From NCBI GenBank assembly GCA_022072025.1, contig JAJVIP010000014.1, positions 1 through 39,048 on the forward strand: DNA of 39,048 nucleotides. Reading direction: 5' to 3'. Both the position numbers and the translations under genes were made by a program. The notes under the pieces were generated by a model that was given only the letters and a program-made list of their open reading frames with translations, was not told where the DNA came from and did not search any database. The DNA comes from Elusimicrobiota bacterium (GTDB taxonomy: Bacteria > Elusimicrobiota > Elusimicrobia > F11). Numbering within the stretch: the first letter of the stretch is position 1; every line of letters starts with the position of its first letter. Shown here one piece after another: positions 1 to 39,048 of the stretch.

Positions 1-3000
1 CAATTCTACGACCCAGCGACGTCGAGAACGAACCCGAACTTCAGCATCGTGGAGCCTGGGAACTCGGCGTGGTTCACGGCGGACACGAGCGATGCCTATG
101 TGAATTGGAGCGCGACGTTCACCTGGACGAACGGGATCGAATACGCGGTGCAAGCGCGGACGGTGGACAAGGCGGGGAACGTGTCGACGATTGTGTATTC
201 GACGTTTACCTATGACACGGACGCGCCGGAATCGTTTGTGAGCTTGCCATCAAGCAGCCCGATCAAAGGGTTGGTGCTGGTGAGCGGAACGGCGTCGGAC
301 GGCGGAACAGTGACGAACCTGGAGGTGGCGATCCAGAACAAAGCGACGGGGCTGTGGTTTGACGGAGCGGGATTCACGGGCGGATCGACGTTGTGGCAAG
401 CGAGGTCGTCGTTGGGCGGAAGCGCGCCGCACGAATGGACGTACACGGTCTTGAACAACACGCATTTAAGGACGGGGACGAGCTACTACATTATTACGAA
501 AGCCTATGACGATTCCGGGAATGAGGAAACGGACACGGCGAGCGGATCGCATACCTTTATGTATGACATTAATGTGCCGACGGCGACGATCCAAGTGCCG
601 GTGCAGAACGCGTACTACCGAGGCGGTCAGATCACGACGATAGCGGGAACAGCGGAAGATTTGGTGAGCACGGTGAAGACCTTGTCGTTGTACATCCAGA
701 GAGCGGACGGTCAGTACTGGCAGGACGTTGAGACGCCGGCGGACGGGTTTGGGGTGTGGGGAGGCGGGGCGACGGCGATCAATGTGTCGACGGCGAACTT
801 GCCGAACTGGAGTTATGTGTTGGGCAACGAGACGCAGATCTGGCTGCACAACCAGACGTACCGGATGTGGATCAAGGCGTTGGACGTGCCGGGCAATGAG
901 CAGACGTCGTATGTGGCGGGGACGTCTTCGAACACGTTCGTCTATGACACGCAATTTGCGACGTCGGTGGTGGTGGTGCCTGTGGCGAGCGAGTACTACA
1001 ACGCGACGACGAAGCCGTTGACGGTGGTGTCCGGGACGGCGATTGATGAGACGTTGGGATCCCGAGTGCAGAGCGTGGGGTACTCGATCAAGGAGAGCGT
1101 GAGCGGACTGTACTGGGACGTGAACACCTCCACGTTCAACTCAGGAACCGAATTGTTCAATGCGATGGCATTCACGAACCCGGACGTATGGACCTCCACG
1201 CGACCGACCTTGCAAGACGGCTTGGCGTATCAGGTGAGGATGAGAGCGACGGACAAAGCGGGGAACCAAGAGCCGCTTCGGACAGCGACGGCGTTTACGT
1301 ATGACGTGTCATCGCCGACGGCGCGGATCACGAGGCCGGCGGCGGACTCGCAGGTGTCGAGTTTGCCGTTCATCTCCGGGACGGTGAGCGACAACACGGG
1401 AACGGCGGGCGTTCAAACGGTTGAGTTGGCGATCTACGTGGACACCGGAGCGTGGTACAACAACTCGAATGGAGCGTTCGATCAAAGCTCGGAAGCGTTC
1501 TTCACAGCGACAAGCACGAACAGCTTCACGACCTGGTTCTCAAGCAACATTCCGTTTGTGGACGGCCATGTGTACTGGATCAAAGCACGAGCGACCGACA
1601 AAGCCACCAACGTGCAGAACACGTTCGGGAACAATATCTCCACCCTGGCCTTCACGTTCGACACCAGTGCCCCGACAAGCCGTGTCACTTTCCCGGATGG
1701 GACAGAGGTTCGTTCCACCATTCCCCAAATAACGGGTACCGCTTCTGATAACAAGGTGGGGATACGTCAAGTGTTTGTTTCTATCGGTCAAGTGACAGGC
1801 GCAACCACGGATTACTTTAATGGGACCAGTTTCTCGGCTGCCACTGAATATTTCAATCTCACAAGTGGAACCAATGAATGGGTTTACAATGCCGCTATTC
1901 CCTACACCACGGGGCTCCTATATCTTTTCCGCAGTTATGCGATTGACGTGGCTTCTAACACGGAAACTGCTCTGCCAGCCCAGGTCGCAACCTATTACGA
2001 CATCACGAAACCCACCGCCACGGTCGCCGTTCCTGCCAATGCCACTTATCGATCGGAATTGAACACCTTGCAAGGAGGGGCCTATGATTTAACGGCGGGA
2101 TTGGCGGCATTGGCCTCTGGAGGAATTCAGATAAGAATTTATGAACAAGGCGGAAATTGGTGGGGCGGCAGTTCGTTTAATCAATCCGACCCGAATGCGG
2201 CTTGGACCAATGCCAATGGCGGGACACCAACCTCTTGGTCGTATACAAACGGAAGTCTGACCACTTCTCTCTTGAGCGGCACCACCTATCTTGTTCAAGT
2301 TCGCGCGAAGGACACAGCTGTTCCCGCGAACCAAGGTCCAACTTCGAATGGGACCAATTCTAATTTCACTTTGGGAGTTGATTCCAATACGGTGATTATC
2401 GATAAAGTGGCGCCAATGTCGGCGTTCATTTTGCCGACATCTGGAGCGACCACCTACTTTAACTCTCTCCCCACAATTTCTGGAACGAGTTTTGACGCCA
2501 TTTCTCAGATCACTTCCGCGGGTCAAGTGACACTCAGTATAAAAGAAATCAGCCCCGTGGCGGCCTGGTGGAATGGCGCCGCCACCTTCACCGCCACCTC
2601 TGAACAATTTCATTCGGCGAGCAGCTTATTGGCCACCAATTCCACCTGGACGTTGACTTCTCCCACGTTCCAACACGGCTACGGCTATTTGATACGGATC
2701 AAAGCCTCTGACAATGTTGTTCCCACACCCAACACCGAAGTGACACTTTCAAGCGCGGTGTTCATTTATGATGTGAAATTACCAACGGCGACCGTCACCA
2801 CTCCCGCCAATGGTTCGATCATTTCTTCACTGACGCAATTGGCCGGAACAGCCACAGATGAATTCGTCCTTACGGATGTGCGCATCACCATCAAGGACAA
2901 CACCACTGATTTGTGGTGGAATCAAGCGGGGTCGACATTCACATTGAATGATGGGGCGAAAGTGTTTTATCAAGTGACCCCTCAATCACCTGGGGTGTGG

Positions 3001-6000
3001 TCCAATTGGACCTGGACCTTTGACTCCAATAAACTCACCACAGGACGGAGTTACACTGTTCATGTTTATGCGGTGGACGCGGCCAGCAACACACAATCAG
3101 TGGCCGTCAGTGGATTCACATGGGATCTAACAGATCCCTTGTCGAATGTGGTATCGCCAGTTGACGGGGCTTTCTTGAAAGCAGGGGCGTTGGCGTTGAT
3201 TACAGGAACAGCCGATGACACCAATGATATCCAAAGCGTGGCCATTTCCATTCAACGTTTATCAGACAATCAGTGGTGGAACACCGGGATTAATGACTGG
3301 AGCGCCAGTGGAAATCCTCTTTATTTGGAAACGCTGGCCACCATTGATCCACCCGCGGGAATTCATCCTCGAGTTTGGCAACAATCAGCGGCTTTGCCGC
3401 CTGACAATAAATTGACTGCCGATACTCTCTACCGAATTCGTTCAAGAGCGACCGATGTGCCGGGCAATGTGCAGCAGTCGATTTCCAACGGGATCACGTT
3501 CCGTTATGACATCAGCGCTCCAGCGGTGGCCATACAATACCCCGCCAATAACATTCTCTATTCTGATATCCCCGTTCTCTCCGGAACCGCCCAAGACAAT
3601 TTCAATGTAAAACGGGTGGAACTCCGTTTGAGAAATGGCAGCAACGAATATTGGAACGGAGCTGCCTGGGTGGCCGGCGTCAACACTTGGATTGTGGTCA
3701 ATGGGACGTCTGCCACCAATTCGGTGGTTTCTTGGTCAACGGGCACCTTGCCCACTTGGGCCGCTCAAACCTATACCATGAATGTTCGCGCGTTGGATGA
3801 AGCCGGAAATTACACAGGCACCTATTCCACTATCACATTCACCTTCGACAACATTTCACCTATTACGGTCACCACGGGTCCCGTTTCAGGATCCACACTG
3901 CGCACCTTGGCGAGCATCCATGGAACTGTTCAAGATGGTTTGGCGCCACGTGACATCGCTGAAACTCGTCTCAAGATCTACAAAGTCACCGCTGGCACTA
4001 CGGAACATTGGAATGGCGGATCGGACGCGTGGGAAGGGCCCGAAGTTTGGAATTTGGTTTCGAATAGTCTCAACCAAGGAGGCAGTCTCTATTACTGGGA
4101 TTACAGCGATAACAACTTTACCACGCCTCCACTGACCTGGACATCAGGAACCACCTTCTATATGGTCACGCGCGCCATTGACACGGCGGGCAATGTGGGA
4201 TTGGAAAGCTCCACCAAGACATTCGTATTCGACAACACCGCTCCTGTTTCCGCACCCTCCAACCCGCTCAATGACAGAGCGTATAAGGCGTCTGATCTGG
4301 CCATTATTTCAGGAACCTCGGTGGACGCCACCTCTGCTGTTCAGAATGTCCAAATCTCGATTAAAGATGAAGATGCGGCGGGAGGAGCGAAGTATTACAA
4401 CGGGTCCACCTTCAGTGTGACGTCAGAATTTTTCTTGGATGTCACTCAGCTTTTCCCATCAAGTTGGACATATACCTCAGGCGGGCTTAGTTTTACGAAT
4501 GGCCATCACTACGTTGTGAAATCCTCCGCAGCCGATGTGGTGGGCAATGTTGAAACCCCGAGTGGAAGCAATCGTTTCTTGTTGGATGTGCAAAACCCGG
4601 TTTCCGGCGTGGTGAACCCTCCCAATGACTTTACGGGAGAGCCCACCGAAACCATTTTTGGAACAGCCAGTGACCCTGGTTTTACTTCGGGTATTTCCGG
4701 GACTGGGTCCGGTGTTAAATCGAGTTTGGGTTGGCATCAAGGGAAAGCCCAGATTTTGGTGGTGAGAGATGAAGGAACAAGTATTGGCGCGGGGCCAGTG
4801 TCATTCGGCTCATGGGGCGCTGAGGACTATTTCTGGAATGGGTCCACTTGGGTTGCCACCGGTGGAGGACAAACCTGGGTGAACGCGGACTCCATGGATA
4901 ATTTGGGGAACTGGACTTACCTGGGATTGGTCAATAATTGGATCAAAGGAAAATTCTATGTGGTCTGGGTACGAGCTGTGGATAATGCGGGGAACGTTCA
5001 GAACTCCATCACTCCAGGCCCCAAATTCCAAATCGCAGCGCCTGCCGCAAGCTTTGTCGTAACGGGCTTGACGGATTCGCAAGCGGCTGGTTTTGATCAC
5101 GATATAACGGTTGAAGCCATTGATGAAGACGGATTCCGAGCCACTGGATATCAAGGAACGGTGGTGTTCACGGCTCCCGGAGGGACGGAAACCAGCGACT
5201 CCGATGACACGGTTGATGACCTGTTTGGGTTACCCAAAAATTACACCTTCACCGGCGGCGATGCCGGAATTCACACCTTTGCGACATCGGTACGATTCCG
5301 CATGTCGGGTTCACGTCAGGTTCGAGTGGAGGATTCATTGGATCCTTCGGTATTTGGCTTACAAAACAATGTGACGGTAAATCCCACCGCTGCCGAGCGG
5401 CTGATGGTGGTTTTAACCGGCCAAAGCTATGCGCCTGGAGAAAGCCCCACGCCTGACGGGAATGGAACCATCAACTCTCCAACCCCCACCACGGCTGGGA
5501 ACACGGTGGTCGCTCAGATCAAAGTGGTCGATAAATATTGGAATGTGGTTCCTTCATCGAGTCCCACGGTTTCAGTGGTTTCTTCGGATCCCTACGACAC
5601 CGATCCGGGATCCACTGCTATTTCTGCTGGAACAGCCACGGTGAATATCACGATGACCACAGCGGGGAATCAAACTGTCACGGCTTCAGGCGCCGGTTTA
5701 CCAGGAACCTCCGACACACTCGTGATCAATCCGCGACCCGCGGATCGACTCGTGGCGGTGTTACCGGGTCAAACGCGCACACAAGGGAAATACAACGTAG
5801 CTCCTTTTGGAAAAACAGGAAGTGTGAGTCAAATTTTTGCCGGAGACTCCATGGCCGTTTCGGTTTATGGAGTGGATCAATACTTTAATTTGGATCCCGC
5901 CGCGAGCGCTGTGGTTTATGCCAATTTACCCAATGATGTATATGACGTGACGCCGTCATCTTTCTCATTGGTTTCCGGAACCACGGGATTCACATTGGTC

Positions 6001-9000
6001 CCTGTTACGGCGGGTTCCCAAGTGGTTCAAGCCACCGGCGCTGTGACCAACAACAGTTATACCTCTGAGTCGTTCACTGTTTCACCGGACACCGATACGG
6101 CGCAAGTTCGTGTTCAATTGCTTTTCTCGGGAGAAACGGCGGTTCCAGGACTGCCTCCCTATGCTCAGCAAAATGGAGGAAAGTCGGGTGCGCCTCGGGC
6201 TCAATATGCGGGCGTGGGTTCCACCGTGACCGTTCGGTTGGTGGACCGGTTCTATAACCTCATCAGTGTCGGGGCGGTTATGCCCACCATCACTTTGACA
6301 ACCAGTGACCCCAATGATGATACGTTTGCGTTTGATCCCATGGTGGTCGCTTTGGTCAATGGTGTCAAACAAACCACAATTACATTTGTGACCTCCAACA
6401 ATGCCTTCTCATCCAACACGAACCCAGCGAGAAACAACGTCGGATGGCAGGTCTCAACTGATGGTGGAGGGCTCTACACAGCAGATGTTTCTACCTGGAT
6501 TGCCACTTGGCCGCACGACATTGTGAAACTCAGATTACTGTCCTCAAACCAAGTGGCGGTTGAAGGATCGGACCCGGCTGGATCTGGAAAAACAAATTCG
6601 GGTTCTCCTGTGGGTGGAACAGCGGGATCTTCCTATTCCCTTACGGTTCAAGCGGTTGATGCCTACTGGAACCACAACAAGGGATTGGGCCCCTTGCACA
6701 ATGCCGGTTCTGGTGATGATGTGGATGTTGAGAGCAATGATCCCTACGCGCTTTTCCATGCCACGGGTCCTTTGACGTTGGGTCAAAAAGTCTATTCAAC
6801 TTTTCAACCGCGAAAAGCGCAAAGCATGAATGTGTGGGCTTATGACGTGACCAATGGCGCGGTATCCAGCCAGACAATTTCTGGCGTTACGATCAGCGCG
6901 GCGGCGGCTGAACATTTCCAAGTGATTTTGCCCGGCGAAACGCCCTTGCCAGGTTCAAATGTTCATCCCACCGGCGGAAAAACAGGAACTCCTTCTGATC
7001 AAACCGCAGGGACAGCCATCGGGGCGCCAGGAGTTGAGGTCAGATTGGTGGATGATTATTGGAACCCCATCACCACTGGCGCGCTTCCGTGGGTTACTCT
7101 GACAGCGCCAGAGGCGGTTGATACCTATGCGATATTGCCTTCGAGCAAACAGATGTCCCTGAGTGGAGGGGTCTATCGCGCGGTCTTCACCAGCACGGTG
7201 ACTCTACGAACCGCCGGCTCAGCTCTGAGTCATCGATTGCGAGCTGACGCGGAGGGCGGCGCTTATACCTTTGCCTTGTCTTCCTATTTCACCGTCCTTC
7301 CCAACACCTTGTCGCAATTACAAGTATTGATGCCGGGAGAGGTGGCGGCTCCAGGGCGCCCGGCCAACTGGCAAGGCGGAGGAGGATTGGCGGGTAAAAC
7401 AGGATCGCCCGATGAAGATGCCGATAACGGAAATGGACTCCAAGATTTTTATGCTGGAGATAGTTATAACGTGACCGTGAATGGAGTGGACAATTATTTC
7501 AATGTGGTGAGCACCGATGCGGCCATTAATCTGTTGTCCTCGGATGTCAATGGAACACCAAACAATGCCACGCCTCTATCTCGTACTCTTGTGGCGGGCA
7601 CAACTGGGTTTACCGTTGTGTTTAAAACCGCTCAAGATTCGAACGCTTCTCCAGTGACTCAAACCTTAACCGCCTCCTCGGGTGGATTAACCCCGGGGCA
7701 AACACCCAACTTGAATATTCAGGCCAATTCCTCGACGCGTCTCCAAATTTTATTAACCGGAGAAACAGCAGCGCCGGGAACCTCCATTGGAAAAACAGGC
7801 TCCATCACCTCCGCGACTGCAGGGGAGAATTATTCCATCAAAGTTCGTCTCACAGATGATTATTGGAACGCCGTCGGGAATGATTTGTCAAATGTGGGAT
7901 TAAGATTGACAACGACCGATCCCTATGACTCCCCTGAGCCCGATGATACAGCCACGATCACTCAAGGCGCCGGCAATTATGAAACAACCTATTTGCACAA
8001 GTTCCAACGACAGAGTGCGACCGGATGGTTTGTTTCCGTTTCAACCCGTTCTGGGCCCGTCTATGTTTCCACGACGGCAGGCCCTGTTCCGGTGGAGGCA
8101 GATACAAATGCTTCAAATCAGCATCATATGATTGTGGTGTTGCCAGGTGAACAATTTGAACCAGGGAAAACAAGTGCGCCTACGGGACGAACTGGAACCC
8201 CCGATTTCACGGCGGTTTTGGGTTATGCCACGCCCAAAGCAGGAGATTCCTTCCCGATCAACGTTGTCGCCGTGGATCGTTTCTACAACAAAGTCAGCGA
8301 TCCGGATAATCCGCTTGTGACAGTCTCCGCCAATGCTTATTTGTTCCCAAGCTATTCACCCTCGGCCTCCTTCACTCTTGTGGGAGGAAGCGCCACCGTG
8401 AACATGATCTTACGCAAGTCAACCAACAGCGCCTCCATCAGCGTCAATGAGGCCACATACGGAAGCGGAATCGAATACAGCACTGGGACCTCCAGCACAT
8501 TCTCCGTTAGCGCTAACAGCGCCACCAAATTACAAGTTCTACTGCCTGGCGAAACAGCGATTCCCGGCTCCTCTACTGGAAAAACGGGTCAAGCGGATTC
8601 GGATGGAAACAACAGCGCCAATGGGGATGGAATCGCTGGAAATATTGACGATTTCGTGGCAGGCGTGGCCTATCAAGTGCGCGTGCAGGCTACGGATGAT
8701 TATTTCAATTTGGTTACAGGGGCCACACCGAAAGTGACGCTCACCACCACCGATCCCTATGATCAGCCTTCTTCTCAACAACAAGATTTAATTTCAGGAG
8801 CCACAATCTATATGCAGACCTTCTTTACCGCCAATCCATCGGGATGGCAGGTCAATGTGGCGACCAGCGCTGGTATCTATCTCTCCCCAGCCACCTCTGC
8901 GAATGCTGTTGTAAGAGCCAATTCAGCGACGAAGTTGTTGGCCTTGGTTCCAGGGCAAACGCATGTGCCGGGAGATGTTTCAAATATTGGGAAATCTGGA

Positions 9001-12000
9001 TCTCCCACAGGAGCCGCGGCTGGAACCCTCTGGATTGCCACCGTAACGGTTGTGGACAATTGGTACAACACCGTGACCGGCGGCAGCGGGAACGCCATGT
9101 TTTCGACTTCTGATCCATACGATACGGAAGGAACCACGCGTACGTTGGTGAATGGAACCACCTCATTTGCAGTGCAAATGGTCCAGGTGGGCAATCAAAC
9201 CCTGAACATTTACCATCTGGAAGGAATTTATTCGACAGCCACTGTTTCGAATATTCCCATCACGGCCGGCTCTGCCAATCGAGCGCTTATTATTTTGCCA
9301 GGCGAAACCTATTTGCCGGGTAAACCCCCTTACACGATTGGATCTGGGACCGGAGGGAAAGAAACTCCGGATTCTCCTTCATCTCAAACCGCTGGAACGG
9401 CCTTCAATGTGACTGTCTATGCCACCGACGCTTACTGGAACCAAGCTGTTTCTGTGGCGACTGTCACATTGGCGGCCCCGGCGGATGTAAATCCTTCCGG
9501 AGTCGGCATCTTGCATTTGGTGGGCGGGGTCACCACCTATTCCACCACTCTTTTTAAAGCGACAGATTACAATGGGTCCACGCATACCTTCACGGCAGTT
9601 GTGTCGGGATTAACCAACCCCAACTACGAGAGTCCTGAACTGACCCTGTATCCCGACACGGTGGGTCCCAGGAAAATTCGATTGCTGTTCGCTGGCGAGA
9701 GTCGGTATCCGGGTACCACGGTCGGAAAATCAGGGACTCCTACCGGAACCGCGGGAGATGGTGATTTCGTCTCAGGTGTGTCGGCCAGCATTCGAATTGA
9801 CGCCACTGATACGTGGGGCAATATTTTGAATGTGGGGTCAACCATCACATTCACCACAGATGATCCTTATGATTCGAATGATCCGCGGAGCGTCACTTTG
9901 ACGAATGGGACCTCGACGTTCTCACACATTTTCATCACAGAGCGGACCGATGACGCCGGGGAAGCCACCACTCCTTCTCTCACCTATTCAACGGCCAGCG
10001 CCACGGGTTATGCGTCACAGTCGGTGAGTATTGGCGTCGACGATGACAACACGGTTCGCAATCTGCAGATCCTCGTTCAAGGGGAGACCGCCGTTCCAGG
10101 CAGCGGGGCATGGCCCAGTGGTGGAAAATCGGGACAACCTGATGGCAATACAGGAACGGCCCCCGTTGATAATTTTAGCGCGGGTCAAAATATCAACATC
10201 ACGGTTCGCGTGGTGGATCAATATTGGAACTTGGTTGAATCCCCCGCTGTCGGAAGCCCCTTGGTTGAATTGACGGCGACAGATCCCAATGTGAACACGC
10301 CTTTGTTGACGGGGGCGCCGATGACCAATGGCGTTCTTAATACCACTGTTCAACTGCGCACTCGAAACTTAAGTCCCGGTTGGGTCATTACGGCCACAGC
10401 GACCGGAAACGGTTTTGGGTTCAACAATGACACGTCTTCAGTGATCCCTGTGGATGCAGGCTCTTTGGCTGCGCTTCAAATATTGGTTCCAGGGGAATCG
10501 CCGACAATTGGCACGGCGACGGGCAAGACCGGAGCCCCGCAAACCCAAACCGCGGGAACACTTTTCAATATTCCCATCGGAAACATTCGCGCCGTGGATG
10601 CCTATTACAACCCGGTCTCCACCAACGGTTCGGTGGCGATAACCATGCGTGACGGGTTTGGTTCTCCTCAATCACAAGTGATCGCGTTGTCGGCCGGCGC
10701 AAATCCGGCTTTGGTTCCGATCACGTTGAAAACTTCCACGGCCACCTTTACGCCCCAGGAACTTTATGTGAGCGGTTTGGGGTTGGCCACCAGCACGTCG
10801 AGCGCGATTCCTGTGAACCCCAACACCGCGACACGGTTGCAGGTCCTCTTGCCGGGAGAGACGGCAGTTCCAGGATCTTCAATAGGAAAATCCGGAACAC
10901 CCAACGCAGTGGCGGCCGGAGATAATTATGCCGTCACTGTGAATATGACGGATAATTATTACAACGTGGTTCCACAAGCGACGCAGCCCACCGTGCGTTT
11001 GCAGACCACCGATCCTTACGCATTTGCAACTGTGGCGCCCGCCCAACAAACATTGGCGTTAAGTGGATCCGCCAGTTTCACCATGACGTTCCAACGGGCC
11101 AACAGTGCCCCGGGCTGGTTGGTGCTCGGGACCACGGTCGCCGCGTCGGCCTATTCCGTTTTCCCGGACACCTCTCCAGCGGTTGTGGTGATAGCCACGA
11201 CCACCGATCGTCTCCAATTGGTGCTGCCGGGTGAAACGGCTGTTCCTGGGTCAACGGTCGGCAATGCGCGGGGGATCAGCGGAACGCCCAATGTGGCGGT
11301 GGCGGGGCAAAACTACGTGGTGACCGTGAACTTGACGGACCGTTTCTATAATTTGAAAACGGATTTCACCCCGCAAGTTCAAGTTGAAACAACGGATCTT
11401 TATGACAATCATCCTTCCACTCGAACTTTGTTGAATGGCACCACCACCTTCACCGTTCGCTTCCACACTGCGCCGGGGCCTTGGACCATCAACGCCTCGA
11501 CGCCCGCAAGTCATTTGTCGCCGGCCTTGTCGAACTTTGTTTCGACCTCGGTCACGGTGAACCCCGGAGCGGCCACGCTGCTTCAAGTATTGCTGCCAGG
11601 TGAGACAGCGGTTCAAGGAAAACCCCCCTATGATTCTGGGGAAAATGGAGGAAAGACTGGGACGCCTGACAGCGATCTGGTAACGGGGGGCATTCAACCT
11701 TTTGTAGCGGGAAGCACCTTTAATGTGACTGTGCAGCTGGTTGATTCCTACTTCAACCGTTCGAATACCGAAAATACGTTTGTGGTCATTACCGCCAATG
11801 ATCCCTATGATGACTTCGCTTCTTTCGGACAAAAACAAACCGGAGCCGGTGGCTATCAAAATGGACAGACCGCCTTTGTGGGAGCCACCTTGGTGACCCG
11901 GAACACCAATCCTGGGTGGCAAATCACAGCTTCCACCAATACGGGTGACAATTACGCGGTGGGGAAATCCACCTGGATTCCCGTGACCTCCGGCGCTCTG

Positions 12001-15000
12001 CAACGGTTGTTGGTATTGGCGCCTGGCGAAGTCAGCGAAGAAGGCAACCCCATCGGAAAATCGGACGACGTTCCAGATACACAGGTGGCGGGAACCACGT
12101 TCACTGTCACGGTGCGAGCCGTCGACGCCAATTACAATATTGTGACCACCACGGATTCCTTGGTGGCGTTGACCTTCATCGGCAATGGGGACTCCAGCAA
12201 GGATGATCCCTTCAGTGAACCCACCCGTCCGATGGCCAAGAACCTCATCAATGGAACCACCACTTTTGACCTTTATCTTGTTACGGCGGAAAATAAGGAG
12301 ACCATCATTTTGGCCACGGCGACGGCATTAACCGATGGTGTATCGGGAAGTATTCCCATGTCCGCGGCCGTTACCGATCGGTTCCAAATTTTACTTCCCG
12401 GTGAAACGGCGGTTCCGGGTTCTTATGCGGGCAGTGCCAGAGGATTCCAAGGGGTTCCAGATGTGGACGCGAACAACGGCAATGGAATTCAGAATTTTGT
12501 GGCGGGCACGCCTTTCAACGTCCAAATTCGGGCCACCGACGCCTATTGGAACAAAACCACGGCAACACCCGTCAATATGACACTCGTGTCCTCGGATCCA
12601 AATGATTTGAACGACCCCTTATCGGTGGGACTCACCGCTGGAGCGACCACGGTGGCGTGGACGTTGAATACGTCCAATTCGACCGGGTGGACGCTCACGG
12701 TGGATGATGGGCCCGCCGCCTTTACCGCTTTTACCTCGACGTGGGTACCTACCGACCCAGGAACGGCCATCAAACTTCAAATCCTGTTACCGGGTGAGAC
12801 AGCCGCGCCAGGAACTTCGACAGGGAAAACCGGATCTCCCACCTCGTGGATGGCGGGTGTGTCGAGCCGCGTGGTGGTGAATGTGGTGGACAACAATTGG
12901 AATATCGTGCCCACCGCCAGTTTATCGGTTCGGCTCTCCAACAACACCGACCTTTTCTCTTCGACTCAGACCTTGCCGTTGGTTAACGGGACCACCACCT
13001 TTAACTTTGTTCTTTATACCGCCACAGCTGCAACCACATTCACCGCGCAGAGAACGAGTGGTCAGGCCTTGGCCAGTCCAACAGCGACATCAGCCAGTTT
13101 GTTGGTAAACCCCAATACCGCCACGCAGTTACAAGTATTGGTTCCAGGCGAATCGCCGGTACCAGGCAAACCTCCTTACAATGGAACGGGTGGACGATCC
13201 GGGTCGCCAGATTATGATGGAAATGCAGGAAACGGTCAGACGTCTTTCCCTGCGGGAGTTTCATTTAATGTGACTGTTCGGGCGGTCGATAATTATTACA
13301 ACCTGGTTCAACCCAATACGAAGGTTCAATTAACCACGGAGGATCCCTTTGATCCCACTCCGGCCGCGCAATCATTAACGGCCGGCGCGACAGTATTTTC
13401 CCTTTATATGCACACGGCCAATGAGGCGCCGGGCTGGACCATCACGGCTTCCACCGCTTCCGATTCCGCCACCAACCTGCTGTCCAATACCTCGCCCATC
13501 GTTCCTGTGACGTTTGGTGCAGCCGCAAAATTGCAACTTCTTTTCCCTGGAGAAACCGCGGTGCCAGGGTCGACGGCCAATGGGACAAAAGGAAAAACCG
13601 GATCGCCGTCCGACGCGACTGCGGGTGTCCGATATGACTTTGATGTTCGCTTAACAGACGCCTTCTACAATGTTGTCACGGATATCAGTATGCCAACGGT
13701 GGGAATTACCTCCACAGATCCTTACGACGATGAAGCTTCCTATTTCGGAGGAAATCCTCAATCACTTGATCCAGGAACAGGCAGCGCCACCGTCGGGGCT
13801 TACTTTAATACGAGCTCCAGTTGGACAGTGACGGTGACCGATGATCCCTATACAAATCTCTATCAAAACGATACTTCGACCTGGGTGTTTGTGCACCCAG
13901 CGGGGCCGGCCCGTTTCTTGGTGGTGTTGCCGGGTGAAACCCATACTCCGGGCAAGTTGACAGTGCCCTTGGGAAAAACAGGAACTCCAAATACCCAAAC
14001 AGCGGGAGAGGGCGTCACCACCACATTCTTGGTGGTCGATAATTACTTCAACTTGGTCAGCACCTCGCAAAACCCGGTCACCATCACAACAGATGACCCC
14101 TATGACACAAATCCAGGTAATTATGCGTTGACAGGCGGATCATTGACGATCAGCAGCGTCAATCTTCGGGTGGCGCGTTCTGCGACGACGGTGAGCATCA
14201 CCGATGCCGATTCGAATGGGCCCAGCTTGGGAAGTGCTTCATCGGCTTCGTTTGCGGTGGCGCCTTCAACCCCCAGTAAATTGCAATTGGTATTGCCGGG
14301 TGAAAGCGCGCAGCCAGGGAACGGGGCTCTTGCTCGCGGAGTGACAGGAACCCCGAATGCCACGCAGGCGGGTGTCAATATTCCGATCCAAGTTCGCATC
14401 ACGGATAATTTCTGGAATTTGGCTCTTGCCTCAAGCACGGTTCGCCTCACCTCCAGTGATCCATTTGATCAATCAACAGGTCCTTGGGTGGGGCAGGGAA
14501 TCGATCCGTATGACTTCTCGGTGACCAACGGTTCAGGAACCTTTAACTTCCCGCTGATTACTTTGAGCACCACCACAGGGTGGAATTTCATGGCGTCTGA
14601 CTTGGACGACAACAATTCTCCCAATCCGCTGCGGTTCTCGAATTTCACCTCTTCCACGGTGGTGGTCAACCCCGGCGTCTCAAGCAAATTGATCACGGTT
14701 TTACCCGGTGAAACGGTGTTTTCTGGCGGGGCCAATGGCAAATCGGGTTCGGCTTCGACCATAACGGCCGGGGTCGAATTTGATGTGAGAGTGTATGTGG
14801 CGGATGTGTTCAATAATATTGTCACCGTGCCTCCGGCCAGCAGTGGCGCCAATACGGCCGACCTTCAAATATCGATAGAAAACAACACCGACCCCTACGC
14901 GACGATTGTGCAATCGACAAAATCAGTGACGGCCTCATCCGGTTTCGCCCTGTTCCAAATGACAATGGTTAAAGCAGGCACCCACACCATCGCCGGAGAT

Positions 15001-18000
15001 GATGTGACCTCCAGTCACGGTGTTCCTTGGACGAGGAATCTCTCCAGTCAACTGACGATCGCGCCCAGCACGGCTACACGATTATTGGTGTTAATGCCAG
15101 GAGAAACAGCTTTGCCGGGTTCAAGTTCTCCAGGGAAGAGTGGTTCTCCATCGTCACAGGTGGCGGGATCGACATTTGCAGTCAGGGTGCAAATCGTTGA
15201 CGATTACTACAACCCACAACCTCAGCATGACAATGAAATTTTACGGGTGGATACTTCGGATCTCTATGACGCTCATCCCGGCAGCGCGACCTTCGCCAAT
15301 GGAACAAGTGAAGACACGTTTATCGTAACGCTCCGAACAGCAGAGGCAGGCCACACCCTCCGTGCGGTTGATTCCAACCAGATCATTAGCAGCGTCACCT
15401 GGACATCTTCTGTTGCCGGGCCGTTCACCGTCAATCCCTCTTCCGCCAGCCGCTTCTTGGTTCTGTTCCCAGGCGAATCTCATTTGCCAGGATCCGCAAC
15501 TGGAAAATCTGGAACGCCGAGCAATCAGGTGGCCGGCATTTCATTCGCGGTGACCGTCAAACAAACCGATGAGCAATTCAACGCAGTGACCAACGGCACA
15601 ATGCCCACCATGATTCTGCGATCGAATGATGTTTTGGAAGAGTATGTGTCGGCCAATCCCAGCACAATGGTAAATGGGGAGAGGGGCATTACCCTACGGG
15701 CGAAAACTGCCACCACCAATTTCACTCTCACCGCGACCACGCATTCAACCACAGCGAGTGGCACTGAAGGCCTAAAAATTGGACAAGCCTCTGGGTTAAG
15801 GGTTTGGCCAGCCGTCGTCAATCATTTTGAATTTACCAATCTTCCTGTGTCGTCAGTATCAGCCGGAGATCCATTCAACGGGACCATTCAAGTGAGAGAC
15901 CAATTCCAAAATCTCATTTCGACCGGTCCCAATTTGTATACGGGTACGATCCGGTTTGATGCGGAATCCACTGCCAATGGTGACTTTACCGACAGCGCTC
16001 AAGATCCGCTCCTGCCCGGGAATTACACATTCCTGACCAGTGATGCTGGGGTTAAGAATTTCACTGGAGGGGCTGATGGGAACTTTATTTTGAAAAAGGC
16101 AGGGTCCAGATGGATTAAAGCCATTGACTTCGATGATCCGAACATCACCACTGAAAGAGCGGGATATTCCACCCGACCCACGATCACCATCGTTCCAGGA
16201 ACTCCCAATAAATTTGTCGTGACCTCTCCGCTTGACATCAGCGATGGAGTGACGGATTCTTTGGTGAGCGTGGCCGCAGGAAATCTGACGAATCTTGGAA
16301 AGGTGCAAATTGTGGGACAGCTTTCAGACCAATTTAACAATTACATCAGTTCGCCCAACTTCGGTGTTTCATTCAATGTGGTCAATGTGGCGGGGTCAAC
16401 CGGAACCGTTCGCTGGTTCGACGGATCCAATTATAATCTCATATCAGCCACGGTCACTGATGTGAACGGTCAGGTGGGGAGCAATCCGCCGTTCTATTAT
16501 TTCGTGTCCACCAAATCGGCTGATTCGGCTCAAGTCCAATTTGCCAGTCACAGCGTTACGGGCAACACTCTCACGCTTGTTACGCGCGGAGGTTCGCCTT
16601 CAAAACTTGTGTTCATAAACCCACCCGCCAGCGCCAGCGTGGGGGTTTGGTCGTCTAATCAGTTCACGCTTGAACGTCGTGACGACTTTGACAATTCCAC
16701 TTATGAAACAGTCACGAACGTCTCTTTGTCCTTGGGTACGGGTCAGGGCACGACCCATTCCAGCGATGGGAAAACCTATTACTTCACTCAGCCCTTGGAC
16801 CAATCGAGCCACATCACAACTTTGGTCTTCAACACCGGAACCTCGCAAAAGAAATTCTCTTACTACGATACCATGTCTTCCTTGCCTGTGGGTGAAGACA
16901 GTCGCTTGGGAACATGGCAGCTGAGAGCGGACGCTTCACCCTTGACCCCCGCTGTCCATGAGTTGATAGTCAATGCGGGGCCGACGGCTACCATAGGTGT
17001 TGATAATCCCAAACGAACCATTGAAGCGGGGAAAATTCTTTACCAAGGCAATGTGCAGGAAATCGAATTTGAGTTATGGGACTCCTTTTCCAATCCGACA
17101 CTGGCCACAGAGACCATTAAAGTGGTCTTCTTAAGCACGCGGTCCGCCTCTCCAACCAATGAGGCATACGGGTTTGTGTTAAGTTCGGCTGTGACCACCT
17201 TGCCAGGGCTCACCAGCTTAACCACAGGTTCGTTGGACATTACCTCTGGAACCTATGTGACCAAACTCTATTACTTCGATACGCGTTCCAGTGAATCCTA
17301 TGGCGTTCTCGCAGCCAGTCGTCCCATCATCGGCGGTTATGCGCAAGGCCGCAGTTGGCAAACAGCAGACCACTTTGTCGACATTCAGCCCACATTTGAT
17401 TTGGATAACAAAGTGGTGATCGTATCTTCCCCTGCGGTGTTTGTGGCAGGGTCCACTTCTTCGGCTCTCCAAATTCAATTACAAGACAAATATTCAAATC
17501 CCACGCCTGTCATTTTGGGATCGGAAGACAGTGTTGGAAATGGAATCCGCTTCCGTTTGGAATCTGATTCAACGGGAAATTATGGTTTCGCTTCTCCTTC
17601 TTCGGCGACCTTCTCCTCCGGAAATGGAGTGGCGCAACTCATGCTTGGACAACACACCACAGCGTATTATCTCAAGGACACAAAATCAGGTACCCATATC
17701 CAAACGGTTCGGGAAAACTTCTTGCCATCACGCGGTTGGGTCATAGCCACCCAAACTTACACTGTGGTGGCGGCTTCTCCCTATCGACTCATATTTGAAA
17801 CGCCTGTTCGAAAACTAATTGCTGGAACAACCACCACGTATGTCATGGGCGTGTCCACGCCCAATATTCGAATTCAAATGAGAGATATTTATGACAACGT
17901 GACAGCCTCCACAGGCACTCAAGTGGTGGATGTATTTTCTGATTCAACCCTGGGTGAAGCTTCGATTGCTTTGGATGGAGTTTTTGCCTCAAATTATGGA

Positions 18001-21000
18001 GCGAATGGCCTAACACTTACATTCACGCCGGGCACGTCAGAGCGCGACCTCTACTATCGAGATCAAACGGTTGGTTTGCCCGTCTTGTCCGCGGTTCACC
18101 AACAGAATCTCATCATCGCGGCCACTCAACATGTGGTGATTACTCCCAATCAAGCCACAAAGCTTTCTTTGGAGCATTCGTTTAATAATGGGTCTCCTCT
18201 AAGCGTGAGAAACGAAGGGGTCATTAATGTGGTCGCTCGAGATCAATATAACAACCCCGCCAATGGCGGTGTTACATTGGGAGAAAACAATGGTTTAACT
18301 TATTCAGGAACGATTATTCTTTCTCATTCGGGTAGCAGCTCGACAGTGACTCTTTCCGGTGATGGGGTGGGAATATCAACCCTAACTTTGACAGGGACGG
18401 CGACCGGCACATTCACTCTGAAAGACCTGGTCCAAGAAAACTTAAAACTCTACGCCACCGATTACAACAATCCTTCCATCAACGCGCGCACAGGGCTGCC
18501 GCCTTCGAATGATGATGTGGTGACCACCGGTTTGGTGGGAACACCTCAAGATATGGCGCCTGAACCCACAGGTCCGAGCCGAGATCCGTTTAAAGACGCC
18601 ATCTTTATTCCGACCGCGCTTGCGCAAGGAGATGGAACCACAGTGGATAAACCCAACCCCGTGGCCATGTTGCGTATTCGAACTGAAGTGAAACCAGCGG
18701 GGGTGCCCTCTTACTCTGTGTGGAAAGGGTTGCGGGTGACCAAATTGGGCACGTTGCCAAACTCAGACGTGATTGAAGTGGGTCTCTGGCGGGATATGGG
18801 ATCCAAGGATGGAGAATTTGATATTTCTGTTGATGGGGATGGCCTCTCCTCTGGAGTGCCGTTGGCCACAGGCACATTCCAAAATGTGTCAGGAAACGAT
18901 ATCTGCGACTTTGATTTCACAGCCTCTTCACAGATCATCACAACCGTCTTTCAGCAATATTTCATCACTGTGAGGATCAGCACCACCGCTCAAGAGGGAA
19001 CCACGCTTGGTGTGGGAGTTCTTGATTCAAGCGCGTTCACAATTCCAGCGGTTGAATCGACGGCGCGCATCGCTGAAAATAATTTCCCGATGCGCTCCTA
19101 CACATCTCCGATCATTAAAACTCCCGCGCCCGTCATGTTACAGGCCACCAATATCGCAGCCTACTACTCGAATACTCAGCATGCCTCGGTGCCGCAAGGT
19201 CAAACCTCGGTTGGCTACTTGAAGCTGGGATTCTGGACACGCGACTTCACGGGAATTTTGGACAAAATTAAGCTGACCCGTATCGGAACTTCGAGTGACA
19301 TCGACGTCGAAAATGTCCGCTTGTATTACGATGGAATTACCGGCACGGATGGAGATGGGTTTTTCCAACCCGGAAGCGATACTTTAATTGGCTCCAGCCA
19401 AATGCAATTCTCCACCAGCGCGGCCACCTTGAATTTGGTGCCAGATATGTTGATTACTGGCACAACCAAATATTTATTTTTGGTCATGGGACTTGCGGAA
19501 TCGGCTCAAATCGGAGCCACTCTGGGCGTGAGGCTGCCGTCTCGAACGGATATTGTTTTGTCGGATGGAATCATGGTGGACTATTTGCAAGACCCATCGA
19601 CGCAGTCATTCCCCATCCTTTCGGGAACTCCGCCCATTGCCGCCACCAACGACCAATTGATCATCAACCCCATCCCGGTGGCCCCGGCGGCCGCTGTTCA
19701 AGGGGATGAAGATGTTCCCATTCTACGTATGGACATGTACTCGAGCGCGCATTCGGTTATTTTGCAAGGGGTTCGAATCAACCGTAAAAATTCCAATTTG
19801 GTGAACAAACCTTCCGATGTAGCGGACATGCGGGTGTATTACGATTTGGATGGAGACCAGGTTCTAGACCCAACGGTGGACCAGATTGTGTCACCCACCA
19901 ACAAGGCGATCACGTTTATTTCGACAGTTCTTGATACGGCTATTTCAAATGCGGCCACCGTGATTCCAGTCACGACGGTAGAGGACGTCCCCACGGCTCC
20001 TGGACGTTTGGTTTTGGAGGATAATTCCGGGAATAGAGAAGTGGTGACTTACTCAGGCATTGACGCTGTGTTTAATGAGTTCACCGGTGTGACCCGGGGG
20101 GTGGAGGGAAGCACTCCGATCGCGCATGCCGTTGGAGCTACGGTGGATGCTCAGGCCTTTATTCCGATCTTTGGTCCTTTGAGTGGCCAAGAAATTTTGG
20201 GCAATTTGAAATTTAAACCCGAAACGATTCTGGCCGTGGATATGGATTTAAGCACGGGGCCTCTGGTGGTTGATGTGAGCGATACAAGCGAATTCCCCCC
20301 CAGTGGATCGCTGCAAATTGATGCTGAAGTTGGAATCACTTACACAGGAAAAACATCCACATCCTTTACTGGCGTGCGACGGACGCTTCCCGAAACGCAT
20401 ATCACGGGAGATGTGGTTCTGGGGGCCGGACGCAATAAATCCTATTTCATCGTTTATGACGTGGCAGATTTGGCGACGCCGGGCCGCTTGGCGGGGCAAC
20501 AAACGGTGTTGGGCTTGGATATTGCGGCGACCTCCTATGTCACGGTTGGGTCTCCAGATATTGTGAGTCTCATTCCCAGTTTCAACGCAGAAATCGGGGA
20601 TATATTAGAGTTTGGAGACACCATCACCGTCGTGGCGACCAACACAACGTTGGGAGGAACACTTCAACAACAAGCGTTGAACCAACCTGTCATGCAGTTG
20701 ACGCTGGCCACCAATCGGTCCGAGGCATTTTGGACAGGGGTGGGTATTCTCTCGACTGGAACGGCCAATCCATCCGATGTAGAGAGAATCGGCGTATGGT
20801 ATGACCTCGATAACAACGGTGTATTCACTGAAATTTCTGATGTGATGGTTGGTTCGGGAACCTTTGGCAATACTGGAAATCCAAAACTGGCTCAGATTAA
20901 TTTTAATGAGGAACAGTTACTGGTGACCAATTCCAGAAGCGTTGGTGAAAACATCAGCCCTCGATATTTCGTTACGGTGGATATGGAGTCCCTGGCCACA

Positions 21001-24000
21001 CCTGAAACAACAATGGGTTTTGTGATTTCAGGTCCGTCGGCCTTCAGCATGACACCGACGCCGCCCAATCTGGATACGGTGAGCCCCTCGGGTCTCCCAG
21101 CGATTTCAAGATTGCGAACGATTATTCCGTCTCCTCGCGTGGTAACAGTGGTGCCGGAAATTCTTTATAGCAATTCAAATGGAGTATCAATAACGCCTGT
21201 TATTGATGTGGATGTGACCGCCAATGCCACCTCCATTCCCATTCGGCCCAACACGGTGGGGCTGCCCACCACCGGTTATGCCGTCATTGATTCTGAGATT
21301 GTTTATTATGGCGGAAAGAGCAACGGATCTTTGCTCAATGTGGATAGAGGACAATTCGGAACGGCGGCCCAATCTCATATTGGCGGAGCGCAGGTCGGTG
21401 TGTATTACACCCAAGGCGACCTCAACAATGCATTTATGAAATTGTTGGTTTCTTGTAATGGATTTAACGTGCGGTGGTTCTCATTAAAATTAAATCGATA
21501 CCTTCCTGCTGGATCCATCAAGGGCGATGACGCCGACGTCGCCATGATTAAAATCTGGAAAGACAATGGAAATGGGGTATTGGACCGGGATTCAGCCACG
21601 GGTCTCATCCCACCTGGAACGGAATTCCTCATGGGCGAAAAAGCCTTGGGCACAGAAAGCGACGCCGCCGGTACAGCGGTCATCAGCTTGAACGATTCCA
21701 CCATCGGTAATCCTGGCTTTACGCTCATCACATCTCAACAAACGACCTATTGGGTCACCGTTGACGTGGATCCGACCGCAGAATTTGATGATCTCTTGGG
21801 CTTTAAGATCAACAGTCCCACCAGTTTGACCATTGGAGCATTAACGGCCAATGACGGCATCCACAGTGTTGCCAATACGAACATGCCTGTGACCACGCCG
21901 GCGCATGTGCTTCGTCCGACGCTCGATACCATGAAGATATTTATCGAAGATTTGGCGCCGCCCGAAGTGACTCAAGGGCAACGTTATGTGCCCATGGCGC
22001 GCATTAATTTAAAGACAACAGCCAATACGGTGGTCTGGACCAACCTGCGCGTGGACTTGACGTCTGACAATGGAGCCGTGAATGGAGATGTGTCGGCTAT
22101 TCGGTTGTTCCAGGACGTGGGCAATGATGCGATCTTTAACGTTCAGGAGACCAGTACGAATGCCAACGGTGTGTTGGTGAGACAATTGTCTCAAGGAACC
22201 GAAACATTCAACAACATGGTGACCACGTTGAACTTGGGATCACAAGTCATTGAATCAGAGATTGTGAACCCCTCCGGTCAGAATTATTTCTTGGCCTATG
22301 ATCTCAATGCTTTTGCCCAAGTGGGTAAAAACGTGGGAGTTCAGATCGCAGCCACCAGCTACTTCTCCGTGGCCTATCCAGATCTCTCAGTTTTCCATCC
22401 CATCTCTCCTCCATTTTTAAGTTCTCGTTCGAGCATTCTCGAAGCGGAAGATTTGGTGACCTTGGCGGTGGAGGATTCCGCCAAAGACGCGGCGTTGGCG
22501 GGGGGAACTTATCAAGCCAGTGAAAATGTGGAGGTGATGCGCTTCAGCGTTACCACCGATATCTCTCAAGCCTATTGGACGGGGCTAAGAGTGGAACGCA
22601 TTGGCGCCTCAGCAGACCCTGCCTATCCCTACGGCCACAATGCAGATGTGAAATACGTGAAAATTTGGCGGGACACCAACTTCAACGATCAATTGGACGC
22701 GTCAGATGAATTGCTCAGTTCTCCGACAGCGCACTTCAGCCTGACCGATGAAAACGATCGTATTGTCCAACTTGATTTGACCAGTCCTGTTTTAATTTCT
22801 CCGACCGCACGTAGTTTCTTCTTGTCCTATGATATTGGCGAAGGAGCGGAGGCAGGAGCCTCATTGGGAGTCAAAATTGGAGACTTGTCATGGATCAGCG
22901 TGTCTGCCCCCAATGAAGTGTCTCCGACGATTCGATATTTATCGGGGGCTGCCGGCACCCAATCCTATCCCTATCAAACTTCGCTGATCCCAATTAACGC
23001 GGTTCAAGTCACTATTTCCGGACAAACATTGGCTCCGGCCCAGATTCCGCAACTTTCAACCGGGGTGCCGATGATGATGTTCACGATGAACACGGATCGA
23101 AATTTTGTGACGCTTAAGAAAATTCAGCTCATTCAGATAGGAACGGTGGAAACATCAGCCGATGGCCAAGGAGATATTTCAAAGATTTCCATTTGGCGAG
23201 ACAATGGGAACACCATTTTTGAACCCGGCAACGATGTGTTGATTGGATCTGTCCTGCATGCCGCGTCCACCGATTATGTGAATGGAACAGCTTATCTGTA
23301 TCTCAATGTTTCCTCGGGGCAAGTCATCAACACCACACCTCTCAACTTCTTTGTGACGGTGGATGTGGGGGATCGTTCGCTTTCTAACCGATCAACGGAA
23401 GGGCATGAGTTTGGTTTGAAAATTCAGGCCTTTTCCTCCTTGTTCTTTGTTCCACCCACAGCCGGGTCCAATCCCAATAATAGTTTCTCATCGTTAATTT
23501 CCAACAAGACATTAATTCTGGATGAAGGAGCGGCCATTGTTTCTTCTGTGTTCTTGTTGCCAAAAATTTGGGTGAATCCTTTTGGGGATGGATATCCCGC
23601 CATCGATCAAAGTGGATCTCCGGCCGCCAGGCAATACGATTCGTTTGGGGTGCCGTTGGTCGACGTGGATGGGGATGGCGAAAACGACATTATTAAAGAT
23701 GCTTCCACAAGCCTTCCGGGTATTGATTTGGATGGGGACGGATTGATTGAGATGGACATGACCAGAAGCGGACTTCTCTCCGTTGACTTCAACAATGACG
23801 GTAAACCCGATGATGTGTTGCCGGATCAAAACGGAGATGGCATTCCTGAAATAGACCTGGCGAAAGACGGTTTCCCAGACTTTGGTTACATTCCAGAAAA
23901 ATGGTCCAAGGATACGTCGCGTCTGTTCTCGCGATGGGCCCGGATTAACAACTCTACGTTGGAGGAGTACCAGATTGGAGTGGGCGTCAATAACATGTCC

Positions 24001-25065
24001 AACAACGTGACGGATTCGCAGGTCCCTGATGGTTGGTTCTCGGCTGGAAAAGAGACGGAACTTGAACTCAGCAATCTTTCGTTGATTGCCGCCAAGGTCA
24101 CCAAGTTGGCGCAGAGTTTGACTTTTGATCGCAACCCGCCCTTTGATTTGTTGGTGGCGGACGCAGATGGCTTCAGTCTTGAGAATGGACAAATTCAGGT
24201 GGGGTCTGAAATTATGGGGTATTCGACCATCAGTGGGAATTCCATCCGCATCACGAAACGGGGTGAGCTTTATGGGGTGGCCCGGTCCGAACACTTTATA
24301 AATGAAAAAGTATCGAATGAGGCCTATGTCGTTCGGGCTCGTGCTGTTACCACGGGTGGCGTGTTTGGAGCTCAAACAGCGATCAAACTCTATCGGGTGG
24401 ATGTGTCTCCGCCAACCGTGCCCGGCAAACCTATTTCGGACCAGGAGCTGGCGGGGGGAACGCCCTCTAAGACAGGTGTGTTCACCGTTAAGTGGGCCGC
24501 CGGTTCAGATGAAGAATCCAATGTCCGCGCCTACGAAATTCAGGAGCGGGTGGATAACGATCCCGTTTGGACAACACTCCGCCTTGTTCCCTCCAGCCAG
24601 CTTTCCATGCTCATTGGGAACAAAGACACGCCAGCCAATAAACCCAAACCCAGTGGACATTTCTATTCGTATCGTGTTCGCGCAATAAATCAAGCGGGCG
24701 GAACCAGCGCTTGGTCGGACGCGTCAGGGGCGGCCAGCACGGGAGCTCCGGATGAGGCTATATCGAAAGTGACCAATTACCCGAACCCCGTTGACACACG
24801 GCAAGGCCCCACCAATATCGCCTTCATCCTGAATGAAGATGCCAGTGTTAAAATTACTTTGTTCGATCTTTTGGGATATCAAATCCGCGAGTGGCAATTC
24901 AGCGCGGGATCATCGGGTGGAAAAGCGGGCCCCAATGTCTTCCAATGGGATGGAACTGATTCTGGCGGCACGAAAGTGGCAGCGGGTGGCTATATTATGA
25001 GGATTGAGGTCACTGGCACCAAGGGCACCACATCGGTCATCCGAAAAATCGGTATCATCAATTAA
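1..25065 (+). CDS. Giant secreted multi-repeat surface protein (5'-truncated by window edge)
   Basis: The frame is open from the first base, so the start lies outside the window; the GTG at 49 is only the first internal start-like codon. At least 8354 residues are encoded, ending in TAA at 25063-25065. Domain order (residue numbers counted from nt 1): about 13 Ig-like repeats (69-1680); one bracketing Ig-like domain (1681-1798); about 27 repeats with an LLPGET..PG...GK.G.P signature (1799-5272); about seven diverged relatives (5273-6180); eight larger beta-sandwich repeats with D.D.DG loops (6181-7840); an acidic calcium-binding-like stretch; an FN3-like domain; a FlgD-Ig/T9SS-like C-terminal domain. 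It is rich in Thr, Ser, Gly and Asn and nearly cysteine-free (I noted two). No enzyme motif, membrane helix or signal peptide is visible, and the signal would be upstream. I infer a very long extracellular fibre or adhesin. Codon use changes sharply near nt 1650. The neighbouring PorV-like gene fits an export or anchoring partner. Confidence 0.93.
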   Translation, partial: QFYDPATSRTNPNFSIVEPGNSAWFTADTSDAYVNWSATFTWTNGIEYAVQARTVDKAGNVSTIVYSTFTYDTDAPESFVSLPSSSPIKGLVLVSGTASDGGTVTNLEVAIQNKATGLWFDGAGFTGGSTLWQARSSLGGSAPHEWTYTVLNNTHLRTGTSYYIITKAYDDSGNEETDTASGSHTFMYDINVPTATIQVPVQNAYYRGGQITTIAGTAEDLVSTVKTLSLYIQRADGQYWQDVETPADGFGVWGGGATAINVSTANLPNWSYVLGNETQIWLHNQTYRMWIKALDVPGNEQTSYVAGTSSNTFVYDTQFATSVVVVPVASEYYNATTKPLTVVSGTAIDETLGSRVQSVGYSIKESVSGLYWDVNTSTFNSGTELFNAMAFTNPDVWTSTRPTLQDGLAYQVRMRATDKAGNQEPLRTATAFTYDVSSPTARITRPAADSQVSSLPFISGTVSDNTGTAGVQTVELAIYVDTGAWYNNSNGAFDQSSEAFFTATSTNSFTTWFSSNIPFVDGHVYWIKARATDKATNVQNTFGNNISTLAFTFDTSAPTSRVTFPDGTEVRSTIPQITGTASDNKVGIRQVFVSIGQVTGATTDYFNGTSFSAATEYFNLTSGTNEWVYNAAIPYTTGLLYLFRSYAIDVASNTETALPAQVATYYDITKPTATVAVPANATYRSELNTLQGGAYDLTAGLAALASGGIQIRIYEQGGNWWGGSSFNQSDPNAAWTNANGGTPTSWSYTNGSLTTSLLSGTTYLVQVRAKDTAVPANQGPTSNGTNSNFTLGVDSNTVIIDKVAPMSAFILPTSGATTYFNSLPTISGTSFDAISQITSAGQVTLSIKEISPVAAWWNGAATFTATSEQFHSASSLLATNSTWTLTSPTFQHGYGYLIRIKASDNVVPTPNTEVTLSSAVFIYDVKLPTATVTTPANGSIISSLTQLAGTATDEFVLTDVRITIKDNTTDLWWNQAGSTFTLNDGAKVFYQVTPQSPGVWSNWTWTFDSNKLTTGRSYTVHVYAVDAASNTQSVAVSGFTWDLTDPLSNVVSPVDGAFLKAGALALITGTADDTNDIQSVAISIQRLSDNQWWNTGINDWSASGNPLYLETLATIDPPAGIHPRVWQQSAALPPDNKLTADTLYRIRSRATDVPGNVQQSISNGITFRYDISAPAVAIQYPANNILYSDIPVLSGTAQDNFNVKRVELRLRNGSNEYWNGAAWVAGVNTWIVVNGTSATNSVVSWSTGTLPTWAAQTYTMNVRALDEAGNYTGTYSTITFTFDNISPITVTTGPVSGSTLRTLASIHGTVQDGLAPRDIAETRLKIYKVTAGTTEHWNGGSDAWEGPEVWNLVSNSLNQGGSLYYWDYSDNNFTTPPLTWTSGTTFYMVTRAIDTAGNVGLESSTKTFVFDNTAPVSAPSNPLNDRAYKASDLAIISGTSVDATSAVQNVQISIKDEDAAGGAKYYNGSTFSVTSEFFLDVTQLFPSSWTYTSGGLSFTNGHHYVVKSSAADVVGNVETPSGSNRFLLDVQNPVSGVVNPPNDFTGEPTETIFGTASDPGFTSGISGTGSGVKSSLGWHQGKAQILVVRDEGTSIGAGPVSFGSWGAEDYFWNGSTWVATGGGQTWVNADSMDNLGNWTYLGLVNNWIKGKFYVVWVRAVDNAGNVQNSITPGPKFQIAAPAASFVVTGLTDSQAAGFDHDITVEAIDEDGFRATGYQGTVVFTAPGGTETSDSDDTVDDLFGLPKNYTFTGGDAGIHTFATSVRFRMSGSRQVRVEDSLDPSVFGLQNNVTVNPTAAERLMVVLTGQSYAPGESPTPDGNGTINSPTPTTAGNTVVAQIKVVDKYWNVVPSSSPTVSVVSSDPYDTDPGSTAISAGTATVNITMTTAGNQTVTASGAGLPGTSDTLVINPRPADRLVAVLPGQTRTQGKYNVAPFGKTGSVSQIFAGDSMAVSVYGVDQYFNLDPAASAVVYANLPNDVYDVTPSSFSLVSGTTGFTLVPVTAGSQVVQATGAVTNNSYTSESFTVSPDTDTAQVRVQLLFSGETAVPGLPPYAQQNGGKSGAPRAQYAGVGSTVTVRLVDRFYNLISVGAVMPTITLTTSDPNDDTFAFDPMVVALVNGVKQTTITFVTSNNAFSSNTNPARNNVGWQVSTDGGGLYTADVSTWIATWPHDIVKLRLLSSNQVAVEGSDPAGSGKTNSGSPVGGTAGSSYSLTVQAVDAYWNHNKGLGPLHNAGSGDDVDVESNDPYALFHATGPLTLGQKVYSTFQPRKAQSMNVWAYDVTNGAVSSQTISGVTISAAAAEHFQVILPGETPLPGSNVHPTGGKTGTPSDQTAGTAIGAPGVEVRLVDDYWNPITTGALPWVTLTAPEAVDTYAILPSSKQMSLSGGVYRAVFTSTVTLRTAGSALSHRLRADAEGGAYTFALSSYFTVLPNTLSQLQVLMPGEVAAPGRPANWQGGGGLAGKTGSPDEDADNGNGLQDFYAGDSYNVTVNGVDNYFNVVSTDAAINLLSSDVNGTPNNATPLSRTLVAGTTGFTVVFKTAQDSNASPVTQTLTASSGGLTPGQTPNLNIQANSSTRLQILLTGETAAPGTSIGKTGSITSATAGENYSIKVRLTDDYWNAVGNDLSNVGLRLTTTDPYDSPEPDDTATITQGAGNYETTYLHKFQRQSATGWFVSVSTRSGPVYVSTTAGPVPVEADTNASNQHHMIVVLPGEQFEPGKTSAPTGRTGTPDFTAVLGYATPKAGDSFPINVVAVDRFYNKVSDPDNPLVTVSANAYLFPSYSPSASFTLVGGSATVNMILRKSTNSASISVNEATYGSGIEYSTGTSSTFSVSANSATKLQVLLPGETAIPGSSTGKTGQADSDGNNSANGDGIAGNIDDFVAGVAYQVRVQATDDYFNLVTGATPKVTLTTTDPYDQPSSQQQDLISGATIYMQTFFTANPSGWQVNVATSAGIYLSPATSANAVVRANSATKLLALVPGQTHVPGDVSNIGKSGSPTGAAAGTLWIATVTVVDNWYNTVTGGSGNAMFSTSDPYDTEGTTRTLVNGTTSFAVQMVQVGNQTLNIYHLEGIYSTATVSNIPITAGSANRALIILPGETYLPGKPPYTIGSGTGGKETPDSPSSQTAGTAFNVTVYATDAYWNQAVSVATVTLAAPADVNPSGVGILHLVGGVTTYSTTLFKATDYNGSTHTFTAVVSGLTNPNYESPELTLYPDTVGPRKIRLLFAGESRYPGTTVGKSGTPTGTAGDGDFVSGVSASIRIDATDTWGNILNVGSTITFTTDDPYDSNDPRSVTLTNGTSTFSHIFITERTDDAGEATTPSLTYSTASATGYASQSVSIGVDDDNTVRNLQILVQGETAVPGSGAWPSGGKSGQPDGNTGTAPVDNFSAGQNINITVRVVDQYWNLVESPAVGSPLVELTATDPNVNTPLLTGAPMTNGVLNTTVQLRTRNLSPGWVITATATGNGFGFNNDTSSVIPVDAGSLAALQILVPGESPTIGTATGKTGAPQTQTAGTLFNIPIGNIRAVDAYYNPVSTNGSVAITMRDGFGSPQSQVIALSAGANPALVPITLKTSTATFTPQELYVSGLGLATSTSSAIPVNPNTATRLQVLLPGETAVPGSSIGKSGTPNAVAAGDNYAVTVNMTDNYYNVVPQATQPTVRLQTTDPYAFATVAPAQQTLALSGSASFTMTFQRANSAPGWLVLGTTVAASAYSVFPDTSPAVVVIATTTDRLQLVLPGETAVPGSTVGNARGISGTPNVAVAGQNYVVTVNLTDRFYNLKTDFTPQVQVETTDLYDNHPSTRTLLNGTTTFTVRFHTAPGPWTINASTPASHLSPALSNFVSTSVTVNPGAATLLQVLLPGETAVQGKPPYDSGENGGKTGTPDSDLVTGGIQPFVAGSTFNVTVQLVDSYFNRSNTENTFVVITANDPYDDFASFGQKQTGAGGYQNGQTAFVGATLVTRNTNPGWQITASTNTGDNYAVGKSTWIPVTSGALQRLLVLAPGEVSEEGNPIGKSDDVPDTQVAGTTFTVTVRAVDANYNIVTTTDSLVALTFIGNGDSSKDDPFSEPTRPMAKNLINGTTTFDLYLVTAENKETIILATATALTDGVSGSIPMSAAVTDRFQILLPGETAVPGSYAGSARGFQGVPDVDANNGNGIQNFVAGTPFNVQIRATDAYWNKTTATPVNMTLVSSDPNDLNDPLSVGLTAGATTVAWTLNTSNSTGWTLTVDDGPAAFTAFTSTWVPTDPGTAIKLQILLPGETAAPGTSTGKTGSPTSWMAGVSSRVVVNVVDNNWNIVPTASLSVRLSNNTDLFSSTQTLPLVNGTTTFNFVLYTATAATTFTAQRTSGQALASPTATSASLLVNPNTATQLQVLVPGESPVPGKPPYNGTGGRSGSPDYDGNAGNGQTSFPAGVSFNVTVRAVDNYYNLVQPNTKVQLTTEDPFDPTPAAQSLTAGATVFSLYMHTANEAPGWTITASTASDSATNLLSNTSPIVPVTFGAAAKLQLLFPGETAVPGSTANGTKGKTGSPSDATAGVRYDFDVRLTDAFYNVVTDISMPTVGITSTDPYDDEASYFGGNPQSLDPGTGSATVGAYFNTSSSWTVTVTDDPYTNLYQNDTSTWVFVHPAGPARFLVVLPGETHTPGKLTVPLGKTGTPNTQTAGEGVTTTFLVVDNYFNLVSTSQNPVTITTDDPYDTNPGNYALTGGSLTISSVNLRVARSATTVSITDADSNGPSLGSASSASFAVAPSTPSKLQLVLPGESAQPGNGALARGVTGTPNATQAGVNIPIQVRITDNFWNLALASSTVRLTSSDPFDQSTGPWVGQGIDPYDFSVTNGSGTFNFPLITLSTTTGWNFMASDLDDNNSPNPLRFSNFTSSTVVVNPGVSSKLITVLPGETVFSGGANGKSGSASTITAGVEFDVRVYVADVFNNIVTVPPASSGANTADLQISIENNTDPYATIVQSTKSVTASSGFALFQMTMVKAGTHTIAGDDVTSSHGVPWTRNLSSQLTIAPSTATRLLVLMPGETALPGSSSPGKSGSPSSQVAGSTFAVRVQIVDDYYNPQPQHDNEILRVDTSDLYDAHPGSATFANGTSEDTFIVTLRTAEAGHTLRAVDSNQIISSVTWTSSVAGPFTVNPSSASRFLVLFPGESHLPGSATGKSGTPSNQVAGISFAVTVKQTDEQFNAVTNGTMPTMILRSNDVLEEYVSANPSTMVNGERGITLRAKTATTNFTLTATTHSTTASGTEGLKIGQASGLRVWPAVVNHFEFTNLPVSSVSAGDPFNGTIQVRDQFQNLISTGPNLYTGTIRFDAESTANGDFTDSAQDPLLPGNYTFLTSDAGVKNFTGGADGNFILKKAGSRWIKAIDFDDPNITTERAGYSTRPTITIVPGTPNKFVVTSPLDISDGVTDSLVSVAAGNLTNLGKVQIVGQLSDQFNNYISSPNFGVSFNVVNVAGSTGTVRWFDGSNYNLISATVTDVNGQVGSNPPFYYFVSTKSADSAQVQFASHSVTGNTLTLVTRGGSPSKLVFINPPASASVGVWSSNQFTLERRDDFDNSTYETVTNVSLSLGTGQGTTHSSDGKTYYFTQPLDQSSHITTLVFNTGTSQKKFSYYDTMSSLPVGEDSRLGTWQLRADASPLTPAVHELIVNAGPTATIGVDNPKRTIEAGKILYQGNVQEIEFELWDSFSNPTLATETIKVVFLSTRSASPTNEAYGFVLSSAVTTLPGLTSLTTGSLDITSGTYVTKLYYFDTRSSESYGVLAASRPIIGGYAQGRSWQTADHFVDIQPTFDLDNKVVIVSSPAVFVAGSTSSALQIQLQDKYSNPTPVILGSEDSVGNGIRFRLESDSTGNYGFASPSSATFSSGNGVAQLMLGQHTTAYYLKDTKSGTHIQTVRENFLPSRGWVIATQTYTVVAASPYRLIFETPVRKLIAGTTTTYVMGVSTPNIRIQMRDIYDNVTASTGTQVVDVFSDSTLGEASIALDGVFASNYGANGLTLTFTPGTSERDLYYRDQTVGLPVLSAVHQQNLIIAATQHVVITPNQATKLSLEHSFNNGSPLSVRNEGVINVVARDQYNNPANGGVTLGENNGLTYSGTIILSHSGSSSTVTLSGDGVGISTLTLTGTATGTFTLKDLVQENLKLYATDYNNPSINARTGLPPSNDDVVTTGLVGTPQDMAPEPTGPSRDPFKDAIFIPTALAQGDGTTVDKPNPVAMLRIRTEVKPAGVPSYSVWKGLRVTKLGTLPNSDVIEVGLWRDMGSKDGEFDISVDGDGLSSGVPLATGTFQNVSGNDICDFDFTASSQIITTVFQQYFITVRISTTAQEGTTLGVGVLDSSAFTIPAVESTARIAENNFPMRSYTSPIIKTPAPVMLQATNIAAYYSNTQHASVPQGQTSVGYLKLGFWTRDFTGILDKIKLTRIGTSSDIDVENVRLYYDGITGTDGDGFFQPGSDTLIGSSQMQFSTSAATLNLVPDMLITGTTKYLFLVMGLAESAQIGATLGVRLPSRTDIVLSDGIMVDYLQDPSTQSFPILSGTPPIAATNDQLIINPIPVAPAAAVQGDEDVPILRMDMYSSAHSVILQGVRINRKNSNLVNKPSDVADMRVYYDLDGDQVLDPTVDQIVSPTNKAITFISTVLDTAISNAATVIPVTTVEDVPTAPGRLVLEDNSGNREVVTYSGIDAVFNEFTGVTRGVEGSTPIAHAVGATVDAQAFIPIFGPLSGQEILGNLKFKPETILAVDMDLSTGPLVVDVSDTSEFPPSGSLQIDAEVGITYTGKTSTSFTGVRRTLPETHITGDVVLGAGRNKSYFIVYDVADLATPGRLAGQQTVLGLDIAATSYVTVGSPDIVSLIPSFNAEIGDILEFGDTITVVATNTTLGGTLQQQALNQPVMQLTLATNRSEAFWTGVGILSTGTANPSDVERIGVWYDLDNNGVFTEISDVMVGSGTFGNTGNPKLAQINFNEEQLLVTNSRSVGENISPRYFVTVDMESLATPETTMGFVISGPSAFSMTPTPPNLDTVSPSGLPAISRLRTIIPSPRVVTVVPEILYSNSNGVSITPVIDVDVTANATSIPIRPNTVGLPTTGYAVIDSEIVYYGGKSNGSLLNVDRGQFGTAAQSHIGGAQVGVYYTQGDLNNAFMKLLVSCNGFNVRWFSLKLNRYLPAGSIKGDDADVAMIKIWKDNGNGVLDRDSATGLIPPGTEFLMGEKALGTESDAAGTAVISLNDSTIGNPGFTLITSQQTTYWVTVDVDPTAEFDDLLGFKINSPTSLTIGALTANDGIHSVANTNMPVTTPAHVLRPTLDTMKIFIEDLAPPEVTQGQRYVPMARINLKTTANTVVWTNLRVDLTSDNGAVNGDVSAIRLFQDVGNDAIFNVQETSTNANGVLVRQLSQGTETFNNMVTTLNLGSQVIESEIVNPSGQNYFLAYDLNAFAQVGKNVGVQIAATSYFSVAYPDLSVFHPISPPFLSSRSSILEAEDLVTLAVEDSAKDAALAGGTYQASENVEVMRFSVTTDISQAYWTGLRVERIGASADPAYPYGHNADVKYVKIWRDTNFNDQLDASDELLSSPTAHFSLTDENDRIVQLDLTSPVLISPTARSFFLSYDIGEGAEAGASLGVKIGDLSWISVSAPNEVSPTIRYLSGAAGTQSYPYQTSLIPINAVQVTISGQTLAPAQIPQLSTGVPMMMFTMNTDRNFVTLKKIQLIQIGTVETSADGQGDISKISIWRDNGNTIFEPGNDVLIGSVLHAASTDYVNGTAYLYLNVSSGQVINTTPLNFFVTVDVGDRSLSNRSTEGHEFGLKIQAFSSLFFVPPTAGSNPNNSFSSLISNKTLILDEGAAIVSSVFLLPKIWVNPFGDGYPAIDQSGSPAARQYDSFGVPLVDVDGDGENDIIKDASTSLPGIDLDGDGLIEMDMTRSGLLSVDFNNDGKPDDVLPDQNGDGIPEIDLAKDGFPDFGYIPEKWSKDTSRLFSRWARINNSTLEEYQIGVGVNNMSNNVTDSQVPDGWFSAGKETELELSNLSLIAAKVTKLAQSLTFDRNPPFDLLVADADGFSLENGQIQVGSEIMGYSTISGNSIRITKRGELYGVARSEHFINEKVSNEAYVVRARAVTTGGVFGAQTAIKLYRVDVSPPTVPGKPISDQELAGGTPSKTGVFTVKWAAGSDEESNVRAYEIQERVDNDPVWTTLRLVPSSQLSMLIGNKDTPANKPKPSGHFYSYRVRAINQAGGTSAWSDASGAASTGAPDEAISKVTNYPNPVDTRQGPTNIAFILNEDASVKITLFDLLGYQIREWQFSAGSSGGKAGPNVFQWDGTDSGGTKVAAGGYIMRIEVTGTKGTTSVIRKIGIIN
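205..5040 (+). repeat. Array A: about 13 tandem Ig-like repeats
   Basis: Units of about 124 residues (about 370 bases) each begin with F.YD...PTA.V..P, continue with L..ISGTA.D and a WWNG or WYNG motif, and end with Y.V..RA.D.AGN. I counted 13 starts, for example near 208, 562, 940, 1300, 1651, 1996, 2395, 2767, 3118, 3502, 3841, 4228 and 4582. The pattern matches bacterial Ig-like domains of large adhesins. Units are diverged in sequence, so this is protein-level rather than perfect DNA repetition. Units 1-4 have distinctive codon use. Confidence 0.85.
5041..5394 (+). other. Bracketing Ig-like domain, first copy
   Basis: A single domain with the pattern Y.GTV.F, then NYTFT..DAG.H.F, then GSR.VRV.D. 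It sits exactly between array A and array B. A second, recognisably related copy sits at the other end of array B (15817-16200). This type of Ig-like domain is common in large bacterial secreted proteins. Confidence 0.65.
5395..15816 (+). repeat. Array B: about 27 tandem PGET/GKxGxP repeats
   Basis: Units of about 129 residues (mean about 386 bases). Each opens with a strand such as LQVLLPGE, followed by T.VPG, a variable loop, GK[ST]G[ST]P and AG..F.V.V. It continues with VD.YYN.V, a TTDPYD-type acidic motif, L..GTT.F, and closes with GW.I.AST and VNP.SAT. I counted 27 openings, the clearest at about 8521, 10828, 11203, 12373, 12766 and 15073. Loops after the PG motif vary most and sometimes carry D.D..NGNG inserts (7400, 8590, 12460, 13200). 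I do not recognise a named family for the PGET/GKxGxP signature; the fold is presumably an Ig-like sandwich. Confidence 0.85.
15817..18540 (+). repeat. Array B': second bracketing domain plus diverged relatives of array B
   Basis: This stretch starts with the second Y.GTI.F / NYTFLTSDAG domain (15817-16200). About six units follow with the same closing-opening rhythm as array B (for example PNKFVV, PSKLVF, SPYRLIF, ATKLSLE, each followed by a V.D.YNN motif). They have lost the PGET and GKxGxP signature. Unit openings lie near 16205, 16600, 16978, 17401, 17776 and 18150. A proline-rich linker closes the region around 18540-18600. Confidence 0.65.
18541..23520 (+). repeat. Array C: eight large beta-sandwich repeats with embedded small modules
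   Basis: Eight units of about 500-800 bases. The shared pattern is a QG or PQ opening, a W.GLRV.R.G strand, a V..V.VW.D...DG.F....D.L acidic loop, and a closing YF..VDV...A..G..LGV.I.S strand. Openings are near 18600, 19130, 19650, 20630, 21140, 21930, 22450 and 23005. The acidic loops (for example DGDGFFQPGSD and DLDNNGVF) look like calcium sites. Inside some units sit short inserted modules with ID.E...Y.G and GV.RG..GT...H..GA.V at about 19920-20160, 20230-20400 and 21190-21415. A diverged fourth copy is at 24120-24330. Confidence 0.8.
23640..23885 (+). other. Acidic calcium-binding-like D.D.DG stretch
   Basis: Within about 80 residues there are several D-x-D-x-D-G or D-x-N-x-D-G loops (VDVDGDGEND, IDLDGDGLIE, VDFNNDGKPDD, PDQNGDGIPE). 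This resembles thrombospondin type 3 or FG-GAP-like calcium loops in secreted proteins. It separates the repeat arrays from the C-terminal domains and may stiffen when calcium is bound (inference). Confidence 0.7.
24403..24756 (+). other. Fibronectin type III-like domain of the giant protein
   Basis: The stretch opens with PPTVPGKP and contains VKWAAGSD, a YEIQER strand and YRVRAINQAG.SAWSD. This is the usual FN3 pattern of a tryptophan early and a Y.VRA..... WS near the end. It lies immediately before the C-terminal sorting-type domain, a common order in secreted proteins. Confidence 0.8.
24769..25062 (+). other. C-terminal FlgD-Ig / T9SS-like sorting domain
   Basis: The last roughly 95 residues contain YPNPVD, ITLFDLLGYQIREW, WDGTDSGG.KVAAGGYI and a basic-hydrophobic end RKIGIIN. 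This is the pattern shared by FlgD Ig-like domains and the C-terminal domains that direct type IX cargo (YPNP... V.D..G..V... W.G.D..G..V..G.Y). The family match is strong. That it is a true secretion signal here is inference, supported only by the adjacent PorV-like gene. Confidence 0.75.
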
Positions 25066-25100
25066 TTCAAACGCATTAAAGAATGTGACATTTTCAGATT

Positions 25101-25249
25101 CGTCGCCCCGGCATGTTTTTGGCCGGGGCCCAGGTTTTAACCGACGGAAACACCTGGACCCCGTACCGTTCCACAATGATCTTGGTGGGTACAGTCCAGA
25201 ACAATAAATTATTATTGAGCTGGACGGCCAAAAGATCGCCGGGGCGACG
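25101..25249. ncRNA. Candidate structured RNA: four-way junction closed by 24-base arms
   Basis: Bases 25101-25112 pair perfectly with 25238-25249 (12 bp). After a 3x3 internal loop, 25116-25124 pair with 25226-25234 (UUUUU and GGCC against AAAAG and GGCC). Three hairpins fill the interior almost without gaps: 25125-25135 with 25152-25162 (10 of 11 pairs); 25163-25167 with 25188-25192; 25194-25199 with 25220-25225, extended by 25202-25206 with 25213-25217. The result is a cloverleaf with one unpaired junction base. An 8-bp alternative hairpin (25105-25112 with 25122-25129) could act as a local terminator-like fold, though the T run after it is short. I recognise no known family. It could be a 3' UTR element, a small RNA, or a DNA-level palindromic repeat. 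The strand is unresolved. Confidence 0.45.
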
Positions 25250-25277
25250 GCGGACCGTCATTATTCCTTAGGTACGA

Positions 25278-25307
25278 TTCAACTGAATTATTTGGATTAA
25301 TTATAAT
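25278..25307 (+). promoter_or_regulatory. Possible sigma-70 promoter for the motor operon
   Basis: A perfect TATAAT at 25302-25307 is preceded at 18 bases by TTCAAC (25278-25283), a weak -35 match. It lies in an AT-rich stretch about 140 bases before the first gene, leaving a leader of about 130 bases that contains the 25396-25423 inverted repeat. Confidence 0.35.
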
Positions 25308-25395
25308 CTCAAGTAAGCTATAGATTGTCAGATTTTTGCCTTTAATTTGTCACAAGCCCACCGCCTTCCTGTCACACCCTTCCCCTAGACTTAAA

Positions 25396-25423
25396 GCGTC
25401 AAACATGAGTTTTGGTTTGACGC
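25396..25423. promoter_or_regulatory. 9-bp inverted repeat upstream of the PorV-like gene
   Basis: GCGTCAAAC at 25396-25404 and GTTTGACGC at 25415-25423 are perfect inverted repeats around a 10-base loop. They end about 11 bases before the GGGTG ribosome-binding stretch. They could be a repressor operator or an mRNA hairpin controlling translation of the operon's first gene. No T run follows, so a terminator is unlikely. Confidence 0.4.
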
Positions 25424-25445
25424 GGGACACACAAAGGGTGAAAAA

Positions 25446-27155
25446 ATGATCGAAGTGAGAGAGGGATCACATCGAGTTTTTATTTTCAAAGCGATGAACT
25501 CGCTTTGGAATTTTATTTTTTCCCCGGCCCGCCCCTCCCTGATGAATTCTTCATATAAATTCAACACGCCGCTGAAATCACATCTCACCCATGTGTTTTT
25601 GGTTTTGGTGTTGATGACATCTTGGTCCCGCGTATTTGCCGGCGGAGAACCCGCCGGGTTTTTACAATGGGGCATTGGCGCCCGTTCGTTGGGAATGGGT
25701 CGGGCCTTTTTGGCTGTGTCCGACGACGCCAGCGCTACCTATTGGAACCCCGCCGCCATGGTGCAATTGGAGAGAAAAGAGCTTCAAGCCATGCAGGCTT
25801 CTTTGTTCGAGGAAACCACACTTAATTCACTCAGTTATGTTAGTCCAGGCAACAAAATGGGGGCGTGGGGTTTTAATTTCACACGGCTGAATTCAGGTGG
25901 GTTTGAGAAAGTCGCTGTCACGGTGGATCCCACCTCGGACCCATCGAGCCCCAGCTATCTGAATGTTGAAAAAGTGGGCTCTTATACGGTGGCCCAACAA
26001 GGCATAACTCTGGCTTATGGAAAACAAGTGACGAACAAGCTTTCCATGGGAATTTCGTTAAAGCGGATCAGCACCCAAATTGACACTTTCACGCAGTCTT
26101 TCTCAGCGGTGGACCTCACCGTCTTCTCAAAGGTAAATGAGAACTATCGATTTGGTTTGGCCTTTAAGAATGCGGTAACCCAAGCTCCCGCAGCCTCTAA
26201 TGACCGCCTCCCTTTAACCATTCGCTTGGGGAATGCTTATAGTCTTTTAAACAAGCGGCTTGTTTTGGCCGCGGATATCAACTCCAATAAATACTCCGGC
26301 ATGGGGTGGAATTTGGGGACTGAATATTGGGCCACGCGAAAGATGGCGCTGCGTTTAGGGCTTGAGAGCCGTCAAAGCCAGATCGCTGAAACGACATTTG
26401 GATTTGGATTTGCTGTTAAGAGCGTTAATTTAGATTTGGCTGTGGGTCTAACCGAACTTGGAATGTCGCAACGGATGTCTTTATCTTGGAAATTCGGCAA
26501 AGGAGCCACCACGGGTCGCGGTGAAGAAGTTCGTCGATTGATCAAAGCAGGCGAGATGGCCTTTGGAAAAGGCAATTATGCGCAGGCGGTTGCCCGGCTC
26601 GAAGCGGCTCTTTCCGTCGATCCTGGAAACAAAGATTTGCAATCCATGGTGACCAAAATGAACAGCATTGCAGGGTCGGTTCCTGCGGCGACGGGGGATG
26701 GAGAAATTGACCGGTTGGTGCGGCAAGGTGTGTCAGCTTTTGTCCAAGGTGATTTGACCACGGCCTATGATTCCTTGCGCACCGCCTATGAGAAAAATCC
26801 GTCCAACCAAAATCTCATGAACTTTACCAATCGCGTGGCGCGTCAAGCCGGGCTGCCGCAAGTGGAACCCCCGCGCGACACCACCTCTGGCGCTCGTTGG
26901 ACGCTGGTCGATCAAAAACTGCATGACGCTCTGACCGCGATCTATGAAGGTCGCTATGACGTGGCCATCAGCAAATGCGAACAAGTCCTGCGGATTGACC
27001 CGAGCAATGTGACGGCGATTGGGCGTATGGGCGCGGCATTCTTCCTGATGGGTGAAAAAGACAAGGCCATCACGCTCTGGAGACGGGCGCTTGAACTTGA
27101 ACCGAACAACCAGACGGCCATCGATTATCTCCGCCAACTGGGCGCCTATAAATAA
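25446..27155 (+). CDS. PorV/UPF0164-like outer-membrane barrel protein with C-terminal TPR repeats
   Basis: 569 residues. The ATG at 25446 follows AAAGGGTG at 5-6 bases. A hydrophobic core (about 49-59) and a VFA/GGEP cleavage-like site (about 65/66) form a signal peptide with an unusually long n-region. The ATG at 25542 (residue 33) would give a normal-length signal but has no visible ribosome binding site. Residues about 66-355 are a barrel opening with GARSLGMG.AF.A..DDA.A.YWNPA, the hallmark of the PorV/PorQ/UPF0164 family. Residues about 358-569 hold three or four TPR-like units (for example A..RLEAAL..DPGN and AI..WRRALELEPNN). PorV shuttles type IX cargo to the cell surface; family members also occur in bacteria without that system. 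A TPR tail would face the periplasm and could bind the motor proteins encoded next (inference). Confidence 0.85.
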   Translation: MIEVREGSHRVFIFKAMNSLWNFIFSPARPSLMNSSYKFNTPLKSHLTHVFLVLVLMTSWSRVFAGGEPAGFLQWGIGARSLGMGRAFLAVSDDASATYWNPAAMVQLERKELQAMQASLFEETTLNSLSYVSPGNKMGAWGFNFTRLNSGGFEKVAVTVDPTSDPSSPSYLNVEKVGSYTVAQQGITLAYGKQVTNKLSMGISLKRISTQIDTFTQSFSAVDLTVFSKVNENYRFGLAFKNAVTQAPAASNDRLPLTIRLGNAYSLLNKRLVLAADINSNKYSGMGWNLGTEYWATRKMALRLGLESRQSQIAETTFGFGFAVKSVNLDLAVGLTELGMSQRMSLSWKFGKGATTGRGEEVRRLIKAGEMAFGKGNYAQAVARLEAALSVDPGNKDLQSMVTKMNSIAGSVPAATGDGEIDRLVRQGVSAFVQGDLTTAYDSLRTAYEKNPSNQNLMNFTNRVARQAGLPQVEPPRDTTSGARWTLVDQKLHDALTAIYEGRYDVAISKCEQVLRIDPSNVTAIGRMGAAFFLMGEKDKAITLWRRALELEPNNQTAIDYLRQLGAYK

Positions 27156-27223
27156 GGAATCACATTAAATTCAAGCATGGAAAACCTCTCTGGGGGGCTT
27201 TATACTTCTTGGGGAGAAAACGC

Positions 27224-29110
27224 ATGAATGTTGCTTCAAGAAAAATCAGCTTGATTTCTATGGTTGTTTTGCTCGGTTTTGGTTCGGTTCTTTTTCCGGA
27301 AACCGATGCTCCCGACCCCATGGCGCTGGATCAAGAGCGCCGCCTGAAAGATGATTCCGAAAGACAAGCCCAATTGATTTGCGACAGCATTCTTGGGAAA
27401 AACCGGTCCAGTGTTTTGGTGAATGTCGAGATTGGACTTGAAAGCACAAGGAAAGGTGGATCCGCTTTAAATCAAAAGCGGGATTCTAAGAGCGGATTGG
27501 GGGATGACAATTTTATTCTGCCGTGGGTTCCCGCTCCAAAATCCGTCAGTAAAGAAGAAACCCCCAAAGACATGAATGTGGAGAATCAAGCCGCGCAGCA
27601 AGCCACCCTGGACGTTAAAACAGTTCTTAAACGGTTTGATATCACTGTTGTTCATGACGACTCCATTCCTGAGGAACGCGTCATCATTGCCAAAGAAGCC
27701 TTGGCGTCGGCGTTTGACCGTTATAAATCCATCTTGAAACTGGTTTTTAAAGCCAGTTCCTTTCTAAAGGACAATTACGATCCCAAAGAATCCATCAAGA
27801 AAAATCTCATCGGATCTTTGGATGCGAAAACCTTGGTCTATTTGTTGTTGTTGCTTCTGGTGTTCATGCTCCTCCGTTTCTTTTTTGGCCCCCTGGCTGA
27901 TTTCATGAAGAATTACATTGAAGGAATGAAAGAACAGTCCAAATCCAAGGTGGAAATGGAAAACAAGAGCGAAAGTGAAACTGACAGTGAAGCCAGCAAT
28001 GAAGAAGAAGGAAACCTGGAAGGGGAAAACGGGTTAACGGCTGAGGAACAAGCCGCTTTGGATGTGCAGTTGGCAGAGGAGGAAGCCATGAAAAAATTCG
28101 AACCATTTAAATACGTGACTGACGACAACATCAAACAGTTGGCTTACCTTTTACACCATGAAGAACCGTGGGTGGTGGCTCTTGTGATCTCCTACTTAAG
28201 CGCCGAACATTCCTTTAAGGTTATGGAAGCCCTGCCCGCTGATCTCCAGGCCAAGGTGGCGCTTGAAACCGCCATGTATCGGCAAACTTCTCACGAACAA
28301 GTCCAAGCGATTGATGAAGACATCAAACAGAAGATCGACTTTGTGGTGGGAGGTCTTGAAAAATTGGTGGTTATCCTGGAGAGCTCGGACCGGATGTCTC
28401 GAGACAATATCTTGGAGTATCTTAAAAATGAAAAGCCCGGTGTCTATGAGCGTGTGCGGGAACGGGTGTTGTTGTTTGAAGACATTGTTAATTTTCCAAA
28501 ACCAGCCATGCAGGTGGTGGTGCGAGAATTAAAAACAGAGCAGTTGGCGAGAGCTTTAAAGGGAACAAGTCCAGAAATGCAACAAAAGTTTTTCGAAAAC
28601 ATGTCTCAAGGGGCGGTGACGTTGCTTAAGGAAGAAATGGATTATGGACGACCGGTAACGGATGAACAGATTGAGGAAGAACGGCGCAAAATCATCGACC
28701 TGATTAAAAGCATGGAGACGGAAGGAAAAATATCGTTTCGACAAAAAGGGAAAGGGGCTTCTTTGGGGGCGCTTGATATGGGCGCGGATGGTCCCATGGC
28801 AATACGGGGACCAGTGGGGAGTGCCGCCCAACCTTTGGATCCTGAAGGGGCTCAGGCCGCTTACATGGCCGGCTTACAGGCGCAAGAGCAAGGCAATGCT
28901 GAAGAATCTCTTCGACAATGGGAACTCAGTGTCCAATTGGATCCGACTGTGGCCGCTTCGCAACTGGCTTTGGCCGGCGCTTATTACGCCGCGGGGCGAT
29001 ATCCGGAAGCCTTGGCTGCTTATGACGCGGGGCTTCAAATCGAACCCAATCCTGAATTACAAGCTTGGGTGGAGCAATTTCGCCTGAGCCAATCGGCGCC
29101 GGCGGCTTGA
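27224..29110 (+). CDS. FliF-like/FliG-like fusion motor protein with C-terminal TPR
   Basis: 628 residues. The ATG at 27224 follows GGGGAG at 7 bases; a TTG at 27209 in the same frame is less likely. A signal-anchor is at about 8-24. Residues 36-180 resemble the third ring-building domain of FliF: ILGKNRSSVLVNVEIGLEST (56-75), an insertion, then a second half ending near 180. A membrane helix lies at 204-223 and an acidic linker at 245-290. Residues 296-505 are clearly FliG middle plus C-terminal domains, including LARALKG (441-447), FFENMSQ and a KEE acidic helix. Residues 541-616 are TPR-like. FliF forms the flagellar inner-membrane ring and FliG the torque-bearing rotor; here one chain carries both, spanning periplasm to cytoplasm. 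The FliM-binding EHPQ motif of FliG is EEPW here. The FliF RBM1 and RBM2 domains are absent. Confidence 0.85.
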   Translation: MNVASRKISLISMVVLLGFGSVLFPETDAPDPMALDQERRLKDDSERQAQLICDSILGKNRSSVLVNVEIGLESTRKGGSALNQKRDSKSGLGDDNFILPWVPAPKSVSKEETPKDMNVENQAAQQATLDVKTVLKRFDITVVHDDSIPEERVIIAKEALASAFDRYKSILKLVFKASSFLKDNYDPKESIKKNLIGSLDAKTLVYLLLLLLVFMLLRFFFGPLADFMKNYIEGMKEQSKSKVEMENKSESETDSEASNEEEGNLEGENGLTAEEQAALDVQLAEEEAMKKFEPFKYVTDDNIKQLAYLLHHEEPWVVALVISYLSAEHSFKVMEALPADLQAKVALETAMYRQTSHEQVQAIDEDIKQKIDFVVGGLEKLVVILESSDRMSRDNILEYLKNEKPGVYERVRERVLLFEDIVNFPKPAMQVVVRELKTEQLARALKGTSPEMQQKFFENMSQGAVTLLKEEMDYGRPVTDEQIEEERRKIIDLIKSMETEGKISFRQKGKGASLGALDMGADGPMAIRGPVGSAAQPLDPEGAQAAYMAGLQAQEQGNAEESLRQWELSVQLDPTVAASQLALAGAYYAAGRYPEALAAYDAGLQIEPNPELQAWVEQFRLSQSAPAA

Positions 29111-29112
29111 TC

Positions 29113-30864
29113 GTGAAATCATCTGAAGAACTCGACCAACGATTGGCCCGGCTTCAAAAATGGTCGGAACGCTATGACCGGTTATTAGAACGAGAAGCGA
29201 GGTCCATTGAAGCGCTCTATTTACACGCTGTGCAGGACTGGGACAAAGAGAAAAAAGAAACAATCGAAAGTATTGCCCTTCGAGAAATAGAAATAAAAAC
29301 CCAGTTGGAACAAGCGGGAAAGGACTATTCCCAGGCGAAATATCGTTTGGAACGAGACACCCAAAAAACCAAAGAAGATCGCGCGCGCCTGGATGAAGAA
29401 TTTTCTGAAGTGGAAAAAAAATATGAACAGGAACTCACGCGGATACAAGAGGAAAAAACCCAATTGAAAATTTCGTTGGAAAGGCAAAAAAGCGCGTTGA
29501 CTGATTTGTATCAGGAAAAAATGAGGCATTTAGCTGTGACTCGAGCTGGCCTTTTGAGGGAATGGCAGAACATTGAGATTAAAGTGAAAGGCACCAAAGA
29601 TAAGGCGCAAGAGGAAATTAAAAAACTGAATGAAGATTCGGAACAAAAATTAACCCAGCTCAAAAACAACGCCGAATCGAAAAGAGCGGGGTGGTCTCTG
29701 GCGCTTGAAACCATCAAAAAAGAATTGGGCTCGCTCAATCAGGAACGGGAGCATCTTCAAGAACGATTGGCCAACATTAAGGGGGAAAAAGAAAAGGAAT
29801 TGCATGAAGCACGCTTGGGAATGAAGGTGTTGCGGGAGCAGCTGGAGGTCGACAAGGCCACGCTCATCGAAAAAGCCGAGGTCGACCAGCAACAATGCGA
29901 AGTGGAAGTAGTGGATTTAAGAAATAAAGTCATTTCAGGCGAGAAAGAGCTTCAGGATCTCGTGTTGAGGCACGAACAGGCCAAAAAACAAATGGAGGAG
30001 GCCTTCCAAAAAGAAGAATCCCTGCTCAAGGAGACGGTCAAAACGGAATCAGAGCGCCGGGATTATGAGCAGAAATTATTTGAACAGGAGAAAACCTCCA
30101 AGGAGAAAGAGCTCAATCGTCTCAAGGAAGAGTACGAAAAGAAAAAATGGCAATGGGACAATCAGATTCGCTCGTTAATGATGCAAAAGGCCGTTCGAGA
30201 CTCTGAGTATGACGCTGAGCGATTGCGTGTGGACCGGGAGGCACGAACCTCTTTGAGAAGTTTGGAGGCGAAGAGAGATGAGTTAAAGCAGCGACTGGCC
30301 GACGTCAAGAATCGAACGGCCGCTGTGAGCGCGAATTCGGAGAAAGAAATCAATTTAATCAAACAACGTTGGCAATGGCGGAGGGATCGTTTGTGGGCTT
30401 TGTGGCAAAACCGTTTGGATGTTTTGAAAAAGGAACGCATATCCCTTCAAGAGCAAATTGAAATCTTAAGTCAAAAATTCCTGAAAGAAACGAGCCACTT
30501 GAGAGAGGCTGAAAATCAAGATCTGAAGCGAACCGATGAGATGCAGAGTTTTCTCTTGCAAATGGATGAAAATAACAAAGGGCAGAAAAAACAGCGCGAA
30601 ATGCAATTTGAGCTTGAAAAAACGAAGCTTTTCGCACAGATTAAAGAGCTCGAAACAACCATTTCGGATTGGATCGATCGGATGAAGATGACTCATTCGG
30701 AGGTATTAAAAGAGTCATCAGGAGTGGGAGCCCAAGTGGGATTCCTTGATAAGTGGTATCGCCAAGAAGAACAGGAGACACAAGTATTTCTTCGAGCTGT
30801 CCAAGAAGCTTTGTCGGTTGTAGAAGCCATCTTTGAAAGTCTGGGAGCGAAAAAAGCGGCGTGA
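29113..30864 (+). CDS. Long coiled-coil protein of the motor operon
   Basis: 583 residues from the GTG at 29113, two bases after the upstream stop. A TTG at 29107 overlapping that stop (TTGA) is an alternative; neither has a strong ribosome binding site, so translational coupling is likely. From about residue 5 to 560 it is almost unbroken heptad-rich, charged sequence (many E, K, Q, R and L), with no signal peptide or membrane helix, so it is predicted cytoplasmic. I recognise no family; hits to SMC or myosin-like proteins would be compositional. Its place after the FliF-FliG fusion gene suggests a scaffold or connecting rod on the cytoplasmic face of the motor (inference). Confidence 0.8.
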   Translation: MKSSEELDQRLARLQKWSERYDRLLEREARSIEALYLHAVQDWDKEKKETIESIALREIEIKTQLEQAGKDYSQAKYRLERDTQKTKEDRARLDEEFSEVEKKYEQELTRIQEEKTQLKISLERQKSALTDLYQEKMRHLAVTRAGLLREWQNIEIKVKGTKDKAQEEIKKLNEDSEQKLTQLKNNAESKRAGWSLALETIKKELGSLNQEREHLQERLANIKGEKEKELHEARLGMKVLREQLEVDKATLIEKAEVDQQQCEVEVVDLRNKVISGEKELQDLVLRHEQAKKQMEEAFQKEESLLKETVKTESERRDYEQKLFEQEKTSKEKELNRLKEEYEKKKWQWDNQIRSLMMQKAVRDSEYDAERLRVDREARTSLRSLEAKRDELKQRLADVKNRTAAVSANSEKEINLIKQRWQWRRDRLWALWQNRLDVLKKERISLQEQIEILSQKFLKETSHLREAENQDLKRTDEMQSFLLQMDENNKGQKKQREMQFELEKTKLFAQIKELETTISDWIDRMKMTHSEVLKESSGVGAQVGFLDKWYRQEEQETQVFLRAVQEALSVVEAIFESLGAKKAA

Positions 30865-33614
30865 AAATGGATAAACCTGACGATAAACCAGGACCCACGG
30901 GTCCGCTTCGGCCTCCGCACCCTCCTCCCGGGGGGAATAAGCAGGGGTCCTTGCCCAAGGGGCCTGTTCCACCGCGGGGGGGAGCTCAACTTCCGGGTCT
31001 TAAGCCCATGGCCCGCCCTCCGGCGGCGGTTCCACCCACTGGAGGATCACCTACTCCACCGCCACCGAAAACCATGTCTCCCCCGGGTCCTCCAGCAATG
31101 AAAGGTCCTCCTCATCCACCGGTTCCGTCTGTGGCGCCGCCGGCGCCGCCGGCACCACCCGCGGCGGGAGCCATCCCTCCCGTTGTGAGCAACAAGTTGG
31201 CAGAGGCAGATGAGGCCAAAACAGACATGGAAAAGCGCATCGCAGAACTTGAGAAAAAACTTTTAGAGGAAAAAGAAAAAGTTTTGCTCGCTTCTTTGCG
31301 GACCAAAGAGGAAGAGGCCGTTTCAGCCAAAGTCGAAACATCTATAAAAGAGATCCAAGACAAAATCCGGCGGGAAAAACGTGAACAAGAGTTGGATGAG
31401 GCGCGCCGAAAGTCAGAGGCTCGGGCGCTTGAGCTTGAGCGGCGTATGGCCGAGGAAAGAGAGGCGTGGGTATCAACCCTCAAAACTCAATTGGGACAAC
31501 GGGACCAAGTTACGCAGGAGATGGAAACACACTTCTCAGCGCGGCTCAAAGATTTGGAGTACCGCTGGTCCCAAGAAAAATCAGCTTTGGAAAGCGCACT
31601 TCGAGAACGGGAAGCGGAATTAACCCGGGTCCGACATGAAGCTCAGCTCAAAAGCGAACAAGAAAAAGCGTTCTGGGAAGACCGTTTGAAATCGATTGCG
31701 GCAGAACGAGACAAACTCGATCGAGAATTAGAGAGAAGCAAAGACAAGTTTTCACAAGAAAAAGACCATTTGCTTCTAGAACGGCAATCGCTTCGGGATC
31801 ACTTATCCAAGTCAGAAAATATGTTGAAGTTCATAGAAGAACAACATCGAACGGAAAAAATGGTTCTTCAGCGCGAAGCCGACGCCAATCTGGGACTTGT
31901 CAAGAAGCAAATCAATGTCGAGAAAGAAATGCATGATAAAGAGGTGGCCGGTCTCCAAGCGCTTATTCAGAATCATGTCAGAGAGATCTCAGAAAAAAAC
32001 AAAGCCCACCATGCTCTTGAGCAGCAATTAACAACGGCACGCGCTCAAAATACTCAGTTGGATTTTAGGATGCATGAGAAAGATAAATTGTTGCAGGATC
32101 AAAAACAGAAAGTGGTCGATTTAAATGGGGTTATTGAAAATGTCCGTAAGAAATATGAATTGGAAATAAAAGAATTAACCAATGAATTGAATCGGACAAA
32201 AATTGCAAATAAAGATGAGGCGTTACGTGCCCAAACGGAATCAGAAGCGCGAATAAAGACTTTGCAATCACGCCTCGATTGGTATGACTCAAATGTCAAG
32301 CGTGAATATGAAATCGCCCGTACGAAGGTTCAGAACGAATTGGATGAACTGAGAGAAAAATCAAAATTAGCTGAGAGAGAAGCTTCAGAACTAAAGGCTG
32401 AAAAGCAAGCACGGATGGATGAGCTTGAGGAAGCCAAAAGACAAAGGCAGCAAGACAATAAAGCGCGATTGGCGGCAGAAGAGACTCTGGAACAATTGAA
32501 GGCCGAATGGAAACAAGTGCAGTGGAATTTTGAAGGGCAACTCAAAGAAATAAATGAGCAGCTACGCTCAACCCAATCCAAGTTGGAACAAGCGGAGGAC
32601 GTTCGCATTACCCTCGAACAAGAGCTCAAACAACGTCATTCCAATGCTGACTATATTCAAAACCAATTGGAGCAAAGAGAAAATGAGCTTAAAAAAGTGT
32701 CCGATCGATTAGAAAAGCTAACCAAAGATTATGACTTCACCAAGGAGAAAGAAGCTGCCATGGAAGCTCAGGTGGAGGAATATAAGAAGATTCTCCAAGG
32801 GAAAGGATGGGAAGGGATTGAAGGTTTGAGATCACAATTACAAGAAAAAACAGAAGTTATTGAAAAAACACGAGAAACTGTTCAAAAGCTCAATCTTAAA
32901 ATTCAGGAATTAGAGAAAAAAGAAGACCAATTTAGAGAGAAAGAACATGCGCTTAAGCAAATCATCGCGAGCAAAGACGACATGGTAAACGAGTTTAAGA
33001 ATAGGGTGAATGTTTTGGATCGAAAACTTTCCCAATTACAGCAGGATCATGAGGAGTTGGAAAAGGAATCCCAAAAAGAACGAGAACGTATGTTAGAGGT
33101 CAAACGAGTCGAGATTGAACAATTGATGAAGAAAAAAGAATTAGAAATAGAAGAAGAGAAGAAAGCGGCGGTTGAAGCCGTTATGGAGAAAATGCGCGCT
33201 GAGCTCCCACCCCCGGGTCCCAGCGCCGAGGCCATTGAGAGCCAGATTCGACTGAAATTGGAGACAGACTTCATGGATCAGTTGAGGCAAAAAGAAACGC
33301 TGTATGAGGAACGCCTCGCCAAGGTTTCAGAGGAATCAAAAAAAGACATCGATAAATTAAAGTGGGAGATCGAGAGCGCCAAAGAAGAGGCCAAGCGCGC
33401 TCGTGAAGCTCGTTCTCAGATCGAGCGAGAGGCACAAGAACTCCTTCAGCAAGCCGATGCCCATTATCAACGAGAATTATCAAAACATCTCGCGATGTCC
33501 GGACAAGGTGAGGGTAAAGCCAGAGGCCTCTTCACTTCCATTGGAATGGTGATTGGGAAAATTTTAGACACACCCATTATTGATACCAAGAAGAAAAAAG
33601 ATGATTTGCCTTAG
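30861..33614 (+). CDS. Very long coiled-coil protein with Pro/Gly-rich head and amphipathic tail
   Basis: 917 residues from the GTG at 30861, which overlaps the upstream stop (GTGA); an ATG at 30867 is possible. Residues about 5-108 are a low-complexity proline/glycine-rich head with PPPP and PPAPPAPPA runs. Residues about 115-880 are continuous coiled coil, on the order of 110 nm if fully extended. The last 30 residues contain a small hydrophobic segment (GLFTSIGMVIGKIL) and a lysine-rich end, which could touch the membrane. No signal peptide. The layout recalls cytoskeletal or polarity scaffolds such as AglZ or FrzS of Myxococcus gliding only in general shape; no receiver domain is present. 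The function is unknown. It may be a track or scaffold for the motor. Confidence 0.8.
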   Translation: MKMDKPDDKPGPTGPLRPPHPPPGGNKQGSLPKGPVPPRGGAQLPGLKPMARPPAAVPPTGGSPTPPPPKTMSPPGPPAMKGPPHPPVPSVAPPAPPAPPAAGAIPPVVSNKLAEADEAKTDMEKRIAELEKKLLEEKEKVLLASLRTKEEEAVSAKVETSIKEIQDKIRREKREQELDEARRKSEARALELERRMAEEREAWVSTLKTQLGQRDQVTQEMETHFSARLKDLEYRWSQEKSALESALREREAELTRVRHEAQLKSEQEKAFWEDRLKSIAAERDKLDRELERSKDKFSQEKDHLLLERQSLRDHLSKSENMLKFIEEQHRTEKMVLQREADANLGLVKKQINVEKEMHDKEVAGLQALIQNHVREISEKNKAHHALEQQLTTARAQNTQLDFRMHEKDKLLQDQKQKVVDLNGVIENVRKKYELEIKELTNELNRTKIANKDEALRAQTESEARIKTLQSRLDWYDSNVKREYEIARTKVQNELDELREKSKLAEREASELKAEKQARMDELEEAKRQRQQDNKARLAAEETLEQLKAEWKQVQWNFEGQLKEINEQLRSTQSKLEQAEDVRITLEQELKQRHSNADYIQNQLEQRENELKKVSDRLEKLTKDYDFTKEKEAAMEAQVEEYKKILQGKGWEGIEGLRSQLQEKTEVIEKTRETVQKLNLKIQELEKKEDQFREKEHALKQIIASKDDMVNEFKNRVNVLDRKLSQLQQDHEELEKESQKERERMLEVKRVEIEQLMKKKELEIEEEKKAAVEAVMEKMRAELPPPGPSAEAIESQIRLKLETDFMDQLRQKETLYEERLAKVSEESKKDIDKLKWEIESAKEEAKRAREARSQIEREAQELLQQADAHYQRELSKHLAMSGQGEGKARGLFTSIGMVIGKILDTPIIDTKKKKDDLP

Positions 33615-33804
33615 ACGCCTTAACGGAACGGAATTTTGGTTGAACGCGGAATTGATCGAGCAAATTGATTCAACGCCGGACACGGTCATCACATTGACCA
33701 CGGGAAACAATTTGGTGGTATTGGAAAAAATCGATGTGGTGATTCAAAAAATTAAGACGTATCAGCAAGAGACCAAGATGAAAAAGGAACATTCATGGAT
33801 CTAG
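33601..33804 (+). CDS. flbD: FlbD family protein
   Basis: 67 residues. The ATG at 33601 lies inside the last codons of the upstream gene (14-base overlap). MICLRRLNGTEFWLNAELIE, followed by PDTVITLTTGNNLVVLE, matches the FlbD family along almost its full length, and family members are about 60-70 residues. FlbD genes sit beside motA and motB in spirochete and Firmicutes flagellar operons. The Bacillus subtilis homologue SwrD increases flagellar motor power, so a stator-related torque role is likely. It overlaps motA by 10 bases. Confidence 0.88.
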   Translation: MICLRRLNGTEFWLNAELIEQIDSTPDTVITLTTGNNLVVLEKIDVVIQKIKTYQQETKMKKEHSWI

Positions 33805-34583
33805 GAACAATTGGTGGAATTCTCATCGGCGGATTTATGGTTTTTATTACGGTCTACCACTCGGAGGGACTCAAGGGTTTTCTCCCTTTTCTGAATTTAG
33901 AAGCCTTTTTGGTGGTGTTGGGAGGAACATTTTGCGCTTTGTTGGTGAACTACCCGATCTCGCAAGTTTTTGGAGTTTTTAAAGTCCTTAAAAAAGTCAT
34001 GCGCAATGACAAGATCGATACGCAGGAAATCGTGACCACCTTCGTAAAATTCGCGAAGAAAGCCCGGACGGATGGTTTTTTGGCGCTCCAAGATGACGTG
34101 AAGAACACCAAAGACGATTTTTTAAAGAGGGGCGTTCAACTGGTCATCGATGGGGCCGATAAAGAATTTACCCAAAACATGATGGAAACCGAACTGGGGT
34201 TCATCCGTGAACGCCACAAAGTGGGGCAAGAAATATTCAATTCTCTGGGAACCTACGCTCCGGCGTTTGGGATTATCGGAACAATATTGGGAATGATTCT
34301 TATGATGAATTCATTGGATGATGTAGCCCAAGTACCGAGGCGCATGGCGCTTTGTTTATCGGCGGCTTTTATGGGATTGGGATCTGGATATTTGGTGTTT
34401 TTGCCGATGGCGGGCAAACTTCGGCGGAGATCTGAAGAAGAGCTGTTGTTAAAAGAGATCATCATTCGTGGCGTTTTACTTTTACAAACGGGAGCCGCCC
34501 CCAGTTTGCTTGAGTCCAATCTTAAAGCCTATTTGGATCCGGCCACTCGCAGTTTGATTCGATCAACCGCCGGAAACGAGTAA
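33795..34583 (+). CDS. motA: MotA-like stator ion-channel subunit
   Basis: 262 residues. The ATG at 33795 follows AAGGA at 7 bases and overlaps flbD. Four membrane segments are visible (about 3-22, 34-54, 150-172, 185-206) with a large cytoplasmic loop, as in MotA. The two conserved prolines of the family are present: P156 in TYAPAFG and P204 in VFLPMAGKL, corresponding to P173 and P222 of the Escherichia coli protein. The loop contains the typical RG..LV.DG.D and E...ERH motifs. MotA surrounds MotB in the inner membrane and transmits ion flow as force onto FliG. The natural partner here is the FliF-FliG fusion three genes upstream. Confidence 0.92.
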   Translation: MDLGTIGGILIGGFMVFITVYHSEGLKGFLPFLNLEAFLVVLGGTFCALLVNYPISQVFGVFKVLKKVMRNDKIDTQEIVTTFVKFAKKARTDGFLALQDDVKNTKDDFLKRGVQLVIDGADKEFTQNMMETELGFIRERHKVGQEIFNSLGTYAPAFGIIGTILGMILMMNSLDDVAQVPRRMALCLSAAFMGLGSGYLVFLPMAGKLRRRSEEELLLKEIIIRGVLLLQTGAAPSLLESNLKAYLDPATRSLIRSTAGNE

Positions 34584-35264
34584 ATGTCGCTCAAACCTCC
34601 CAAGGGAATGATCGAGGAATCCGACCCTCGCGTCACATTAATTGGGCATCCCGCCCCGGGTTGGATGGTCAATTACGCCGATTTGATGACGGAACTGGTT
34701 TGTTTTTACTTAATCCTCTATGCGCTGTCGGCTTCCCTTTCCAAACCAGTTCAAGAAGCGAAGAAACAAGTGGAAGAGACCATGAAATCAGAGGATGTGG
34801 CCGGTGACGTTAAAATCACAAAAGACGGCTTGGTAATTTCACTGCAGGAACAGGGGTACAACGTTTTTTTTGAAAGCGGATCGAGTGAAATGACCGATCA
34901 AATGAAACACATACTCGATCAATTGGCCCCCACTTTCCAAGGTTTGGCCGAAAAAAAGCATGACATGATTGTGGAAGGGCACACCGATGATATTCCCATT
35001 CGAACCGCCAAATTTCCCTCCAATTGGGAGTTGTCAACCGCCCGGGCCACAACGGTGGTTCAATATCTTATTGCGCAGCATCGATATCCTCCGGCGCATA
35101 TCGCCGCGATTGGTTATGGGGAAAACAAAGCTCTTCAGCGGTCCGAAGATGAAGACTTAAATGCGTGGCGATCCAAAAACCGTCGCGTTGTTTTTGTGGT
35201 TAAAAACCCCGAAAAACAAGAAGTGGTCAACGGGAAAAAAGCCTCCGAAGAAAAACCCGATTAA
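34584..35264 (+). CDS. motB: MotB-like stator subunit with peptidoglycan-binding OmpA domain
   Basis: 226 residues; the ATG directly abuts the motA stop. One membrane helix (about 27-50) carries the ion-binding aspartate D33 in WMVNYADLMT, equivalent to D32 of E. coli MotB. The OmpA-like domain (about 80-210) has VEGHTDD.PI, FPSNWELSTARA, and a basic NRRVVF end, the peptidoglycan-anchoring pattern. It is shorter than the E. coli protein (308 residues), mainly in the linker and tail. The coupling ion (H+ or Na+) cannot be told from what I see. The next gene converges, so this is the last gene of the operon. No clear terminator is visible in the 41-base gap. Confidence 0.92.
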   Translation: MSLKPPKGMIEESDPRVTLIGHPAPGWMVNYADLMTELVCFYLILYALSASLSKPVQEAKKQVEETMKSEDVAGDVKITKDGLVISLQEQGYNVFFESGSSEMTDQMKHILDQLAPTFQGLAEKKHDMIVEGHTDDIPIRTAKFPSNWELSTARATTVVQYLIAQHRYPPAHIAAIGYGENKALQRSEDEDLNAWRSKNRRVVFVVKNPEKQEVVNGKKASEEKPD

Positions 35265-35305
35265 CCCCCGCAGTAAAATAACTGGAAATATAATTTAAGA
35301 CTTCT

Positions 35306-37447
35306 TTAATTCTTCGAGAACTTAAAATCCCCATCTTGTTTGACGCCGACGGTGATGGTGTCTCCTTCTTTAAACTCTCCTTGAAGTAGTTTCAGCGCCA
35401 ACGCGTCTTGAATGCTTCGTTGAATCAAACGTCTGAGCGGGCGTGCCCCGAATTCGAGGTCGAAGCCCTCATCAGCCAATTTTATTTTGGCGTTTTTATC
35501 CACGGCAATGGTGATATTTCGTTTCTTGAGTTTTTCTTGAAGCTCAGAGAGTTGCGTATCGACGATTTGGGTGATGTCGGATTTGGTCAACTTGTTGAAT
35601 ACGAGAATTTCATCTATGCGGTTCACCAATTCAGGCCTGAAGTTGCGTTTGAGTTCTTCGATCACTTTTTTGGCCAGTTTGTCTTTCGGTAAACTTTCCT
35701 GATAGAGAGCGCTTCCGATGTTGGAGGTCATGATAATGACTGTGTTTTTAAAGTTCACGATGCGACCTTGTCCATCGGTCAAACGTCCGTCTTCCAAGAT
35801 TTGAAGAAGCACATTGAACACTTCGGGGTGGGCCTTTTCAATCTCATCAAGCAAAATGACGGCGTAGGGCCGGCGCCGAATTTTTTCGGTTAACTGACCT
35901 CCCTCCTCATACCCCACATAGCCGGGGGGCGCTCCAATGAGCCGGCTGACCGAATGTTTTTCCATATATTCGGACATGTCGATTCTGACCAACGCGGTTT
36001 CATCATCGAAGAGAAACCAGGCCAAACTTTTGGCCAAGTAGGTTTTTCCCACACCGGTGGGGCCCATGAAGATAAAGGATCCCACGGGGCGATTCGAGTC
36101 TGACAAACCCGACCGGGACCTTCGAATGGCATTGGCAATGAGCGACACGGCCTCGTCTTGGCCGATGATGCGTTCTCGAAGTTTTTCTTCCATGTGAATC
36201 AATTTCTCTATCTCGCCCTGCATCAATTTGGAGAGAGGAATGCCGGTCCACTTCGAAACGACTTCAGCGATGTCTTCCTCGTCCACTTCTTCCTTCAACA
36301 TTTTGCGCTCTTTTTGAATTTCATTCAGCTGAACCTGTTCTTTGGACAAGGCGGTTTCCAAATCACGCAAGGTCCCGTAACGAATTTCGGCTACTTTGTC
36401 CAACCGCCCTTCTTTTTCAAATCGTTCACTCTCAATTTTGGCCCGTTCAATCGATTCTTTGTTTTTGCGGATGCGATCAATAACTTCCTTTTCTTGAGAC
36501 CAATGTTTTTTCATCGCGGCTGAAGATTTCTTAAGTTCCTCCAGCTCTTCCTGTAATTTTTTGAGTCGATCCTGAGAGGCGGGGTCTTTCTCTTTTTTGA
36601 GGGCCTGATTTTCAATTTCCAGTTGAGTTATTTTGCGTTCAAGCTCATCGATTTCGGTGGGCATGCTGTCAATTTCAATCCGCAGCTTCGAGGTGGCTTC
36701 ATCGATGAGGTCGATGGCTTTGTCCGGGAGGAAGCGATCGGAAATGTATCGATCCGACAAAGTGGCCGCCGCGACCAAGGCGGTGTCTTTGATCCTGACG
36801 CCATGAAACACTTCATACCGCTCTTTTAACCCACGTAAAATGGCGATGGTATCTTCAATACTGGGTTCACCAATAAAAATAGGTTGAAATCGCCGCTCCA
36901 GGGCTTTGTCTTTCTCAATATATTTCCGGTATTCATCAAGGGTGGTCGCTCCCACGCATCTCAGTTGGCCTCGCGCCAGAGCGGGTTTGAGCATGTCGGA
37001 CGCGTCCACTGAACCTTCTGCGCCTCCGGCGCTCACAATGGTGTGGAGCTCATCAATGAAAAGGATCACTTCGTCGCCTTTGTCCTCAATTTCTTTGAGA
37101 ACCGACTTCATTCTCTCCTCAAATTCTCCTCGGTATTTCGCGCCGGCCACCAGGGAGCTGATATCGAGCGAAACAATGCGCCGGTTTTTAAGCGTGGTGG
37201 GAACATCTCCATTGGCAATTCGTCTGGCCAAGCCTTCCGCGATGGCGGTTTTCCCGGTGCCGGGGTCCCCGATCAAAACGGGATTATTTTTGGTTCGGCG
37301 AGATAACACTTGAATCGCGCGGCGAATCTCGGCGTCTCGTCCCACAACGGGGTCCAATTTCCCTTGTTTGGCCAAGGCGGTGAGGTCTTTGCCGAATTTT
37401 TCAAGGGCTGGGCGTTGATCTTCTTGTTGATTGGGCACAATTTGCAT
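35306..37447 (-). CDS. clpB: ClpB-type AAA+ disaggregase lacking the N-terminal domain
   Basis: 713 residues against about 860 for typical ClpB. Present: first AAA+ module with Walker A GDPGTGKT (60-67) and Walker B VILFIDE; the coiled-coil middle domain characteristic of ClpB/Hsp104; second module with GPTGVGKT (about 461) and VILLDE; C-terminal [11 protein letters not shown]. The substrate-binding N-domain (about 145 residues) is missing. The start is real: AAGGAGGG lies 5 bases before the ATG at 37447, and no ClpB N-domain coding is seen upstream. With DnaK, ClpB pulls proteins out of aggregates. It resembles the shorter ClpB isoform made in E. coli from an internal start. A CIRCE operator upstream predicts HrcA control. 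Confidence 0.95.
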
Positions 37448-37478
37448 AATGTCCCTCCTTGTTAAAGCGGAATGGATT

Positions 37479-37505
37479 CTATCACTCTAGTCAATAGAGT
37501 GCTAT
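37479..37505 (-). promoter_or_regulatory. CIRCE operator (HrcA site) upstream of clpB
   Basis: Read on the minus strand, ATAGCACTC, nine bases, GAGTGATAG. The consensus is TTAGCACTC-N9-GAGTGCTAA, giving 8 of 9 and 7 of 9 matches with the exact spacer. It lies 32-58 bases upstream of the clpB start, where HrcA would block transcription until heat shock. It also lies 31 bases upstream of the divergent epimerase gene and might affect it. Confidence 0.8.
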
Positions 37506-37536
37506 TAATAAAAATGATGATGATCAGGAGGGTTCT

Positions 37537-38436
37537 TTGAAAGTTCTTTTGTCTGGATCGACAGGATTGGTGGGATCAGCTCTTTTTGAGAGTTTGAGAA
37601 AGCAAAGACATGAGGTGGTGAGATTGGTGCGTTCGGTGGGCGCCAGTTCCGGGACGGACATCATTTGGGATCCCAAAACCGGTGAAGCAGAAAAATCTCG
37701 TTTCGAGGGGTTTGATGCGGTGGTTCATTTGGCCGGAGATGGAATTGCCACGGGACGATGGAACGAACGGAAAAAAAGGGAGATTCGTGAAAGTCGTGCA
37801 CTTGGAACAAAAAATTTAGCCGAGATTTTGTCGCAACTTCAAAACCCGCCGTCGGTTTTCCTGACGGCATCGGCCATTGGAATTTATGGGAACCGCGAGG
37901 CCGAGGTGTTGGACGAGCAGAGTCAACCCGGGAAAGGATTTTTAGCGGAGGTGTGCCAAGAATGGGAGGCGGCCGCTCAGCCGGCTTCTCAAAAAGAGAT
38001 TCGAACGGTGCAAACCCGCTTTGGAATAATTTTAAGTTCAAAAGGGGGGGCGCTTAAAAAGATGTTGTTTCCCTTTAAGATGGGTTTGGGCGGAATCATT
38101 GGAGATGGAACTCAATATATGAGCTGGGTGGCGTTGGCGGATGTGGTGGGAGTTCTTGAGAAAACCCTCCTGGACTCTTCCCTCAAGGGCCCGGTGAATG
38201 TCGTGGCTCCGGAAGCGGTGAACAACGCGACATTCACTCAAATTTTGGGAGATATTCTTTTACGCCCCACTTTGCTTCCCATGCCGGCCTTTCTAGCGCG
38301 TTTGGCCTTTGGCGAGATGGCGGATGAACTTCTTCTGGCCAGCGCGCGGGTTACGCCCAAGAAGTTGTTGGCCAGTGGGTACCATTTCCAATTCAGCGAT
38401 TTAAAATCTTGCTTGGAGGATTTACTTTCCCGTTAG
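37537..38436 (+). CDS. TIGR01777-family NAD(P)-dependent epimerase (SDR)
   Basis: 299 residues, the usual length. It starts at TTG 37537, four bases after AGGAGGG; the only nearby ATGs (37514, 37517, 37520) are in another frame. The N-terminus has the Rossmann GSTGLVGSAL motif. VVHLAGDGIATGRW, TASAIGIYG and a C-terminal DUF1731-like end identify the YfcH/SDR39U1 group of atypical short-chain dehydrogenases. The substrate is not established for this family. It is divergent from clpB, and its last 15 bases overlap the end of sodC on the other strand. Confidence 0.92.
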   Translation: MKVLLSGSTGLVGSALFESLRKQRHEVVRLVRSVGASSGTDIIWDPKTGEAEKSRFEGFDAVVHLAGDGIATGRWNERKKREIRESRALGTKNLAEILSQLQNPPSVFLTASAIGIYGNREAEVLDEQSQPGKGFLAEVCQEWEAAAQPASQKEIRTVQTRFGIILSSKGGALKKMLFPFKMGLGGIIGDGTQYMSWVALADVVGVLEKTLLDSSLKGPVNVVAPEAVNNATFTQILGDILLRPTLLPMPAFLARLAFGEMADELLLASARVTPKKLLASGYHFQFSDLKSCLEDLLSR

Positions 38437-38943
38437 AAGAATGGGGCCACAGGCGATGCGGCCTCCCGCGTTACCGGTGGGTTGGCCAAAGTCATCTTCT
38501 TTTTCATGAACAATCACGGCGCGGCCGGCCACACTGTATTTTCCGCCCACCAGAGTGACACCGGGAAGCGTCACATCCACCACGGCCATCCCTTTTTCGT
38601 CGGCCGTGATGTTCCCCATATCTCCCGGGTGAACTTTGGAAGATCCTTCTTTCATGACATGGCCATGAGGTTTCTGGTCGGGATTGAAATGACCGCCGGC
38701 ATTTTTTCCTTCATCACGGCAATCTCCAAAATCATGGATGTGGAACCCGTGGTTGCCGGAGGGAATATTATCGATGGTCCCTGAAATTTTTAGACCCGTT
38801 TTGGTGTCTTCAAACTTCAATTCGCCTGAAATATCCGATCCTTCTTTTGTGCCAAGGATGGTGGCGAGCCCAGAAGCGGACCAGAGGGGGGATTGCATCA
38901 AGAGAACCGAAAAAACTATGAAGGGGGTGGCTGTGCGGATCAT
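38422..38943 (-). CDS. sodC: Periplasmic Cu/Zn superoxide dismutase
   Basis: 173 residues. The ATG at 38943 follows GAGGAG at 5 bases. A signal peptide is visible (hydrophobic 7-20, cleavage near 22-24). Expected metal ligands are all present: copper H68, H70, H85, H146; zinc H85, H93, H105, D108; disulfide C75-C165. The signature GNAGGRIACG ends the protein. It converts superoxide to hydrogen peroxide and oxygen in the periplasm. Tail-to-tail 15-base overlap with the epimerase gene. Confidence 0.96.
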   Translation of the reverse strand: MIRTATPFIVFSVLLMQSPLWSASGLATILGTKEGSDISGELKFEDTKTGLKISGTIDNIPSGNHGFHIHDFGDCRDEGKNAGGHFNPDQKPHGHVMKEGSSKVHPGDMGNITADEKGMAVVDVTLPGVTLVGGKYSVAGRAVIVHEKEDDFGQPTGNAGGRIACGPILLTGK

Positions 38944-38986
38944 AAATACTCCTCAAGGTGAAATCGAATTGTTGAATCGCCGCAAA

Positions 38987-39014
38987 CATATAAGAATCGA
39001 GCCTTAAAATGCAA
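38987..39014 (-). promoter_or_regulatory. Possible sodC promoter
   Basis: On the minus strand TTGCAT (39009-39014), a 16-base spacer, then TATATG (38987-38992). Both boxes are partial matches to sigma-70 elements. It lies 44 bases before the sodC start in an AT-rich stretch. Confidence 0.3.
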
Positions 39015-39048
39015 AATTAATACAAACGAAAGAAATAAAGTTACAAAG

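Follow-up and report, generated by a model that had tools for sequence, protein, structure and literature searches.

Can a rotor of flagellar type exist, and do work, in a bacterium that builds no flagellum? To our knowledge, the flagellar rotor proteins FliG and FliF are generally regarded as working only inside flagella, and a single gene of an Elusimicrobiota bacterium (GenBank assembly GCA_022072025.1) raises the question. The gene lies in a stretch of 39,048 nucleotides (contig JAJVIP010000014.1), here referred to as the window. An initial annotation of it, made from the letters alone, had described a natural fusion in which the RBM3 domain of FliF, a membrane helix, the middle and C-terminal domains of FliG and a TPR tail follow one another on one chain, with RBM1 and RBM2 lost and a new cytoplasmic partner of the TPR tail in place of FliM and FliN; from these losses and the added tail it had conjectured a smaller or non-circular rotor. 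Structure comparison and conservation of the fusion in relatives were proposed as checks.

Domain Organisation of the Fusion Protein

The reading frame of the fusion extends from 27209 to 29110 on the forward strand, with a TTG at 27209 and an ATG at 27224. A Shine-Dalgarno-like GGGGAG precedes the ATG, so that 27224, the start already favoured in the initial annotation, is most likely the true one and gives a protein of 628 amino acids; residue numbers used here run from the TTG and have to be lowered by 5 for the ATG start. The positions of the domains and of the neighbouring genes are collected in Table 1.

Table 1. Features of the fusion locus and of a class-II fusion gene in the same genome (positions in the window unless another contig is named).
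Feature	Position	Strand	Basis or remark
Giant Ig-like surface protein, at least 8,300 aa, FlgD_ig / T9SS type-A-tail-like C-terminus	1..25065	+	Open at contig start
PorV/PorQ-family outer-membrane barrel with C-terminal TPR domain	25446..27155	+	NF033709 121 bits (cut-off 90), E=6.7e-35; TPR match
FliF-FliG fusion rotor protein, 628 aa	27224..29110	+	TM1/signal, RBM3, TM2, acidic linker, FliG_M, FliG_C, TPR tail
N-terminal hydrophobic segment (TM1 or signal peptide)	27245..27301	+	Residues 13-31, hydropathy
FliF RBM3 domain	27305..27823	+	Residues 33-205; family profile, PF08345, E. coli FliF match, weak model
Second TM helix, FliF TM2 equivalent	27833..27889	+	Residues 209-227, hydropathy; profile match reaches through E. 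coli FliF TM2
Acidic linker, in place of FliF C-tail/FliG_N co-folded domain	27917..28102	+	No FliG_N match there
FliG middle domain (FliG_M)	28133..28339	+	Residues 309-377, PF14841 E=3.6e-14
FliG C-terminal domain (FliG_C) with torque helix (K451, G468, E475, E476)	28418..28735	+	Residues 404-509, PF01706 E=1.2e-28
Cytoplasmic TPR tail	28850..29068	+	Residues ~548-620, TPR_2 E=2.8e-7
Coiled-coil protein CC1	29065..30864	+	Start probably 29107 or 29113; homologue in L004 only
Coiled-coil protein CC2, proline-rich N-terminus	30861..33614	+	
MotA-type stator subunit, 262 aa	33795..34583	+	PF01618 9e-26; NCBIfam MotP/MotA/PomA; residues
MotB-type stator subunit: plug, Asp33 (=Asp32 of E. coli), OmpA peptidoglycan domain	34584..35264	+	PF13677 2.5e-9, PF00691 1.9e-14; residues
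Class-II fusion paralogue in source genome	G000:C5, L003:7138-8955		

The FliG part is recognised directly, with PF14841 and PF01706 both well above their cut-offs and FliG of T. maritima as the best FliG match in the PDB (E=3.5e-38). The flagellar FliG model TIGR00207 gives 129 bits, below its full-length equivalog cut-off of 226.7 bits, and is matched over positions 106-328 of 338 alone. A separate FliG_N domain is absent from the fusion, the weak FliG_N match (E=0.047) falling on the FliG_M region. RBM1 and RBM2 are absent as well: PF01514 matches neither the fusion nor anything else in the source genome. Thus the natural order RBM3, membrane helix, FliG_M, FliG_C and TPR stands as first described, on direct matches for the FliG and TPR parts and through family profiles for RBM3.

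Identification of the RBM3 Domain

Taken alone, the N-terminal part of the window protein (residues 33-205) had no match in Pfam or NCBIfam; the RBM3 assignment could therefore not rest on a single sequence, and profiles of the family were used. A profile of 45 members placed FliF chains first among PDB entries (E=2e-7, 8e-7 and 1.4e-6), the only other match above noise being SpoIIIAG, an RBM3-like ring protein of sporulation. Individually, 28 of the 45 members match PF08345 (YscJ_FliF_C), the best at 3.3e-11. A hold-out profile, from which the window protein, L004 and L007 had been left out, recovers the window N-terminus at E=5.8e-37. It also matches E. coli FliF over residues 232-466, a stretch that takes in RBM3 and TM2, at E=1.1e-8, and two FliF proteins of Elusimicrobiota; none of 20 shuffled copies of the window segment was listed by it. 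Furthermore, the domains can be found together above Pfam cut-offs within one protein, namely PF08345, FliG_M, FliG_C and TPR in L067, and YscJ_FliF_C with both FliG domains in L086.

The RBM3 domain of the fusion also carries a collar-loop insert of approximately 55 residues, which harbours an LPGVP-type motif that is almost invariant across the family (LPWVP in the window) and which, in the alignment of the family profile to FliF structures in the PDB, resembles the PGGVPG motif of Salmonella FliF. The AlphaFold models are poor (pLDDT 52 for the whole protein and 60 for RBM3) and were given little weight for that reason; a Foldseek search with the fusion model finds FliG at 2.9e-10 and TPR near 3e-4, while the RBM3 model, which has the expected alpha-beta-beta-alpha order and a disordered insert, places FliF structures at the top of the list at E>=0.085 and low TM-scores, a weak support only. 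Judged by its profile matches, which lie far beyond chance, the N-terminal region of the fusion is an RBM3 domain of FliF.

Distribution and Classes of the Fusion Family

Conservation in relatives is extensive. In profile searches of 248 Elusimicrobiota genomes the fusion profile matches 103 genomes from 54 of 76 genera, often with paralogues and at most five matches in any one genome. A small number of the weakest (e.g., in the flagellated genomes G032 and G246) are possibly flagellar FliG. A search of the genome contigs with the single fusion sequence returned one locus only. The close relative L004 shows 70% identity.

At least three classes can be distinguished. Class I, which includes the window protein, comprises fusions of approximately 600-680 amino acids with a TPR tail and a coiled-coil neighbour. 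Class II fusions are shorter, approximately 490-600 amino acids, and like class III (L085-L087 and the first copy in L053) are without TPR. As the TPR tail and the coiled coil are missing from classes II and III, not every copy need have the same job. Very long fusion frames in L015, L031, L054 and L065 were considered as larger fusions and set aside, since they probably reflect extension of the start over the preceding gene in GC-rich DNA.

Separation From the Flagellum

The source genome, given as 100% complete, has no match to FlhA (PF00771), FliM/FliN (PF01052) or FliF RBM1/2 (PF01514), and across the 248 genomes these families rise above their cut-offs in the same three only. In one flagellated genome, G215, flagellar FliF and FliG share a contig and the fusion lies on a different one, so that flagellum and fusion are separate systems. 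The FliM-binding motif EHPQ is kept in 0 of 55 aligned fusions, the window protein having EEPW, and the linker between FliG_M and FliG_C is shorter in all 55 than in four of five flagellar FliGs. In an unrooted FliG tree, drawn with a midpoint root, the five flagellar FliGs (two from Elusimicrobiota) form a clade of their own with a support of 0.90; on these sequence criteria the fused FliGs are a lineage apart from flagellar FliG. This lineage might retain a rotor that predates the addition of export, a point on which the FliG tree cannot tell.

The absence of FliM and FliN claimed in the initial annotation is accordingly borne out, whereas the proposal that a partner of the TPR tail stands in their place fares less evenly. 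It is plausible in that neither FliM/FliN nor the EHPQ motif is left and 23 of 34 fusion members scanned have TPR families, but the tail is not universal, and its absence from classes II and III means that it is not essential to the rotor.

Gene Neighbourhood

The title of the initial annotation goes no further than one protein; more weight falls on the conserved operon around it, with MotA/MotB, a PorV-family barrel and a giant surface protein, in a genome without a flagellum. In the window, the genes are arranged in the order giant protein, PorV-TPR barrel, fusion, CC1, CC2, MotA and MotB. Those from the fusion onwards overlap or are separated by short gaps, and the same order is found in L004. 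The contig start cuts the gene of the giant protein, which must therefore be longer than the part seen; its C-terminus matches FlgD_ig above cut-off, and the sorting tail model TIGR04183 reaches 20.6 bits, just under the curated cut-off of 23.

Counted over 30 class-I loci, the PorV-TPR gene lies directly upstream of the fusion and on the same strand in 29, a CC2 homologue is nearby in 24, 18 have MotA/MotB at a distance of up to 9 kb, and in 18 an orthologous C-terminus of the giant protein lies upstream. A MotA-MotB pair of the same family is located elsewhere in seven other genomes, most of which have class-I loci with no stator nearby. For classes II and III, 13 of 14 loci have MotA on the same strand at a distance of no more than 9 kb.

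After the class-II paralogue of the source genome, at L003:8958-12057 (G000:C5) and in the syntenic L076 region, come MotA, a pair of MotB-like proteins and a response regulator of PleD type that has a GGDEF domain, a gene content which suggests that cyclic di-GMP controls the class-II system. Downstream of MotB in the window, on the reverse strand (35306-37447), lies a ClpB-like disaggregase without the N-terminal domain, the model match beginning at position 147 of 853.

Stator and Rotor Residues

The MotA and MotB proteins of the window have the features of a flagellar-type stator: a basic residue at the R90 position and prolines P173 and P222 in MotA, and Asp32 together with a peptidoglycan domain in MotB (E. 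coli numbering). The best NCBIfam models for MotA are MotP/MotA/PomA (1e-52 to 1e-66), ExbB reaching only 0.37. Among the partners of the fusions, the R90 position of MotA is basic in 33 of 34 and both prolines are invariant (34/34), E98 is often replaced by Gln, as it is in the window, and the Asp32 position of MotB is kept in 39 of 43.

In E. coli the reference contacts between rotor and stator are R90-D288/D289 (PMC12505986) and E98-R281. Across 55 fusions, the position of D288 in FliG_C is Glu in 47, that of D289 is Glu in 30 and that of R281 is Gly in 45; set against K264, R281, D288, D289 and R297 of E. coli, the torque helix of the window keeps K451, E475 and E476 and has Thr at the R297 position. 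The charges kept at R90 and D288/D289 indicate that the first contact is retained, the second being mostly given up on the rotor side. With this second charge pair lost, torque generation may differ from that in E. coli.

Class III departs from this pattern. Its members (L085, L086, L087 and L053:2344-4131) have Lys at the R281 position and Gln (or Glu) at D288, and for three of the four the partner MotA carries Lys or Arg at E98, so a compensated rotor-stator interface is possible from the sequences. At L067:14552-15175, L077:12432-13208 and L083:12041-12781, a second copy of MotB has Gly or Asn in place of the ion-binding Asp; each lies beside a MotB copy that keeps the Asp, and mixed or degenerate stators are possible there.

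A Proposed Envelope-Spanning Motor

That the fusion belongs to a non-flagellar rotary motor, whatever its use, is highly probable. The reading preferred here, to which a probability of about 0.55 is given, is that of a rotary motor driven by ions, with a rotor coupled across the periplasm to a carrier in the outer membrane and a giant adhesin, most likely for gliding. We infer ring formation, rotation, contact between ring and barrel, movement of the adhesin and gliding from the domain content, the stator and rotor residues, the absent flagellum and the conserved gene set. MotA and MotB, anchored to peptidoglycan, would push the torque helix of FliG_C at the expense of the proton (or sodium) gradient. 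With FliG covalently tied via one membrane helix to RBM3, torque would pass straight into a periplasmic RBM3 ring, the joint of FliF C-tail and FliG_N, FliM/FliN and the export apparatus being dispensable in such a motor. The ring may then act on the PorV-family barrel, probably through the TPR domain of the latter, and the barrel would be the carrier of the giant surface protein, so that the motor would move a surface adhesin. Organising or steering the rotor is the probable task of the coiled-coil proteins and of the cytoplasmic TPR tail, although the TPR domains could serve assembly only.

Gliding is favoured because the pair of giant protein and PorV-family barrel beside a motor looks, by analogy, like the logic of SprB and SprF with a different motor. 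In Flavobacterium, the adhesin SprB is anchored by the outer-membrane carrier SprF and moved by a motor driven by the proton-motive force (PMF) (PMC12635249). The Bacteroidota gliding and type 9 secretion (T9SS) machinery (GldLM, GldKN, SprF, SprB; PMC12635249) shares with the fusion system an inner-membrane PMF motor, a carrier barrel with a giant adhesin and an SprA-like translocon in the genome; the fusion system differs in having MotA/MotB and a FliF-FliG rotor rather than GldLM/GldKN, and a PorV-family barrel with TPR. The Agl-Glt machinery of Myxococcus (PMC13104615) likewise uses a stator-type motor in gliding and a coiled-coil scaffold, but is without a FliG or FliF rotor, and AglRQS belongs to a generic class of ion transporters (PMC12505986).

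With the flagellar motor, the fusion system has in common the stator class, the FliG_M/FliG_C fold, the acidic residue of the torque helix, and RBM3 with TM2 of FliF; it differs in being without type III secretion, FliM/FliN, RBM1/RBM2, FliG_N and the FliF C-tail, in the lost EHPQ motif and the Gly at the R281 position, and in its pairing with a PorV barrel and a giant surface protein. That ring, membrane helix and rotor can work on one chain is known from artificial FliF-FliG fusions in Salmonella (PMC7355467), as the initial annotation had noted, and these and the Vibrio FliF-FliG S-ring (PDB 8z4d/8z4g) assemble and rotate (PMC7355467, PMC11481574). Such laboratory fusions are, however, designed, contain all FliF domains and function inside a flagellum. 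A natural FliF-FliG fusion in non-flagellated bacteria has been described in Chlamydiaceae, where a protein of approximately 330 amino acids with part of an SctJ-like region and FliG_M only, lacking RBM3, was proposed as an injectisome partner (PMC4768692); the window protein, in contrast, has RBM3, FliG_M and FliG_C. SpoIIIAG shares the split, RBM3-like ring domain found by the family profile but has neither FliG nor a stator.

In one survey, 11% of non-motile species had rotor proteins but no filament, and an alternative function was noted only as possible (PMC12199754). The stator-type motors named in a 2026 review of gliding motors include GldLM and AglRQS, and FliG does not turn up in its text when searched for. 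No description of a FliG/FliF rotor machine outside flagella, or of one tied to Elusimicrobiota, was found in the open-access papers searched. The system is a new form of MotAB-FliG motor and possibly a new class of machine. The chances are about even that it represents a phylum-wide, undescribed class of envelope-spanning rotary machine, in which MotAB, FliG and FliF outside the flagellum drive a carrier and a giant adhesin; if so, a flagellar-type motor would be the third type of gliding motor besides GldLM and AglRQS. One phylum here offers a compact, conserved and export-free rotor with its own stator and its own partner in the outer membrane and at the surface.

Alternative Functions

The main rival to gliding, though an unlikely one, is that the motor energises type-9-like secretion, of the giant protein or of other substrates through SprA, in place of GldL/GldM and without cell movement. 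The operon itself lends this some credit, as it holds a PorV-family carrier and a substrate with a T9-like tail. In addition, the source genome encodes a diverged SprA-like translocon of approximately 1,800 amino acids (G000:C2:481105-486456; L122:2992-8457), which has no Pfam match of its own but scores 1522 bits against a phylum SprA profile seeded from proteins found with PF14349. With this profile an SprA-like protein is near-universal, occurring in 166 of 199 Elusimicrobiota genomes, most of which Pfam SprA_N misses, and genomes without SprA were also without a fusion match when the two lists were compared. The GldM model matched none of 150 genomes, which would agree with a replaced energiser, but no control genome gave a match either. 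Against a role in secretion, many SprA-bearing genomes have no fusion, including almost all of family f2; families f2 and f12, mostly of smaller genomes, keep SprA while the fusion is absent. Secretion therefore does not depend on the fusion, and the idea of the fusion as an obligatory T9SS energiser is weakened. Also against this role, a single genome may hold several fusion systems, each with its own stators.

Slightly less likely still is a PMF-driven machine for another envelope task, such as anchoring or rotation of a surface filament, polysaccharide export, remodelling of the envelope or of cell shape, or surface sensing. The many jobs done by motors of the stator class (PMC12505986), the coiled-coil neighbours and the GGDEF regulator beside the class-II copy are consistent with it, but the tight link to a giant surface protein and a carrier-type barrel in class-I loci would be left unexplained.

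The fusion is not a flagellar remnant. Flagella do exist in a few Elusimicrobiota, yet a decayed or recent remnant without a function of its own is very improbable and is rejected in view of full-length, intact frames across tens of genera, a conserved operon and conserved stator residues, a lineage separate from flagellar FliG and coexistence with a flagellum in G215. A Zorya-type anti-phage system is more improbable again and is likewise rejected: MotB matches PADLOC ZorB models (E=8.7e-19), as other MotB proteins do, but MotA is without a ZorA match, the operon proteins scanned gave no match to ZorC, ZorD or ZorE, and FliG and FliF domains are not part of Zorya.

Downstream of the window in the source genome (L121:11368-15981; G000:C14), a 999-amino-acid TPR-like protein has as its neighbours on the same contig one protein resembling ExbB, two resembling ExbD and possibly one resembling TonB, and this set is perhaps another PMF-driven envelope system.

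Follow-up and report, generated by a model that had tools for sequence, protein, structure and literature searches.

A natural FliF-FliG fusion encoded with a flagellar-type stator suggests an undescribed rotary machine in Elusimicrobiota

Introduction

To our knowledge, stators of the flagellar type and the FliG torque ring are as a rule regarded as parts of the flagellum, and the stators that work elsewhere (AglRQS, GldLM, TolQR and ExbBD) are of other types. Among the latter, the AglRQS-Glt gliding motor of Myxococcus is a flagellar-stator homologue that works without flagella (PMC9120999); the word FliG does not appear in the text of that paper, and an excerpt of a second paper places AglRS in an ExbB/TolQ-like clade together with generic transporters (PMC12505986). 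In the Chlamydiaceae, bacteria without flagella, a shortened FliF is naturally fused to the middle region of FliG, as described in the portion of the report consulted (Bergeron 2016, PMC4768692), which names FliF, FliL and FlhA as their flagellar genes and describes an injectisome in the host. Among open-licence papers in PMC, we found no relevant paper that brings together Elusimicrobiota, FliG and MotA.

Here we describe an Elusimicrobiota operon that joins a FliF-FliG fusion to a flagellar-type stator. Its composition and distribution suggest that many flagellum-less members of this phylum possess an undescribed rotary machine, one that probably moves the cell surface.

Results

Organization of the operon

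The window, a stretch of 39,048 nucleotides of Elusimicrobiota DNA, belongs to a genome of completeness 100 that contains a second such cluster. The flbD (33601-33804), motA (33795-34583) and motB (34584-35264) genes lie on the + strand and, as the original prediction stated, overlap or abut one another: flbD shares 14 nt with the end of the upstream coiled-coil gene and 10 nt with motA, and motB starts at the base right after the motA stop codon. The prediction was also right that neither fliL nor fliM follows motB, the place being taken by a gene for a ClpB-type AAA+ ATPase on the opposite strand (35306-37447).

Upstream on the + strand, an open reading frame whose 5' end is cut by the start of the contig (49-25065) translates into a giant Ig-repeat surface protein of at least 8338 aa with a FlgD_ig-like domain at its C-terminus (1.8e-6; 28.3 bits, cut-off 27). 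It is followed by a PorV/PorQ-family outer-membrane protein with C-terminal TPR (25446-27155), which matches NCBIfam PorV_fam (NF033709) at 121.2 bits with a cut-off of 90, UPF0164 at 24.7 bits with a cut-off of 21.4, and TPR. The FliF-FliG fusion (27224-29110), which the original prediction had missed, comes next, and between it and flbD lie two genes for proteins without TM helices whose coiled coils were judged by eye. One (29065-30864) has a homologue at a single other locus, L049; the other (30861-33614), Pro-rich with a long coiled coil, is kept within the operon.

A contig scan with one peptide pattern, which was not exhaustive, placed 66 of 66 loci in Elusimicrobiota, a few of them labelled only 'bacterium'. 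The order PorV-like protein, FliF-FliG, coiled coil, FlbD, MotA, MotB is found again in most of the named loci that have sufficient flank. A PorV homologue lies upstream in 55 of 57 loci; a homologue of the giant protein lies just upstream, beside PorV, in only 32 of 49, and the giant protein may therefore be no part of the machine. The flbD, motA and motB genes occur in this order on one strand in 40 of the 49 named loci whose flank downstream of fliF-fliG extends for 5.5 kb or more, and across the phylum at least 115 of the 132 FlbD matches over the cut-off sit just upstream of motA, the adjacency count being a lower bound based on FlbD rows over the cut-off and the first 127 MotA rows. Given these two counts, the order is not due to chance. 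The flbD-motA-motB unit is missing within the flank in 9 of the 49 loci, and in the four genomes read further (G322, G323, G326 and G244) it is not adjacent, with MotA and FlbD encoded elsewhere in all four.

A FliF periplasmic domain fused to FliG

The product of 27224-29110 consists of a signal peptide, a FliF RBM3/collar domain, one TM helix, FliG_M, FliG_C and TPR, in that order, all encoded on the + strand. The FliG middle domain (28133-28339) matches Pfam FliG_M at 3.6e-14 and the FliG C-terminal torque domain (28418-28735) matches FliG_C at 1.2e-28. Against the latter value, an MgtE_N identity for this region (5e-4) was rejected. The FliG_C model superimposes on FliG bound to MotAB (8ucs_H) with a VIA Z of 15.8 and 1.1 Å over 88 residues. 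A profile search of the PDB gave FliG (1lkv) at 2.8e-66; it used an alignment of the window, C5 and 23 of the 29 loci L020-L048, without L021 and L024 (flagellar FliG), L032, L044, L046 and L048. Two further alignments, A2 and A5, comprised 46 and 40 of the 60 complete fusions from the 66 loci.

Since a search with the full-length fold hardly tested the periplasmic part, we modelled that domain by itself (residues 27-197; 27302-27814). The top 18 Foldseek rows were all FliF (5.0e-5 to 8.0e-4), and VIA gave a Z of 12.4 and 4.2 Å over 114 residues for a model of modest confidence (pLDDT 65.9). OsmC-like folds ranked under all FliF rows, had no sequence support and were rejected. In a profile search of the PDB, FliF came first (1.1e-5) and SpoIIIAG next (1.5e-4). 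When the FliF region of 13 relatives was compared with four flagellar FliF proteins, hhalign returned a probability of 98.1 and an E of 1.3e-13, as against 0.4% for a MotA control. In an orthologue of the second fusion, Pfam YscJ_FliF_C exceeds its cut-off, at 28.4 bits in the genome search and 26.7 bits in hmmscan. The domain is followed by a TM helix at residues 204-222 (27833-27889; hydropathy 2.61 over 19 residues).

The protein is thus a natural FliF-FliG fusion, with a FliF periplasmic domain, a TM helix and FliG domains in one chain. It does not contain a full-length FliF (RBM1-3 and two TM helices): only RBM3/collar and the following TM helix were recognised, and neither RBM1/RBM2 nor FliG_N was seen in it. 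The fusion of FliF RBM3/collar to FliG M and C is the strongest evidence for a flagellum-type motor.

Identity and conserved residues of the stator

MotA matches Pfam MotA_ExbB at 9.2e-26 and MotA_N at 21.5 bits, under the cut-off of 27.3; at E <= 0.01, the only NCBIfam models matched are the flagellar MotP/MotA/PomA models, with scores under their equivalog cut-offs. MotB has a plug motif (MotB_plug, 2.5e-9), an OmpA-type peptidoglycan-binding domain (1.9e-14) and the equivalent of Asp32, which is kept in the window, in both C5 copies and in 40 of 40 loci. MotA P173 and P222 are each present in 45 of 45 sequences, R90 is K or R in all 45, and FliG D288 is E in 60 of 60. The second stator-rotor pair, E98/R281, is not conserved, with G in place of R281 in 56 of 60 and with E98 retained in 21 of 45 and replaced by Q in 24, Q also being found in all three Elusimicrobiota flagellar MotAs of the residue alignment. 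FlbD, the retention of which had been predicted, matches Pfam FlbD at 9.2e-26, is 33-45% identical to four flagellar FlbDs and travels with motA.

Relationship to flagellar operons

The original prediction derived the module from a flagellar operon rather than from ExbBD/TolQR. We examined this with a 44-row tree that took 14 of the 42 complete operon MotAs of named loci and in which E. coli MotA, TolQ and ExbB have long branches. The 12 ExbB/TolQ rows split from the 32 MotA rows at 100/100, so the placement within ExbB/TolQ that would have contradicted the prediction did not occur and an ExbB/TolQ identity of MotA is ruled out. The flagellar kind of the stator therefore stands, while the direction of descent is less settled. 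The best tree nests the window group among flagellar MotAs (95/91), and descent from the flagellum is favoured; the AU p values for the direction of MotA evolution are 0.306, 0.054 and 0.122, and a sister origin is not rejected by these sequences (AU p 0.12-0.31).

As had been predicted, the gene order matches that of flagellar operons: annotated records show flbD-motA-motB-fliL-fliM-fliN in Thermomicrobium and flbD-motA-motB in Granulicella and Arthrobacter, and flbD, motA and motB are also found in this order among the open reading frames of Acetoanaerobium. FlbD and this order are thus common to flagellar operons of four other phyla.

Distribution of flagellar genes in the phylum

The window's own genome agrees with the predicted lack of a flagellum, its best FlhA match being under the cut-off at 12.3 bits and FliM/FliN giving no match. 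Among the 340 Elusimicrobiota genomes surveyed, FlhA occurs in 5, FliM/N over the cut-off in 4 and FlbD over the cut-off in 131. FliG_C is found in 151 and a flagellar-type MotA in 153; both are present in 149, that is, in 149 of the 155 genomes with either. In two of the FlhA-positive genomes, G110 and G187, the sole FlbD is a neighbour of the non-flagellar motA; the other three (G117, G166 and G168) contain no FlbD.

Discussion

We put at about 60% the probability that this operon encodes a flagellum-type stator-rotor motor that operates without an export gate, FliM/N or a filament and that serves surface motility or movement of the giant protein. MotA and MotB would form the stator, driven by protons or sodium, with FlbD as an accessory and MotB as the anchor to peptidoglycan. 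The rotor would be FliF-FliG, with periplasmic RBM3/collar domains that may oligomerise to build an inner-membrane ring; whether they do so is uncertain, because RBM1/RBM2 are unseen. The single TM helix would carry the ring across the membrane, and the FliG M and C domains would face the stator on the cytoplasmic side. FliG_N ties FliG to FliF, and would be dispensable here because the two are fused. The turning periplasmic ring could act, through some connecting part, on the outer-membrane PorV-family/TPR proteins, and these could transmit force to the giant Ig-repeat surface proteins, the outcome being surface motility or adhesin movement.

The gene neighbourhood also fits a motor that powers export of the giant proteins in a type IX-like machine, FliF-FliG and MotAB replacing GldLM: PorV_fam scores over its cut-off, PorV is upstream in nearly all loci, a giant homologue is just upstream in about two thirds of them and the neighbouring giant protein ends in FlgD_ig. 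We nevertheless consider this unlikely, since FliG implies rotation, for which export has no obvious need. The SprA_N translocon is over the cut-off in 0 of 6 genomes, with one 17.0-bit match (G163); the control genomes gave no SprA_N match either. That PorV-like proteins shuttle substrates, with the FlgD_ig-like end serving as their sorting signal, is to our minds similarly doubtful. A type III secretion adaptor of the kind proposed for Chlamydiaceae, where a natural FliF-FliG(M) fusion exists according to the part of the report consulted (PMC4768692), is extremely improbable, and we rejected it: an FlhA-family export gate is missing from 335 of 340 genomes, and FliG_C and MotAB are present here.

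Two other readings concern the flagellum itself. Every motor part has flagellar homologues and rare members of the phylum have an export gate, as would befit a remnant of a lost flagellum kept for structure or signalling without rotation. This has a low probability, given that the ion-channel and torque residues are kept, rotor and stator co-occur and the unit is duplicated; moreover, the distribution of FlbD in the FlhA-positive genomes indicates that the motor was not left behind by those flagella. It is likewise improbable that the motor is a sister of the flagellar one that diverged while the flagellum was still incomplete. The AU test leaves unrejected both a single clade of the 12 flagellar MotAs (p 0.122) and a window group on their ExbB/TolQ side (p 0.306), but the best tree nests that group among flagellar MotAs and the FlbD-containing gene order is shared with flagellar operons. 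Only slight odds attach to the more specific proposal that a phylum-wide, stand-alone FliF(RBM3)-FliG plus MotAB branched from the flagellar lineage before the export apparatus, C-ring and filament were added to it, and that it thereby preserves an ancestral minimal torque engine, put to use here in moving giant adhesins at the cell surface.

If the stator-rotor motor is real, a flagellar-type rotor and stator conserved in many species that have no export gate or FliM/N would constitute a natural minimal rotary motor, Elusimicrobiota would gain a candidate motility machine, and the question of which flagellar parts suffice for torque would become directly testable. It would also have a bearing on how the flagellum arose, since the motor occurs here without its secretion system.

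Among known systems, the SpoIIIAG sporulation channel ring is the second PDB family for the periplasmic domain, ranking below FliF in sequence and structure; we know of no FliG or stator associated with it. Type IX secretion and Bacteroidetes gliding share with the operon a PorV-family protein and a FlgD_ig-like C-terminus beside an inner-membrane motor, whereas that motor is GldLM in type IX secretion and MotAB with FliG here. AglRQS-Glt, as far as the consulted excerpts describe it, uses the ExbB/TolQ-like AglRS, whereas the operon described here pairs a FliG/FliF rotor with a stator of flagellar type. The Chlamydiaceae fusion, in the portion of the report consulted, contains only the M region of FliG, while FliG_C, MotA, MotB and FlbD are present here and an export gate is not. 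From the flagellar motor, the operon differs in the fusion of FliF to FliG, the added TPR, the adjoining PorV-like and giant proteins, the lack of recognisable RBM1/RBM2 and FliG_N, and the lack of FliM/N and FlhA over the cut-off in its own genome; with it, the operon shares FliF RBM3/collar, FliG M and C, MotA, MotB, FlbD and the flbD-motA-motB order.

A flagellum-type rotor is encoded together with its stator

Non-flagellated Elusimicrobiota possess a flagellum-type rotor and stator, a larger system than the three-gene module of the original prediction, which held that the order flbD-motA-motB is preserved without a flagellum. These genes (33601-33804, 33795-34583 and 34584-35264, respectively) do lie in that order on the + strand, overlapping or abutting one another. 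The gene 3' of motB encodes a ClpB-type ATPase on the opposite strand, and therefore fliL and fliM do not follow. A Cu/Zn superoxide dismutase gene (38422-38943, - strand; Sod_Cu 4.1e-40) also lies near the operon. In the window's own genome (3.64 Mb, completeness given as 100%), the best FlhA match is 12.3 bits, which is below the cut-off, and there are zero FliM/N matches.

Upstream of flbD, the operon encodes a giant Ig-repeat protein, a PorV-family outer-membrane protein with TPR (25446-27155), a FliG-containing protein and two coiled-coil proteins. The giant open reading frame (49-25065; at least 8338 aa) is truncated by the contig start, since window base 1 is the first base of the contig, and it ends in a FlgD_ig-like domain. 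A frame matching the giant in genome G150 (L177, L178) spans at least 12,401 aa and neighbours the motor locus, and no giant-type gene was found within the stretch read of G107. Given that one coiled-coil gene (29065-30864) has a homologue in a single other locus among 66, that of a close relative (L049), it is perhaps a lineage-specific addition to the operon.

The FliG protein (27224-29110) comprises a signal peptide, a periplasmic domain, one TM helix, FliG_M (3.6e-14), FliG_C (1.2e-28) and TPR. The periplasmic domain is the FliF RBM3/collar domain. When profiles were compared, the domain matched four flagellar FliFs at 98.1% probability (E 1.3e-13) across FliF residues 233-432, compared to 0.4% for a MotA control, and the top PDB match by profile is FliF (1.1e-5). 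When the domain was modelled alone (pLDDT 65.9), Foldseek rows 1-18 were all FliF (5.0e-5 to 8.0e-4), and VIA gave Z 12.4 and 4.2 A over 114 residues. Pfam gives no match to the periplasmic FliF domain in the window copy; the same genome's second fusion has an orthologue in which Pfam recognises this domain with a score above cut-off. FliG M and C are clear both in sequence and in the full-length structure model, and 88 residues of the FliG_C model fit FliG in its stator-bound structure (8ucs_H) to 1.1 A. FliG_N keeps FliG attached to FliF, so its absence here fits a fusion of the two.

The stator is of the flagellar type

In a 44-row tree, every MotA is set apart from the ExbB/TolQ rows at 100/100, and two clades, each at 100/100, lie amid flagellar MotAs: the window group, of 17 rows, and the 3-row type found on contig C5 of the same genome. 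AU tests reject neither flagellar MotA monophyly (p 0.122) nor a topology in which the window group sits on the side of the flagellar MotAs that faces ExbB/TolQ (p 0.306), and joining the two non-flagellar groups is borderline (p 0.054). Judged from these sequence comparisons, the stator is therefore firmly of flagellar type, while descent of the motor from a flagellum is favoured but not proven. The original prediction of flagellar rather than ExbBD/TolQR ancestry thus holds as to the separation from ExbB/TolQ, but not as an established descent.

The stator-rotor contact pairs given for E. coli in excerpts of PMC12505986, whose main text does not contain the term Elusimicrob, are R90/D288-D289 and E98/R281. 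The R90 position is K/R in 45/45 sequences and the D288 position is E in 60/60, whereas the E98 position is E in 21/45 (Q in the remainder) and the R281 position is G in 56/60. As read from these alignment positions, the R90/D288 pair is kept and the E98/R281 pair is not.

Distribution and gene order

Relatives in named genomes, identified with one peptide pattern, are from Elusimicrobiota in 66/66 loci, a set in which a few record titles give merely "bacterium". Among 340 genomes of the phylum, FliG_C occurs in 151 and flagellar-type MotA in 153 (both in 149, FliG_C alone in 2, MotA alone in 4, neither in 185; Fisher p 3e-89, kinship not corrected for). FlbD is found in 133 at E <= 0.001 (131 over cut-off), FliM/N in 6 at that same threshold (4 over cut-off) and FlhA in 5; 147 of the 151 FliG_C genomes lack FlhA. 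In the five FlhA genomes (G110, G117, G166, G168, G187), FlbD was not found beside flagellar genes; it occurs in G110 and G187 only, adjoining a non-flagellar motA, indicating that FlbD goes with the non-flagellar motor in Elusimicrobiota. G168 has FlhA and FliM/N matches and no FliG_C match, and G187 has an FlhA match and none to FliM/N.

The order flbD-motA-motB follows the fusion gene in 40 of the 49 named loci with at least 5.5 kb downstream and was not found within the flank of the other 9. Of the 57 loci whose upstream flank is long enough, 55 have PorV ahead of the fusion, and a homologue of the giant's C-terminus terminates just upstream of PorV in 32/49. Within 20 kb read downstream, motAB is absent from G322, G323, G326 and G244, which carry MotA and FlbD elsewhere in the genome, adjoining each other in 3/4. 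Four lineages (L167, L168, L169, L170) have a gene of 1600-2100 aa between the FliF-FliG and coiled-coil genes, with motAB elsewhere. In G330, of a different lineage, flbD-motA is followed by two motB genes (L171:2963-5422).

A second FliF-FliG cluster, on contig C5 (L013:18137-19957 and L014:1-3059), follows a gene for a TPR protein and encodes a 606-aa fusion, MotA, two different MotB proteins and a REC-GGDEF regulator. The fusion, motA and two motB genes are arranged likewise in G163, a genome from the same family. Another G163 contig (C32, L145) has a weak SprA_N match (17.0 bits) within a 1875-aa open frame, which may come from a type IX translocon that has diverged or may be fortuitous.

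Proposed output and comparison with known systems

The motor parts are conserved and co-occur. In operation, the FliF domain of the fusion would assemble into a ring, MotAB would rotate this FliF-FliG ring, and rotation would be transmitted to the PorV-like and giant surface proteins, moving the cell or its adhesins. The best-supported rival on output, that the motor drives type IX-like export of the giant proteins, seems unlikely.

No description of an Elusimicrobiota FliF-FliG/MotAB system was found in the literature searched. Myxococcus gliding makes use of a stator homologue, AglRQS (excerpts of PMC9120999). According to excerpts of PMC4768692, Chlamydiaceae have a natural FliF-FliG fusion in which FliG is represented by its M region alone, and the flagellar genes named there are FliF, FliL and FlhA. 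In contrast to that fusion as described in those excerpts, the present system has FliG_C, MotAB and FlbD, without the export gate.
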